From a virus: DNA of 51,262 nucleotides. Within the stretch, counting starts at the first letter, position 1; every line of letters begins with the position of its first letter. The stretch is from positions 1-51,262 of the IMG/VR virus record IMGVR_UViG_3300042868_008286; one strand, written 5' to 3'. Position numbers and translations under genes: made by a program. Below the pieces are notes generated by a model that searched no databases, was not told the origin of the DNA, and saw only the letters and a list, made by a program, of their open reading frames with translations. Shown piece by piece: positions 1-51,262 of the stretch.

Positions 1-3000
1 ACTGCCATACCGTAGGCTTCTTCGTCGGCCTGACCGTCCAGTGCTCTTGACCATATGACTGAGCCGTCTGCGGCATCTACCTTGGTAGTGGCAACATAGT
101 CATCTGTGCCGTTGTAGGCATATCCAACCATAACCGGGTCACCGTCTGAAGCCACATCCACTACTGAACTTTGACTACTGAATCCAAAGTCATAGATCTT
201 GCTCCATAGTACACTGCCATCAGTGCTGTCAATTTTGGTCAAAGTGGCATTGTCCTGTCCTTCAACATCTGTCTCGCCTGCTACATATATCGAGTTGCTG
301 TCGTTGTCCACTGCCAGCCCCCAACCGTCTGTGTAAAATTCATCGTCAAATCTTGCTGTCCATATCTTGGCGCCAGTTGTGGTGTACTTGCCCACGGAAT
401 AATAACTACTACCACCACCATCGTCGTTGAAATGATTGAACAAGGCAATCACATTGCCCGCTGAATCGTATTCCACGCTGATTGCTAGTGACACAATGTC
501 TGTTGGAGCACCGTTTTGCGTTTCAAATGTCTGCACCCAAACATTGGCATCACCTGTAGCACCACCCAATACTGAGTTACCTTCGCTGTCAAGAATGTCA
601 CCGCCAGTTGGTAGATTTAGATTGCCATCTTCCCCAAATGTCCAGCGTCTTAGAGTAGAGTCACTCAAGTTAATGTCAAGGTTGATGTTGCCTTCGCTCT
701 TGATGTTTCCTGGAATAGTTAAATCACCAACATTGTCAAACGTCCAAGTAGGATACTCTTCTGGGTCGTCATTGGTGGACCAGCCTGTGTTAATTCTAAC
801 TTGATCTGCCGCTGAAAGAGAAATATCATTACCATTGGCTTCAATCCAAATATCGTCTGCGGCAGTAAGATTTATGTCAGCATCTTGAGTACCTGTTCTG
901 GTGGTTTCAAGAGTAAAATCTTTGTTGGCCAAGGTCAGTGTTGTGGTACCTTCTTCCACTTCAACCACAATGTCGCCAATGTCGCCACCTGTTCCCACAA
1001 AGCCAGCAATGTCATTCCAATAGTCAAATTCGCTACTGCTTTGATCGTCTAAAATGGTCCAAGATACAAAGTCGGTGGTACGAGCAATTTGTTCATCGTC
1101 ATTGCCAATGTAGAAATAACCATTGATGTAGTCCATGGCGTCAATGTATGTTCCGTTACTCCAAGTCAGTGTTGCTGTGCCAGTGAACGGTGCTAGTCCA
1201 CTGGTGTCAAATGGTGTGTCTAATATTTGGTCTGTGTATAAAGAATTATCGGCGGACTTCCAGTAAAACGTGCCGTTATAGCCTGAGACTGACGAACCGC
1301 TGATAACGACTTTCTCGCCCGAGGTTCCATTATTCCCACTGCCACTGAATGTTACCTGTGGTGGGCTGGCTTGTGTAATTGCTGAAATAGTACGAGTGTA
1401 TGGTATCGGCGTGACAATCTGCCAGGTTTGCCCGTTGTCATCACTCCACGCCACGTGTCCGTCACCGTCTCCTGCCGCAAGGTATCCATTACCGCCTGCT
1501 GTTTCAACAGTGTCACCCGCGTCAATGCCAAGATCTTGAATATCAGTAGCCCATGGATCAATTGGCCCGGCGAATGTGCCGTTGCGTGGATCGAGGTTGG
1601 TGTTGACACCGGCTATACTGTCTTCACCTTCCATGTACCACGCTGAGCCATTCCATGCTGCCCGGTAAGTTATGTTCATACTAAAACATCTAGCAGAAGT
1701 CACTGTGGCTGTTAGGTCAGTGATGTATACGCCACCGCCGTTGGCATCACCGCTTTCGTTGTCGCCGACGCTGAACATCCAACCCACTCCATTGTAGTCT
1801 ACGTCTGAAAACTCCCAATCGCTGTCCACAGGATCGTTACCAAAAAACTCTACCACTGTTTGATCAACAGTTAGAAAAGCCCAAATTCTACCATCTGTAC
1901 TATAGCCGTATACACCTTGTGTAAAACTTGATCCGGTTGGAGTATAACTACCTACTGCCACAAAGTATCCGCCGGCGTAGTCAATTTGATTCCAGTCAAT
2001 ATCTTGACCACCGATTTCATCGGCAGTGCCACTGCTGCCGCTTACGTATGTTGATGCTTCCAGCCCAGCGAATGTGGTCCAACTCAGTTGATCGCTTTGA
2101 ATCATGGCCACTGTGACACCGTTGGTGGCCACACGACCAATGCCTTGAACTAGATCAACTGCCGTGGTCCAAGTGACACCGTCTGTGGATTTGCTGACTG
2201 TGCCGTCTTCGTTGACTACGACAAAAAAAGTACCTATTGCGCCACTATTCTGTCCAGTGTAGGCTGTGGTCTGTATACTGCCGTCTGGGAATTCTATGCT
2301 ACCGTCGCCCTGAAATTTCCAATCATGGCTAACAGTATCTTCTGTATCTGTGCGATCAAATGATCTAATGGTTAGGCCACTGCGATCTTCATCCTGCCAG
2401 TTTAGTTTAATCTGTGCTCGTTCGTCACTGTCACCTTCACCACTGTAGGCTCGAATAAGTTGTGTGCTATCTTCGTCAACCTCTACATTGATCCAACGCA
2501 TTGAAGTTGTGCCATCGGCACAGTCTTGTACAAATCTACCACCATTTGTACCAGTGACAATATCATCTGGTGCTGTTAGTATACCAGTCTGTCCAAAGTT
2601 CCAAGTATAGCTACTGCTATCTTCACTGTTGACTGTGATGTTGATGTCGTTTTCGCTCTTAATATCACCTGGAATAGTTAAATCACCATCTGTGCCAAAA
2701 CGCCAAACATGACTGTCTCCTGAAGCACCAAATGAAACTGTTTCACCCTCATCAAGAAATCCAGCGGTAATATCTTGAGCAACATGAATTTTCCACCAAT
2801 TACCAGGTTCTTCAACGACGTCTGTGATTGTGGCAGTTATGGGTGTTCCCCATGATGTGGTCACTGTATCACCTACGCTGACAGCGGAGCCCAAGTTAGG
2901 ATAGGTCTCGTGGTCAATAAACACCCGCCACACGCCACCCGGTGGCACAAGTTCATCTACCGTACCAACTTCAATATTCTGTGGGCCAAGGTTTCTATTA

Positions 3001-4931
3001 TCTGTGCCAATCTCCACACCAAATTGAGCAGTTGGGTTGAGTTCATATCCAGGCAATTTAACATAGTTGTGGTCATCACCTAGGAACAGGTCACTGGCGG
3101 GTGGATTACTGTTACTACCGTCAAAGGCAATATGGAAGTGTTGTGCTACACCTGGCACTTCCATGTCAGTACCCATGGCCAATGTGCCTCTATTGGTGGA
3201 CAGTATCAGTCCGTCACCGTTTGTGATAGTGTCTTCGCTAAATGTAAAGTCTCCAGTGTTGGCATTACCGCCACCGCCAGTGTAGGCTGTGGTCTGTGTA
3301 GTACCATCTGGGAATTGTAATCCGCCGTCGCCTTGGAAGGTCCATTCGTGTTCAACTGTATCTTCTGAATCAGTGCGATCATATGATATAATTCTTAGAC
3401 CGCTACGATCACTGTCTTGCCACGCTAGTTGAATTCGACCTCGATTTAGACCTGTTTCCTCATCGGGATTGCCAGTGTAGGCTCTAATGATACTAGCGTC
3501 TTCATTTACAGGCATATTGATCCAACGCACACTGGTATTGGCACCTTCGGTACTGTCTATGTAAATGTGTCCGCCATCGACGCCGCCGACAACAATGTCG
3601 CCAGGAGCGGTTAAATCACCTGTCTGTCCAAAGTTCCAAGTATAGCTACTGCTGTCTTCACTGTTGACTGTGATGTTGATGTCATTGTTACTGGTTAGAC
3701 TATCGCCTGTGCCACCAACGCCTAACACACTTGTGCCTGTGCTGTCTAAAATGTCTCCACCTACTGGCAGTGTTAGATTGCCATCAAGGCCAAATTGCCA
3801 AATAGATTCATTTTCTGTGCCGTAACTTGTGCCGATTTCAACATGCAAATTATCGTTTATCTGTATATATTGCTGACCGTCTTGGCTGGAAATACCGCCG
3901 GTACCGTTGTCGGGTGTCACAAACCAACTGTCGTTGCTGACACCTACGCCGCCTGGATAATTTGATATTTGACCACCGTTAGGGAATGTCAACTCACCAT
4001 CTTCTCCGAACTGCCAACGGTGCAGAGTTGAGTCTGACAGGTTGATGTCAATATTGATATTGCCTTCACTGCGGATATCACCTGGGATAGTTAAATTACC
4101 ATCTGTGCTAAAGATCCAAGAATATTGATTGAAATTTTGTGTGGCTATTTCAACCCCACCAGTGCTTGGCAGTTTTACATAGTTGCTGTCATCACCCAAG
4201 AACAAATCAATGGCCTGCTGGCCGCCTTTCATTATGTGGAAATGACTTTCCCCGCCTGCACACTCTGCTAGGTTGCCCAACAATATTGTGCCACGGGCTG
4301 TGGTTATTGGGACACCAGCGGAAGTATCAGCATCTCCTATGGTAGAACCGTTTGGTAGTGTTAGTTTACCATCTGAGCCAAGACTAACTGTGTTAGCACC
4401 GTTGACTAAGCTGTCAAAGCTGGTTGGTATAGTTGGCTTGCCAGTTAGGTCAGCATAGGCACCTGTAGTAGCCACTGTAGCGAATGTGGGCTTGCCTGTG
4501 ATACTGTTCCAGGCTGCTGTGCCAACATCTGCTATAAACTGCCCTCCCACTAATAGATTACCTTGACTATCTACAGATAATGCTGTGCCACCTAGGAAAA
4601 TTGTGTTATTGCTGACATACAGACTGCGCCAAGGCAATGTTGAACTACCTAGATCGCCACCATTGGCCACACTAGGCAACATATCTCCGCCAACTGTTAA
4701 GTTACTGGTTATGGTGGTTGCTTGATCAATTACAACGGGTGTGCTGTCTGTGGTACTCAGGGTGCTACCAGTGAATTCAAATGCGCCAATATTTAAATTG
4801 ACATCTGCATTTATTCCCAGTGCTGTGTAAAGTTCTGTGAAGTTAGCATTTACTTTTTGAAACGCAGCTCGTAGGCTATCGCCTTTCTTGTCGTTGGCTG
4901 TGGTGCCTACATTAATATTCTGTTTTGCCAT
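1..4931 (-). CDS. Tail-fibre-like protein with Asp-box and PQQ-like propeller repeats (3' end outside window)
   Basis: The reading frame opens at ATG 4931 (GGAG 8 nt upstream) and stays open to the left edge, so at least 1643 residues are present and the C-terminus is missing. The first 35 residues (NDKKGDSLRAAFQKVNANF) match the N-termini of the next two genes and probably form a shared attachment module. Residues about 250-900 hold repeated blocks of the type LTIPGDI...NINIDINLSDST..W.FGEDG. Residues about 900-1300 contain sialidase-type Asp-boxes (STDGVTW, STDGRIW, SDDNGQTW). The last 150 residues show PQQ-like propeller repeats (KIDSTDGSVLWSK, KVDAADGSVIWSR). I infer a distal fibre with glycan-binding or glycan-cleaving propellers. 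No catalytic residues can be assigned. Confidence 0.8.
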   Translation of the reverse strand, partial: MAKQNINVGTTANDKKGDSLRAAFQKVNANFTELYTALGINADVNLNIGAFEFTGSTLSTTDSTPVVIDQATTITSNLTVGGDMLPSVANGGDLGSSTLPWRSLYVSNNTIFLGGTALSVDSQGNLLVGGQFIADVGTAAWNSITGKPTFATVATTGAYADLTGKPTIPTSFDSLVNGANTVSLGSDGKLTLPNGSTIGDADTSAGVPITTARGTILLGNLAECAGGESHFHIMKGGQQAIDLFLGDDSNYVKLPSTGGVEIATQNFNQYSWIFSTDGNLTIPGDIRSEGNINIDINLSDSTLHRWQFGEDGELTFPNGGQISNYPGGVGVSNDSWFVTPDNGTGGISSQDGQQYIQINDNLHVEIGTSYGTENESIWQFGLDGNLTLPVGGDILDSTGTSVLGVGGTGDSLTSNNDINITVNSEDSSSYTWNFGQTGDLTAPGDIVVGGVDGGHIYIDSTEGANTSVRWINMPVNEDASIIRAYTGNPDEETGLNRGRIQLAWQDSDRSGLRIISYDRTDSEDTVEHEWTFQGDGGLQFPDGTTQTTAYTGGGGNANTGDFTFSEDTITNGDGLILSTNRGTLAMGTDMEVPGVAQHFHIAFDGSNSNPPASDLFLGDDHNYVKLPGYELNPTAQFGVEIGTDNRNLGPQNIEVGTVDELVPPGGVWRVFIDHETYPNLGSAVSVGDTVTTSWGTPITATITDVVEEPGNWWKIHVAQDITAGFLDEGETVSFGASGDSHVWRFGTDGDLTIPGDIKSENDINITVNSEDSSSYTWNFGQTGILTAPDDIVTGTNGGRFVQDCADGTTSMRWINVEVDEDSTQLIRAYSGEGDSDERAQIKLNWQDEDRSGLTIRSFDRTDTEDTVSHDWKFQGDGSIEFPDGSIQTTAYTGQNSGAIGTFFVVVNEDGTVSKSTDGVTWTTAVDLVQGIGRVATNGVTVAMIQSDQLSWTTFAGLEASTYVSGSSGTADEIGGQDIDWNQIDYAGGYFVAVGSYTPTGSSFTQGVYGYSTDGRIWAFLTVDQTVVEFFGNDPVDSDWEFSDVDYNGVGWMFSVGDNESGDANGGGVYITDLTATVTSARCFSMNITYRAAWNGSAWYMEGEDSIAGVNTNLDPRNGTFAGPIDPWATDIQDLGIDAGDTVETAGGNGYLAAGDGDGHVAWSDDNGQTWQIVTPIPYTRTISAITQASPPQVTFSGSGNNGTSGEKVVISGSSVSGYNGTFYWKSADNSLYTDQILDTPFDTSGLAPFTGTATLTWSNGTYIDAMDYINGYFYIGNDDEQIARTTDFVSWTILDDQSSSEFDYWNDIAGFVGTGGDIGDIVVEVEEGTTTLTLANKDFTLETTRTGTQDADINLTAADDIWIEANGNDISLSAADQVRINTGWSTNDDPEEYPTWTFDNVGDLTIPGNIKSEGNINLDINLSDSTLRRWTFGEDGNLNLPTGGDILDSEGNSVLGGATGDANVWVQTFETQNGAPTDIVSLAISVEYDSAGNVIALFNHFNDDGGGSSYYSVGKYTTTGAKIWTARFDDEFYTDGWGLAVDNDSNSIYVAGETDVEGQDNATLTKIDSTDGSVLWSKIYDFGFSSQSSVVDVASDGDPVMVGYAYNGTDDYVATTKVDAADGSVIWSRALDGQADEEAYGMA
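2588..2649. repeat. 62-bp direct repeat within fibre gene, copy 1
   Basis: This near-identical copy matches 3623-3684 with one internal and one terminal mismatch. It encodes the fibre motif NSEDSSSYTWNFGQ and reflects recent internal duplication of a fibre module. Confidence 0.85.
3623..3684. repeat. 62-bp direct repeat within fibre gene, copy 2
   Basis: Second copy of the block at 2588-2649, about 1.03 kb away in the same reading frame. Flanking fibre modules are also repeated but more diverged. Confidence 0.85.
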
Positions 4932-4943
4932 TTATCGCTCCAA

Positions 4944-6455
4944 TTATACCAAACCAGCTATTCTTGTTTGGAAGTCAGTAAAGTCTATGCTGACCGCCAC
5001 AATGGCTTGTAATTCTGTTATATTAATAACCCTGCTGCCTTGAACTCTTAATCGTTGTGTAACGTCTAGATCATTTTCTACAGTTACATCCGAACTGAAT
5101 ATTGTTGCAGGAGTTACAGTAATTGCTGATGAATCTGATGAATCAATCAATGATGTAAAAATATTACCGGTAACTGACCCAGTTAAGTTACCAGCAATGT
5201 TTGGTACTGTTAGTGTATTGGTATCTGTTCTGTATGATAGATCAATATCTGCTCTAACAGTTTGACCAGTAGTTCTATTCTCAACAAACGTAGGATAATA
5301 AACAGTTGTCAGTCCGTTGGTATCTGTAATATCTAATGTAGTTGAAACTGTTGCCGAGCTAGAATTACCAGTTACATTACCAGTTAAGTTGCCAAAAAAT
5401 TCTGCGTATACTTTGTTCTCCACAGCATCAACAATCTTTGTTGAGTCGTCGCCAAATATAGATCCTTTTAAGTCACCGACCACGGTACCGATCAACGTGC
5501 CTCTCAGTACGCCATTGGTAGCATCTACCAACATGGTGGAGTCATCTGCAAACACCGAACCTCTGATATCTAAATTGCTGTTTACACTAAATGTCAGTGT
5601 ATCTGTGGCAGTGTCTTTGGTAATTGTTAAACCAGGACCAGATATCAAATTCAATGTATCTGAAATATTGTCAGCTGCCACTGGCTGCAGAGTAGCACCG
5701 TCTACAACAATAAATCTAAATGTTGGACTTGCAGGAGCCAAATTGGTAATGGTTACTATTCCAGTGCCATCACCAGTTACACCAATCTGACTGGCAGTTC
5801 CTACGATCTGCTTGACACCGAGATTGGTCAATGTTATACCGCCAGTTGCAGCACTTACTCCGATGCCACCTGCTGTGCCAGTTAGACTAGTGACTCCCAA
5901 ATTGGTTAGTGTTATACTACCCGTTGCAGCACTCACTGCAATCTGCCCCGCAGTTCCTGTGAGGTCTGTAACACCGCTGTTGGCAATGGTTAATGTGTCA
6001 GTGCCGGCATTTGTGGTCAATGTTATACCAGCATTGCCTGCTGCTACAGTCAATGTGTCTTCAAAACTATCTGCAACAATATTTGATTGACCACTAACTG
6101 TAATTGTTTTGAAATTGGTTTCTGCAGGATTTCTAATTAACTCTCCTGCAACAGTAGTGCCAGCCGGCAAATTCACAACACCAGCTCCGTCAGCGGTTAT
6201 CTGTGCCGAGCCTAGATATAAACTTGATCCAGCTAGATAAAGATCTCTCCACCGAGCTGTTGGACTACCAAGATCGTAGACTTCGCTGGCACTGGGTTTA
6301 ATATCAGTGCTGAGACTGGTAAAGTCTAATACTCCTCCCGGACCTCCTATGCTACCATACAGTTCGTCAAAGTTGGCATTTATTTTTGTAAATGCATCTT
6401 CTACTGTGCTCCATACTATTGGAGGACTGCCTGCGTTTAGTGTTTGTTGTGCCAT
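4944..6455 (-). CDS. Tail-fibre-like structural protein, 503 aa
   Basis: The N-terminus (INANFDELYGS) belongs to the same module as both neighbours. Residues about 145-235 hold three tandem repeats of about 29 residues built on DLTGTAGQIAVSAATGSITL. Two blocks of the type GSVFADDSTMLVD follow; the same motif occurs in the fibre gene at 27271-28680. The composition is rich in Gly, Thr, Asn and Val without Cys-rich or enzymatic motifs, as expected for a beta-structured fibre. Its ATG overlaps the TAA of the upstream 2473-aa gene by one base (TAATG), so translation is probably coupled. A receptor-binding or fibre-joining role is inferred from context. Confidence 0.8.
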   Translation of the reverse strand: MAQQTLNAGSPPIVWSTVEDAFTKINANFDELYGSIGGPGGVLDFTSLSTDIKPSASEVYDLGSPTARWRDLYLAGSSLYLGSAQITADGAGVVNLPAGTTVAGELIRNPAETNFKTITVSGQSNIVADSFEDTLTVAAGNAGITLTTNAGTDTLTIANSGVTDLTGTAGQIAVSAATGSITLTNLGVTSLTGTAGGIGVSAATGGITLTNLGVKQIVGTASQIGVTGDGTGIVTITNLAPASPTFRFIVVDGATLQPVAADNISDTLNLISGPGLTITKDTATDTLTFSVNSNLDIRGSVFADDSTMLVDATNGVLRGTLIGTVVGDLKGSIFGDDSTKIVDAVENKVYAEFFGNLTGNVTGNSSSATVSTTLDITDTNGLTTVYYPTFVENRTTGQTVRADIDLSYRTDTNTLTVPNIAGNLTGSVTGNIFTSLIDSSDSSAITVTPATIFSSDVTVENDLDVTQRLRVQGSRVINITELQAIVAVSIDFTDFQTRIAGLV

Positions 6456-9400
6456 TAGTTTCTTCCCACGGCCACTTCAATAGTGCCAATATGATCTGAA
6501 TTGTAGTTTTCTAGTGCTTTGCCAATCACTGTGCCTGTTCTAGCATCACCGCCTGCACTTACAGCACAGCCTGCAATGTTGCTGGCAATCAGCAGGTCTC
6601 CCTTCTCAATTTTTCCAACTACTCGACAAGGAACTCTACCCTGTAGAGCCACTTGATTTTTAAAGCCCGGACAATCACCATTCATGGAATAGGCAGCATT
6701 ATCGCTTACTACACCAGCCACTCTATGATCACCTTGTCGATTTGCTATTGTAACTTCTTTGTCTCCACCAAATATCAACACAGTGCCCACAGCATACTCC
6801 TTGTCACCTTCGTAGTATTCTGCTAGGTCAGCAGCATAGGTAGCTTGGAATCTACTGCTACCACTCAATGACCAATAGCCCTCTATAGTTCCAGGTGTTG
6901 TCACAGCGCCTGTGCTGATACTGGTACAACTTTTTAATGCTGCTACACTAATACCAGTAGAGTCGAGAGTGGCAAATGTTGTGGCACTGTCTTGACTGCG
7001 GAATACGTGCTGTGTGTTGTTGTAGTAAGTTTTCTTATCGCTAGCTGGTACTGTACCATCACCTATGTAAATACCCACTTGTCCTAGATAACCATAATAC
7101 TGAAGAAATCCACCAGTGCCGCTGGCGCTGCTGTCAATGGATAATATGCTGTCAATTTTAAGCTGAGCAAGATCTACATTACGTGCAGCAAAATCTCCGT
7201 TGCTATCACGTTTAACCAAAGTGCTCACAGTGGCAGCAGAAGCTTCGTCAACAATGCTGTATGCCCAACTTGCACGAACAGTGCCATCGCCGCCTGTGTG
7301 TCGTAGATAACCAGTACTTGTGGCGCTGCCATAGTCCGACAGTCTCAAAGCCAGGCCTTCATCAACCACTGTGGCAAAGCTCACTTCAGCAACATCGGCT
7401 GTTGAAGCTGTACTGTTGCCCAATAGTCTATCTGCTCCCACCTGTGCTAATTTGGTCAATGCTAGACCGTTGTCTTTGATTGTAGCCCAACCGTTGGTTA
7501 GTGTAAATTGAGCACTGTCAAAACTTGATATACCTCGTAGAGCTGCTACAGTTCCACTGATAGCTGATCCTGTAGTTGTATTACTATAGGTAACAACAGT
7601 GGTGTTGCAGGTTGCAACGGTATAAGTTCCGTTGTATCCACTCACAGACAATCCTGTAACTACAATTTTTTGTCCCGCTGTAAACGGAGCACTGGACTGT
7701 GCTACAGGGAATGTTATAGTAGCTGTACTGCCGCTACCAGTTGCAGTCACATTGGTAATACTGGCTGATATAGTAGCATAAGCATCATTCAAACTCAACT
7801 TGGCCTGATCAATGGCCGCAGTGGACATGATATTGGCATCGTCAATGACACCATCACTGATAGTGGTTCTTATGATGTTGGTAGTACTATCACCTAACAA
7901 TATATCAAAAGTAACTTCACCTGTAGGTGTCACATTGATAATTGTATTACCCGTACCATCCAAGGCTAACAATTGACCTGCCTGTGACTGTGAAAAATTA
8001 AATAGGCTGGTTCCGTCGGTATCTTTTAGATTAGTAATTGTAATACTGTCCAGTCTGGCAGCATCACTGGCTAATGTAGGCACCCCAAGATTTTCAATCT
8101 TGTACGAATTCATGTCCATGTCAGCAGGTCCAACCCACGCCAAGTCACCACTAAGAGCCATAAAGCCCACATTGTTTGGCACACGATCGCCTAGGGCAAC
8201 AATGTTGCCATTGAAGTCCAATCCCAATCTACGACCAATGTAGGTTCTAACCGCTGATTCTGTAGGCACCGCGTCAACACGACCTTCGTCCATTGCTGTG
8301 GAGAATTCAGAAATTGTTGTACCACGTTTAAATCCTAGACCGTCTAACTGACTCAGCGCAATTGAAGCTGAGAATGTAACAGTACCAGTACCCTGATCAA
8401 CACGGAAGAACGGACCAACGTTAAAGTTACCAAATTGGTCAGTGGTCACAAAGAATGTACGCCCCGAGCCTCGTTCCTGCATCTGCGCACGTAATACTAG
8501 TTCGCCTGTTTCTGTATCTGCCTGTGTGGCATATGTAGGTACTGAAATAATTGAATTAACGGCAGGTCCATAGATTTCGCTAGGATAGTTGGTATCGGCA
8601 TAACCACCTGTACCAATTTCCAATAGATCATGTGACGTAACACGAGTCAAACTGATTCTAATGGTCAGTGTACCATCGGATAGTGCGCTTGGTCCAGGAA
8701 CCGATCCCTTTAGAGTAGGCGTATCATTGAATCTGACCACACTGCGTGTCAATGCTGGACTGACTGTTAGTAGTGCATAGTCTTGACCAGTGGTAAGACT
8801 GTCTTGATAATTGGTTATTTCATATTCTTGGCCTTCGTGTACAAATCTATAAAATGTACCAGCAGCTATACCAGTCAACAATCTATCACCGTCACTGCCG
8901 CCTAGGTTTCCTATACCAAAGGTAGCATCACCACGTTCGCCTTGAATCAGTTTGTAGGTTACGGCAGTACCGGTTGTGGTGATATCTAACACACTGCCTT
9001 CTAGTTGAAAGGCTATTGTTCCTGTTGTGGCTGCTGTAGAAGACTGCACCACAATGCTGTTGGTAGCTGCAGAAACAGAATAAATCACTGAGTCCGCACC
9101 TAATGCGCCTGTACCACCAGTAGCTATGACACCACCGCTGTCTGTAGCAATGGTTGCGCTGGCAAATGTCACAGTGGTATTGGTACAGGTCACCACGGTT
9201 TGTGCGCCATTGAATGGCACACCACCTACAGCAAATGCGCTCACAGTAATCAACTGGAATGGCAAATATGGAGGAACGTTTTGAGCGGTAAACGTCAATG
9301 TGCAGGTAACACCGTCACCTACTGCGCTAACACCGGTAATATTTGGCTTTGCTACCAAACTTGATCCCAATATAAGATTTTCCAAACAGATGATATTTGA

Positions 9401-12400
9401 AATGGTTGTAAAATAAGGACCAGCGCCAGTAGATGTTCCCAGGGATGGCCCCACTGAAAATGCCAAAGAAGTAGGCACACCTATAAATGTACTGTCTACT
9501 AACGCTCTGGTACTAACACTGAAATCATTGGCAGTTAGTCCAGAAGTGGTTACAAAGTACACTGTGTTTGCAGTTAGTCCTCCAGGCAACACACTGGCAC
9601 TGAATCTCACAGGTTGACCAGCTGTGAGTCCGTGACTGTTTTTGGTAAACGTATTGGCCGCAGTGCTTATACTGGTTACAGTATTGGCCGCACCTGTTTC
9701 TACACCCGGCTCATACACAGTGATTTCTATATAATCATAATTTTCTCTACCTTGTGCCAGGGCTAGACCGTAAGGAACCATTGTGGGACTTCCCGACACC
9801 GCCGATCCAGTAAATGTGGTTATGCCTGAGCCTGTTTCTGTAGCAGAAATGGTAAATGTGGTAGGAGTTGGTGCAGTCTTGACATAGTATATGACACCGT
9901 CGTCAACTGTGACACCTGCAGTAATCTCATTGGGCAACACTGCGCCTGGAGGTTTGACAAATCTCACTTGATATCCTGCACGTTGTCTATGATTGATATC
10001 AGTGGTTATCACCCCAGTGCCATAGTTTATACCTGTGATAGTATAGGTTTCTAGATCATATGTGGAATCATAGTCTGTGAATTCCAATTGTCTGTAGACA
10101 AAATTACTGTCATTTAGTATCAGAGCAGTACTAGGTCTAGTTGCTACCTCTACAATGTCTCCGTGTAACACATGGAAACTGTTGTTTCTAATTGTAACAC
10201 GTTGTCCATGGGGCACTGCTGCCAAAAGTCCGCCGCCGGTGCTGATATTTAATTTTGCACGTTTGGTGGCAACATCGCTGATCTGTGCCGTAGTGACAAC
10301 ATATCGTACAATTTGGCCTCCATGATTGATTTCTAATTCACTGTTCGGCAAAGGAAAGAAATCATCATAGGTCACATATAATATATTTTCTCCCTTTTCG
10401 TTCAACGTATCAACTGATGCAGCATAAACAGTTGCGGTCTGTGCAAGATCGGTGTAAAATCCTGTGGGAGTCGGAACTTCTAATGGATCACTGGCTTCCG
10501 CTACCAATGCAAAGTTTCCGTGAGCACTAGATCCACCCACGCTTCTAATCTGTCCACCGTTCAATGAATAGTAGGAAATTTGACAGTAGTAGGTAAACAT
10601 ACTCACAGCTTCGGCCAATCCGCCGTTGGTGGTTATAAGTCCGTAGCCTAGATCACAGACCTGGGTAAAGTCGTTACTAAGCATGGAACGATTACCGGGC
10701 ATAAGAACTTCAAACACTCTGATAAAACTGTGTGTACCCGAGCCGGCACCTACAAAAGTCACTGCTGTGGTACTGCCAGCTACTGCGGCAACTCTGAATT
10801 GAGTAAGCGTAAATCCAGCCAGTAACACATAGTATTCTTGATTGGCAGCGATACCAGTTGGCAGTGTTCCAGTAGAACTGAATTTCACAATGGCACCTGG
10901 TTGTAGTTCGTGAACAGATGCAGTGGTTATATTTGGAGTACTAAATGTACAGGCACGTGATCCAGCAGCAGGTGTGTAAGGTGTCAGCTCATCCAAGATG
11001 AACTGAGCTGTGCTGAATCCACCTGTGGTAGCAGTAGCAGCACCTGTTCCAAATGTATACCCTCTAATGTAGTTTATTCTGTAAATTTCACCACTGACAA
11101 TAAAGCTGCAGGGAGTATTAGGCGGTCTCAGCAGTCCCGATACTCGTAAAAATATATTACTGTCTTTGCTGTCTATGACAAATTTCTGATTGCCGGTGAA
11201 TCCATCTACAAACATACCACCAGAAAATGCCTTGGCATTTATACTTCTACTAAAGGATGCAGATTCTTGACAGTACGGAGATTTAGCAAGGATTTGTCCC
11301 TCTGGATCTAATACCATTGCAAATCCACCTTGACCCTGGAAGGTCATGGCTCTTAGGATTACAGCATCGTTACACAAGAACATGTCCATATCGCCGTTGT
11401 CTTTGGGATAGTTTACTGTTCCACTGTTGCTGATAACATCAACTATGGCATTGGTCAACAATGTGATCACAGTATCGGATCCTACTTCTGCCACTAGACC
11501 TTCGTCTAGAGTCTGTAGTGTTGGTACTGTGGCAGTAGTGGCCACAGTACCGGACAATGTATACAGTGCCGCAATACTCACATTGTCGATAATGTCTTGG
11601 GCCAAGGTGTTGATACGTTGAATACCGGCCACAGTCTGACTCAGTTGCGCACCAATAGCTAGTGCAGGATTACTGCCCGGAACTGCTGGTCCCTTGTATT
11701 TCAATGCAGCAGAAATTGTGCGATTCTGTCCACTCCATTTCAAATCAAATACCATAGAGTCTATGATCAAGCCAACGTCTCTATAACAGATATCTTCATT
11801 GTAGTCAAATGCAGATGTAAATGGTGCAGTGTTTGTTAAAATTTGATTATTGATCCAACCTATGACCTGATCTTGAATAAACTTTCTATTCAATGTGATC
11901 AGTCGTGCAGCACTGGTATAGTTACCTTTGTTATTGATCAGGGGATAAACAGGCTGTGTGGAATCTGCTAGATAGTGATAACCATACAGTTCATTTGCCA
12001 CAGTCAGTCCGTCTACCACAGGATCTCGTCTAAAATTCAAAAATGCCCAGGGACTGGAACTGTCAAAGCCTATCTGTGGTCTAATAATAGTTCTACGAAA
12101 TTCATCACCTATTACTGCCACGTTTTGAGGCACACGTAATGGTAAATTTTCTAGGTAAATGCCAGTTTCAACAAATACAGAAATTTGAATACGTTTGGTT
12201 ACATCACCGAATGAAATAACCTCGCCAACAACAAATTCACCACTGACAACATCAACATCAAATTCTTCATTGCCGGACGTGTCCAAAGTACCGTCGTGTG
12301 CTAGAATCTGTGCAAGAGCTCCAGACGTTTCCCCACGAAGATATAGTCCTTCTCGTATGTCTTTGGCTGCGTTAGCAGCCACTGTGCTCAATGCAGGATT

Positions 12401-13876
12401 TCCAGTAAAGTCTGTTCTGTAACCGCTGGTAAACAATCTAAATCTTGGAAGACTCACAAGTATAGATGGCTGCGAAGTAAACCCTGTTCCTCCGTTGGTG
12501 ATACTGATGCTGTTTATGCCGCCGTCAACTGCGCTAACATCTGCTACACCAAAGGCTCCACCACCACCACCACCAACAAATCTCACTGACACTAAACCGT
12601 ATCCAGTTCCACGGCCTCCCGAGTTAACCTGCACTCTGGCCACTTTGAATGTGAGATTTAGTGTGCATCCAGTTCTAACACCAACACTGCTGCCGGGACA
12701 GGTAGTGGCTGCTGGAGCCACTGGTGCGGGCAACACGCTGTAGTTGCCGCCAGTGATCTGTCTAATGGCAGTAACTGGTCCTCGTCCTCCTGAGCCGCCA
12801 GGACTAACCGACAGCACCTGATATCTTGCTGCTGTACCGGTACCAGTGGCCACAGTAAGTATGTCACCGGGTAGATAATTTAGGCCACCGCTGACAATTT
12901 CAACTGTGTCCACATTCATAAAAATAAATGCAGGACTGAAACCAGTGCCTGCGGTAGCACTGGTATCGTCAATTTCTACTAGAGTACAAGGCTCATCACC
13001 GTTGTTCCAAGTAAGAACTTTCTTGTAAGGGCCAATTTCTAACGGTGCTTCCAGCACCAATTCTTCTGCACGTTTAAGAGCAGCTTCTAGTGTCTTATAT
13101 GCATAGGCCAAACTGCGACCTTGTCGGTCTAATCCAACACCTGGTCGATCATCTAACCCGGCTGTACTCACATACAGATTCACTGTGCTGCTATAACCGG
13201 AACTGTCAACATATCGTTTGGTGGCAGCTATCAAACCATTGTAGGCCACATCATCATCATCCACAGGGTCTCTTGAAAGTATCAACGGCCCGGTCATGGT
13301 ACCAAATGCAGTGTTGGTTGTATTGGTAGCAGGATCAACAGCATCTATGCCCTGCAGGGATATCTTGGAATCTACATAGCCCTTATTGGCCGCCAGTCTG
13401 TTTGTTTCTGTGGCAGTGGATCCGTGAATTGTGTTTATTCTGCCAATTGAATCAGTGAGTTCAGAAAAAGATCCTATATCGGGTAAATTTCCAATAGGAT
13501 ATCTTACTCCACCACTTTGAGCATTAACTGGTCCTCCTAGATTTGGATTAGGATCGCCTGAAATATCTGAAAACAAGCTGTTGACCACAATGGAATTTTG
13601 ACTGGTATCAAAATCAATTTGAACACCTACGCCAGCTTCTAGTTTTTTGAAAACCACGCCGTCTGTGGTATCATTGATCACAACCAACGCATTTTCATAA
13701 TCGTTAGGAAATGATTCGGGTGTATCATCTAGACCTATGAATGTGAGTTTTTCACCTAGTCCTAGTGAACTATAGAGTTCTCTAAAGTTGTCGTTGACAG
13801 ATCTAAAACTGTCTCTGATACTGTCGCCGGTGCCGTCGTTGCCAATTGCACCAATATTAATAATTTTTCTTGCCAT
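6455..13876 (-). CDS. Giant tail-fibre protein (2473 aa) with peptidase-G2-like C-terminal domain
   Basis: The N-terminus (NDGTGDSIRDSFRSVNDNF) is the shared fibre attachment module. Near residue 230 a segment YVSTAGLDDRPG followed by KTLEAALKRA resembles the start of pectate-lyase-like beta-helices, and a second beta-helix-like stretch (RVPQNVAVIGDEFRRTII) lies near 570-600. Several repeats of the form HGLTAGQPVRF...LPGGLTANTVYFV follow in the middle. The last about 130 residues (DLAEYYEGDKEYAVGTVLIFGG, then RVAGVVS and GRVPCRVVGKIEKGDLL) resemble the peptidase-G2 autoproteolytic chaperone domain of other phage appendages. Such a domain would be cleaved after trimer folding; I did not identify the cleavage residue. 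The gene is far longer than T4 gp37 (about 1026 aa). Confidence 0.8.
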   Translation of the reverse strand: MARKIINIGAIGNDGTGDSIRDSFRSVNDNFRELYSSLGLGEKLTFIGLDDTPESFPNDYENALVVINDTTDGVVFKKLEAGVGVQIDFDTSQNSIVVNSLFSDISGDPNPNLGGPVNAQSGGVRYPIGNLPDIGSFSELTDSIGRINTIHGSTATETNRLAANKGYVDSKISLQGIDAVDPATNTTNTAFGTMTGPLILSRDPVDDDDVAYNGLIAATKRYVDSSGYSSTVNLYVSTAGLDDRPGVGLDRQGRSLAYAYKTLEAALKRAEELVLEAPLEIGPYKKVLTWNNGDEPCTLVEIDDTSATAGTGFSPAFIFMNVDTVEIVSGGLNYLPGDILTVATGTGTAARYQVLSVSPGGSGGRGPVTAIRQITGGNYSVLPAPVAPAATTCPGSSVGVRTGCTLNLTFKVARVQVNSGGRGTGYGLVSVRFVGGGGGGAFGVADVSAVDGGINSISITNGGTGFTSQPSILVSLPRFRLFTSGYRTDFTGNPALSTVAANAAKDIREGLYLRGETSGALAQILAHDGTLDTSGNEEFDVDVVSGEFVVGEVISFGDVTKRIQISVFVETGIYLENLPLRVPQNVAVIGDEFRRTIIRPQIGFDSSSPWAFLNFRRDPVVDGLTVANELYGYHYLADSTQPVYPLINNKGNYTSAARLITLNRKFIQDQVIGWINNQILTNTAPFTSAFDYNEDICYRDVGLIIDSMVFDLKWSGQNRTISAALKYKGPAVPGSNPALAIGAQLSQTVAGIQRINTLAQDIIDNVSIAALYTLSGTVATTATVPTLQTLDEGLVAEVGSDTVITLLTNAIVDVISNSGTVNYPKDNGDMDMFLCNDAVILRAMTFQGQGGFAMVLDPEGQILAKSPYCQESASFSRSINAKAFSGGMFVDGFTGNQKFVIDSKDSNIFLRVSGLLRPPNTPCSFIVSGEIYRINYIRGYTFGTGAATATTGGFSTAQFILDELTPYTPAAGSRACTFSTPNITTASVHELQPGAIVKFSSTGTLPTGIAANQEYYVLLAGFTLTQFRVAAVAGSTTAVTFVGAGSGTHSFIRVFEVLMPGNRSMLSNDFTQVCDLGYGLITTNGGLAEAVSMFTYYCQISYYSLNGGQIRSVGGSSAHGNFALVAEASDPLEVPTPTGFYTDLAQTATVYAASVDTLNEKGENILYVTYDDFFPLPNSELEINHGGQIVRYVVTTAQISDVATKRAKLNISTGGGLLAAVPHGQRVTIRNNSFHVLHGDIVEVATRPSTALILNDSNFVYRQLEFTDYDSTYDLETYTITGINYGTGVITTDINHRQRAGYQVRFVKPPGAVLPNEITAGVTVDDGVIYYVKTAPTPTTFTISATETGSGITTFTGSAVSGSPTMVPYGLALAQGRENYDYIEITVYEPGVETGAANTVTSISTAANTFTKNSHGLTAGQPVRFSASVLPGGLTANTVYFVTTSGLTANDFSVSTRALVDSTFIGVPTSLAFSVGPSLGTSTGAGPYFTTISNIICLENLILGSSLVAKPNITGVSAVGDGVTCTLTFTAQNVPPYLPFQLITVSAFAVGGVPFNGAQTVVTCTNTTVTFASATIATDSGGVIATGGTGALGADSVIYSVSAATNSIVVQSSTAATTGTIAFQLEGSVLDITTTGTAVTYKLIQGERGDATFGIGNLGGSDGDRLLTGIAAGTFYRFVHEGQEYEITNYQDSLTTGQDYALLTVSPALTRSVVRFNDTPTLKGSVPGPSALSDGTLTIRISLTRVTSHDLLEIGTGGYADTNYPSEIYGPAVNSIISVPTYATQADTETGELVLRAQMQERGSGRTFFVTTDQFGNFNVGPFFRVDQGTGTVTFSASIALSQLDGLGFKRGTTISEFSTAMDEGRVDAVPTESAVRTYIGRRLGLDFNGNIVALGDRVPNNVGFMALSGDLAWVGPADMDMNSYKIENLGVPTLASDAARLDSITITNLKDTDGTSLFNFSQSQAGQLLALDGTGNTIINVTPTGEVTFDILLGDSTTNIIRTTISDGVIDDANIMSTAAIDQAKLSLNDAYATISASITNVTATGSGSTATITFPVAQSSAPFTAGQKIVVTGLSVSGYNGTYTVATCNTTVVTYSNTTTGSAISGTVAALRGISSFDSAQFTLTNGWATIKDNGLALTKLAQVGADRLLGNSTASTADVAEVSFATVVDEGLALRLSDYGSATSTGYLRHTGGDGTVRASWAYSIVDEASAATVSTLVKRDSNGDFAARNVDLAQLKIDSILSIDSSASGTGGFLQYYGYLGQVGIYIGDGTVPASDKKTYYNNTQHVFRSQDSATTFATLDSTGISVAALKSCTSISTGAVTTPGTIEGYWSLSGSSRFQATYAADLAEYYEGDKEYAVGTVLIFGGDKEVTIANRQGDHRVAGVVSDNAAYSMNGDCPGFKNQVALQGRVPCRVVGKIEKGDLLIASNIAGCAVSAGGDARTGTVIGKALENYNSDHIGTIEVAVGRN

Positions 13877-13906
13877 AGCAGATCCTATGTGTTTGGATAT
13901 CGATAA

Positions 13907-13942
13907 TATTTATCCAAAGTTTTTATAAGCCTAATGTAAATA
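13907..13942. promoter_or_regulatory. Divergent T4-type late promoters
   Basis: On the minus strand GATAAATA (13914-13907) faces the giant fibre gene. On the plus strand TGTAAATA (13935-13942) ends 4 nt before the ATG at 13947. Both resemble the T4 late consensus TATAAATA. Assignment is by motif and position only. Confidence 0.55.
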
Positions 13943-13946
13943 CTAG

Positions 13947-14234
13947 ATGTTCATACAGACCAGATCGCAGAAAAATCAATATGTTAGGTTCAGTAAACTG
14001 GGCAATCAACACAGTTATACCAGGACAAAAACCGTTGTGACTTTAAAGTGTGATGACTGTGATGCAGTGTTTGAAAGAGATCTAAAAAATATAGATAGAA
14101 AACGGTTGAATAACAACTACTTTCATTGTTGTTCTGGGTGCGATATCAAGAGATTTGCGCAGCGAACAGGAGTAGATCACAAGAAAATCTGGGATATGCC
14201 CGCTGACGCTGATCTAGATATTTCTAAACTCTAA
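13947..14234 (+). CDS. Small zinc-ribbon-like conserved phage protein, 95 aa
   Basis: Two cysteine pairs (CDDCDAVF near residue 35 and CSGCDIKRF near residue 65) suggest a single zinc-binding fold, and the protein is rich in Lys and Arg. I recall similar proteins in marine T4-like phages but know no function for them. It is a lone plus-strand gene between the fibre block and the Fe-S operon, with a late-promoter-like motif 4 nt upstream and no Shine-Dalgarno sequence. Nucleic-acid binding is possible but not shown. Confidence 0.75.
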   Translation: MFIQTRSQKNQYVRFSKLGNQHSYTRTKTVVTLKCDDCDAVFERDLKNIDRKRLNNNYFHCCSGCDIKRFAQRTGVDHKKIWDMPADADLDISKL

Positions 14235-14550
14235 AACTTTCACCGCAACCGCATCGATCACGTTCGTTGGGATTGACGAAGTCAAATCCCTCATTGAGCC
14301 CATTGCGAACCCAATCCATAGTTATCCCTTTTAGATACACTAGACTTTTGGCATCTACCAAAACAACAAAACCATCTTGAGCAAAATTAGTTACTCCAGT
14401 TTCGGGTTTGTAGTCATCTACGTATTCTAATACGTAGGCCAACCCACTACACCCTGTAGTTCTAACACCTATTCGAATACCCGCACCCTTGCCACGTTTG
14501 GCAAGTGTTTGCTTAATTCTTTTACAGGCTGTGTCGGTTACGGTAATCAT
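14224..14550 (-). CDS. iscA: A-type iron-sulfur carrier protein (IscA/HesB family)
   Basis: The 108-aa protein has the family length. The three conserved cysteines are present: one in RTTGCSGLAY (about residue 34) and two in CGCGESF near the C-terminus. A-type carriers accept iron-sulfur clusters from IscU and pass them to target enzymes. The start overlaps the end of iscU by 29 nt, indicating one transcription unit with SOD and IscU. The 3' end overlaps the convergent small gene by 11 nt. No IscS, HscA or ferredoxin gene is visible here, so host partners are presumably used. Confidence 0.93.
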   Translation of the reverse strand: MITVTDTACKRIKQTLAKRGKGAGIRIGVRTTGCSGLAYVLEYVDDYKPETGVTNFAQDGFVVLVDAKSLVYLKGITMDWVRNGLNEGFDFVNPNERDRCGCGESFRV

Positions 14551-14908
14551 TTACGGCTGCTTTGATTGCATCCTCTGCTAGAATACTACAGTGTATCTTT
14601 ACTGGAGGTAGGGCTAGTTCTTCGGCGATTTCGGAGTTTTTAATTGCTCCGGCTTGGTCGAGGGTTTTTCCTTTGACCCATTCTGTAATGAGGCTCGAAC
14701 TCGCGATAGCCGATCCGCAGCCATACGTTTTAAATTTTGCATCTGTAATAAGACCTGTATCATTGTCTACCTTTATCTGTAATTTCATTACATCTCCGCA
14801 TGCCGGAGCACCGACCATACCTGTGCCTATGTTGGGATCATCTTTAGCAAATGATCCTACATTACGTGGGTTTTCATAGTGATCGATTACTTTGTCCGAG
14901 TACGCCAT
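14522..14908 (-). CDS. iscU: Iron-sulfur cluster scaffold protein IscU
   Basis: The 128-aa protein has the full IscU length. The three cluster cysteines are visible: PACGDVM (with the adjacent Asp), TYGCGSA and IHCSILAEDA. The HscA-chaperone recognition motif LPPVK is intact, so the protein should be able to use the host HscA/HscB system. The ATG at 14908 has GGAG upstream and lies inside the last 35 nt of the SOD gene. With IscA downstream, this is a compact viral Fe-S assembly unit that presumably draws sulfur from host IscS. Confidence 0.95.
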   Translation of the reverse strand: MAYSDKVIDHYENPRNVGSFAKDDPNIGTGMVGAPACGDVMKLQIKVDNDTGLITDAKFKTYGCGSAIASSSLITEWVKGKTLDQAGAIKNSEIAEELALPPVKIHCSILAEDAIKAAVNDYRNRHSL

Positions 14909-15440
14909 TGATTACTCTCCAGTTTATTAGCTTCCATATGTTTTTCAAATAGCTTTTTTTATCAGCCTGATAGTCTAAAGCCCAAGCGTGTTCCCACCAA
15001 TCTACTAACAGCACAATATCATTTCTAATTTCGTGATTCGCAATGGTTTTGATCTTGCCATCTCGAGCTAGGTATGCCCACCCGCTGCCTTGTATTGTCA
15101 TAGCAGTTTTTTCAAATTCTTCTTTGAAACGATCAAATGTATCAAAATGTTTTTCTATAAACTGTAAAATAGCATCATAGGGTCTATTGGCACCTTCTGG
15201 TTTTTGTAATTGACCAAAATAGATATTGTGTAAAAACGCACCAGCTTCGTTGAAATCGTCATCACCCTCGCCCTTGTTGTATCGATCAACATAGGCTTTA
15301 TATAGTGTACCGTAGTGATAATCTATAGTTTCTTTGGATTTTATTGGCGCCAACTCATCGGGGTCGTAGGGCAGTGTCAACTGTATGAGTTTGTCTTTTT
15401 TGCCTTCGATTATAAACTTTTGAATGAATTTAAATTCCAT
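14874..15440 (-). CDS. sodB: Fe/Mn superoxide dismutase
   Basis: The 188-aa protein matches Fe/Mn-SOD from LPYDPDELAPIKSKET onward. All four metal ligands can be placed: His42 (DYHYGTLYKAYV), His71 (FLHNIYF), Asp147 and His151 (VDWWEHAWALDY). GSGWAYL is also present. It should disproportionate superoxide in the cytoplasm; iron versus manganese cannot be decided by eye. About 20 residues precede the usual start of the family. It is the first gene of a SOD-IscU-IscA operon behind a late-type motif (GGTAAATA, 5 nt before ATG). Protecting labile Fe-S clusters from superoxide is a plausible shared purpose. Confidence 0.92.
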   Translation of the reverse strand: MEFKFIQKFIIEGKKDKLIQLTLPYDPDELAPIKSKETIDYHYGTLYKAYVDRYNKGEGDDDFNEAGAFLHNIYFGQLQKPEGANRPYDAILQFIEKHFDTFDRFKEEFEKTAMTIQGSGWAYLARDGKIKTIANHEIRNDIVLLVDWWEHAWALDYQADKKSYLKNIWKLINWRVINGVLGQSNRSL

Positions 15441-15445
15441 ATATG

Positions 15446-15461
15446 TATTTACCGCTAAATA
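15446..15461. promoter_or_regulatory. Back-to-back late promoters for SOD operon and Lys/Pro/Ala-rich gene
   Basis: The minus-strand motif GGTAAATA (15453-15446) ends 5 nt before the SOD ATG. The plus-strand motif GCTAAATA (15454-15461) starts on the next base and serves the gene at 15482, which has an additional strong AAGGAG site. Confidence 0.55.
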
Positions 15462-15481
15462 AATTCCTAAGGAGATTTAGT

Positions 15482-15802
15482 ATGATCGATTTATTAAAGA
15501 AACTATTTGGCGCCAAGCCAGCAGAACAAACTGCGGAAGCCCCATATAAAGCTGAGGCAGCACCTGCGCCTGTAGTTGAGGCAGTGGTTGTTGAGGCAGC
15601 ACCTGCGCCTGTAGTTGAAGCAGTGGTTGTTGAGGCAGAAGCAGTTGTTCCAGCGGCTGTGGTTGAACAAGCACCTGCTAAAAAGCCTGCACCTAAAAAG
15701 CCACAGGTTGCCAAAAAGCCTGTTGCTCCAAAGACTGCAACGTCAAAAGCACCACCTAAGCCAAAAGCACCACTTAAGCCAAAAGTAAAGCCGGCTGCTT
15801 AA
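15482..15802 (+). CDS. Low-complexity Ala/Pro/Val then Lys/Pro-rich protein, 106 aa
   Basis: The ATG at 15482 was chosen because AAGGAGA lies 8 nt upstream. The first 12 residues (MIDLLKKLFGAK) could form an amphipathic helix. Two tandem copies of the 13-residue unit EAAPAPVVEAVVV follow, then a basic tail rich in KKPAPKKP-type motifs resembling histone H1 tails. DNA binding or an extended linker role is possible; no enzymatic motif is seen. The gene is transcribed away from SOD, and its 3' end overlaps uvsE by 29 nt. Confidence 0.75.
   Translation: MIDLLKKLFGAKPAEQTAEAPYKAEAAPAPVVEAVVVEAAPAPVVEAVVVEAEAVVPAAVVEQAPAKKPAPKKPQVAKKPVAPKTATSKAPPKPKAPLKPKVKPAA
15554..15631 (+). repeat. Tandem 39-bp repeat, two copies
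   Basis: Units 15554-15592 and 15593-15631 differ at one base (gagg/gaag). They are in frame and encode EAAPAPVVEAVVV twice. The number of units could vary by slippage among relatives. Confidence 0.9.
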
Positions 15803-16820
15803 GACTTTGTTCATAGAGTGCAAAGCTGGATAGATTCTTAGCCTTGCTTTCGCACATGATGTCAAACGAGTCTCGAAAGCTCAGTGCCCATTCATTTACT
15901 GCTGTATTCCAGTAAAATTCTGAATGTGCTCTGAGCTTTTGTTTTTTGTAGCCCTGCTCTAAGAGGGTCGAAAGATTGGGACGGATATGTCCGGGATGGT
16001 CAATAAGACAGTCTTCCCGTGAAACACTATAATGTAAAACAGGGCGAACGCCACGCCAGCTATCAATAATCCGCTTAACACGGTCGTCAGTTGCTTCAAT
16101 ATATTCTCCAGAGTTAATCCAATGATGATGTATGTCCATGACCAGGGCACAGTCCTTGACCAACTCAATGCTAGAGTCAATGCCCCAGGTCATTTCGTCA
16201 TTCTCAATGGTAAGACAGTTACGGGCTTCGGGTGTCATTTTGCTTAGAGCATCACGAACACCTTGTGGACCTTGCTTACCCGAGATATGCACATTGATCT
16301 TAAAGTCTTGAAACGTCTTGCCATAGCCCATCCAGCGAGCCATGTCCACATGATACTCAAACTCTTCGATACTTCGTTCTACAATACCAGGGTTGATAGA
16401 TGCCAACACGCAAAACTGACCAGGGTGGAAAGACAGGCGAACACCGTTCTGGCGAGCCAAATCTCCCACTGTTCTAAATGCTGTTTCTGCATAGGCTCTA
16501 ACATCGGGCTGCCGCCAAAACCACTTCCAACTAGGCTCAGTGTATACAGGCAGTATATCGCTGCTGAGTCGTACCATTCTAAGATCTTCATCTAGTGTTC
16601 CTACCCTGGCCACCAACTTGGTGCAGGCATCAATATTTCGTTTCATCAAGTCCCAAAGTCGCTGTTCTGCTTCTTGGGGATGTTCACGCAACCACCTAAC
16701 TGTAGTAGCACCAGTATTTAAGTCACGGTCTTTGGCATTGATCTTCATGCCGTTGACTTCTTCAGGATCATTGATCCATTTGCAGGCAAAGCCTATGCGT
16801 TTAATCATAGTTTCTTTCAT
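15774..16820 (-). CDS. uvsE: UV-damage endonuclease UvsE (UVDE family)
   Basis: The 348-aa protein shows the TIM-barrel metal-site motifs of UVDE: SFHPGQF, then NVHISGK, IENDEM, DIHHHW, HYSVSRED and RAHSEFYW. The enzyme nicks DNA 5' of UV photoproducts using divalent metals and feeds excision repair. This family is frequent in surface-water phages. Start MKETMIK at 16820 overlaps the stop of the preceding gene by one base. The family match is clear from the spaced His/Glu/Asp ligands. Confidence 0.93.
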   Translation of the reverse strand: MKETMIKRIGFACKWINDPEEVNGMKINAKDRDLNTGATTVRWLREHPQEAEQRLWDLMKRNIDACTKLVARVGTLDEDLRMVRLSSDILPVYTEPSWKWFWRQPDVRAYAETAFRTVGDLARQNGVRLSFHPGQFCVLASINPGIVERSIEEFEYHVDMARWMGYGKTFQDFKINVHISGKQGPQGVRDALSKMTPEARNCLTIENDEMTWGIDSSIELVKDCALVMDIHHHWINSGEYIEATDDRVKRIIDSWRGVRPVLHYSVSREDCLIDHPGHIRPNLSTLLEQGYKKQKLRAHSEFYWNTAVNEWALSFRDSFDIMCESKAKNLSSFALYEQSLKQPALLLA

Positions 16821-17215
16821 TAAAAAAAGACAGGTTCAACTGTGGGTTTACTTTGCAGAGCCATCATAATTTCTTGTTGCTCAGTATAGATTATTTCGCA
16901 GTCTTCTAATATTGATCTACGAACATCTGCAGGTAGACTGCACCAAACTTCAACATTATTATAGTTACCTTTTGTTTCGGGAGGTATGCATTCATCTATC
17001 CAACCAGACAGAGCCTTAAATGCTTCGACAGTGTTGCCAGGATGACTGCTACGTATAGCACGGTGAAAGTCATTGGCTAGCACCGCGGTAAAACATCCGC
17101 CCGGACTAAACCCATGAACAAGATAATTGTACATTGGCTCGGCAAACTCTTTAGGTACATTCCAGCGGTTAAAAGTTTCTAGGATACGATTACGACTGTA
17201 CTGTGTTAGTTTCAT
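16820..17215 (-). CDS. Conserved hypothetical phage protein, 131 aa
   Basis: I do not recognise a function. A central segment (HGFSPGGCFTAVLANDF, about residues 34-50) with AIRSSHPGNT after it looks highly conserved-type sequence. No membrane segment or signal peptide is seen. It overlaps the preceding gene by 26 nt and uvsE by one base, and so belongs to the operon behind the sigma70-type promoter at 17499-17527. Confidence 0.7.
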   Translation of the reverse strand: MKLTQYSRNRILETFNRWNVPKEFAEPMYNYLVHGFSPGGCFTAVLANDFHRAIRSSHPGNTVEAFKALSGWIDECIPPETKGNYNNVEVWCSLPADVRRSILEDCEIIYTEQQEIMMALQSKPTVEPVFF

Positions 17216-17492
17216 CTTTTACTTTCGCTGAGATCACATTGGCGATACGGAAGGATCGCCATTCCTTTTTATCTAAACACCAAACACTCATAACATTAGG
17301 ATTTTCTTTTTTAACTTTGGGAAAGTCAACGGGATTGTCTGTGTTACTAATATGGGGAGTAGGAGCAGGAATGAGCTCTGCCTTGAGTGTACAGGGCATA
17401 GCTCGAGTCTCGCCGTTGACTTTGGTAAATTCAACAACACACTCGTTTTCAAGAAGCAGAGTGCGTAATGCTTCGGGGGTAATAGTAGTCAT
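17190..17492 (-). CDS. Small SH3-barrel-like (WYL_2/DUF2693-type) phage protein, 100 aa
   Basis: The pattern EFTKVNGETRAMPCTLK followed by VWCLDKKEWRSFRI resembles the small WYL_2-type phage proteins of T4-like viruses, whose function is unknown. I take ATG 17492 as the start because it lies exactly 6 nt after a perfect TATAAT, which would make the mRNA leaderless. An in-frame ATG six codons upstream lies within the -10 element and is unlikely to be transcribed. The 3' end overlaps the next gene by 26 nt. Confidence 0.75.
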   Translation of the reverse strand: MTTITPEALRTLLLENECVVEFTKVNGETRAMPCTLKAELIPAPTPHISNTDNPVDFPKVKKENPNVMSVWCLDKKEWRSFRIANVISAKVKDETNTVQS

Positions 17493-17498
17493 GCTATT

Positions 17499-17527
17499 AT
17501 TATAGCACAATCACCGCCAGTTGTCAA
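17499..17527 (-). promoter_or_regulatory. Perfect sigma70 promoter (leaderless start)
   Basis: TTGACA (17527-17522), a 17-bp spacer and TATAAT (17504-17499) match the consensus at every position. The ATG of the next gene begins 6 nt after the -10 element, where transcription itself should start. The promoter overlaps the last codons of the upstream glycosyltransferase-like gene. Confidence 0.85.
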
Positions 17528-18326
17528 CTACATACGGATCTAAAACATCGTGAGGATTTGGATCTCCGTGAAATACACAAACACTGCAATTGATTGGAAT
17601 TTTTGGATTGATCACTGACTTGAAGTTTCGTTTACCGTCCTTCAACACCAGTTCTTCGCGACTGCGAATTTCCCATTTGTAACTTTGAATCCATTCTATG
17701 GGCCAAAACTTTATACGATCCTTGCTGGTTTTCCATATCCAATCTTGATCACCTTGCAGTTTTTGTGCTTCGTTTGGGTTATTATTAAATTCTTGATAGA
17801 TATGAGTTTGTGATCCGTGTATCCAACTCATAACTGAACTATTGAGATAGGTCCACGAAGCATGAAATTTTCTATTAAAATCTTTGATACCCAAGAAACT
17901 ATGTCCGTGACCGATTGCAAGACTATCAATATTGGCGTGTATTATCACGTCAAGATCAAAATATAATATTCTTCCTTGTATTGGCAGCCCAGGATCAAAC
18001 ATATGTACCTTGTGCCACCATATTTTTTTATAATTTTTCATAGGTTGCACAATACTTCGAACACCAGGTATGGAGTGTTGATCATCAGTGATGCAGACAA
18101 ATTCATAAGGTACCGTAAGATGGCGGGATACCATGTTCCGAAGTCGTTCGATATATTCACGCCCGTACTTAGTACCAAATTTTACACACAGAACAGTTAC
18201 TTTTTCAGGATTAGCATCACCGACACCAATTTCTTTTTGCAGATGTTGAGACTCTTTTTCAAATCTTCTAATAGCCTTGAGTCGCTTTCGTTCTTGTTTA
18301 GTTTGAGGAGGATTTAACAATTCCAT
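17511..18326 (-). CDS. Glycosyltransferase-like protein (GT8-like), 271 aa
   Basis: A nucleotide-sugar transferase fold is suggested by [13 protein letters not shown] near residue 43, a DxD motif in [16 protein letters not shown] (about residues 120-135), GDQDWIW, and a late FHGDPNPHD. The DxD motif normally binds the divalent metal and sugar nucleotide. The first 35 residues are charged and probably helical. The gene overlaps the 3' end of kdsA by 29 nt, placing it in a sugar-modification unit with KdsA. Donor and acceptor are unknown; an LPS-core or capsid-glycan role is inferred only. Confidence 0.72.
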
Positions 18327-19131
18327 CTATTTTTATAAGACTTTCTAACACGTTTTTAAGATTAGACAACATTATCATATTGGGACCATCGCTAGGGGCA
18401 TTGTCTGGATCTTCATGACATTCCATAAACACTGCACTTACGCATCCGGTGGCCACTGCTGCCCTCGCGAGGTACGGGACCATAGTACGATCCCCTCCGG
18501 AGACTGAGCCCAATCCCCCTGGTTGCTGAACACTATGTGTGGCATCAAAGACCACTGGATACCCGGTGCTTGCCATAATGGGTAGACTACGCATATCAAC
18601 AACAAGATTATTATATCCATGAGTGTATCCTCTTTCGCATAACATGATGCGGTCATTGCCAGTTGAAGCAATCTTTGTCGCAACGTTCTTCATATCGTGA
18701 GGTGCAAGGAACTGCCCCTTCTTGACATTGATGGCACAGCCTGTAGCACCTGCTGCCAACAATAGGTCAGTCTGTCTACAGAGAAATGCTGGGATCTGTA
18801 GTACATCAATGCCAGCTGTAGCACACAGTTCTGCCTGATAGCTTTCGTGAATGTCAGTTAAAACTGGCACTCCTAACTGATGTTTAACGGTATTGAGAAT
18901 TTTTAAACCTTCGTCAATTCCAATACCTCGTTGAGTTGATATGCTAGATCGATTGGCTTTGTCAAAGCTGCTTTTATAGATAAATTTAATTCCTAAACTA
19001 TCGCAGGTTTCTTTTATGCTATGTGCAGTTTCGAGTGTATGGTCTAGACTTTCAATTTGACAAGGCCCGGCAATCAATACCAACGGCTCGTTGTTTCCTA
19101 ATTTTATATTATGAATGTTAAATGTACGCAT
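18298..19131 (-). CDS. kdsA: 3-deoxy-8-phosphooctulonate synthase KdsA
   Basis: KdsA condenses phosphoenolpyruvate with arabinose 5-phosphate to give KDO 8-phosphate. Signature segments include [65 protein letters not shown] and [17 protein letters not shown]. The length (277 aa) is close to bacterial KdsA. I chose ATG 19131 (MRTFNIHN) because GGTAAATA lies 5 nt upstream; an alternative ATG 15 nt upstream overlaps that motif. Together with KdsB (24664-25323) it gives the phage two of the three enzymatic steps to CMP-KDO; KdsC and KdsD are not seen. Confidence 0.94.
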
Positions 19132-19136
19132 ATAAT

Positions 19137-19144
19137 TATTTACC
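19137..19144 (-). promoter_or_regulatory. Late-type motif GGTAAATA before kdsA
   Basis: The motif ends 5 nt before ATG 19131 and overlaps the stop codon (TAA) of the small membrane protein gene upstream. Confidence 0.45.
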
Positions 19145-19331
19145 AATGTCTAATGGTGTTGGCAATAATAAACAGACAGGTTATAACATGAATAATTACC
19201 CAGAATGTTTTAAAGAATAGAGCAATTCGAGCTTCGCGTAGAGAAAGGATGGGCACATCTGGTCTATCCTCATCTGTTTGACCCATTAGGTGCCCGGTCG
19301 CCCGGGCCCATATACGTTCAAGCGAGTTCAC
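19140..19331 (-). CDS. Small single-pass membrane protein, 63 aa
   Basis: The first 35 residues are charged; residues about 38-60 ([21 protein letters not shown]) form one hydrophobic helix. The start overlaps the QueD-like stop by 4 nt (ATGA), indicating translational coupling. Function is not recognised. Confidence 0.65.
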
Positions 19332-19834
19332 GCAAACAGATCCTCATTCCATTCTCGATGACCTTCACGGAAAGCCATATTGCTCTGTGTCTCACGTACT
19401 TCTACACGATAACACCAAAGCCTAGCTGCTTCACCAGGACCCCACATTTCTGGAATGTAAACACCATTCACGTATTTGTAAAGCATGTCGCTTAGTGCTT
19501 CACAGCCTAGTGCCGGCAGGATAACAATCTTAGCCATATTCTTTTCTTGCAACATTTTAAATGTAGCAAGACATGGATCGTCTTGTGCAACAATTAGTGT
19601 ATGATCAAATTGATCTTCCAGTGTCTTTTTAAGTTCTTTCAAACCACCATAGTCAGCCGCCCAATTGCGGACGTCTAGGTCGTTGGTGCCAAAGTAAAAT
19701 TTCATGCTAAATGAATAGCCGTGAATTAGATTACAGTGACTATCACTTCTCCATTGCCTGTAAGCACAGGGAAATGCATCGTGATATTCTTTTGTCGAAG
19801 TGTACTTATAAAGTACGGGTTGTAGATTTGCCAT
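19328..19834 (-). CDS. QueD/PTPS-like 6-carboxytetrahydropterin synthase homologue with altered zinc site
   Basis: The family is recognisable from FPCAYRQWRSDSHCNLIHGYSF, DYGGLKELKKTLEDQFDHTLI and the late VEVRET. QueD makes 6-carboxytetrahydropterin, the precursor of queuosine and 7-deazaguanine DNA modifications. Two of the three canonical zinc histidines (AAHRL and the second His of LHGHSF) are replaced by Tyr (CAYRQ, IHGYSF). The catalytic Cys, the DH pair and the late Glu remain. At 168 aa it is longer than E. coli QueD (about 120 aa). No queC, queE, folE or dpdA-like gene lies in the window. The activity may therefore differ from QueD. A strong AAAGGAG site precedes the ATG. Confidence 0.8.
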   Translation of the reverse strand: MANLQPVLYKYTSTKEYHDAFPCAYRQWRSDSHCNLIHGYSFSMKFYFGTNDLDVRNWAADYGGLKELKKTLEDQFDHTLIVAQDDPCLATFKMLQEKNMAKIVILPALGCEALSDMLYKYVNGVYIPEMWGPGEAARLWCYRVEVRETQSNMAFREGHREWNEDLFA

Positions 19835-19921
19835 CTCTAGTCTCCTTTGTAAGGTAGCAAGTTTGACGACATGCAGAGTTTATAAAGCGGGATGAATGAC
19901 GTAGAAAGTCCGCTAAGTTTT

Positions 19922-19950
19922 AGTATACAGTCTATTTAACTGTTTTGCAA
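19922..19950 (-). promoter_or_regulatory. Sigma70-like promoter for the QueD-like/kdsA unit
   Basis: TTGCAA (19950-19945), 17 bp, TATACT (19927-19922). About 80 nt of leader precede the QueD-like ATG. The leader holds a possible GCGG/CCGC stem, but I see no convincing preQ1 aptamer. Confidence 0.6.
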
Positions 19951-20571
19951 CTGATTCTTAAAATTATCTATGCTAAGAAACCCAACATTAGATTTTTTCC
20001 ATTCTGGTGGCATCAGCCATTTGTCATGATTCACAATATTATATTCTATAGTAGGAAACAATTTGAATACTTTGGCTGCTTGCCAAATCCAATAGCTAGG
20101 ATCAACTGAGTGTGATCCTCCGGAAGAATAATTTTTTGTGTTTTTATAAAGATTGTTTACTAACGTATCGTTACCGTATAAATCAAAACCCAATAGATAA
20201 ACTTTTTTAATGTCTGGCAACTGAGAAGCAACCAGTAATGCATAAGTTCCACTACCCCAATTTCTTGGTTGATCAATTCTATTGTGTTCTTGATTGGGAA
20301 TATCAGGTAATAGAATTATATTTTTGTGCTTTTGCACCTTGCGAAACCATTGATATGCGTGTTCTCGAACATATATAAATGTTGAAGCTGTGTTTGGATT
20401 TTCTACTGCTTCTCTTACCATACGTTCATCACAGCAAATAAGGTGATTGACCACAGCGTCTCGATGTATGGCGTTACAGCCTACCAATAATATATTACCT
20501 AATAAATTTTGTATATTAATAGAACCACGACTTTCGCCATTGCCCATTACCAGTACAGAATTAGGTATCAT
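19936..20571 (-). CDS. GT42 (sialyltransferase)/DUF115-like protein, 211 aa
   Basis: The N-terminus VLVMGNGESRGSI is a Rossmann-like loop of the type seen in Campylobacter CstII-like sialyltransferases and DUF115 proteins. It is followed by LLVGCNAIHRD, and later by NWGSGTYALLVASQLPDIKK with VYLLGFDLYG, matching the family's second conserved block. GT42 enzymes use CMP-activated nonulosonic acids; KdsB in this phage would make CMP-KDO, so a KDO transferase role is a testable guess. A sugar-independent DUF115 relative is the alternative. It overlaps the fibre gene upstream by 4 nt. Confidence 0.65.
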   Translation of the reverse strand: MIPNSVLVMGNGESRGSINIQNLLGNILLVGCNAIHRDAVVNHLICCDERMVREAVENPNTASTFIYVREHAYQWFRKVQKHKNIILLPDIPNQEHNRIDQPRNWGSGTYALLVASQLPDIKKVYLLGFDLYGNDTLVNNLYKNTKNYSSGGSHSVDPSYWIWQAAKVFKLFPTIEYNIVNHDKWLMPPEWKKSNVGFLSIDNFKNQLQNS

Positions 20572-21446
20572 CTATCTCTTTCTTTGATTTCTCCGAATGG
20601 TAACCAAGTTCCTGGCACACCGGATTTTGCACAGACCCAACCTATATACTTTTTAATTTCTGGTTCTGAATTCCAAACTATGTCACCTCGAGTGTATGCA
20701 CCATAGTCCGGGGGTGTGCTTGCATATGACTGCATATGTCCGTTAAATCTTACTGATCCGTTTACGTGTAAATCGACCGCTGGATCGGGATTCTTGACTC
20801 CAATACTTAATTTTCCATGAATTGACACTTGAATAGGGGGTTGTTCAGTGTTGCCTAGTTGTATATTTCCATTAGGTGATACGCTTATTCTAGTTGTATT
20901 ATCGGTGATAATGTCAAAAGGAGTACTGGCATGTGTTCCTACCATTCCTCGTGTTTGATCTTTAGTTCCAAGCATAACCTCAATGCCGTCTTCTGCTACA
21001 GATAATCCTGCATTTGGAGTGTCCGTACCTAGTCCCAGTCTATTATTTTCTTTATTGTAATAGATGTATTGATCGATTACTATTGATCCGTCTACGATCA
21101 ATCCTCGAAGTCTTCCTAGTTCACGTAGATTGCTCTTTGTTACAGATGTGCCTAGTTCCGTAGAAGAAAGAATAGGCACTCCGCCAATGATCAATGTGCG
21201 ATCTTTGAATAGTTCAATGTGCTCAGATGAGAAAAATCTATCCGGCTTTTCATTGTACACAAATTGTTTTACATTACCTTCACCGAACCAAAGGATGCCC
21301 TTGCCGTTATTTGTGCTACCGTCTTTGGCACGAAATTCTACAAATTGTGTAATTTCCTGAGCAACAGGTCGATGTGCCTGTTCCAACAGTGCTTTAAAAG
21401 CATCGTTGAATTCAGTAAGAGTTTGATCGATATTGGTATTATTCAT
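20568..21446 (-). CDS. Fibre-like structural protein, 292 aa
   Basis: Beta-rich repeats typical of phage fibres are present (RLGLGTDTPNAGLSV, ISVSPNGNIQLG, GKLSIGVKNPDPAVDLHVNG), ending with GDIVWNSEPEIKKYIGWVC and a GTWLPFG segment often seen at fibre C-termini. The start MNNTNID at 21446 was chosen because GATAAATA ends 5 nt upstream; an in-frame ATG 15 nt further upstream lies before that motif. Confidence 0.72.
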   Translation of the reverse strand: MNNTNIDQTLTEFNDAFKALLEQAHRPVAQEITQFVEFRAKDGSTNNGKGILWFGEGNVKQFVYNEKPDRFFSSEHIELFKDRTLIIGGVPILSSTELGTSVTKSNLRELGRLRGLIVDGSIVIDQYIYYNKENNRLGLGTDTPNAGLSVAEDGIEVMLGTKDQTRGMVGTHASTPFDIITDNTTRISVSPNGNIQLGNTEQPPIQVSIHGKLSIGVKNPDPAVDLHVNGSVRFNGHMQSYASTPPDYGAYTRGDIVWNSEPEIKKYIGWVCAKSGVPGTWLPFGEIKERDR

Positions 21447-21451
21447 ATCAG

Positions 21452-21459
21452 TATTTATC
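21452..21459 (-). promoter_or_regulatory. T4-type late promoter GATAAATA
   Basis: The motif ends 5 nt before ATG 21446, which implies a leaderless or nearly leaderless message. Confidence 0.55.
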
Positions 21460-21476
21460 AAACTCTCACTGAAATA

Positions 21477-22649
21477 TTATGCAATCTTTAACAGCATAAT
21501 ATCTTCGTTGATTCGACCGTTCATCTTGGTATCTACTGCATTAATCTCTTCAAGAAACTTGCGAAGAACCACTTTGCCAGCCTCTTTAAAGGCCTTGATT
21601 TGTTCTGCAGGCTTACGCAAAGTTTTTTGCACACTTTTTATTTCGTTGAAGCCTGTAATAGTGGTGCCTTTGATACCAAGTTCCTGGAACTCAGCAGCCA
21701 CATACTTGCCAAGTTTGCGTGTTTTACTGTTAAAAATCCATAATTCCTGAGCACCAATAATGTCTGCTGGATTAATACTAACCAGTTTGAGAGGCTCGTC
21801 GCTCTTCTTGTACTTGAGTTTGGCAATGATCTTGTCTTTGCTGACAACCTTTTTAGCACGGGGCTTCTTGTTAACCTTGGCCTCTTGCATTAGCATATTG
21901 CAGGCACTTTCAATTTCTTGTAAAAATGCAATAAAGGATTTAATCTGTTTCTTGCTACGGTGACTGTAGCCTTCTTTCAACTGCTCGTCAGCTTTGCCAC
22001 TGGCGAGCTCAAGTAGCTCTGTAAGGTCACGAGCATAAAAGTCACGAATGATCCGAGCGTGAGCTGCCTTGGCCTGTTTTGCCTTGAGCAAGTTCAGCAT
22101 TTTAAATGCCTTTGGATCAAATGTTTCGGGATCAGTTTGAAACGCTTCGATGGCTGCTTCAATTTCCTCAGTCATTCCCAAAGACACTTCACGAAGCCGT
22201 TCTTGGATGCTAGGAACATATACATCTTTTTTAACCTCAATGCCGCTATCGCTGTCATCAACATCGTCCCGTCCCTGCTCAATAACTTCGTTGATACGAG
22301 CCCGCAACCAAACGGCAGTGTCTCTACCTTCATTGAACTCGTCACGAACACTAGGCATACCTTTGAGTAGACAGGCTGCAACTGCACCCATTGTCATGCC
22401 GCAACGATTGTCTTTGGTTTTCTTAAATGCAGAAATATCTTCTTTGGTACAGCCCTGACGACCCATCCAATCTATCACTTTGGGTTTGAGTTCCTTGGCA
22501 GAACTTTCTAAACGATACCAGGCCATGGCAGAATGAAACTGGCGTAAGAATTGATTGGTATCCCAGGTTTCGTGTCCTTCCCATTTTGGGCTAAAGTCAC
22601 GACCCTTCTTTGCACGAACTTCTGCCAAATGTTTTGCGTTAGTAGCCAT
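21477..22649 (-). CDS. Hypothetical protein, 390 aa, largely helical
   Basis: I do not recognise a function. The first 120 residues contain the motifs PKWEGHETWDT and NRCGMTMGAVAACLLKG. The middle is acidic and helical (TEEIEAAIEAFQTDPE), then Lys-rich (KKPRAKKVVSKDKI). The start ATG 22649 follows GGAG with good spacing; a GTG two codons upstream is less likely because it abuts the same site. It is expressed from the sigma70 promoter at 22680-22708, suggesting an early or middle gene for host takeover. Confidence 0.7.
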   Translation of the reverse strand: MATNAKHLAEVRAKKGRDFSPKWEGHETWDTNQFLRQFHSAMAWYRLESSAKELKPKVIDWMGRQGCTKEDISAFKKTKDNRCGMTMGAVAACLLKGMPSVRDEFNEGRDTAVWLRARINEVIEQGRDDVDDSDSGIEVKKDVYVPSIQERLREVSLGMTEEIEAAIEAFQTDPETFDPKAFKMLNLLKAKQAKAAHARIIRDFYARDLTELLELASGKADEQLKEGYSHRSKKQIKSFIAFLQEIESACNMLMQEAKVNKKPRAKKVVSKDKIIAKLKYKKSDEPLKLVSINPADIIGAQELWIFNSKTRKLGKYVAAEFQELGIKGTTITGFNEIKSVQKTLRKPAEQIKAFKEAGKVVLRKFLEEINAVDTKMNGRINEDIMLLKIA

Positions 22650-22679
22650 TTTCACTCCAGTGTGTTAAACAATACTTAT

Positions 22680-22708
22680 AGTATAACACCATTTATCAAG
22701 ATTGTCAA
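22680..22708 (-). promoter_or_regulatory. Near-perfect sigma70 promoter
   Basis: TTGACA (22708-22703), 17 bp, TATACT (22685-22680). A roughly 25-nt leader with a GGAG site precedes ATG 22649. The -35 lies at the end of the upstream small gene. Confidence 0.82.
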
Positions 22709-22899
22709 CTGTGTTCAAATCTTTTGACCTTTTCTAACTCGCCATCTTCGTTTTCCAAATACACAATGCTGGCAATATAGCCCAAATTTAATTGAGTCTG
22801 AGCAATTTCAAAAGCCTGCTTACGGCTGTTGGTTGTTTCAATCAACTCTTCTTGGCCGGCATCGTCCTCGGCCCATACTTCATAAAGTTCCCAGTTCAT
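22705..22899 (-). CDS. Small acidic hypothetical protein, 64 aa
   Basis: Begins MNWELYEVWAEDDAG and ends KVKRFEHS; acidic, no motif recognised. AAGGAG lies upstream of the ATG. Its last codons overlap the -35 box of the next promoter by 4 nt. Confidence 0.65.
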   Translation of the reverse strand: MNWELYEVWAEDDAGQEELIETTNSRKQAFEIAQTQLNLGYIASIVYLENEDGELEKVKRFEHS

Positions 22900-22922
22900 T
22901 TTGGACTATTGTCTCCTTTTGG

Positions 22923-23495
22923 TTAGTCGTCCATTCTATCGTCTTGGACTACCCAGCCCAGACGAAATAGATCCTCACGGATCTCATCAGTGACTATGCC
23001 TTCGCTAACATAGCCTTCACCTTCTTTATAGGCCAGTTGTTGTTGCTCAGTGAGCACAGCAAACTCGCTTGCAATTAGAGTTCTAGTATCTCTAATACCG
23101 CTACAATACCAATCAATGTAATCGCCTTTCTCCTGCATATCGGCAACGATACCACCAGCATATCTCCACGAACACGACCAGCGTTGATTTTTTAGAATAG
23201 GTAAAACATCCATTTTGATAAACTGCATATTGCACATTGAGGCATAGAGATTCTGAGCATACACATTACTTTCACGAACCTTGGCCAGTATCCAATCAGT
23301 GGATCGAAGATCATATTCCATATTGTCTTTACGCCAATTGGGATCCTCTTCTTTGATCAGTTTATCAAAATTATGTTCTTCGTACATTCTAATATATGCT
23401 TTGCTAGGCTCTTTGCCCTCTTCCTTACAGCGTTCGATATACTTTTCTTTTTGAAAAGTATTACGGGAGGGGCTTCTTGAAATTTTTAACATCAT
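22923..23495 (-). CDS. Hypothetical protein, 190 aa
   Basis: No family is recognised. The segment NQRWSCSWRYAGGIVADMQ followed by GDYIDWYCSGI (about residues 105-130) looks conserved-type and Trp/Cys rich. The C-terminal third is acidic. The start overlaps the upstream gene by 35 nt, so the two are probably cotranscribed. The first ten residues may not be translated, as a second in-frame start cannot be excluded. Confidence 0.65.
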   Translation of the reverse strand: MMLKISRSPSRNTFQKEKYIERCKEEGKEPSKAYIRMYEEHNFDKLIKEEDPNWRKDNMEYDLRSTDWILAKVRESNVYAQNLYASMCNMQFIKMDVLPILKNQRWSCSWRYAGGIVADMQEKGDYIDWYCSGIRDTRTLIASEFAVLTEQQQLAYKEGEGYVSEGIVTDEIREDLFRLGWVVQDDRMDD

Positions 23496-23802
23496 ATACA
23501 GCTTGTTTTAGTGTTTCACTATAATTAAGAGCACTTTGTTCTGACAAATGTATGTTAGTTTCGAAGTCTACATGGCCGTTGATTAACAATGTCCAAATGT
23601 GTTGCCAACGATTCATTGACCAAAAGTTAGTTCTTGTTTTAGTATAAATGGTTACAGTTACGCCGGTATCTTCTGCCTCTATATCAACGGTATGTGTACA
23701 ATCATCGTTGCCGCATTCGCAGACAACCTTGTACATTTTAGATGTACCCCACTCATTAACTTTTAAAATACTCCTAGCTGGAGCTTCGGCTGTTAGGTCC
23801 AT
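23461..23802 (-). CDS. Hypothetical protein with Cys-rich motif, 113 aa
   Basis: Residues about 27-36 read CECGNDDCTH and could bind one metal with a later His; function is unknown. The downstream part (NFWSMNRWQHIWTLLINGHV) is aromatic. It overlaps both neighbours (10 nt upstream, 35 nt downstream). The true start may be the internal Met near residue 23 (MYKVVCECG). Confidence 0.6.
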   Translation of the reverse strand: MDLTAEAPARSILKVNEWGTSKMYKVVCECGNDDCTHTVDIEAEDTGVTVTIYTKTRTNFWSMNRWQHIWTLLINGHVDFETNIHLSEQSALNYSETLKQAVYDVKNFKKPLP

Positions 23803-24629
23803 AAACTATCTCTAGCCTTGATTAATCGGATCATCATGACTTCATCTTCTTTTTCATATGCGGCTTCAATTTTCTGAAGTAGCTTGTGTGATTTATCGCT
23901 TAGTTTTTTAAGTTCAGGAGTACTCTTACCACCAAACAATTTGCCACCATTGAGAATTCTAGCCTGTTCGCAGTAGTCACTCCAGCCACTGGCATCATAT
24001 GGATCAGGACGAGCACGATAGGTCACAGTCCACCAGGTGTAGAGTTCTTTGATTTCTTTGGCACGTTCTGCTTGTCCGGTGGGCTTGCCGTATTCTGGAT
24101 CGTCTGGTTGGCACCAGTCAGTGTTGGTCAGTGTCATTGCCCAGTCTAAGTGATCGAGACCAGCCTGTGGGCAACGCCACACACGCCAACGGAACCAACC
24201 ACTGGCCCAGAAGGGAGGATCATACTTGGCACGAGCTTCTTTGTCGCCCCAGGCAATATGACTCCAAGCTGATTCTATCTCAACAAAATCAACCAACTCA
24301 TTGAATAAGCAAGGCAAAAAGCGGTTCCCCACGTCCTGCCACTGGCCAGGCTTAATATCCCGGGGATGAGCGGTAAGGCTATGAGTGCGACTAACCCAAC
24401 GGTTGTTAATGTAGTACTTGATATCATAAAGAGTCCTTACAGGCCAAGTGACAAAATCTTGGATGTGTCCAAGTGCTTCTTCTGCTAACCAATAGCGGAA
24501 GTTGTGCTTCATCTGAGCGGCTGTGGTCCAGTCATCCCATTCATCGGATGTACCCGCGGCCAGTTTTTTAGTACCGCGAAGCCAATCAGCGAACGGTGAG
24601 CAAGACCAATAGTTTGTGTGTTGTGCCAT
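23793..24629 (-). CDS. Conserved Trp-rich phage protein, 278 aa
   Basis: The protein is unusually rich in Trp and His (NYWSCSPFADWLRGTKK, ASGWFRWRVWRC, WWTVTYRARPDPYDASGWSD). I recall similar proteins in other aquatic phages but know no function. The ATG at 24629 lies 9 nt after TATAAT, with no Shine-Dalgarno sequence, so the mRNA would have only a 2-3 nt leader. The C-terminal 50 residues are helical and charged. Confidence 0.7.
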   Translation of the reverse strand: MAQHTNYWSCSPFADWLRGTKKLAAGTSDEWDDWTTAAQMKHNFRYWLAEEALGHIQDFVTWPVRTLYDIKYYINNRWVSRTHSLTAHPRDIKPGQWQDVGNRFLPCLFNELVDFVEIESAWSHIAWGDKEARAKYDPPFWASGWFRWRVWRCPQAGLDHLDWAMTLTNTDWCQPDDPEYGKPTGQAERAKEIKELYTWWTVTYRARPDPYDASGWSDYCEQARILNGGKLFGGKSTPELKKLSDKSHKLLQKIEAAYEKEDEVMMIRLIKARDSLWT

Positions 24630-24638
24630 AATAAAGTA

Positions 24639-24667
24639 ATTATACAGTCTTTCTAGAAACCTGTCAA
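24639..24667 (-). promoter_or_regulatory. Perfect sigma70 promoter
   Basis: TTGACA (24667-24662), 17 bp, TATAAT (24644-24639), located at the stop codon of kdsB. It drives the block 24629-22705. Confidence 0.85.
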
Positions 24668-25323
24668 TAAGATTCTTTTTTGAACAATTCTAAATCTTCC
24701 GGAGTATTGATTTCAGCAGCGATTCCTGCGTCGATGATACCAATAGTGTAACCATTTTGTATCCAACGTAATTGTTCCAGACTTTCAATGTTTTCTTCGG
24801 GATAGACAGTCAGTGTTTGGTATTTTTTAAGAGCATCCATTCTGTAAGCGTAGATACCGTAATGCCAATCACCGTATTTTAAAGGAGCACGACAGAACCA
24901 GTGTGCTTCGGTGCCCGACGAAATCACTTTAACAGTGTTAGGATCGTGTCGTTGACCATCTGCCATGGGATGTTTTAATGTGGCAACATCGTAGATATTG
25001 AGCAGCAATGGCAATTTCTTTACATCTTCTACAGGCACTGTTACCATGTCACCCTGCACATTGATTATGGCATCATAATGAGGCATTTGATCTATGGCTT
25101 TGGCAATACGAGCTGTACCGTTTTCAGAATCATATACCAGTAGAGCATTTGATACTTCAGCGGCAATGTCTTTGCTGTCCGTTGCAACATATACATCGAG
25201 CCCCGTGGATAAGCATTGTTCGTAGACTCTACGAATAAGAGTTTGTCCACCGACATCACATAGCATTTTATTTGGAAAGCGAGTGCTTGCAAGTCTCGCG
25301 GGTATCACAATTGCGGTTTTCAT
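24664..25323 (-). CDS. kdsB: 3-deoxy-manno-octulosonate cytidylyltransferase KdsB (CMP-KDO synthetase)
   Basis: KdsB activates KDO with CTP. Motifs: the nucleotide-binding loop IPARLASTRFPNKML at the N-terminus, YVATDS, NVQGDMV (metal-binding Asp), HYGIYAYR, and ENIESLEQLRWIQNG near the C-terminus. At 219 aa it is about 30 residues shorter than E. coli KdsB, with the loss in the middle. The usual TGTER block reads ENGTARIAKA. It complements KdsA in the same window and presumably boosts or alters KDO or another CMP-sugar supply. Confidence 0.92.
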   Translation of the reverse strand: MKTAIVIPARLASTRFPNKMLCDVGGQTLIRRVYEQCLSTGLDVYVATDSKDIAAEVSNALLVYDSENGTARIAKAIDQMPHYDAIINVQGDMVTVPVEDVKKLPLLLNIYDVATLKHPMADGQRHDPNTVKVISSGTEAHWFCRAPLKYGDWHYGIYAYRMDALKKYQTLTVYPEENIESLEQLRWIQNGYTIGIIDAGIAAEINTPEDLELFKKESY

Positions 25324-25707
25324 TTAGATTTTTCTTTGATATCCTGCCAGATTAAGCATAATACTGTATTGTTCGTATGCTTTTTGCACAGCCGTGTTTG
25401 ACTGCCGATACCAACTTTCCTCACGTTCTTTTTCCATAAGCATAGAAAACATATCAGCATCACTGTAGCCGTGTTTATGGTTGCCAAAAAATCTCTGTTC
25501 CATTTCTACTAGAGCTCGAAAGCGGCTTTCAGGTATTTGAACTGTATAGACTTTTTCAGTTTCAAATTCTACAAAATCCTTATTGATAATATCTGCTCGC
25601 ATAGGATCTGTAAAATATTTGGGAGGGTGGTATCTAGCCCTCCGTTTTTGATCATCTACGATTTGTATTTCGTAGTTTTTGCAAAACTGATCAATTTTTT
25701 CTTTCAT
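25324..25707 (-). CDS. Hypothetical protein, 127 aa
   Basis: No recognised family. The sequence is charged with a middle KVYTVQIPESRFRALVEMEQRFFG and a helical C-terminus. The start overlaps thyX by 4 nt (ATGA) and the stop abuts kdsB, so it lies inside a thyX-kdsB operon. Confidence 0.65.
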   Translation of the reverse strand: MKEKIDQFCKNYEIQIVDDQKRRARYHPPKYFTDPMRADIINKDFVEFETEKVYTVQIPESRFRALVEMEQRFFGNHKHGYSDADMFSMLMEKEREESWYRQSNTAVQKAYEQYSIMLNLAGYQRKI

Positions 25708-26369
25708 TGCACTAGGCTTTCACTCATTGGGAATATGGCAGCAATGGCCTTAGCACAGGCTACAGCAACTAGTTGATGCTCTTTTTGTGTACCGTTTGCA
25801 CTACGCAATTCAATAAAGTGAATCCAGCTACGTAGAGTGCCGTTCATATACAATCTGCTTTCAATTAGGCCTTCGGGTAACACAGCACGAGCCTGTTCCT
25901 TGGCTATGCCATTCTTGATAGCCCACTCGTATTCTCGTTGTGCGGCATAGATGACTCGTTGTTGAGCTCTAAACCATTCATTTTGTAACTGTTGATCTTC
26001 CACTTCGACTGAGTTCTGTCTGTTTTTGGAGTCTTGTAGTCTGGCTTCTCTTGTAACGAAATTGAGATCTCGAGTTGGGTCAGCATAGCGTTGAGAAAAT
26101 TCTTGGAAACTAAAACTTCTGTGTCTAAGGATCTGTCGGGCAATGTCTCTGGTTGTGGTAATTTCAACGCAGGCGGAGACCATTTCAAGTGGGCTCCAGT
26201 GGGCGTGTTTAACAAGATATCGTATGAGTTTTTCGGATGTGTCTGTGTTGAGCTGATTGGAGGGATTGCTGACACGGGCGCAATACGCAATGAGTTCCTG
26301 CGCATCTGTGAGGCCCAGATCTCTAAATTCCTCTGTTGGTTGACTATAGGATAAAAGTTTAACATTCAT
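25704..26369 (-). CDS. thyX: Flavin-dependent thymidylate synthase ThyX
   Basis: The ThyX signature RHRSFSFQEFSQRY is complete (RHRxxSxQxxSxRY). Other family blocks are SPLEMVSACVEITTTRDI and RSWIHFIELRSANGTQKEHQ, with the C-terminal flavin/substrate region. ThyX makes dTMP from dUMP with FAD and methylenetetrahydrofolate, supporting phage DNA synthesis. Its length of 221 aa is normal. ATTAAATA overlaps the stop codon of the upstream gene and ends one base before the ATG. Confidence 0.95.
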   Translation of the reverse strand: MNVKLLSYSQPTEEFRDLGLTDAQELIAYCARVSNPSNQLNTDTSEKLIRYLVKHAHWSPLEMVSACVEITTTRDIARQILRHRSFSFQEFSQRYADPTRDLNFVTREARLQDSKNRQNSVEVEDQQLQNEWFRAQQRVIYAAQREYEWAIKNGIAKEQARAVLPEGLIESRLYMNGTLRSWIHFIELRSANGTQKEHQLVAVACAKAIAAIFPMSESLVQ

Positions 26370-26373
26370 GTAT

Positions 26374-26874
26374 TTAATCTTCTTTAGGTGGTTCCTGACA
26401 GAGTTTCTCCATCAGCTTGTAATGATCGTAGGCTTTTTTAAGTGCGGCAAACTGTTCTAGTTTCTTAGGGTCAGGCACAAGTATGGCCAAGCGTTCTTCC
26501 ATCTTGTTCATGAACTCTTTGAGACTTTTGCCATCTACTTTGATATCAGTGCCAGCGGCCATATCAATACCGTCACTGCTGATATTCACACTTGATGATG
26601 TATTATAACCACTAGTACCTGTGATATAATAGTTATTACTGCTGGCACTTCCAATGGTATATCCATTATTAGCAATAGTTGTGCTCGGTAAAGTAATAGT
26701 ATTTGAACTGTACATACTATTCATAGTGCTAGTATCTATTGTGATGGTATCGACGCCGCCACTATAACTGATGTTACCATAGTCGGGAGGAACGGCGCCG
26801 TAACCTAGATCTAATGTACCAATATCCTGTGCAATAATGCCTACATCAGGATCGTCAAGATCTTGTTTGCTCAC
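26374..26874 (-). CDS. Ser/Thr/Asn-rich probable structural protein, 166 aa
   Basis: Residues 25-105 are Ser/Thr/Asn/Tyr rich (TITIDTSTMNSMYSSNTI), and the last 60 are helical and charged (GKSLKEFMNKMEERLAILVPDPKK, then ALKKAYDHYKLMEKL). Similar two-part proteins are known in T4-like marine phages as virion-associated or unknown proteins. Stops 2 nt downstream of the small histone-like gene upstream; no enzyme motif. Confidence 0.6.
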   Translation of the reverse strand: MSKQDLDDPDVGIIAQDIGTLDLGYGAVPPDYGNISYSGGVDTITIDTSTMNSMYSSNTITLPSTTIANNGYTIGSASSNNYYITGTSGYNTSSSVNISSDGIDMAAGTDIKVDGKSLKEFMNKMEERLAILVPDPKKLEQFAALKKAYDHYKLMEKLCQEPPKED

Positions 26875-26876
26875 GA

Positions 26877-27068
26877 TTAGGCCTTGGCTTCTTTACGAGT
26901 GTTTTTTTCTTCTGTGATTTCGTTGCGACGAGTTTTAACACCCTTGGCAACTTCTTGAAGTGCTTTACGAGCACGAGTACCTGCGGCACCGTTGCCTGCT
27001 GTGAATTTTGCGTCCTCAGCTAAGAATGCTTCGAAGTCTGCTTTTAATTGTTCTACTGTTGTTGACAT
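26877..27068 (-). CDS. Hc1-like small histone H1 homologue, 63 aa
   Basis: A helical, Lys/Ala-rich protein of the pattern QLKADFEAFLAEDAKFTAGN, then AGTRARKALQEVAKGVKTRR, matching the short bacterial Hc1-type histone family. A DNA- or RNA-compacting role is expected from the family. A good AAGGAAAC site precedes ATG. The tRNA-like RNA at 27115-27222 is directly upstream in the same transcript direction. Confidence 0.8.
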   Translation of the reverse strand: MSTTVEQLKADFEAFLAEDAKFTAGNGAAGTRARKALQEVAKGVKTRRNEITEEKNTRKEAKA

Positions 27069-27114
27069 AATTGTTTCCTTAAAGTTATGTTCTAATACTT
27101 ATTATCGTATATGG

Positions 27115-27222
27115 TATGGTCGGTAGGTTTCGAACCTACAAGGGCTACGTCTATGACTACGCCCCGTCCCCTTACCAAGCTATGGGCCTGGCGGGAGGTC
27201 TGCCTATTCCACTCACGACCAC
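27115..27222 (-). tRNA. tRNA-like RNA of about 108 nt, anticodon unresolved
   Basis: A 7-bp acceptor stem (5' GTGGTCG, 27222-27216; 3' CGACCAT, 27122-27116), discriminator A, encoded CCA (27114-27112) and a perfect T-arm (GTAGG-TTCGAAA-CCTAC) are present. The D region resembles tRNA-Leu/Ser (GTGGAATAGGCAGAC). Between D and T arms are about 57 nt, some 25 more than a class II tRNA needs. This section contains the hairpin GCCAGGC-CCATA-GCTTGGT and a GGGC/GCCC stem. It may be an intron-containing or degenerate tRNA, or a tRNA mimic. A promoter at 27229-27256 would start transcription at about the first acceptor base. Confidence 0.55.
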
Positions 27223-27228
27223 AATATT

Positions 27229-27256
27229 AGTATACAGGAAATAATACTAGAGTCAA
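27229..27256 (-). promoter_or_regulatory. Sigma70-like promoter for tRNA-like RNA and Hc1-like gene
   Basis: TTGACT (27256-27251), 16 bp, TATACT (27234-27229). The base 7 nt downstream of the -10 is G27222, the first base of the tRNA-like acceptor stem. Confidence 0.65.
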
Positions 27257-27270
27257 GTCTTTTTTGTCAA

Positions 27271-28680
27271 TTATGTGAACAATTGGTAACTTACAGTCCA
27301 AAATAAATTAAGACCAGATGTAATCGATGTACTAGTAATTGGTCTTAGTCTAATCGTACCAGATGCACTGTCGTAGTCTGCAGTAATCGAACCAATGATA
27401 CTGAAGTTGATCGCTGCCGCTGTAGCCTGAGCATTTACAATAGTGACTGTGGTTGTGTCATTGACCAACAACACCTCACTAATATAGACATTGGTAGACT
27501 GATGGACTTTGAATGTTGCCCGACAACCTTTGTAGATTGTGGAGTTATAAGAAATGGTTGTATATGTCTCTGCTGTATTTGTAACCAATTGAGTATAGGT
27601 ACCGTTTTGTACTCCCTCTACTACTCGAGCAACTCCCTGTGTCTGTAATGTGGTACTGACATAGTCTCTGTTAGCGTTGTTTTGTACAATACTGTCACCG
27701 ACTGTTAGTGTGCCGTCAACAGTTAGATTACTGCTAAAGGTAGATGCTTGAGAAACTGTGATGCTGCTAGAATCTGTAGTTGATATAGTACTACCTATAA
27801 TTCTAAGAGATTCAATGTCAACTGAGCCAGTTCCGTTTGCAGATAATATCAAAGTAGCATTAGTGTTTATAGTAGAAAGTCCATCTTGACTCAGTCTAAC
27901 ATCACCTAATGTAATAGTATTATTGTCAACAACATTTATGGTTGTACCCGAAAGCGCACCAAGTTGATTGATTTTCCATATACCGTCTGATGTTAATGCT
28001 GCTTTTTCCGACAATACTCCTGCTGTACTACGAGTATCAAACGTAAGTTCGCCTGGAACAATTCCCAATGACACAGCTCCCGAAACTCTAGCAGTTATAC
28101 CACCAATTGACACTCTATTGGTACCGTCGTGACCTATGAAATTTAAATCAGCAATATCGTCGCCGTTGGCAACAGCGGTGGGTGCAATATCTGTTCCCCG
28201 AGTTCTTAAAAAATTAAAATTTACTGCATCAACAGTTGAGTGGTGTTGCGCATATGTTAATCCATTTCCAAACGTACCAGAATACGAATTTTTAGTAATA
28301 TACACGTCACCTGAAGTTCTTAAAGAACCAACCAGAGCCCCTCCGGTGCCGTCAACTAGCAAGGTAGAATCATCTGCAAATACACTACCTGTTAAATCGC
28401 CATCAAACGGACCAGTAGCTGCCACAGTAACAGTAGCATCTATTCGACCAGCTGCGTCATTATAAGCAAATGTGATTCCGGAATGCGATCCTGTAGTAAA
28501 CAATGATGCTGCGGCATCAGCCGCATCTTCTAAAGAAATACCAGTAGTAGTGACACCGCCAGCAGTTGTACCATTACCCACAAACAATTGTCCGGTAGTA
28601 GTATCATGAATCAGCTCGCCGGTCAATGGTGTGATTGCAAGTCGTTGTGCAGTGGTCCCTCTGCGTATTTGTAATGGCAT
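27271..28680 (-). CDS. Tail-fibre-like protein with Mtd-type N-terminus, 469 aa
   Basis: The N-terminus PLQIRRGTTAQRLAITPLTGEL followed by TGQLFVGNGTT resembles the N-terminal domain of major tropism determinant-type fibres. Residues about 95-115 contain GSVFADDSTLLVDGTGGAL, a motif found twice in the 503-aa fibre at 4944-6455. The rest is beta-rich with repeats of TLTVGDS/TINVVDN type. A receptor-binding fibre is inferred. AGGAG lies 6 nt before the ATG and a late promoter further up. Confidence 0.78.
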   Translation of the reverse strand: MPLQIRRGTTAQRLAITPLTGELIHDTTTGQLFVGNGTTAGGVTTTGISLEDAADAAASLFTTGSHSGITFAYNDAAGRIDATVTVAATGPFDGDLTGSVFADDSTLLVDGTGGALVGSLRTSGDVYITKNSYSGTFGNGLTYAQHHSTVDAVNFNFLRTRGTDIAPTAVANGDDIADLNFIGHDGTNRVSIGGITARVSGAVSLGIVPGELTFDTRSTAGVLSEKAALTSDGIWKINQLGALSGTTINVVDNNTITLGDVRLSQDGLSTINTNATLILSANGTGSVDIESLRIIGSTISTTDSSSITVSQASTFSSNLTVDGTLTVGDSIVQNNANRDYVSTTLQTQGVARVVEGVQNGTYTQLVTNTAETYTTISYNSTIYKGCRATFKVHQSTNVYISEVLLVNDTTTVTIVNAQATAAAINFSIIGSITADYDSASGTIRLRPITSTSITSGLNLFWTVSYQLFT

Positions 28681-28706
28681 TTTAAACTCCTGAATATCTT
28701 AACTTG

Positions 28707-28714
28707 TATTTATT
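28707..28714 (-). promoter_or_regulatory. T4-type late promoter AATAAATA
   Basis: Located 26 nt before ATG 28680; unlike many others here, this leader is long enough to carry the visible AGGAG ribosome site. Confidence 0.6.
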
Positions 28715-28841
28715 CGCATTATGATAACTTGGAGTGTTAAATTCTACTGTGAGTTATGATAGCAAACACGAATTTATACCCAAAAACAAAGTATTATGCT
28801 AGTTTAATAGACAACTAATTTTTAAGCACCTACAGTTGATG

Positions 28842-28849
28842 GTTAAATA
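28842..28849 (+). promoter_or_regulatory. Late-type motif GTTAAATA
   Basis: Ends 5 nt before ATG 28855 of the plus-strand GNAT gene; no Shine-Dalgarno sequence between. The rest of 28715-28841 is A+T-rich, with no gene or other motif seen. Confidence 0.5.
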
Positions 28850-28854
28850 TAGGC

Positions 28855-29307
28855 ATGAAACCAGTATTCCTAAACAGTGAGACAGACAAACTAGGCAATG
28901 AAATAAACGTTTTCAGGACCGATCAACTTGGCAAGAGCCCCATTTATACATTCTTTCTGCGACAAATGGCAGAACTAATCGATAAAGGATTTGGAACATC
29001 TATTACCACATGGGATGATAAAACCTGCGGAGCTGTTTATGCAGAACAAGATGGCAAGATTTTGGGTCATATTGTATATGATACAGTTAGGCCCAATCAT
29101 CTTTGGATCACTCTTAGTGCTGTTGACGAAACTTGCAGAGGCAGAGGTATCTATACAATACTTCACAAGCACTTTGAGCAAATTGCAAAAGAAAAAGGTT
29201 GTCAATACATTTCAAGTTATGTACACGTTAAAAATCTTGTTCGACAGAAATCTGCTGAAAAGGTAGGAATGAAGCCTTTCTTCTACTTGATGATTAAAGA
29301 AATTTAA
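28855..29307 (+). CDS. GNAT-family N-acetyltransferase, 150 aa
   Basis: The acetyl-CoA-binding motif A reads VDETCRGRGIYTILHKHFEQIAKE (CRGRGI core), preceded by WITLSAV and followed by VKNLVRQKSAEKVGM, all in the usual GNAT order. The acceptor substrate is unknown. It opens a plus-strand unit with the 195-aa protein and two PP-loop genes, so it may act on the same small molecule or peptide. Confidence 0.85.
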   Translation: MKPVFLNSETDKLGNEINVFRTDQLGKSPIYTFFLRQMAELIDKGFGTSITTWDDKTCGAVYAEQDGKILGHIVYDTVRPNHLWITLSAVDETCRGRGIYTILHKHFEQIAKEKGCQYISSYVHVKNLVRQKSAEKVGMKPFFYLMIKEI

Positions 29308-29324
29308 AAATTCTGGCATTTAAC

Positions 29325-29912
29325 ATGAAATATATTATAGTCGATGCTGCGACCCGTGTAATACTTACGTATGTGGAAGATACTAGATTATCTACAAGTT
29401 TAAAGTCTTCTTTATTTGATGTAGACATTATAGCACTTTATCCACACTATGACTTTTACAAAAATATTACCGACAAAAATATTGAAGATAATTGCCTGTG
29501 CATTTCTAAACAAGGCATAGAGTTAAAGTTAGATACCGAAGTTCCTGAGTACATAAAACTTAAAAAATTGTTAGCATTAAAAAAACGAAAAATTGTTAAA
29601 GTACTATTCTTTGTTACTGCAAAATCACTATCAACTTGTAATTTTTTCTTTAATCCAGCCGTAGCCTACTTAATAAATGATATGTTAGAATCAAAAAACG
29701 AAAAATTATTAGATGACTATGTAAGCGGTAGAGGCTTAACAAAAGAAGAAGCATTGAAAGAATTAAAAATTAAATCTGACTCGTTTAATCATATATTAAT
29801 AAAATTACAATCTACCATTGATTATTTTATGGAAGTGATTATTTTGGAAAATGATATTAGTAAATTAGATATTATAGAAAACAAAATTATTAGTAGGATG
29901 GCTGTTGTATGA
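29325..29912 (+). CDS. Hypothetical protein upstream of PP-loop genes, 195 aa
   Basis: No family is recognised. The protein is Lys/Ile/Asp rich and mostly helical after residue 80 (LTKEEALKELKIKSDSF). The stop overlaps the next ATG by 4 nt (ATGA), implying translational coupling and a stoichiometric or accessory role to the PP-loop enzyme downstream. Confidence 0.7.
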   Translation: MKYIIVDAATRVILTYVEDTRLSTSLKSSLFDVDIIALYPHYDFYKNITDKNIEDNCLCISKQGIELKLDTEVPEYIKLKKLLALKKRKIVKVLFFVTAKSLSTCNFFFNPAVAYLINDMLESKNEKLLDDYVSGRGLTKEEALKELKIKSDSFNHILIKLQSTIDYFMEVIILENDISKLDIIENKIISRMAVV

Positions 29913-31027
29913 CACAATCGTTGATAGCATATCAAGCTGATATTCTTAATGCTCAATTAATTGCTGATCCCAAATTTAAAGAATGGTTAGACTTTTATAG
30001 CATTATTCAGGATCGTTGTATAGGCATCAATGATAGAACCAATACATTTAGATTTCCTATACGAACATACGTTCCTGATAAATTTAGGCTACCAGAATTT
30101 AAAAATTCAAGTATTACATATGAAGAATGTGTAATAGAACGTGCTGCACAAATATTAAAACAACAAGAAGATCTCGATATTCCAATACAAATTATGTATA
30201 GTGGAGGAATTGATTCGAGTGTGATTGTATCCTCGTTTATCAAACTTCTAGGAGTAGAACAAGCCTCAAAAAGAATTACTATAAAAATGAATCAAAACAG
30301 TGTCGATGAAAATCCAGAAATGTGGTATAAATTTATAAGACCACATTTCAAAGTTGAAAATAGTGATTTTTCTTATAGTGATAAGGACATAGGTAATTGG
30401 ATTTACGTTATCGGCGAACTAAATGATCAATTATTTGGTGCAGATATTCAACAAAGTTATGAACTGTGGGGTGGTCCCGGTTCATTAAACAAGACAATTA
30501 ATTTTGATACAATGGTAAAGTTTTTTATGGACTCTAAAAAAATATCATCAAGATCAGCAAAAATGTGGACATCATTGTTTATTGAAAATCTAAAAACGTG
30601 CCCGAATCATAATAATCAAGTTTGGGATCTGTTTTGGTGGTATAATTTTACATGGAAATGGATATATGTTTATTATCGATTATTTTTGTTTAGCAACGTA
30701 ACAAACAATATTAATACTGCTTGGTTAGATGATCGATATTTTCCATTTTTTGATACCACAAATTTTCAATTATGGAGTATGAACAATCAAGAGTCTAAAC
30801 ATCTAGGATCATGGAATACATATAAGATTTCTGCAAAAAAGTTTGTGTGTAGCGTATTAGGGTCTAATGAATATTTGCAAAAAGTAAAAAGACCAAGTTT
30901 AAAAAATATATTATATCTACGTCCAAGATTTAACGCAATCACTGCTGATCAAAGTGTAACACAATCTATAGATCTTAGTGATGTATTTGATGATACAAAT
31001 CACATTACAAATTTTAAACATGAATAG
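29909..31027 (+). CDS. Asparagine-synthase-like PP-loop enzyme, 372 aa
   Basis: A perfect PP-loop (MYSGGIDSSVIVSSF, about residues 96-110) shows an AMP-forming, ATP-pyrophosphatase-type domain of the asparagine synthetase C-terminal kind. No N-terminal glutaminase (Cys1) domain is present, so a free amine or another acceptor is likely. Downstream sequence is rich in Trp/Phe/Tyr (WDLFWWYNFTWKWIYVYY). Lasso-peptide cyclases and beta-lactam synthetases are relatives of the same fold, but no specific assignment is justified. Coupled to the next PP-loop gene (8-nt overlap). Confidence 0.75.
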   Translation: MTQSLIAYQADILNAQLIADPKFKEWLDFYSIIQDRCIGINDRTNTFRFPIRTYVPDKFRLPEFKNSSITYEECVIERAAQILKQQEDLDIPIQIMYSGGIDSSVIVSSFIKLLGVEQASKRITIKMNQNSVDENPEMWYKFIRPHFKVENSDFSYSDKDIGNWIYVIGELNDQLFGADIQQSYELWGGPGSLNKTINFDTMVKFFMDSKKISSRSAKMWTSLFIENLKTCPNHNNQVWDLFWWYNFTWKWIYVYYRLFLFSNVTNNINTAWLDDRYFPFFDTTNFQLWSMNNQESKHLGSWNTYKISAKKFVCSVLGSNEYLQKVKRPSLKNILYLRPRFNAITADQSVTQSIDLSDVFDDTNHITNFKHE

Positions 31028-31898
31028 AATTTATACATTTGATAAAAATACAAAAAAGTTCACATACCAAATAGATAATTTTGATAAAGTAACTACAGAT
31101 ACGTTCTTTGATGCAGTTGATAAAACTGTAAAAGATATCAAACAAGAGATGACAGGTTTAGGACTTGATAAAATTGGTCTGTGCCTTTCTGGAATTGACA
31201 GTGAATTAATTGCACATTACATACACCTAAACGACATTCCGGTAGAATATTTTTTCTTTCATATTAACGGAATTAATGATTCTACAAAAATAATAGTTGA
31301 GGATATTGCTAAGAAATATGGTGTTAAATTAAACATTTATGAATTTTCCATTGATGATATTCTAAAATCAATAATACATGAAAATTTTAAAATTACTGAA
31401 GTATGTTGGCCCACGTACTCTACAGTCCCATATATTTTAAAATTAATTCCAAGTGATTTTTATATAATTGTAGGAGAGGGTGATCTAGAAAAAGATAGTG
31501 TAAACAAATACCTAACTATCTTTAATAGAAAAATTACCAATTACGATTCTAGTGTGTTTTACATACCTATGCATCTAACTGAAATAGCTTATCAGCAATC
31601 TTTAAATTTTTATAAAAAATCTGGCGAAATGAATTTTTATAGCAGGATTTTTGATTCGTGGTATCATATTTTAAACAGCAATAAGTTGAGAACTAATGGT
31701 AAGTTTTTTTATGATCCTAAGAGTATATTGCTGGCAGATTTAGTAAAGATGAATTTTGTATCTCCTCTTAAAACTTTAAATTTTGAAAATATGAAATTAG
31801 CAGATACCATAATAACTCTATTAAAAAATAAGGGGTCCGCGAATTGGGACCCCTATATAGGAGATGTTGTATTAGTTCCTAAAAACTTAATATATTAA
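31020..31898 (+). CDS. Degenerate PP-loop (asparagine-synthase-like) protein, 292 aa
   Basis: The loop reads CLSGIDSELIAHYI (about residue 55), lacking one Gly of the SGGxDS consensus, so ATP chemistry may be weakened. The ATG at 31020 overlaps the preceding stop by 8 nt. Later blocks (YIIVGEGDLEKDSVN) resemble the nucleotide-site region of the family. It may form a heterodimer with the upstream PP-loop protein. It ends against the convergent gene at 31895. A perfect 8-bp inverted repeat (31831-31838/31847-31854) lies inside its 3' part. Confidence 0.68.
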   Translation: MNRIYTFDKNTKKFTYQIDNFDKVTTDTFFDAVDKTVKDIKQEMTGLGLDKIGLCLSGIDSELIAHYIHLNDIPVEYFFFHINGINDSTKIIVEDIAKKYGVKLNIYEFSIDDILKSIIHENFKITEVCWPTYSTVPYILKLIPSDFYIIVGEGDLEKDSVNKYLTIFNRKITNYDSSVFYIPMHLTEIAYQQSLNFYKKSGEMNFYSRIFDSWYHILNSNKLRTNGKFFYDPKSILLADLVKMNFVSPLKTLNFENMKLADTIITLLKNKGSANWDPYIGDVVLVPKNLIY

Positions 31899-32200
31899 AT
31901 ATCTTCAAAAATTTTAGGACCTATAGTAATACCAACAGAAGAGTAGTATTCGTTTCTTAAATCCCAGTACGGGACAAGGTCCGGGTCAACATCGTATTCG
32001 TCAAAAGCCGCACGATCAACCCAAACTCCTTCATAAAACATTTTCAATCCATCTTCGCTATATGTGATATTATACGAAATGTGTTTACTTGAATCAATAT
32101 AAGTTTGTAATTTGGTCTTAAATTCGACGGCTGGTAAGACATCCCCGTGCCAAGGAATATCTGCAGAAGGTCTTGTATATTCTCTTTTAATTTTAATCAT
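31895..32200 (-). CDS. Hypothetical protein, 101 aa
   Basis: Start MIKIKREYTRP at 32200 is preferred because GGAG lies 6 nt upstream; a further ATG overlaps that site. Sequence blocks PSADIPWHGDVLPAVEF and FYEGVWVDRAAFDEYDVDPDL look like a small alpha/beta fold of unknown function. It is the last gene behind the cupin. Confidence 0.65.
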   Translation of the reverse strand: MIKIKREYTRPSADIPWHGDVLPAVEFKTKLQTYIDSSKHISYNITYSEDGLKMFYEGVWVDRAAFDEYDVDPDLVPYWDLRNEYYSSVGITIGPKIFEDI

Positions 32201-32212
32201 TGTTATCTCCAA

Positions 32213-32845
32213 TTATTGATTATTTATATATGTTCTAGTTTTCATAGGGTTAGCTTCATCTTTTGGACCGTCTTCACTATCTGGATGAAAAACAGCTAAA
32301 CTCATAAAAGAGTCTGTTGTAAAAAATCTATGTCTAGCGTGTCTGTCTAAAATAAATCGATCACCTTTGGATAATTCAACTACTTCTTTGTCAATTTCAG
32401 CAAATCCCCTACCTTCTAATATTACGCCTATTCGAATACTAGGATGTGTGTGAAATGTTTGCTTTATATCGTTAGGAAAAAACAAATAATTTATACAGGG
32501 ATCTCCGTTACGCAACGGATTAATAATATTGGTATTTGAGCAACCATCTATATAACTTAATTGACCCTGAATAGTAGGATCAAATGTTACCAATTGTTGC
32601 TCTTGAAATTTGTATCCGGGAGTTTCAATAATCAATGCACTCCCATCTAATACAATATTTTCATTTACGCAGGCGCCAAATTTTCCGTTAATTTGATAAG
32701 ATGCCGATACCATCTTACAATTATTTCCAATAATAAATGTTGAATGATTTTTTAATTCAGATGTGTAATGAGTATCTATTACTTTTATTTTTAAAATAGT
32801 CCTATCATAAATTGTTAACTCGTCTGTTATTTTTTGAAATTTCAT
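32213..32845 (-). CDS. Cupin-domain protein, 210 aa
   Basis: The C-terminal half carries cupin motif 1 (TFHTHPSIRIGVILEGRGFAE) and motif 2 (LSKGDRFILDRHARHRF), with His residues suitable for binding one metal. The N-terminal half is beta-rich without motifs. Cupins of this form may be dioxygenases, isomerases or sensors; the substrate is unknown. A TGTAAATA-like motif and a GAGG site lie upstream. It sits between PP-loop genes. Confidence 0.8.
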   Translation of the reverse strand: MKFQKITDELTIYDRTILKIKVIDTHYTSELKNHSTFIIGNNCKMVSASYQINGKFGACVNENIVLDGSALIIETPGYKFQEQQLVTFDPTIQGQLSYIDGCSNTNIINPLRNGDPCINYLFFPNDIKQTFHTHPSIRIGVILEGRGFAEIDKEVVELSKGDRFILDRHARHRFFTTDSFMSLAVFHPDSEDGPKDEANPMKTRTYINNQ

Positions 32846-32895
32846 CGTGACTGCCTCTGTAGTATAGGTAGTATTTACATATCAAAGACACATGT

Positions 32896-33015
32896 TTAAA
32901 AATTTCTTACTATAGGAGAATTAATACAAGTTGATTCATAAATTTCGTTATTACAAGTTTTATCCGCTACTTTGTAAAACCCACAGTTACTTATTAATTG
33001 GGCCTTTAATTTCAT
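32896..33015 (-). CDS. Possible 39-aa cysteine-containing peptide
   Basis: A short frame (ATG 33015, stop 32898-32896) overlaps the 3' end of the PP-loop gene by 29 nt. The product reads MKLKAQLIS, then three spaced cysteines (SNCGFYK, KTCNNE, STCINS). There is no obvious ribosome site, so it may be spurious or a remnant. Its place directly behind an asparagine-synthase-like gene raises the possibility of a modified-peptide precursor. Confidence 0.3.
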   Translation of the reverse strand: MKLKAQLISNCGFYKVADKTCNNEIYESTCINSPIVRNF

Positions 33016-33907
33016 TATAAAGTTGAGTTATAGTTCTATCTATTTGTTGCCTGTAGGGCAAACCATTGTACTTATTTTTCAATACAAGTTGAACTTCAGC
33101 AACTAGATCATCAATTTTTTCAAATCCTGTCTGTTTCTTGCGTTCGATAATATCGGGATACATTTCTCGAAAGCCTAGTATTTTTGTAGAATTGATGCCT
33201 AATCGTCCACGGTATTCGTCGTTTACTAATTTTTTAAACCAGGTTAACGTAGTATACCCTAAAACCAATCCAGGTGACCACTTAAACCATTGATAAATTG
33301 CAGGACGATTATGTAGAATGTTGTATTTGTCACATCCTAAATCGTGTTCAAAATCTTGCATCAACCAAGTACCCTTTTTACTATAGTCATCATCTGTACG
33401 ATACCATCTTACATCACTATGCCCTACAATAATTAACCCATCGGCACAGTCTGTAAATTTAAGATGGGGTAGCATTCTAGGTCTATCTATTTGTGCATCT
33501 TCTGATACTTTTACTGCATCGTTTTCATAAAACTTTTTTAAGTTAAAGTCTACTATTGTATAATCAATATTAAGAATAGAACATACGGTAACGGCATAAC
33601 TTACATCATAAATGTTTAGATCATTTTCGTACCTAACAACATAAACCTTAGGGTTTGAGCCAATTGCTAGGTAGGAACGTAGTATTATTTCGCTATCTAC
33701 TCCACCACTAAAAAATATGCAAGGTCTTAATCCTGGATAATGATCTATAGTGCTTTTGGCTGCTTCGATTAATTCTTCTTTGAACGATAATAATGGTCTA
33801 TCCATTTTAGTGTAAATGGTTTTAAGCTCTTTATTTTCAATTTGTCTCCCAAATAAAGCATCATTGCCGTATTTCCATTGATACCAATTATTTTCACTTG
33901 TATACAT
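32987..33907 (-). CDS. Third asparagine-synthase-like PP-loop enzyme, 306 aa
   Basis: The PP-loop is FFSGGVDSEIILRSYL (about residues 65-80), with a downstream GLIIVGHSDVRWYRTDDDY segment. The N-terminus (NNWYQWKYGNDALFG) has no glutaminase domain. The gene starts 14 nt inside the upstream hydroxylase-like gene, making a desaturase-hydroxylase-PP-loop unit. Possible role: ATP-dependent amide or ester formation on a fatty-acyl or peptide substrate, which is inference from context only. Confidence 0.75.
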   Translation of the reverse strand: MYTSENNWYQWKYGNDALFGRQIENKELKTIYTKMDRPLLSFKEELIEAAKSTIDHYPGLRPCIFFSGGVDSEIILRSYLAIGSNPKVYVVRYENDLNIYDVSYAVTVCSILNIDYTIVDFNLKKFYENDAVKVSEDAQIDRPRMLPHLKFTDCADGLIIVGHSDVRWYRTDDDYSKKGTWLMQDFEHDLGCDKYNILHNRPAIYQWFKWSPGLVLGYTTLTWFKKLVNDEYRGRLGINSTKILGFREMYPDIIERKKQTGFEKIDDLVAEVQLVLKNKYNGLPYRQQIDRTITQLYNEIKGPINK

Positions 33908-34325
33908 TTTTGTGAGTTCCGAATATTATGTCCCATATTGGCATGAATAGCCCATAATTAGAATTATTCCGATGATGAATCAAATGCCATTTACCACTAG
34001 TAAGAATAGGTAAATTAAAATTTGAATTATGTTCTATTGATTCTTGTATAAATGCAGCCCATATATAATAGAACACACTAATCCACCATTGACCAGTTAC
34101 TAAACTAAACAACAATGTAGGAATAACTTCAGTGAGCCATAAGTCTAACGTGCTAGTCCAATCATCATTAAATAATACTAAATTAGACCAATGCCACGTT
34201 GTAGTATGGTTTAATACAAATCTATGGTGATGCATATGTATAGTACGTACTACAGGCAGTTTGTGCCCTATTCTATGAATCCAATATAGAATTAACGTCC
34301 ATAGAAAGAAATACAGAAGAAACAT
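33894..34325 (-). CDS. Fatty-acid hydroxylase/sterol desaturase-like membrane protein, 143 aa
   Basis: Histidine clusters typical of the superfamily are present: WIHRIGHKLP, HMHHHRF, QESIEHNSNF and WHLIHHRNN. Hydrophobic stretches occur at residues 1-17 and about 60-95. The di-iron enzymes of this family hydroxylate or desaturate membrane lipids. At 143 aa it is short for the family, probably a minimal version. Start ATG abuts the stop of the desaturase gene. Confidence 0.82.
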   Translation of the reverse strand: MFLLYFFLWTLILYWIHRIGHKLPVVRTIHMHHHRFVLNHTTTWHWSNLVLFNDDWTSTLDLWLTEVIPTLLFSLVTGQWWISVFYYIWAAFIQESIEHNSNFNLPILTSGKWHLIHHRNNSNYGLFMPIWDIIFGTHKNVYK

Positions 34326-35099
34326 TTAAATCTTTATCAATTTAATAATTAGACCTGATATGTCAACTTCCCACCACTTTGTACCAAAGTATGAATTCTT
34401 AGGATATCTGTGATGATTGTTGTGCCAACTTTCTCCCCAACTGGGAATTGACCATAACCAATTATTTGTGCTTTGATCTGATAGATTATAAGTTCGATAA
34501 CCGCCAAACCAGTTTGGCATATGCCCTACATAGTTAACTACATTACTCATAAGTCCAGTAATCACTGCTGGCATCCAATGTGCAAATACCATTAACCAGA
34601 AGCCGCCGGCAACAAAAAGTACAGCACTATAAGCTATAAGAATGGCAAAATAATAACGGTGTAAGAACTGTTGAAATTTATCAGTAACTAGATCACGCAT
34701 ACGCCATTTAGTATCCGCACTGATTTGATTAACATAATCTAGTGTAAAAATTTTAACGCCTTTGTGTAAAGGACTGTGTGGGTCTTCTGGTTTGTCGCTC
34801 TTTAAGTGATGGTTGATATGAATAGCAACCCAGGCTAATGGACTGCCGGTGCCCGCAAAACAGCCTACAACTGAAAGTATTTTAGTTAACCATGGATATG
34901 TTTTGTAACTGTTATGCGTTAACCGTCTATGATATGTTATTACGATTCCTAAACACCCGTAAACAAAGTAACCTAGTAAAACTAACAACAATTCAATTGC
35001 ACTCATGCCGTAGATATATACGCCTAGTATAGATCCTAGCAAAGATATGATTAAAAATAGTTGGGCACCCAACGTACTGCTTGAAAAATAGTTCTTCAT
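34326..35099 (-). CDS. Fatty-acid desaturase (delta-9 type), 257 aa
   Basis: The three histidine boxes are complete: HRRLTH (about residue 55), HINHHLKSDKPEDPHSP (about 92) and WHNNHH (about 223). Several membrane helices flank them. The enzyme should insert a double bond into acyl chains using host electron carriers, as no ferredoxin is seen. A GATAAATA motif, overlapping the stop of the upstream gene, ends 5 nt before ATG. Confidence 0.9.
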   Translation of the reverse strand: MKNYFSSSTLGAQLFLIISLLGSILGVYIYGMSAIELLLVLLGYFVYGCLGIVITYHRRLTHNSYKTYPWLTKILSVVGCFAGTGSPLAWVAIHINHHLKSDKPEDPHSPLHKGVKIFTLDYVNQISADTKWRMRDLVTDKFQQFLHRYYFAILIAYSAVLFVAGGFWLMVFAHWMPAVITGLMSNVVNYVGHMPNWFGGYRTYNLSDQSTNNWLWSIPSWGESWHNNHHRYPKNSYFGTKWWEVDISGLIIKLIKI

Positions 35100-35103
35100 G
35101 CAA

Positions 35104-35685
35104 CTATTTATCAGGTAAATTGTGGCCTTTAAGTTTTCTAGATTTTATAACAATATTATCTGGTTTCAATTCCTGTCCCATTAATCTCCAGTACAATTCA
35201 AATTCTGGTTTGGTATTTGCTGGAACAACAGCCAGTGTAGTCAAGTCATACTTTCCTTGAATTGCATATGAATTTTTCTTCCATTGTCTTTCGTATACCC
35301 GTTCTAGTCTTTCTGCTATACTGTAAAAGTATTGATGATACCCTCGCCCTTCTGCTATGTCAAATGCCGCTTTAAACAACATTCCAAATTCGGGCCGGTT
35401 AAAATTAAAATAAGACGTATAAACAGAACTAAAAAAATTTGAGATTACCCAAAATTTTCCTCGCATCTTACTTTCGTAAAACCCTACAGTTATCCAACTA
35501 ATTAATTTACCATCTTCAAAATAACCAATTCCTACAGAATTGTTAGATTTAGATTCTTCTCGAAGAGCTTGATAACGTTCGGGGGATATTGGAGTAGTAC
35601 CGCTTATTTTTTTACGAGAAAAAATAATTTGTTTACAAAATTCTTCGTACTCTTGATTGCCAGTAATTTCACGAACTTCTGTCAT
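35104..35685 (-). CDS. GNAT-like/unknown protein between two desaturases, 193 aa
   Basis: Segments VGIGYFEDGKLISWITVGF, AAFDIAEGRGYHQYFYSIAERL and ERQWKKNSYAI suggest a GNAT-like fold, but the classical acetyl-CoA loop is not evident. Its position between two desaturases suggests an acyl or lipid-related function. Similar overall layout to the 200-aa protein at 37120-37722. Confidence 0.6.
   Translation of the reverse strand: MTEVREITGNQEYEEFCKQIIFSRKKISGTTPISPERYQALREESKSNNSVGIGYFEDGKLISWITVGFYESKMRGKFWVISNFFSSVYTSYFNFNRPEFGMLFKAAFDIAEGRGYHQYFYSIAERLERVYERQWKKNSYAIQGKYDLTTLAVVPANTKPEFELYWRLMGQELKPDNIVIKSRKLKGHNLPDK
35105..35112 (-). promoter_or_regulatory. Late-type motif GATAAATA before desaturase
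   Basis: Overlaps the DK-stop codons of the upstream gene; 5 nt separate it from ATG 35099. Confidence 0.5.
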
Positions 35686-35689
35686 AGTG

Positions 35690-36442
35690 TTATTGTTTTA
35701 TAAAATTTATTAATACTCCAATTGGATCGTATTCATATTTTAATACTTTTGTCGAAGTTTTTTGGGCGTTGGCATGGTGATTATTATGCCAAGCATCGCC
35801 TAGTATAAACGGCCAAAGATACAAATTGTTAGTGCTACGATCTGTTGTTTCAAAATTTCGATAACCCTTCATATGTGCAAAATAATTAAACATAGTTTGA
35901 GTCACACTGACTACAAATACAGGAATAGCCCACATATAAAATATCAAATTAAAATCAATTATAGACAACAATACTAGGAAACTTAGTATTAGCAAAAGAT
36001 AATACTTGTCAATTTTTATGTGTGCGGTAGTTAATAATTCTTTTACAATAAAGTGATTGATTTTTGTATTTTCTTGTATAGGTTTAAATCCTATAAACTT
36101 AAAAGTATCGTAATGCGGACTGTGAGGATCTTTTTCGGTGTCAGAAGTTGCGTGATGAATACGGTGTATATACACCCAACCTAGGGGACTTCCGCGGCCT
36201 GATAGCACAGCAAACACAGTAAAGAACCATTTGATCACTGAGTTTAGTTTAAAACTTTTGTGGCTGTAATATCTGTGCAGCATCATGCTGATTCCCAACA
36301 CACTATACCCGTAGAACATCAATACGGATAGCAATATGTATTGCCAAGAAACATCTGCAACGAATGGACACACTATAATAAGTGCGATTGACAAGAGTTG
36401 GATTATACGCAATGTATTCGGGGAAGACGAAAATAGTTTCAC
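35690..36442 (-). CDS. Second fatty-acid desaturase, 250 aa
   Basis: Histidine boxes HRYYSH, HRIHHATSDTEKDPHSP and WHNNHH are all present with membrane helices between them. It is diverged from the first desaturase, so the two may act on different positions or substrates. Start codon is GTG at 36442, 4 nt after AATAAATA. It heads the minus-strand unit that runs through GNAT-like, desaturase, hydroxylase and PP-loop genes. Confidence 0.88.
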   Translation of the reverse strand: MKLFSSSPNTLRIIQLLSIALIIVCPFVADVSWQYILLSVLMFYGYSVLGISMMLHRYYSHKSFKLNSVIKWFFTVFAVLSGRGSPLGWVYIHRIHHATSDTEKDPHSPHYDTFKFIGFKPIQENTKINHFIVKELLTTAHIKIDKYYLLLILSFLVLLSIIDFNLIFYMWAIPVFVVSVTQTMFNYFAHMKGYRNFETTDRSTNNLYLWPFILGDAWHNNHHANAQKTSTKVLKYEYDPIGVLINFIKQ

Positions 36443-36446
36443 TCAG

Positions 36447-36481
36447 TATTTATTATGTAACTCATGACGCCTGATTAAATA
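36447..36481. promoter_or_regulatory. Divergent late promoters
   Basis: Minus strand AATAAATA (36454-36447), 4 nt before GTG 36442. Plus strand ATTAAATA (36474-36481), 4 nt before ATG 36486. Together they organise the two halves of the island. Confidence 0.6.
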
Positions 36482-36485
36482 ACAT

Positions 36486-37106
36486 ATGAACAATATTATA
36501 TTGCTACCGATTGATCTGCCTAAGCTGGAATTAAACAGAGACAAGACATTAGAATACTTTGATGCTAGAAAAGAAAGACATCAAGATTGGAATTGGGTTA
36601 ACTTTAAAAAAACAAATCAGCCAATTGATCCGGAACTATTGAAACTTTTTCCAGATCTGGATGAAAAACTACGAGCAATTCCGTTGTTAGATTATGATAA
36701 CGGTGGACATTTTGATTTTAGAGAGCAATTTGTCAATAATAAACCGCACCAAGATCCCATTGCCAAGTCCCTAGCGCCCTCCAATCTAGGACCTACTGCT
36801 TACAAAAATCTAGTAATGCGTGACATGTTAGAGACATTTTATGTATTACCAAACTCTACAAATCCCGATATTGTTCAGTATGATGCAAGATCTAGAGAAA
36901 AATTAAATCCAGTATTTCCTATACTTCCCGATACCACTGATTGGTTTATTCTAAATAATCATCTAGGATATCACGGATCGTTTTTAGCCCCAAAAGAGTA
37001 TAGAAAAATCACAATGTTTATTGCAGGCAAACTAGATTCTACAAAACATCTAGAACTTCTAAATAGAAGCATCGAAAAATATAAAGATTACATCATTTAT
37101 AATTAA
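36486..37106 (+). CDS. 2OG-Fe(II)-oxygenase-like protein, 206 aa
   Basis: Belongs to a family repeated in this window: N-terminus NIILLPIDLPKLEL and C-terminus LLNRSIEKYKDYIIYN. A possible facial triad is NKPHQDPIA (H-x-D) and GYHGSF. The jelly-roll 2OG-oxygenase assignment rests on this pattern and on similarity with better matches nearby; the reaction is unknown. First gene of a plus-strand unit of three. Confidence 0.6.
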   Translation: MNNIILLPIDLPKLELNRDKTLEYFDARKERHQDWNWVNFKKTNQPIDPELLKLFPDLDEKLRAIPLLDYDNGGHFDFREQFVNNKPHQDPIAKSLAPSNLGPTAYKNLVMRDMLETFYVLPNSTNPDIVQYDARSREKLNPVFPILPDTTDWFILNNHLGYHGSFLAPKEYRKITMFIAGKLDSTKHLELLNRSIEKYKDYIIYN

Positions 37107-37119
37107 GTATCAAGGTAAA

Positions 37120-37722
37120 ATGAGAGTTTCAACATATAACAATTTGTCCGCTATTGAAAAAACAAACTTTTATTTTTTTCTTGAGTCGACACACTTAGAA
37201 TTAAAATCTGCTAATATTAATATGTGGCACAAGGATTGGAAAAATGAAAAACATACATTGCCTTTTATCTTAAATAAAACAGATAGATTTAATGATAACA
37301 GTGGTGCATACCATATAGTATTTGACGGAGAAACTATAGTTGCTTGCGGGGGTGTATATATTAGTAATTTTTCTCAAGATGTTGCATTTGTGGGTGTAAG
37401 GACATGGGTTAATAAAATTTATCGTCATCAAAGCATTCTTAGGGAATATCTATTTCCTATACAAAAAATCTGGTGCCAAGAAAAAAACATAAAAATTATA
37501 GCATTAACATTTAATGATTATAACAAAAATCTTATACAGGTCTTCCAAAAACGACGATTAGGTGAGACTAAAGAAAGGATTACTACTCGACAACCCCGTC
37601 ATCTTTTTTACAACAATTTAATTGAAGTAGAATTCCCTGTAATGATACAATATACTAAGCAATGGGTAATATATGAAAAATTGGATTCTACGTTTAATTT
37701 TGATTGGAGCACTGTGAAATGA
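37120..37722 (+). CDS. GNAT-like acetyltransferase, 200 aa
   Basis: The segment GAYHIVFDGETIVACGGVYI followed by VGVRTWVNKIYRHQSILREYLFP resembles GNAT beta-strands and acetyl-CoA helix. The substrate is unknown. The stop overlaps the next ATG (ATGA). Flanked on both sides by oxygenase-like genes. Confidence 0.65.
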   Translation: MRVSTYNNLSAIEKTNFYFFLESTHLELKSANINMWHKDWKNEKHTLPFILNKTDRFNDNSGAYHIVFDGETIVACGGVYISNFSQDVAFVGVRTWVNKIYRHQSILREYLFPIQKIWCQEKNIKIIALTFNDYNKNLIQVFQKRRLGETKERITTRQPRHLFYNNLIEVEFPVMIQYTKQWVIYEKLDSTFNFDWSTVK

Positions 37723-38324
37723 TTCCTGTATCAATACCATTAATTTTTCCTAAGGTTGTACCCAATGACTGGGAAATATGGAATAAAGTATGGGAGAAAA
37801 ATAAAAAATTTGTTCCGAAGTCATTGCAGACAAAAAACTTAGCACAAGCCTATTGGGTGGGATTTGATATCTATGTTAAACCAGGTATAGACTCAAATGA
37901 TATTATGCCGTACACATGTAAGAATGTAAACTGTCCTGAACTATTTCCATCATTGTTTGATCACTTAGATAAACTTCCTATTGAAGTACATGTAGTTCGG
38001 ATGTTGCAAAGTTTCACTAAGGTCTACGCTCATCAAGACTTTGCCTCAATTTCAGGATACAATTCAATAAGAAGTTTATTAACTGATAACAATCCAAAAC
38101 AAACTTGGTGGTATGAAGATAGTAATACGAACAAGCACTATCTAAAATTACCGGAAGATACTAACACTTGGTGGTATGATGATGCAAAAGTAAAACACGG
38201 CACTGATTTTAATCCTCGATATAACAAACAACTAATTATGTATCAAGGACCTATAAAAGAATCTTTAAAATCTGTGTTAACAGATAGTATACAAAAATAT
38301 TCAGATTACGTCATCTATGTTTAA
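37719..38324 (+). CDS. 2OG-Fe(II)-oxygenase-like protein, 201 aa
   Basis: Start MIPVSIPLIFPKV is chosen at the ATGA overlap with the GNAT gene. Possible metal ligands are VYAHQDFASISGYNSIR (H-x-D) and VKHGTDFN. The C-terminus VLTDSIQKYSDYVIYV matches the family signature seen in the neighbours, and a remnant of a paralogue of this gene survives at 39264-39317. Confidence 0.62.
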   Translation: MIPVSIPLIFPKVVPNDWEIWNKVWEKNKKFVPKSLQTKNLAQAYWVGFDIYVKPGIDSNDIMPYTCKNVNCPELFPSLFDHLDKLPIEVHVVRMLQSFTKVYAHQDFASISGYNSIRSLLTDNNPKQTWWYEDSNTNKHYLKLPEDTNTWWYDDAKVKHGTDFNPRYNKQLIMYQGPIKESLKSVLTDSIQKYSDYVIYV

Positions 38325-38361
38325 TAAAAATATAGGTAGCAATATTCTCTAAACAGCTTCT

Positions 38362-38898
38362 TTATCTACTTATTATATAAGGTGAAAGTTTTTCTAATAT
38401 ATTAGTTTTCACAAGTGATCGTATACTTAAACACCAACGTCCGCTGTCAGTGCTGTAATTATGAACTGAATGTGGTATGTCTGTTCTTACCAGGCATAAT
38501 CCTTTAATTTCAGTTTCTTCTATAATCTCAACTTGATCTGAAGTATAGAAAAAATAAGGAGTATTAGCAGTAGTCAATACCCTTTTAGGTGTACTTCCTT
38601 TTTTAATTGAGTACCATTTCATAATAGAATTAGAACTCCCCCATGCATAATTAATAGCCCAACCGCCTGCATGATTATCTATATGAATATACGTTAAACC
38701 AGCAGGAGGACCGTAAAATAAATTAATAAAGAGTGGGATATCTAGCGTAGATAAGAAATCAATAATCTCGGGTGATAGTATATCCTCTTTATTGAGAATC
38801 TTATGAGTTAACCAACCTGTACCTGAAACGTAATTTTCTTGTTTAAAATTTTCAACAATGATGTTCTTGTTAAAATCAATTAGGTAGTAGTTGTCCAT
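38362..38898 (-). CDS. 2OG-Fe(II)-oxygenase-like protein, 178 aa
   Basis: A jelly-roll metal site is suggested by LTYIHIDNHAGGWAINYAWG (H-x-D) and DIPHSVHNYSTDSGRWCLSIR, where the late Arg would bind 2-oxoglutarate. Start MDNYYLID at 38898 is chosen because a perfect TATAAATA lies 8 nt upstream; the longer frame begins upstream of that promoter. Substrate unknown. Confidence 0.72.
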   Translation of the reverse strand: MDNYYLIDFNKNIIVENFKQENYVSGTGWLTHKILNKEDILSPEIIDFLSTLDIPLFINLFYGPPAGLTYIHIDNHAGGWAINYAWGSSNSIMKWYSIKKGSTPKRVLTTANTPYFFYTSDQVEIIEETEIKGLCLVRTDIPHSVHNYSTDSGRWCLSIRSLVKTNILEKLSPYIISR

Positions 38899-38906
38899 TA
38901 TAAAAA

Positions 38907-38914
38907 TATTTATA
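38907..38914 (-). promoter_or_regulatory. Perfect T4 late promoter TATAAATA
   Basis: Exact match to the T4 late consensus, 8 nt before ATG 38898. Confidence 0.65.
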
Positions 38915-38927
38915 TAAAGCACCGGGT

Positions 38928-38955
38928 AGTATAGGATCTTGATCCTATACTTTTA
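38928..38955 (+). terminator. Palindrome with plus-strand T-run
   Basis: AGTATAGGAT pairs perfectly with ATCCTATACT around a 4-nt loop, followed by TTTAT on the plus strand. It could stop plus-strand transcription approaching the divergent minus gene. The stem is A+T-rich, so activity is uncertain. Confidence 0.45.
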
Positions 38956-38999
38956 TCTAATAATTGATCAAAAAATAGTATAGCATCCTAATGTTAGTG

Positions 39000-39263
39000 C
39001 TATTCTAAACCTTTAATGAGTGGATGAAACTCGCCGCCTATCAACATGTCTAATGGATGTTTCTTTCCAAAAAAATCATTAGTAACCCATGCATCTTCTT
39101 CTTCGATGTAATCGAACCAAGGACTAAATCCTAGAACAACGTGTATACGTTGAAAGTTTTTTTCTTTACAGGAAATACTCGATGAGGTAGGTTTGTGTCC
39201 CAGCTATAGACATTTCCATATTCTAAAAATTCAGGTTCTGAATTTTCCATTTGAAACAAACAA
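39000..39263 (-). pseudogene. Frameshifted, 5'-truncated 2OG-oxygenase-like gene
   Basis: The minus strand encodes a family C-terminal half: EFLEYGNVYSWDTNLPHRVF, then after a frame change FQRIHVVLGFSPWFDYIEEE and a stop at 39002-39000. The frame breaks in a run of seven A (39163-39157). The His of LPHRVF and Arg of QRIHVV are typical metal and 2-oxoglutarate ligands. No N-terminal half is present; the frame runs into the plus-strand remnant at 39264. It is decayed rather than functional. Confidence 0.75.
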
Positions 39264-39317
39264 TCTGTATTAGAGGATAGTAAACAAAAATATTCAGATT
39301 ACGTCATTTACGTTTAA
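39264..39317 (+). pseudogene. 3'-end remnant of a paralogue of the 37719-38324 gene
   Basis: Eighteen codons encode SVLEDSKQKYSDYVIYV and a stop, nearly identical to the last codons of the gene at 37719-38324 (SVLTDSIQKYSDYVIYV). The rest of the gene is absent; the remnant is fused back to back with the truncated minus-strand pseudogene, marking a deletion junction near 39264. Confidence 0.8.
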
Positions 39318-39363
39318 CAAGAAAAAAGGTAATCTTATATAATAATTATTTATTGGTAGATAA

Positions 39364-40071
39364 TTAAATTTCTGGACTCCAATAAATTGCTGAATCTTTA
39401 TAATGTTCGGCAGAAGATACAATTAAGTTTTGAAGATGTTGAGGAATTTCAGACGTGGTTTTGCCAGTGCTTACTATTACAGCAAGTCTTTTTGAACTGG
39501 GTATATTTTTATTCACAGCATGGATTGCTCTCACGTTATTGATATAAAATACTTGTTGCGGATTTGGAATATTAGCCGCATATTGTACATCTTGAATAAA
39601 TTCCCAAGGTCCAAGAGGATCAATTGCTGATAGTAATTCTGAATGTGAATTGTGTGGAAGTTTTGTTGGTTTAATCAACAGAGAGTTTTCTAACTCTGTG
39701 TTTTCTAAATACATACGTAGTCCCCATTTATCAGGATCACGGTGCCAAAATCCTAATCCACGATGATTGTCTTTTACTGGTAGTAAAACAACAGAGTCGA
39801 TTTCTGAAGTTGCTAAGTTGTATGCATCTCCAAAAAAAGAAGCTAATTGTGGAAATTCTTTATCAAAATTAAAACGCCATACTCTATCGTATTTTGCATA
39901 TATGATAGTCCACGGATATATATCACCTGTTATATGTTTACTTGAATCTGGTCGAGATTGAATTGTTTGAGTAACATAAAATTTATGTACCCACGATAAC
40001 AACTTTGTATAATCATAAGTTGGAAAATCTAGCGACACTAACGGTGTATATAAAATATCAATTGGCCTCAT
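39364..40071 (-). CDS. 2OG-Fe(II)-oxygenase-like protein, 235 aa
   Basis: Possible facial triad: GLGFWHRDPDKWGLRMYLEN (H-x-D) and VRAIHAVNK, followed by KRLAVIVS. The C-terminus LIVSSAEHYKDSAIYW fits the family signature. The resemblance is to phage aspartyl/asparaginyl-hydroxylase-like proteins, but the target is unknown. Confidence 0.7.
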   Translation of the reverse strand: MRPIDILYTPLVSLDFPTYDYTKLLSWVHKFYVTQTIQSRPDSSKHITGDIYPWTIIYAKYDRVWRFNFDKEFPQLASFFGDAYNLATSEIDSVVLLPVKDNHRGLGFWHRDPDKWGLRMYLENTELENSLLIKPTKLPHNSHSELLSAIDPLGPWEFIQDVQYAANIPNPQQVFYINNVRAIHAVNKNIPSSKRLAVIVSTGKTTSEIPQHLQNLIVSSAEHYKDSAIYWSPEI

Positions 40072-40076
40072 GACTA

Positions 40077-40084
40077 TATTTAAC
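40077..40084 (-). promoter_or_regulatory. Late-type motif GTTAAATA
   Basis: Ends 5 nt before ATG 40071. The region to 40142 holds no gene. Confidence 0.5.
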
Positions 40085-40142
40085 AGTTATATATTATATA
40101 AAAATCTATATAGTGTGTTGAAAAACATGCTCAGGAAACCAA

Positions 40143-40730
40143 TTACATTGTGGGTCCGTTGCCACTCTTAAATCCAACGGTACCACCTTCTGCTTCAATA
40201 CGTTTGATAACATCTTCAAACAAGATAGGAGCGAAATCCGGAGTTTGTTCTACACATACACAATGATAGCGAGTATCAATTACAGGAATTCCATACTTAC
40301 CTGCAGGTTCCATCATTACACGATTGGCGTGTAAGTGACCGTGAATGTTAGTACCAAAGCGGCCTAATGACTCTGGGTGCAACGGAATATGACTTAAAAT
40401 AAGTCCGTTCATCACGTGGTAGGCACGTAATTCTCTAAAGTGTTCGCGATAGTCCTCGTCTCTAAAGATATCGTGGTTACCGCGTATTAACACTTTGTCA
40501 CCGTTTAACCGATGTAAGATTTTCAAGGCCTTGCGGTTAATAACAACATCACCTAAATGGTAGACTTTGTCAGTGGGTTTTACACGTTCGTTCCAAGCCT
40601 TGACCATAGCTTCGTCCATTTCTTCGGGACTATCCCATGGACGTAATTTTGTAACACCATCGTTACGGGTAAAGCGGCATACACCTGTGTGTCCAAAGTG
40701 CGTGTCGCTTACTAAGAATACACTAGGCAT
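40143..40730 (-). CDS. Calcineurin-like metallophosphoesterase, 195 aa
   Basis: All motifs of the fold are present: SDTHFGH, VYHLGDVVI, RGNHD, SHIPLHP and HGHLH, giving a two-metal site. The small phage versions hydrolyse phosphodiesters such as cyclic nucleotides or act on nucleic-acid ends; the substrate is not evident. A strong AGGAGG site precedes ATG 40730. It is the last gene of the operon starting at 42685. Confidence 0.9.
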   Translation of the reverse strand: MPSVFLVSDTHFGHTGVCRFTRNDGVTKLRPWDSPEEMDEAMVKAWNERVKPTDKVYHLGDVVINRKALKILHRLNGDKVLIRGNHDIFRDEDYREHFRELRAYHVMNGLILSHIPLHPESLGRFGTNIHGHLHANRVMMEPAGKYGIPVIDTRYHCVCVEQTPDFAPILFEDVIKRIEAEGGTVGFKSGNGPTM

Positions 40731-40745
40731 ATTCGCCTCCTTTCT

Positions 40746-40919
40746 TTAATAAGTTTCTTTTACAATATCAAACTCTTCTTTAGGCCACTTGGCTTTAAAT
40801 TCTTCCGACTTAACGTAATCGTTGTATGCCTTAGCATCAAAGAATACTTTTTGGAATACTGTTGTAAATCCACCTTTTGGGTTTATAGTCAAATAAACCG
40901 ATTTTGCCTTACCTGCCAT
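40746..40919 (-). CDS. Small hypothetical protein, 57 aa
   Basis: ATG 40919 with AAAGG upstream; product begins MAGKAKSVYLTINPKGG and ends EEFDIVKETY. Both ends fit tightly between neighbours (10 nt and 15 nt), supporting a real gene. Function unknown. Confidence 0.75.
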   Translation of the reverse strand: MAGKAKSVYLTINPKGGFTTVFQKVFFDAKAYNDYVKSEEFKAKWPKEEFDIVKETY

Positions 40920-40929
40920 TTTTTGCCTT

Positions 40930-41247
40930 TCAAGCTGTTAACCAATTGTCACTGTCTCTATATTCTATAGATTCGTTGCCGTCGTACTCTGTTACTTTAA
41001 ACTGGGCTCCTACAGGAACCCACTCTACCTGTAATGAGTCCATACCTCCGGCATATATTTCTGGATACTTTAACTCTACATATACCTTGAGTTCATCCCA
41101 GCGTTCTGTTTCCACATATTTTACTATAGTTGGATCAAAAACAATTTCTGGATATTCTGTGTTCCACGTATACCATCCTGCTCCAAATCCGGGAGAATAC
41201 ACTACACCTACTTTTCCGTTTTCTTGCAATTTATTCATGTTTAACAT
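40930..41247 (-). CDS. Conserved phage hypothetical protein, 105 aa
   Basis: Characteristic segments are GVVYSPGFGAGWYTWN and LKVYVELKYPEIYAGG. I recall similar proteins in other phages and know no function. ATG overlaps the preceding stop by 7 nt; a second Met at residue 4 is an alternative start. Confidence 0.75.
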   Translation of the reverse strand: MLNMNKLQENGKVGVVYSPGFGAGWYTWNTEYPEIVFDPTIVKYVETERWDELKVYVELKYPEIYAGGMDSLQVEWVPVGAQFKVTEYDGNESIEYRDSDNWLTA

Positions 41248-41447
41248 TCTAAATCAATGTGACGACCTTTGTCTAAATCTAAACGAAGATTTCTGCTCAC
41301 TCGTTCTGCTATGATTTGATCAAGTCTGCGTTCTTCGATTTTTTTGGCGTAATCTTGCTCTCGTTGTTTTTCCAAACGAGTCTGATCTAAACGATACTGT
41401 TCTAGATTATACTTGATAACGCTTTGTTCTGCTCTTGAAATACTCAT
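41241..41447 (-). CDS. Small coiled-coil protein, 68 aa
   Basis: Highly charged helix (EQYRLDQTRLEKQREQDYAK) with heptad-like spacing; no other motif. Overlaps the phosphatase stop by 4 nt, so it is translationally coupled. Confidence 0.65.
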   Translation of the reverse strand: MSISRAEQSVIKYNLEQYRLDQTRLEKQREQDYAKKIEERRLDQIIAERVSRNLRLDLDKGRHIDLEC

Positions 41448-41911
41448 AGTTCATTCCTAAAAGTACGCCAATCATCTAAGTTTGGCTTTTCGTCTGGATC
41501 ATATGTCCATCCTAACGCTTTCATCATGCGGTGCTTGACTAACAAATTTGGAGCACGGAATCTCTCAGTGTCATCAAACCCCATTGCTACACCAACCTCA
41601 CAGACCGCACCCGATCGGCAAATGCCAGCATAGCAATGAACAACCACATTCATGCGATTTTCTAGTGCGTGTTGCAGTAGTCGAACAAGCTCTGCGGCCT
41701 GCTCATGACTACAACGCATGGCTTCATCTAGAGCAAAGTCCTTTTCTTCAATGTCCAAAAACTCAAAGTCATGACGCTCTTTGAATTCATGCTTGGCTTC
41801 TGGACGCCAGCTTGCGGGATCAGTAATGCTGATCAACATACTATTCTCCCCGGCCGCATGATGGAATCCTGTTGGGATGTCAGCGGCTGCTACATTTTCA
41901 ATCCACGGCAT
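41444..41911 (-). CDS. Dual-specificity/tyrosine-phosphatase-like protein, 155 aa
   Basis: The P-loop VVHCYAGICRSGAV (HCxxGxxRSG, about residues 90-103) contains the catalytic Cys and Arg; a candidate general-acid Asp lies upstream. The family removes phosphate from Tyr/Ser/Thr residues or from RNA 5' ends. The phage target is unknown. It lies in the same operon as IF-1 and a metallophosphoesterase. Confidence 0.88.
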   Translation of the reverse strand: MPWIENVAAADIPTGFHHAAGENSMLISITDPASWRPEAKHEFKERHDFEFLDIEEKDFALDEAMRCSHEQAAELVRLLQHALENRMNVVVHCYAGICRSGAVCEVGVAMGFDDTERFRAPNLLVKHRMMKALGWTYDPDEKPNLDDWRTFRNEL

Positions 41912-41923
41912 ATCTGCCTCCTA

Positions 41924-42184
41924 TCAAAATTCAGATCTAATAATCAATCGTTCTGCAATTTCTCTTGCAAACTGAGCTGCTTGTTTGTTAATGTCTTCCT
42001 TGCAGCCACGCACACGATGAATCATCATCCATGTCTCAGCCTGTTTTTCCATCATGCTAGCAAAATCAGACCATGTAAAGTTTGGACCACGATACTTTGA
42101 ATTACAGAACATTGCAAATTGTCCTGCTACATTTGCGTAGCATATATTGGCAACTTCCAAGATCTTTTTATCACTAATGCTCAT
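41924..42184 (-). CDS. Hypothetical protein, 86 aa
   Basis: Helical, Cys/Met rich (VANICYANVAGQFAMFCN), ending in a basic helix. No recognised family. Lies between IF-1 and the phosphatase gene with short gaps. Confidence 0.65.
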   Translation of the reverse strand: MSISDKKILEVANICYANVAGQFAMFCNSKYRGPNFTWSDFASMMEKQAETWMMIHRVRGCKEDINKQAAQFAREIAERLIIRSEF

Positions 42185-42227
42185 TTTTTTGTACCCGTTC
42201 TTTCTCTATACGGCATAATGCCTTTTG

Positions 42228-42446
42228 TTACAATCTATAAGAAACACGACCTTTTGACAGATCGTAAGGGCTAACTTCTATCTTGACACGATCACCAAGA
42301 ATGATACGAATCTTGTGTTGCTTGAGTTTACCGCTGGTATAACACAGCATCAAGTTGGGCATGTTTTCAATTTTTACTTTATACATACTGCCCGGCAGAA
42401 CTTCTTCTACAACACCTGTTAATTCGATTATATCTTCTTTAGCCAT
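42228..42446 (-). CDS. infA: Translation initiation factor IF-1
   Basis: The 72-aa product has exactly the bacterial IF-1 length and OB-fold pattern: AKEDIIELTGVVEEVLPG, YTSGKLKQHKIRIILGDRVK and SPYDLSKGRVSYR. About half the residues match E. coli IF-1 as I recall it. IF-1 sits in the ribosomal A site during initiation and assists IF-2 and IF-3. It is the second gene behind a perfect sigma70 promoter, so probably expressed early. A phage copy could bias host ribosomes towards viral messages. Confidence 0.93.
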   Translation of the reverse strand: MAKEDIIELTGVVEEVLPGSMYKVKIENMPNLMLCYTSGKLKQHKIRIILGDRVKIEVSPYDLSKGRVSYRL

Positions 42447-42453
42447 CTAGTTT

Positions 42454-42678
42454 TTATCTTTCCTTTTTAACACGGCCGATACGGCTCGATTTATTCCAAT
42501 CGTATTTAACGCCATCTGGGCACTTTCCGTCTTTGATGCTGTCTACACCAAACACCCCTACGATTTCAAATTCGCCACCTTGAATGGTAACAAACACATT
42601 TAATTCTTTGGCAAATGTCAAGGCCAAATCCAAATTGGCAAACTCTGTTGAGCTTTGTTTTTCTATTACTTTGTACAT
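42454..42678 (-). CDS. Small hypothetical protein, 74 aa
   Basis: ATG 42678 lies 6 nt after TATAAT, so the message would be leaderless; the longer frame overlaps a tRNA and is rejected. Product begins MYKVIEKQSSTEFAN and contains KCPDGVKYDWNKSSRIGR, a common phage-type sequence of unknown role. Confidence 0.75.
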   Translation of the reverse strand: MYKVIEKQSSTEFANLDLALTFAKELNVFVTIQGGEFEIVGVFGVDSIKDGKCPDGVKYDWNKSSRIGRVKKER

Positions 42679-42684
42679 ACGACT

Positions 42685-42713
42685 ATTATACTGTCTTTCC
42701 TTTAAGTTGTCAA
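42685..42713 (-). promoter_or_regulatory. Perfect sigma70 promoter of the IF-1 operon
   Basis: TTGACA (42713-42708), 17 bp, TATAAT (42690-42685). The -35 begins 2 nt after the encoded CCA of tRNA-Thr. The downstream ATG is at the expected transcription start. Confidence 0.87.
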
Positions 42714-42717
42714 GTGG

Positions 42718-42788
42718 TGCTCTAGCCAAGAATTGAACTTGAAATTCAGTCTTACCAAGACTGTGTAATACCATTTTACTACAAGAGC
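42718..42788 (-). tRNA. tRNA-Thr(GGT)
   Basis: Acceptor GCTCTTG/CTAGAGC (one T-T mismatch), anticodon loop TTGGTAA on stem CAGTC/GACTG, T-loop TTCAATT, encoded CCA at 42717-42715. One base separates it from the CCA of tRNA-Arg. Confidence 0.9.
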
Positions 42789-42792
42789 GTGG

Positions 42793-42864
42793 TCCGGCCT
42801 ACAGGAATCGAACCCATATTCACGGTGTAGAAGACCGCTGTATTATCCATTATACTAAGGCCGG
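42793..42864 (-). tRNA. tRNA-Arg(TCT)
   Basis: Acceptor CCGGCCT/AGGCCGG, D-stem GTAT/ATAC, loop CTTCTAC (anticodon TCT, reading AGA), T-loop TTCGATT, CCA encoded (42792-42790). Confidence 0.9.
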
Positions 42865-42870
42865 ATAAAG

Positions 42871-42909
42871 AAAAACCCTGCCCTAAGTACTATGTCTTAG
42901 AGGGCAGGG
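42871..42909 (-). terminator. Int. Rho-independent terminator
   Basis: On the minus strand CCCTGCCC-TC-TAAG pairs with CTTAGGGCAGGG (2-nt bulge, 8-nt loop) and is followed by TTTTT (42875-42871). It ends the unit containing the gene at 42968-43402. A TATAAT (42945-42940) without a good -35 lies just upstream, so a short terminated RNA is possible. Confidence 0.85.
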
Positions 42910-42967
42910 CCGTGTTGTTGATGACAGACTATTTGGCTCATTATACTCCGCCTGTCAGGGAGAGTTG

Positions 42968-43402
42968 TTATTTTACATCGTACTCGTAGTTTACGGTGTC
43001 TAAATTTTCTCTAAAAACTCCGGCGCCATTTTTGGTATGAAACTTCTTGGCCATATCGGTCTTTGGACTCAGAGTGACAAAGCGTTCTATGCTGGGAAAT
43101 TGCTTTTGTATTTCTGCTACAGTTGCTCTCAGCAATTCTACACCAGCCCCCGGGGCGTAACTCCAAATGGTGTAGAAAATTGCTGCGGTTGGCACTTCCG
43201 TATCTTTGATCAAATCATCGACATCTTCCGGTATGAAATCGTGTAAACTCACACATACCATAGCTCGAGGAATGTCATCAACTAGAGCACTCACAAACTT
43301 GTTCTTTCCTACCCTAAACTCCTTAGGCAACTCAGGGCGAACAGGATCATCCTTTATGTAATCTAGGAGTGGGTCAGTGAGATTGGTGATAAAGGATAAC
43401 AT
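42968..43402 (-). CDS. GNAT-like protein, 144 aa
   Basis: The pattern NKFVSALVDDIPRAMVCVSLHDF, then AAIFYTIWSYAPGAGVELLR and FVTLSPKTDMAKKFHTKNGA suggests the GNAT fold. The acetyl-CoA loop (APGAGVELL) is atypical. Substrate unknown. A GTCTTTT/AAAAGAC hairpin lies just upstream in the 60-nt gap. Confidence 0.6.
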   Translation of the reverse strand: MLSFITNLTDPLLDYIKDDPVRPELPKEFRVGKNKFVSALVDDIPRAMVCVSLHDFIPEDVDDLIKDTEVPTAAIFYTIWSYAPGAGVELLRATVAEIQKQFPSIERFVTLSPKTDMAKKFHTKNGAGVFRENLDTVNYEYDVK

Positions 43403-43464
43403 TTTTTTCTTTCAGTTTATATGCGTACTTATGTCTTTTAGACAAAAAGACTGTTACAGTTTTA

Positions 43465-44043
43465 TTACGGTAGATATTCTACGTCCACTGCTAGGATAAA
43501 TCTATAATCATTGCTTTGGACCACGCCCGGTCGATGCCATTGATTACTGGGATACAACAACCAACTGTAATCAGTAGGGCGAACAAAGAACTTTCCTTCG
43601 CCTTGGGGTCCATTTGGCGCCATTTCAGTTCCGCAATAATCACGGTCTTTTACATCCTCGGGAATATGCAGATAAAATATACCACTCAGCATCTTGGCAT
43701 TTGGATTTGTAGGATGCCAATGATCGTGCCATAGCTTTTCACGATCTTCTACACCTTCTAGATTGGTCATAAATGCCCAGGCCATCATGTTATTGACTTT
43801 TACTTCTCGCCCAAGATACATAAACACACTGAACAAGAAACTCATACGGTACTTTAACCATACAGCTTCGGGTCTTGCAAATATGTTTTCTTGGGTTTGA
43901 TACTTTGGACTATTTTTAAAATAGTTCCCATCGGCGACAATATTCTTTATAATGCCTATGGCAGTTGTATTATCTTCTTTACCGATCGTAGAACTAAAGT
44001 CAAATTTTCTAAAGGTATCGTTTCTGTCAATAACTGTGTGCAT
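43465..44043 (-). CDS. 2OG-Fe(II)-oxygenase-like protein, 192 aa
   Basis: Ligand candidates are LWHDHWHPTNPNAKMLSGIFYL and SNQWHRPGVVQSNDYRFILAVD; the late Arg would bind 2-oxoglutarate. The layout of His motifs around a beta-rich core fits the phage oxygenase family. ATG 44043 is 7 nt after the tRNA-Gly 3' end, so tRNA processing would leave a near-leaderless message. Confidence 0.78.
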   Translation of the reverse strand: MHTVIDRNDTFRKFDFSSTIGKEDNTTAIGIIKNIVADGNYFKNSPKYQTQENIFARPEAVWLKYRMSFLFSVFMYLGREVKVNNMMAWAFMTNLEGVEDREKLWHDHWHPTNPNAKMLSGIFYLHIPEDVKDRDYCGTEMAPNGPQGEGKFFVRPTDYSWLLYPSNQWHRPGVVQSNDYRFILAVDVEYLP

Positions 44044-44050
44044 AATTTGG

Positions 44051-44121
44051 AGCGGGGTAACAGAATCGAACTGTCCGCATCAGATTGGAAATCTGAGGTA
44101 TTACCACTATACGAACCCCGC
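44051..44121 (-). tRNA. tRNA-Gly(TCC)
   Basis: Acceptor GCGGGGT/ACCCCGC, anticodon arm TCAGA-TTTCCAA-TCTGA, T-loop TTCGATT, discriminator T; CCA is not fully encoded (TCC follows). Confidence 0.9.
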
Positions 44122-44135
44122 ATTGTTATTTCTAT

Positions 44136-44321
44136 TTATTCGTCGTCTTCTGGAGGATTGGCCAAAGGTGAAGTTGAAGGCTTTTTCTTAGACCACATTG
44201 AATATGATTCTCCTTCGACCCTACCACTTTGATTTGGTTTTAGTTGTTGAACTACACCACCTTTGGCTAGAAACTCAGCCATCGCTGCTTCTGTTGCCGC
44301 TTGATTTTCTGCTTTTGTCAT
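44136..44321 (-). CDS. Small conserved phage protein, 61 aa
   Basis: Product MTKAENQAATEAAMAEFLAKG then GGVVQQLKPNQSGRVEGES is a common small phage protein of unknown function. AAGG lies upstream of ATG. Confidence 0.72.
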   Translation of the reverse strand: MTKAENQAATEAAMAEFLAKGGVVQQLKPNQSGRVEGESYSMWSKKKPSTSPLANPPEDDE

Positions 44322-44356
44322 TGTTGCCTTTTATAAAAAATTTGGTAGAAAACTGA

Positions 44357-44953
44357 CTAAATTATTAATTCAGTATTGAAACTAATAATTATTCGTTCGT
44401 CCGACTTATTCAACTCAGTGTCTGAACCATGTGGTAACCAGCTGGGAAATACTATTAATTTCCCAACAGTGGGTTCGAAACTCATTTTATTGTATGTATA
44501 TGTTGTAAGATGTTTTTTAGGTAGATATTCTAAAAAAGGATTAACATTATTAAAAATAATTTTACTACTATTATTATCTACTTGCAAATACAATACGCCC
44601 GATATTAAACTAGAATAATGAGTATGGGTTAATAATGCACTATCTTTATATTGAAAACTAGCCCAAGAATTACCTAGTTTACCACAGTTGTAACCAGATG
44701 TTTTTTCATATTCTAACACAATATCAGATAATGATGATAACATATTAGCACATGATTTTACATGTTGTTGAATGTCTTCTAATAATCTATTAGAAATATT
44801 AAATGTAGTAAACGATTTCCCAGTCATTGCCGGATAAGGTTTTTTAGGTAATCCTCGTATGTAAGTGACAATATCATTGCACTGAGTTACAGTCAAAAAC
44901 TCTGAAACTTCAAAAAGTGAAATTGGAAATAGATTACATTTTGTTATTTTCAT
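44357..44953 (-). CDS. 2OG-Fe(II) oxygenase-like protein, 198 aa
   Basis: Clear superfamily pattern: ALLTHTHYSSLISGVLYLQ, then GKLIVFPSWLPHGSD and DERIIISFN, giving metal His residues and a 2OG-binding Arg. Start MKITKCNLFP is at 44953; the longer frame runs through the tRNA-Pro gene and is rejected. The gene lies 13 nt after the tRNA CCA. Substrate unknown. Confidence 0.82.
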   Translation of the reverse strand: MKITKCNLFPISLFEVSEFLTVTQCNDIVTYIRGLPKKPYPAMTGKSFTTFNISNRLLEDIQQHVKSCANMLSSLSDIVLEYEKTSGYNCGKLGNSWASFQYKDSALLTHTHYSSLISGVLYLQVDNNSSKIIFNNVNPFLEYLPKKHLTTYTYNKMSFEPTVGKLIVFPSWLPHGSDTELNKSDERIIISFNTELII

Positions 44954-44969
44954 AAATTTAAAAAATTGG

Positions 44970-45043
44970 TCGGAGTACAAGGATTCGAACCTTGGACCCC
45001 CTGGTCCCAAACCAGGTGCGCTACCAGACTGCGCCACACTCCG
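44970..45043 (-). tRNA. tRNA-Pro(TGG)
   Basis: Acceptor CGGAGTG/TACTCCG, anticodon arm CCTGG-TTTGGGA-CCAGG, T-loop TTCGAAT, discriminator A, CCA encoded (44969-44967). Confidence 0.95.
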
Positions 45044-45045
45044 AA

Positions 45046-45195
45046 TTAATTGGGAATCATATGAGGAACATAGGGCACTGCTCTAGGACCGTATCTCTGT
45101 TGCAGAAGCTTCATTGCTTCCTGTGCTGTTTCTGCACCAACACGATCCTTGAATTCTTTGCCGTTGACTCTGATTGTTGCTTCAAATAATTTCAT
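45046..45195 (-). CDS. Small hypothetical protein, 49 aa
   Basis: ATG 45195 (MKLFEATIRVNGKEF) starts 5 nt after the tRNA CCA; a longer frame overlaps the tRNA and is rejected. Contains LLQQRYGPRAVPY; function unknown. Confidence 0.65.
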   Translation of the reverse strand: MKLFEATIRVNGKEFKDRVGAETAQEAMKLLQQRYGPRAVPYVPHMIPN

Positions 45196-45203
45196 AATAT
45201 TGG

Positions 45204-45276
45204 TTGCAGGAGTCGGAGTCGAACCGACGATCTGAAGCTTATGAGACTTCCGAGATACCACCTTCTCCATCCTGCG
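45204..45276 (-). tRNA. Initiator-like tRNA-Met(CAT)
   Basis: Acceptor CGCAGGA/TCCTGCA leaves C1 opposite A72, the bacterial initiator hallmark. The D-stem has A11-T24, also initiator-type. Loop is CTCATAA. The anticodon stem GAAGT/GCTTC lacks the three G-C pairs of bacterial initiators. T-loop is TTCGACT, discriminator A, CCA encoded (45203-45201). The register is fixed by the encoded CCA and 7-base acceptor. Confidence 0.85.
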
Positions 45277-45596
45277 ATAACTTTATTAAAACAAACTAAG
45301 GCATATTAAAAGTTATAGCTATGCTAAAGAGCTCCGGGGAAGCCAAACCTAATCAAGTATTTCTACAAGATTCTAATTTGTTCTAATAAAGTGTCCGGCT
45401 ACTTACACCACATAAGCCCCGAACTGAGCGGTTACTCTGTCCATAACATTTATTCTTCTGGAAAGGTGCTAAACCTCACCCAATGCGTTCTAGTATCCCT
45501 TAACTCAGAGAACTAATGGTCATAGCATTGAATACCCGGCGCTCTCTATGGTGACTGCCCCACCCCCGTTTATTACGTGTACGGGATCACGGGTTT
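45277..45596 (-). ncRNA. Gene-free, potentially structured 320-nt region with tRNA-adjacent inverted repeat
   Basis: No open frame of interest is seen. An 18-bp stem (45374-45391 with 45281-45298, two G-U pairs in the minus-strand RNA) ends 4 nt before the initiator-like tRNA. Further small stems are CCCGT/ACGGG, CATAG/CTATG and AGGT/ACCT. The sequence looks more G+C rich than nearby genes. An untranslated structured RNA is plausible, but I could not match it to a known family. Confidence 0.5.
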
Positions 45597-46169
45597 TTAA
45601 ACTAAACCTTCTGATTGCAATGTTGCCACTACTTCTTCACTGAGTGGAATCTCTGTTTTGATATTTAACTCAAGTACTTCATCGTTGAGTTTCTGCTTTT
45701 GTTTCTTGAGATTTTTAATCTCTGTACTAATCACATCTAGCTGTTCGTGACCGATGACATTAGTAGACACTGTGTCACTAAATCCATAGATACGGCTACG
45801 GCTACTTTCGCTCTTGTCGTTGCGAATCTTGTCCAACTTACCGTTGATCACGGCAAGATTAGTTACAGGATCTACTACAAGACCTTCAAGTTGAGCAACA
45901 CGTTTGTCCACAAAGGCAGCAGTGGCCAATTTCAAATCAATGCCGCTTTGTGCGTTGGCACTGCCCACAAGACCACGAATGTTATACAAGGCCAACAGCA
46001 GGCGTTGTCTCCGACTGTCGTTGTTAAACAGCGTATCGTTGGCATTCTTTAGTTCTACTGCTACATCTTGAAATTCATTGAGATCAATCGATGTTGTGAT
46101 TTTAATGCCCTTGATAGCATCATTGATGCTGTTTTGTAGGGCGCTGGCTTTTCTAAGTGAAATATTCAT
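45597..46169 (-). CDS. Helical conserved hypothetical protein, 190 aa
   Basis: Start MNISLRKASALQNSIND at 46169 follows AAAGGA and overlaps the rpoZ stop by 17 nt. The protein is largely helical with a coiled coil near residues 140-165 (EIKNLKKQKQKLNDEVLELN). No known function. Coupled to rpoZ, so it might act in the same process. Confidence 0.72.
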   Translation of the reverse strand: MNISLRKASALQNSINDAIKGIKITTSIDLNEFQDVAVELKNANDTLFNNDSRRQRLLLALYNIRGLVGSANAQSGIDLKLATAAFVDKRVAQLEGLVVDPVTNLAVINGKLDKIRNDKSESSRSRIYGFSDTVSTNVIGHEQLDVISTEIKNLKKQKQKLNDEVLELNIKTEIPLSEEVVATLQSEGLV

Positions 46170-46398
46170 CTCGTTGTCCTTTACGTTTTTTTGGTAATTT
46201 ATTAATATAATCTTTATAGGTATACTTGCCTTCTTCAATCTCTCGAAGTGCTGTAGAAATAAATGTTTTGCCTGGTTCAGCGACTTTGGGCATTGAACCG
46301 TTTTTTAACTCTCGGGCTCGCTGACTGGCAACTAGTACCAAGTCAAACCTATTGCCTATCTGTTCTACTGCTAATTCTGATGTTAATCTTGATGTCAT
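46153..46398 (-). CDS. rpoZ: RNA polymerase omega subunit (RpoZ)
   Basis: The 81-aa product matches omega in its conserved core: AVEQIGNRFDLVLVASQRAREL (about residues 9-30) and KTFISTALREIEEGKYTYKD. Omega folds against beta-prime and stabilises RNA polymerase; in bacteria it also takes part in ppGpp response. GAGG lies upstream of the ATG. A phage copy could replace host omega to alter promoter choice or ppGpp sensitivity. It is driven by a perfect sigma70 promoter at 46671-46699. Confidence 0.92.
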   Translation of the reverse strand: MTSRLTSELAVEQIGNRFDLVLVASQRARELKNGSMPKVAEPGKTFISTALREIEEGKYTYKDYINKLPKKRKGQRDEYFT

Positions 46399-46524
46399 AT
46401 TTTCCTCAGGTTAAAAAACGGTTCAGTGAAAGGTCAAGTAAAAGACTGGACAATGTGCAAATAACAATGCTCAATATACAATCCACAGGGGTCACTATAT
46501 TTCCGGAAACAAGACACAATTCTG

Positions 46525-46626
46525 TCATATCCCAAAGGCCGGAACACAATGACACGGATACTTTTTCAGAGTATTTGGAGTTAAGTTCCATTTAGCATGA
46601 AGCCAAACAGTAGTGTCTTCTCTCAT
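46525..46626 (-). CDS. Possible 33-aa leader peptide
   Basis: ATG 46626 with AAAGG close upstream, stop TGA 46527-46525; product begins MREDTTVWLHAKWNLTPN and ends PAFGI. It lies in the about 270-nt leader before rpoZ. Another 61-aa frame (46591-46406, hydrophobic) overlaps it without a ribosome site. Either may be non-coding leader sequence. Confidence 0.3.
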   Translation of the reverse strand: MREDTTVWLHAKWNLTPNTLKKYPCHCVPAFGI

Positions 46627-46670
46627 CTACCTTTCACTTTGCCGGTTGTGTATTGCTACACAACAAAACT

Positions 46671-46699
46671 ATTATAGCACTATACAAGATGTTTGTCAA
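46671..46699 (-). promoter_or_regulatory. Perfect sigma70 promoter upstream of rpoZ
   Basis: TTGACA (46699-46694), 17 bp, TATAAT (46676-46671). It sits between tRNA-Thr and the rpoZ leader. Confidence 0.87.
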
Positions 46700-46718
46700 C
46701 ATCTTTTGACTACATTGG

Positions 46719-46789
46719 TGCCCCTACACAGAATCGAACTGCAAACTGCGGATTACAAAACCGCCGTTATACCATTTAACTATAAGGGC
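46719..46789 (-). tRNA. tRNA-Thr(TGT)
   Basis: Acceptor GCCCTTA/TAGGGGC, loop TTTGTAA (anticodon TGT) on a stem with one T-T mismatch, T-loop TTCGATT, discriminator A, CCA encoded. Confidence 0.88.
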
Positions 46790-46798
46790 AATGCTTGG

Positions 46799-46871
46799 TG
46801 GAGGATAACGGATTCGAACCGTTTGCTCCTGGTTGCAAACCAGGTGTGTTAGCCAAGTATACCAATCCCCC
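46799..46871 (-). tRNA. tRNA-Ala(TGC)
   Basis: Acceptor GGGGGAT/ATCCTCC, anticodon arm CCTGG-TTTGCAA-CCAGG, T-loop TTCGAAT, CCA encoded; 6 nt between its CCA and tRNA-Thr. Confidence 0.95.
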
Positions 46872-46877
46872 AATATT

Positions 46878-47168
46878 TCACTTACCTTCGTTGAGTTTAT
46901 ACTCTTGAAGTTTTTCTTTAAATGCTTCTTCGGTTAGTCCGTGCCAACCGATGCACTTGCCGGTTGGCGAACGACCGCAACCGCAAGATCCGATTTTACT
47001 TTCATCTTCTTTTACTCGTACTTGCATAGTATCAATCCTGTTAAATTCTTCATCTTCTCGAACTGCATCTTGCACTTCTTGAGGACTCTTGCGAAAAATT
47101 GTATCCCATCTATTGTCAAACTCACGCTGGCTGACACTAAAGGGTCTTGCTTTAGATCCCTTGCTCAT
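46878..47168 (-). CDS. Small protein with CDGSH-like cysteine motif, 96 aa
   Basis: Start MSKGSKARPFSVSQ at 47168 follows AGGAAG. Near the C-terminus SCGCGRSPTGKCIGWHGL gives C-x-C-x7-C-x3-H, one residue shorter than the CDGSH [2Fe-2S] pattern (C-x-C-x8-C-x3-H); a zinc site is the alternative. I recall similar proteins in marine phages without a defined role. It overlaps the upstream stop (TGATATG). Confidence 0.72.
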   Translation of the reverse strand: MSKGSKARPFSVSQREFDNRWDTIFRKSPQEVQDAVREDEEFNRIDTMQVRVKEDESKIGSCGCGRSPTGKCIGWHGLTEEAFKEKLQEYKLNEGK

Positions 47169-47169
47169 A

Positions 47170-47382
47170 TCAACTTCCTGAAGATACGGTCCCAGATGCA
47201 TGGGTGGTAAAATTACCATTGCCCGGTTTGCGTGTTTCACGCTTGGGTTGAACAGCGGCACATAGCTCTGCATCAATCATGGCACGTTTCCACTCACCTC
47301 GCTTGTGAGGATCTAGAACTCTACTCATTGCTAGACTTGCTTTAGTCAAAGATGACATCTTGTAATTTGGACCTGGTTTCAT
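47170..47382 (-). CDS. Small basic hypothetical protein, 70 aa
   Basis: Product MKPGPNYKMSSLTKASLAMS, with RGEWKRAMIDAELCA and a basic C-terminus. AGGAAAC precedes ATG. Function unknown. Confidence 0.7.
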   Translation of the reverse strand: MKPGPNYKMSSLTKASLAMSRVLDPHKRGEWKRAMIDAELCAAVQPKRETRKPGNGNFTTHASGTVSSGS

Positions 47383-47395
47383 TATGTTTCCTTTA

Positions 47396-47607
47396 TTAAA
47401 ATCTGGTTGCTCTGACGTCCCCCGGCGGTAATTATAGTACAGAAAGATATGACGCTATCATACCTCTCACTCGTACCTTCCACCCGCTTCCCGACAGGGA
47501 CCGTTCTCGCATTGCTAGCGGCCTTTGGGTTTAAAGACTACCACCCGTAGTTGTCACACTACTTCTCATCGTGCGGGTCACACTATCCGAAGACACTCGG
47601 AACGTTC
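47396..47607 (-). ncRNA. Gene-free, hairpin-rich region downstream of tRNA-Ser
   Basis: No convincing gene. Small perfect stems on the minus strand: TCCGA/TCGGA, ACCC/GGGT enclosing GTAGT/ACTAC, and TCCC/GGGA. A TATAAT (47436-47431) could start the downstream 70-aa gene but has no good -35. It may be processed tRNA-operon spacer or a structured RNA. Confidence 0.4.
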
Positions 47608-47610
47608 TGG

Positions 47611-47695
47611 CGGAGCATGTAGGAATCGAACCTACTCACCACTTGCGCAGTGACAGATTAGCAATCTGTTGCCTTAACCGGTCGGCCAATGCTCC
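47611..47695 (-). tRNA. tRNA-Ser(GCT)
   Basis: Class II tRNA of 85 nt: acceptor GGAGCAT/ATGCTCC, anticodon arm ACAGA-TTGCTAA-TCTGT, long variable arm, T-loop TTCGATT, discriminator G, CCA encoded. Confidence 0.95.
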
Positions 47696-47696
47696 A

Positions 47697-47837
47697 TTAT
47701 CTTGTTGCTTTACGTAGTAATTTATACCAGTAATATCTCACACCACGCCAAGTCGGCGTAAAATTCCAATTGACAGCAAACCCCACTTCGTTAGGAATAT
47801 TTCGGTATGCCTGGTCTATAATTTCTTTGGGTATCAT
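47697..47837 (-). CDS. Small hypothetical protein, 46 aa
   Basis: ATG 47837 to TAA 47699-47697, fitting exactly between tRNA-Val and tRNA-Ser. Product contains QAYRNIPNEVGFAVNWNF and a basic C-terminus (YKLLRKATR). Function unknown. Confidence 0.6.
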   Translation of the reverse strand: MIPKEIIDQAYRNIPNEVGFAVNWNFTPTWRGVRYYWYKLLRKATR

Positions 47838-47859
47838 ACAGTCTTCTTTCTACTAGTGG

Positions 47860-47931
47860 TACCTGGTCACGGTTTCGAACCGCGGACCCTCTCGGTGTAA
47901 ACGAGACGCTCTACCCCTGAGCTAACCAGGC
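47860..47931 (-). tRNA. tRNA-Val(TAC)
   Basis: Acceptor GCCTGGT/ACCAGGT, anticodon arm CTCG-TTTACAC-CGAG, T-loop TTCGAAA, CCA encoded. Confidence 0.95.
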
Positions 47932-47941
47932 AAAATTCTTT

Positions 47942-48028
47942 ACCATATTGAAACACACTAACTACCACGGTATGTACTAAAGTTCAATGAACCGTTACAA
48001 CCCTATCTTTAATATGTTTCAATATGGT
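47942..48028 (-). repeat. tRNA-linked inverted repeat A (14-bp stem)
   Basis: Arms 47942-47955 and 48015-48028 are perfect complements. The stem includes the A73-CCA end of tRNA-Leu and stops 10 nt before tRNA-Val. The about 59-nt interior has an ACGGT/ACCGT stem. Confidence 0.85.
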
Positions 48029-48108
48029 GCGCAAGGAGAGACTCGAACTCTCAATCCTTTCGGCAATGGCTTCTAAGACCATCGTGTATACCATTCCACC
48101 ACTTGCGC
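48028..48108 (-). tRNA. tRNA-Leu(TAG)
   Basis: Class II: acceptor GCGCAAG/CTTGCGC, anticodon arm ATGGT-CTTAGAA-GCCAT, T-loop TTCGAGT, CCA encoded within inverted repeat A. Confidence 0.95.
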
Positions 48109-48161
48109 AAAATCTTACTTTAAATTTTTAATGAACATTACTAATTGCTTAGTATGTAACT

Positions 48162-48190
48162 ATTATATAGTCATTACGTTATCTTGTCAA
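48162..48190 (-). promoter_or_regulatory. Perfect sigma70 promoter for the tRNA-Leu/Val/Ser unit
   Basis: TTGACA (48190-48185), 17 bp, TATAAT (48167-48162), about 55 nt before tRNA-Leu. Confidence 0.87.
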
Positions 48191-48222
48191 CAGTTATTTT
48201 AAAATATTTTTTGGTGCCGTCC

Positions 48223-48786
48223 TTAGGATTGAATTTCATTTGTTATTAGATCCTCAAGTTTTGGATTACCATTAAATCTAATGCATACTGTTATTCTAGG
48301 ATTATTAAAATCTACATTCACAATATTATGTGGGATTGAACTGTTTACTAATGTCCATTCATTCTTGCCTTCTAGTTCTGTAGCAAGACATACATCATCT
48401 TCTTTAAAATAATAAGCATCTGCTACTTTAGGAATAACATTTGATTTTGTATTATAAAAACACATCCTTGTCCCTTCAAACCCCACGAGAGGTAAGTTGA
48501 AGCTTGCATATCTCAATGTTGATTTACCATCAGCATGAATGGCCTGGGAATACGTGTGTTTAAATATTGAAAAATATTCAATCGGTGGAAATTTTAGTTT
48601 ACTAACTAGCAACGAACTAAGTTTTAATATTTCTAAATCTTTATAAAAATCTTTTTTAAAATACATCATATATAAAGGACTAGACAATTGTTCAAAAATT
48701 TTATATTTTGGTATGAATTCTTTCAAAAAATAGTTAGTCCAATATACATTATCTATTTCTGGAAAGTGTTTATAAAAGTTTTGCAT
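48223..48786 (-). CDS. 2OG-Fe(II)-oxygenase-like protein, 187 aa
   Basis: Possible triad: SQAIHADGKSTLRYASFNL (H-x-D) and NSSIPHNIVNVD, with PRITVCIRF supplying an Arg. The N-terminal 80 residues are aromatic and helical. AATAAATA ends 5 nt before the ATG and no Shine-Dalgarno sequence is present. Substrate unknown. Confidence 0.72.
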   Translation of the reverse strand: MQNFYKHFPEIDNVYWTNYFLKEFIPKYKIFEQLSSPLYMMYFKKDFYKDLEILKLSSLLVSKLKFPPIEYFSIFKHTYSQAIHADGKSTLRYASFNLPLVGFEGTRMCFYNTKSNVIPKVADAYYFKEDDVCLATELEGKNEWTLVNSSIPHNIVNVDFNNPRITVCIRFNGNPKLEDLITNEIQS

Positions 48787-48791
48787 GTTGG

Positions 48792-48799
48792 TATTTATT
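48792..48799 (-). promoter_or_regulatory. Late-type promoter AATAAATA
   Basis: Five nt before ATG 48786. Confidence 0.55.
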
Positions 48800-48834
48800 A
48801 ATTATGTAGAGTTCTAAGAGTCCAACTTAGTTGG

Positions 48835-48906
48835 TGCAACCTCTAGGAATCGAACTCCTATTCGCACTTTGGAAGAGAGCTGTATTCTCTATTATACAAA
48901 GGCGGC
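48835..48906 (-). tRNA. Degenerate tRNA-Gly(TCC)-like
   Basis: Loop CTTCCAA on GCTCT/AGTGC (one mismatch). Acceptor GCCGCCT/AGGTTGC has a C-T mismatch, the D-loop lacks GG, and the T-loop is GTTCGAT instead of TTCGATN. CCA is encoded. It duplicates the TCC anticodon of 44051-44121 and may be decaying or recoded. Confidence 0.6.
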
Positions 48907-48910
48907 AATG

Positions 48911-49474
48911 TTATGCAATAATTGCTAAATTTTTATAACGTTTGAGACTTTTTTCTATCAGCGTCTGATGCCTTGCTGTATCAATAAATCCTCTAATATA
49001 GATAATCTTTCTGCCCGGATCATCCTTGAGCATGTGTAGCCCTGCTGTGGTATTTAAAAGATAACAACAAGGCACAGATGGCAATTCTGCTAACTTAAAC
49101 GTGCCTCCACTTTTAACATAAAGTACATCAGTGGACCCTTCTAGGACTAGACGATACCCTGCAGGTTCGTTATCTAAAATATTAGTGTATTCTCCTTCTT
49201 CAAATTTCATATTTGGATATACATCGTAATGAGGTGACACAGCTTGTCTTTGCTCTTTATAATATACATTTGTTACTTTGCTTATAGGCAACTGATCTAG
49301 TACAGATTTTAAAGTATCATCAACTGTTTCAGTAATTCTAGAAGTATCCCAATACTGTTGATACTCTGCAGTTTTTATGTAGGTTAGGTTGTTGATGACG
49401 TTAATTGTAGACTGTATTTTTGATGTATCAATCTTTGGAATTTCAATATCAATTGGAAGGAATAATATGTTCAT
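48911..49474 (-). CDS. 2OG-Fe(II)-oxygenase-like protein, 187 aa
   Basis: Family N-terminus NILFLPIDIEIPKID and C-terminus LIEKSLKRYKNLAIIA. Ligand candidates are AVSPHYDVYPNMKFE (H-x-D) and AGLHMLKDDPGRKIIYIRG. Start ATG 49474 is 4 nt after AATAAATA; a longer frame starts upstream of that motif. Confidence 0.72.
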   Translation of the reverse strand: MNILFLPIDIEIPKIDTSKIQSTINVINNLTYIKTAEYQQYWDTSRITETVDDTLKSVLDQLPISKVTNVYYKEQRQAVSPHYDVYPNMKFEEGEYTNILDNEPAGYRLVLEGSTDVLYVKSGGTFKLAELPSVPCCYLLNTTAGLHMLKDDPGRKIIYIRGFIDTARHQTLIEKSLKRYKNLAIIA

Positions 49475-49478
49475 ATAA

Positions 49479-49486
49479 TATTTATT
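49479..49486 (-). promoter_or_regulatory. Late-type promoter AATAAATA
   Basis: Four nt before ATG 49474, implying a leaderless message. Confidence 0.55.
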
Positions 49487-49515
49487 AAATTCCACCATTC
49501 TCGCATTTGTCTTGG

Positions 49516-49588
49516 TGCAACCTCCAGGAATCGAACCTGGTTCAACGGTTCTTCAAACCGCCGCTATGACCACATCAGCTAAAGTTGC
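49516..49588 (-). tRNA. tRNA-Phe(GAA)
   Basis: Acceptor GCAACTT/AGGTTGC, anticodon arm GCGGT-TTGAAGA-ACCGT, T-loop TTCGATT, CCA encoded. Confidence 0.95.
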
Positions 49589-49589
49589 A

Positions 49590-49994
49590 TTAATCCTTTA
49601 TAGTAGTATCAACTACATCAACACTGACACTTTCGGAATAGTATCCATTGCTGGAACCATACCACCGAACAGTTACAAATCCCTTGCGTGTAGCAAACTT
49701 GTAAAATGTCCATGTGTAAGACTCGTCTCCTGTAGCTTCACCTTCATAGTCAGAAACTTCTTCAGCTTCAACTAGTGGTGCTCCCACAAGGTCATCGAGG
49801 TCACCACATATGTCTTCTATGTAAACACTTTCGCAACAATCTTGGTGATGTTGGAATCTTACATAGTTTGTCTTGGACAGATACAGTGTCAATACTGAGT
49901 CGTCTGCTTCTGCCTTGTACAATGATCGTCCTAGTAATTCTTCGAACTTACGAACAGATCCCTTTAATGTGTTTAATATTTTTACTTGTTCCAT
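49590..49994 (-). CDS. DUF7448-like conserved phage protein, 134 aa
   Basis: Start MEQVKILNTLKG at 49994; the longer frame overlaps tRNA-His. Core motifs QDCCESVYIEDICGDLDDLVG and SYTWTFYKFATRKGFVTVRWYG fit a small protein family common in phages, without known function. The stop lies 1 nt before tRNA-Phe. Confidence 0.78.
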   Translation of the reverse strand: MEQVKILNTLKGSVRKFEELLGRSLYKAEADDSVLTLYLSKTNYVRFQHHQDCCESVYIEDICGDLDDLVGAPLVEAEEVSDYEGEATGDESYTWTFYKFATRKGFVTVRWYGSSNGYYSESVSVDVVDTTIKD

Positions 49995-50012
49995 GATATT
50001 TCTACTTTGTTG

Positions 50013-50084
50013 GGTTGAACCGGGGAATCGAACCCTCTCTAACTGTTTCACAGACAGTTGTGCAGCCACTACACTAGGAACAAC
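50013..50084 (-). tRNA. tRNA-His(GTG)
   Basis: Anticodon arm AACTGT-CTGTGAA-ACAGTT is perfect and T-loop is TTCGATT. The acceptor (GTTGTTC against GTTCAAC) has two T-T mismatches and the outer T-stem pairs are broken, so it may be impaired or edited. Confidence 0.75.
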
Positions 50085-50090
50085 ATTGAT

Positions 50091-50258
50091 CTATGTTTTA
50101 ATCTTCTCCAATGCATCTTTACGCATTAGAAATTTTCTATCTTGAATAGTCTTGCTGACCAGTAGGTACTCAATGCCGTCGATTACTTGTACAGCCTTGG
50201 GATCATTACAGACCACTCGTTCATTGTTGAATCTATTTTTAAATGTAATTGTTTTCAT
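50091..50258 (-). CDS. Small hypothetical protein, 55 aa
   Basis: ATG 50258 with AAGGAAA upstream; product MKTITFKNRFNNERVVCNDP to DALEKIKT. Fits between tRNA-Arg and tRNA-His. Function unknown. Confidence 0.72.
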   Translation of the reverse strand: MKTITFKNRFNNERVVCNDPKAVQVIDGIEYLLVSKTIQDRKFLMRKDALEKIKT

Positions 50259-50277
50259 AGCATTTTCCTTTATATGG

Positions 50278-50351
50278 CCGGACCGGAGAGATTCGAACTC
50301 CCAACCTCAAGTTTCGAAGACTTGCTTTCTATCCAATTGAATTACGGTCCG
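50278..50351 (-). tRNA. tRNA-Arg(TCG)
   Basis: Acceptor CGGACCG/CGGTCCG, anticodon arm CAAGT-CTTCGAA-ACTTG, T-loop TTCGAAT, discriminator G, CCA encoded. Confidence 0.93.
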
Positions 50352-50361
50352 ATAAATTTGG

Positions 50362-50432
50362 CAGAGGGTAAAGGAATCGAACCTTTAATAGCGGAATCAA
50401 AATCCGCGGTTATACCATTTAACTAACCCCCA
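50362..50432 (-). tRNA. tRNA-Gln(TTG)
   Basis: Acceptor TGGGGGT/ACCCTCT with the weak 1-72 pair and G73 usual for Gln, anticodon arm GCGGA-TTTTGAT-TCCGC, T-loop TTCGATT, CCA encoded. Confidence 0.92.
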
Positions 50433-50443
50433 ACAGAAACTGG

Positions 50444-50516
50444 TCTCCCTACTAGGATTCGAACCTAGACCACACGGCCCCAAACCGCGGATGCAACCAG
50501 ATAACACTTTAGAGAG
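50444..50516 (-). tRNA. tRNA-Pro(TGG)-like
   Basis: Acceptor CTCTCTA/TAGGGAG, anticodon arm CGCGG-TTTGGGG-CCGTG, T-loop TTCGAAT and encoded CCA. Position 8 is A instead of T and the variable loop is short; anticodon duplicates that of 44970-45043. Confidence 0.65.
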
Positions 50517-50728
50517 ATAATTGAATTTGTAAGTAGTAGAGCCACTTTAATCTCTACCATTCACCCGATTGCACTGGTCCGGACGGGAGGTGGTACATCA
50601 CTTGGAATACTTGACATAGGTGCTCCGCTGCTTTTACGGGACTCGAACCCGCCCTACTTTTGCACTAGGTTGACCTTCGAAGAATCTTCCTAGCGAGTCT
50701 TTCTCTTGCTGACACTTACAAAACTTGG
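50517..50728 (-). ncRNA. Gene-free stretch with orphan tRNA T-arm
   Basis: GCGGG-TTCGAGT-CCCGT (50657-50641) is a perfect tRNA T-arm, but no acceptor or anticodon arm fits around it. CTAGG/CCTAG forms another stem. It may be a decayed tRNA. No gene is seen. Confidence 0.4.
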
Positions 50729-50800
50729 TGGTAACGGCTGGATTCGAACCAGCACCTTGCTCCGTATGAAGGAGGTGCACGACCATTATGCTACGTTACC
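50729..50800 (-). tRNA. tRNA-Met(CAT), elongator-type (or Ile2)
   Basis: Acceptor GGTAACG/CGTTACC with a paired 1-72, anticodon arm CTCC-TTCATAC-GGAG, T-loop TTCGAAT, CCA encoded. CAT could also be modified to read ATA. Confidence 0.92.
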
Positions 50801-50885
50801 ATATAAAAACACACTCAAGTCCGCGGCTCGGAAGGCACTATACCCGCGATGATCTATGATCAGGCCTAATGTGTTTTTATATGGT
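50798..50885 (-). repeat. tRNA-linked inverted repeat B (16-bp stem)
   Basis: Arms 50798-50813 and 50870-50885 are perfect complements. The stem runs into the first three bases of tRNA-Met and starts with ACCA on the other side. Inner stems TGATC/GATCA and CGCGG/CCGCG give a three-way-junction shape. Confidence 0.88.
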
Positions 50886-50990
50886 GTCGCTACCCTCTAG
50901 CGGTCAGGCCTACTCTTGCGACTTCTCATCCTCCGGTCACGACATTGTGTATGACTAGTACACCTGTTTCGATCACATCTTCTGATACTA
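50886..50990 (-). ncRNA. Structured spacer between inverted repeats B and C
   Basis: No gene. Holds GTGTA-CTAGTCA-TACAC, a 5-bp stem with a 7-nt loop like an anticodon arm, and ends GCGAC-ACCA. No T-arm is present, so it is not a standard tRNA. Confidence 0.35.
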
Positions 50991-51075
50991 ACCATAGAAA
51001 AACACACTAGTCGGAAACGACTTAGAGACCTACTCGCCCACAGTCACGAAGGCTTCTAATGTGTTTGTCTATGGT
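50991..51075 (-). repeat. tRNA-linked inverted repeat C (16-bp stem, one mismatch)
   Basis: Arms 50991-51006 and 51060-51075. The stem includes A73-CCA of tRNA-Lys(TTT). An inner perfect hairpin AGTCG-TTTC-CGACT and a GAAG/CTTC stem lie inside. Confidence 0.87.
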
Positions 51076-51147
51076 AGGAGCACCGGGACTCGAACCCGGA
51101 ACTGGCAGATTAAAAGTCTGCTGTGATAACCATTTCACTATACTCCC
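51075..51147 (-). tRNA. tRNA-Lys(TTT)
   Basis: Acceptor GGGAGTA/TGCTCCT, anticodon arm GCAGA-CTTTTAA-TCTGC, T-loop TTCGAGT, CCA encoded within repeat C. Confidence 0.94.
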
Positions 51148-51153
51148 ATATGG

Positions 51154-51225
51154 TCCACGCTCTGAGAATCGAACTCAGTTAGTCCGGTTAAGAGCCGGGT
51201 ACTTCGCCACTAAAGTTTAGCGTGG
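51154..51225 (-). tRNA. tRNA-Lys(CTT)
   Basis: Acceptor CCACGCT/AGCGTGG, D-stem ACTT/AAGT, anticodon arm CCGG-CTCTTAA-CCGG, T-loop TTCGATT, CCA encoded. Position 8 is A, unusual. Confidence 0.85.
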
Positions 51226-51260
51226 ATGGATCGTAAATATTTTCTTTTACGTGCCATCCA
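51223..51260 (-). repeat. tRNA-linked inverted repeat E at right edge
   Basis: TGGATGG (51223-51229) pairs with CCATCCA (51254-51260), and inner CGTAAA with TTTACG. The arm overlaps the first bases of tRNA-Lys(CTT). Confidence 0.7.
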
Positions 51261-51262
51261 GG

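Follow-up and report, generated by a model that had tools for sequence, protein, structure and literature searches.

Do the enzyme genes at positions 28855-40071 of this viral DNA encode a single pathway, and what would such a pathway make? The preliminary description of the window (the whole stretch of DNA analysed, 51,262 nt) had proposed one pathway that modifies acyl chains and forms amide bonds. This island packs 16 ORFs into 11.2 kb with a coding share of 94%, and adjacent ORFs mostly overlap or are spaced by ≤20 nt. Its GC content is 29-36%, against about 40-45% on both flanks. A tail-fibre gene with an Mtd_N domain adjoins the island, and ThyX is also encoded in the window (both by Pfam). 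An array of 18 tRNA genes occupies 42715-51225 on the minus strand, and tRNAs were the sole matches of the Rfam search. All the ORFs named in the preliminary description are present where it had placed them. It had also seen no standard virion gene among them, which agrees with the PHROG search: the island has no virion-family match save a weak one of GNATa to a "host range and adsorption" family, found among acetyltransferase matches.

Two complete fatty-acid desaturases had been claimed, and both carry three His boxes and score above the PF00487 cut-off. These are desA (34326..35099, minus strand; HRRLTH, HINHH and HNNHH; E 2.8e-20) and desB (35690..36442, minus strand; HRYYSH, HRIHH and HNNHH; E 1.3e-15), with 73.6 and 58.3 bits, respectively, against a curated cut-off of 29.7. 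The island desaturases are hydrophobic and DesA-family-like, and the three His boxes are found in at least 133 of 159 desaturases. Between them and PPc lies the short protein already described as resembling fatty-acid hydroxylases, FAH (33894..34325, minus strand), a di-iron protein of that superfamily that scores 52.4 against the 31-bit cut-off of PF04116 (E 9.6e-14) and whose His residues are invariant in 8 relatives. In a FastTree phylogeny of 146 desaturases, the desB clade has exactly one member per locus in 41 loci (support 1.0). The desA clade, separate from it, has about one member per locus in 42 loci, with a support of 0.50 for the widest clade and 0.98 for a 40-member one. Since desA and desB fall into separate one-per-locus clades, the pair is old and has been retained together in about 41 phages. 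Desaturase copies reach 8 in one locus group, and in two loci (L007 and L019) a FabF-like ketosynthase lies among the desaturase genes. The dN/dS values of desA, desB, GNATb, ox1, ox2, FAH, PPc and GNATc are 0.08-0.22, the ox4 pair being too similar to judge and desA versus L014 being saturated at synonymous sites.

Three PP-loop proteins resembling asparagine synthase (AS) had been listed; the motif is intact in two of them, PPa and PPc, and degenerate in PPb. PPa (29909..31027, plus strand) has an intact SGGIDS and a weak Asn_synthase match (E 0.015; 15.4 bits, below the PF00733 curated cut-off of 21), and its family is present in 15 locus groups. PPb (31020..31898, plus strand) reads LSGIDSE and has no relevant Pfam match. 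PPc (32987..33907, minus strand), with an intact FSGGVDS, has no PF00733 match in Pfam, and its QueC match is below the cut-off; SGGxDS is kept in nearly all 26 members of its family. An AlphaFold2 model of PPc built with the 26 relatives reached a mean pLDDT of 93.9. Its best fold match in the PDB is a beta-lactam synthetase (about 300 columns, TM about 0.5, 11-13% identity), asparagine synthetase and carbapenam synthetase come next among the near full-length matches, and NAD synthetases match the nucleotide-binding part. PPc lacks the N-terminal Ntn-type domain, for which there is no room because the protein has only 306 residues against 500 in the best fold match. Its most plausible chemistry would be that of a stand-alone AS C-domain-like ligase, namely carboxylate adenylation followed by amide formation or transfer. 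A QueC/7-deazaguanine reading of PPc was rejected on its score below the cut-off and on the best fold matches, which are of the AS, NAD-synthetase and sulfurtransferase types. Another phage SGGxDS protein of about 390 aa, PP3, has over 500 relatives in IMG/VR (L035-L112 and others). It forms 47 adjacent pairs with a gene for a TctC-type periplasmic receptor (105 locus groups, both orders counted), and a PDB profile search with PP3 gave no significant match.

The three GNAT-like proteins of the preliminary description were recovered, two by Pfam and the third by its fold. GNATa (28855..29307, plus strand) is an N-acyltransferase by its Acetyltransf_1 match (E 9.5e-14). GNATc (37120..37722, plus strand; Pfam E 2.8e-4) is a phage-only GNAT. 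The divergent GNATb (35104..35685, minus strand) has no Pfam match and is fused to ox2 in two locus groups. For one natural fusion of this kind, taken from a relative, the AlphaFold2 model (mean pLDDT 91.6) has structural matches to both GNAT acetyltransferases and 2OG hydroxylases, among them L-proline cis-4-hydroxylase. PDB profile searches with GNATb, GNATc and ox2 gave no significant match. Several oxygenase-like proteins had also been proposed. The assignment stands for ox2 (37704..38324, plus strand), a 2OG-Fe(II) oxygenase that combines this fold with the HxD...H facial triad, as H110, D112, H165 and K175 (HxD...H...K) are found without exception in 16 family members. The others show weak similarity only: ox1 (36486..37106, plus strand) to ox2, and ox3 (38362..38898, minus strand) and ox4 (39364..40071, minus strand) to related island families. 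Between ox3 and ox4, an apparent broken remnant of another gene was seen on the minus strand (38923-39363). The expected cupin is at 32213..32845 (minus strand; Cupin_2 E 1.1e-8). The remaining ORFs include g02 (29325..29912, plus strand), a protein of 195 aa with no assigned function and a weak match to phrog_11400, and u8 (31895..32212, minus strand; about 105 aa), homologues of which adjoin a P450 gene and, in several locus groups, are fused to the jmj30 family. Cassettes of the small u8 protein with a cytochrome P450 and PP3 were observed in L036, L039, L042 and L123, some with the u8-jmj30 fusion.

The question of a single pathway was addressed by co-occurrence in relatives. With desA as first bait, thirty viral contigs were fetched, all of which hold further island genes. 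As this bait selects desaturases, GNATc was taken as the second one. It gave 64 viral loci, or 51 groups after near-duplicates were merged, some of them reached by other baits too. A desaturase is found within 10 kb in 48 of the 51 groups, where about 7 would be expected: random windows of the same size from large phage records hold a desaturase 13% of the time, a conservative estimate because the phages that supplied these windows were already known to have desaturases. PPc is present in 37/51 groups and an oxygenase of the ox3/ox6 families in 36/51, while 13 GNATc groups, but not one of the remaining 54 groups, contain FAH. Which genes are present, and in what order, is shuffled from relative to relative; B12-type radical SAM and Rieske proteins, the ox families, P450, ketosynthase, ATP-grasp proteins and aminotransferases recur among them. 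The island genes are thus not scattered without co-occurrence, and the proposal of one pathway is well supported by the non-random association, the conserved operons and the GNAT-oxygenase fusions.

The conserved operons bring in an acyl carrier protein (ACP). A PF00550 search of 14 large phage records found an ACP in six, inside the island in four (two of these, G012 and G014, are near-identical there). Three of the four ACPs tested score above the Pfam cut-off and the fourth is half a bit short. The gene orders are DES-DES-ACP on one strand with overlapping genes (L186), GNATb-ACP-u-DES (L187) and GNATc-ACP-PPc-GNAT-DES (L188), where DES is a desaturase. The L186 carrier protein alone, used as a scan query, matched only itself. 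The L188-type ACP family, used as bait in IMG/VR, gave 15 full-length matches (L194-L207 and L210), about nine of them independent; the other 13 matches cover the motif region only and are without island genes. In all 15, the next gene downstream of the ACP belongs to the PPc family; a desaturase gene comes after it in 14, the fifteenth contig ending before that point. A GNATc-like gene precedes the ACP in 14/15 loci, and most have a further GNAT between PPc and the desaturase. This operon, GNAT-ACP-PPc ligase-GNAT-desaturase in about nine relatives, is new here. Nothing else in the data speaks as strongly for acyl or aminoacyl chemistry on a carrier as these ACP operons, which make carrier-bound acyl-amide chemistry the best reading. 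They use paralogues of PPc and of the desaturase, not the orthologues of the window genes (the protein at L021:4175 shares 24% identity with PPc of the window), and L021 has both kinds of module in one region. No carrier protein was found in the window, so one from the host or from elsewhere in the phage genome would have to serve.

Late-type promoters had also been proposed. Across the entire window, the motif TATAAATA, the core of the T4 late promoter, shows no enrichment (2 occurrences versus 4.8 expected); it is enriched before the unit-first island genes of relatives, preceding 48 of 261 against 8 in shuffles. It is hardly enriched upstream of genes inside units. In the window, the motif or near-matches lie 11-16 nt from the starts of desB (36442), GNATa (28855), ox4 (40071), ox1 (36486) and ox3 (38898). 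At desB, the late-type promoter AATAAATA (36442..36454, minus strand) has the start codon 12 nt from its first base, and the ATG of ox3 is downstream of TATAAATA at 38907-38914. Most often the ATG is 12-13 nt from the first base of TATAAATA. T4 late transcripts start at this same distance downstream of that base. The ATG is therefore at about the expected transcription start and the messages may be leaderless, which suggests leaderless late mRNAs in these jumbo phages, both inside and outside the island. With 7 of 8 positions matching, a peak at 13 nt is also seen among in-operon genes, so that some internal promoters may exist.

Taking these data together, we judge the chances to be about even that the island is a late-expressed, phage-specific biosynthetic cluster for an acyl-amide that is unsaturated and hydroxylated, with an N-acyl amino acid or a lipid-like molecule as the most likely product. 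The stand-alone AS-like ligases PPa and PPc would activate a carboxylate by adenylation, then couple it to an amine or transfer it to a carrier, and the GNATs would N-acylate. In the membrane, desA, desB and FAH would unsaturate and hydroxylate the acyl chain, and the 2OG oxygenases could hydroxylate the amino-acid part. The direct support comes from the enzyme classes, the conserved co-occurrence and operon order, and the ACP in the sister modules of relatives. The acyl-chain and amide chemistry of the original proposal is likewise supported by the intact desaturases, the fold of the stand-alone AS-like ligase and the ACPs. Several results count against such a pathway. The window yielded no carrier protein, and the ACP modules use paralogues of the window genes. 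Proteins of the acyl-AMP-ligase type (PF00501) turned up in just 3 of the 14 large phages, never beside desaturases, and the GNAT fold search returned ordinary acetyltransferases, not N-acyl amino-acid synthases. For the predicted acyl-amide, the candidates are a lipid tag, a membrane modification and a free metabolite; it may alter the envelope, exclude competitors or be released as an antimicrobial. More tentatively, uncultured T4-type jumbo phages could possess virus-specific, carrier-protein-based natural-product pathways, combinatorially diversified from phage to phage and switched on late in infection, in which an AS-like ligase replaces the NRPS or acyl-AMP ligase and is accompanied by desaturases, GNATs and oxygenases.

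The same enzymes could instead tailor membrane lipids or aminolipids that are already present, much as OlsB/OlsC/OlsE do with ornithine lipids, altering fluidity or blocking superinfection with no new free product. We consider this remodelling of the host envelope unlikely. The DesA-like hydrophobic desaturases with intact boxes, the FA_hydroxylase domain, the GNAT-hydroxylase fusion and late expression would all fit it, but up to 8 desaturases per locus, and the P450, Rieske, radical SAM, ketosynthase and carrier proteins of relatives, exceed the needs of fluidity, and the GNATs have no match to a known OlsB-type model by hmmscan. It seems improbable that structural proteins of the phage or surface glycans are decorated, with tail-fibre residues or sugars as the substrates of the 2OG oxygenases, GNATs and ligases: this leaves unexplained the conserved membrane desaturase pair, FAH and the carrier proteins, even though the island adjoins the Mtd_N tail-fibre gene, late promoters are present, Pelagibacter phage Mosig shows a comparable position, and the ox2 fold is like that of amino-acid and prolyl hydroxylases. 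A loose collection of independently useful auxiliary genes at a hypervariable site, as the shuffled content and order, the low GC and the apparent gene remnant might indicate, is already strongly disfavoured by the 48/51 co-occurrence, the fixed ACP-PPc-GNAT-desaturase operon, the fusions and the orthologous desaturase pair.

The carriers of the island are uncultured T4-type jumbo phages. The large relatives measure 164-357 kb and a T4-type portal is present in 9 of 14 records, one being closest to those of Sinorhizobium phage Phosso, the PA5oct group and Agrobacterium phage Atu_ph07 (about 50% identity). Their lake origin is taken from the IMG/VR sample series as a whole, not contig by contig. 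Among the 50,697 deposited phages of INPHARED, no match was obtained with the island DNA, nor by tblastn with PP3, PPc, GNATc, ox2 and PPa. GNATc and PP3 were not confirmed in any of 84,980 prokaryote species genomes by a pattern-based scan that could miss distant relatives. A match in Acinetobacter phage MD-2021a (L034, CAKLQH020000002.1) was set aside, its neighbours being bacterial housekeeping genes; with accD, trp genes and a two-component system, this contig resembles a host chromosome. No description of such an island was found among the open-licence papers searched. Phages with single metabolic genes or with short cassettes are known. A cluster of several enzymes that is conserved, has a dedicated carrier protein in relatives and consists of families without a match in deposited phages or, where searched, in the prokaryote genomes would imply that viruses evolve their own biosynthetic pathways, and some of them may produce a natural product of their own while infecting. 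Such islands are a potential source of new chemistry, and they raise the questions of which molecule appears late in infection and whom it affects.

Several known systems can be compared with the island. Its enzyme classes resemble those of aminolipid tailoring. The ornithine-lipid pathway uses an OlsB-type N-acyltransferase. The island GNATs have no Acetyltransf_5 match by hmmscan, and the GNATb fold is generic. The metabolic island of Pelagibacter phage Mosig EXVC030M has a desaturase, Asp_Arg_Hydrox, a GNAT and an aminotransferase beside tail fibres; only DES, an aminotransferase and two marginal matches are common to both, and no similarity to the PP-loop, GNATc or FAH families was found there. 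PPc shares the PP-loop SGGxDS and the C-domain fold with the beta-lactam/asparagine synthetase family, from which it differs by its 306 aa and the missing N-terminal glutaminase-like domain. Roitman reportedly described cyanophage-encoded lipid desaturases in 2018. Membrane desaturases are phage-borne in both cases, but here an orthologous desaturase pair is combined with other enzymes in one operon, and the carriers are other T4-type jumbo phages.

Alkyne and polyyne clusters comprise jamABC with two further desaturases, a thioesterase and a rubredoxin, JamA being a fatty acyl-AMP ligase (PMC8406139). In the operons of relatives, several membrane desaturases likewise lie next to an ACP, which was not found in the window, and some relatives have a P450. 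The island was not filed as an alkyne or polyyne cluster because the defining fatty acyl-AMP ligase, mostly absent, is missing near its desaturases. Instead, the ligase step is apparently performed by AS-like PP-loop enzymes, GNATs and 2OG oxygenases are added, and the whole set is phage-borne.
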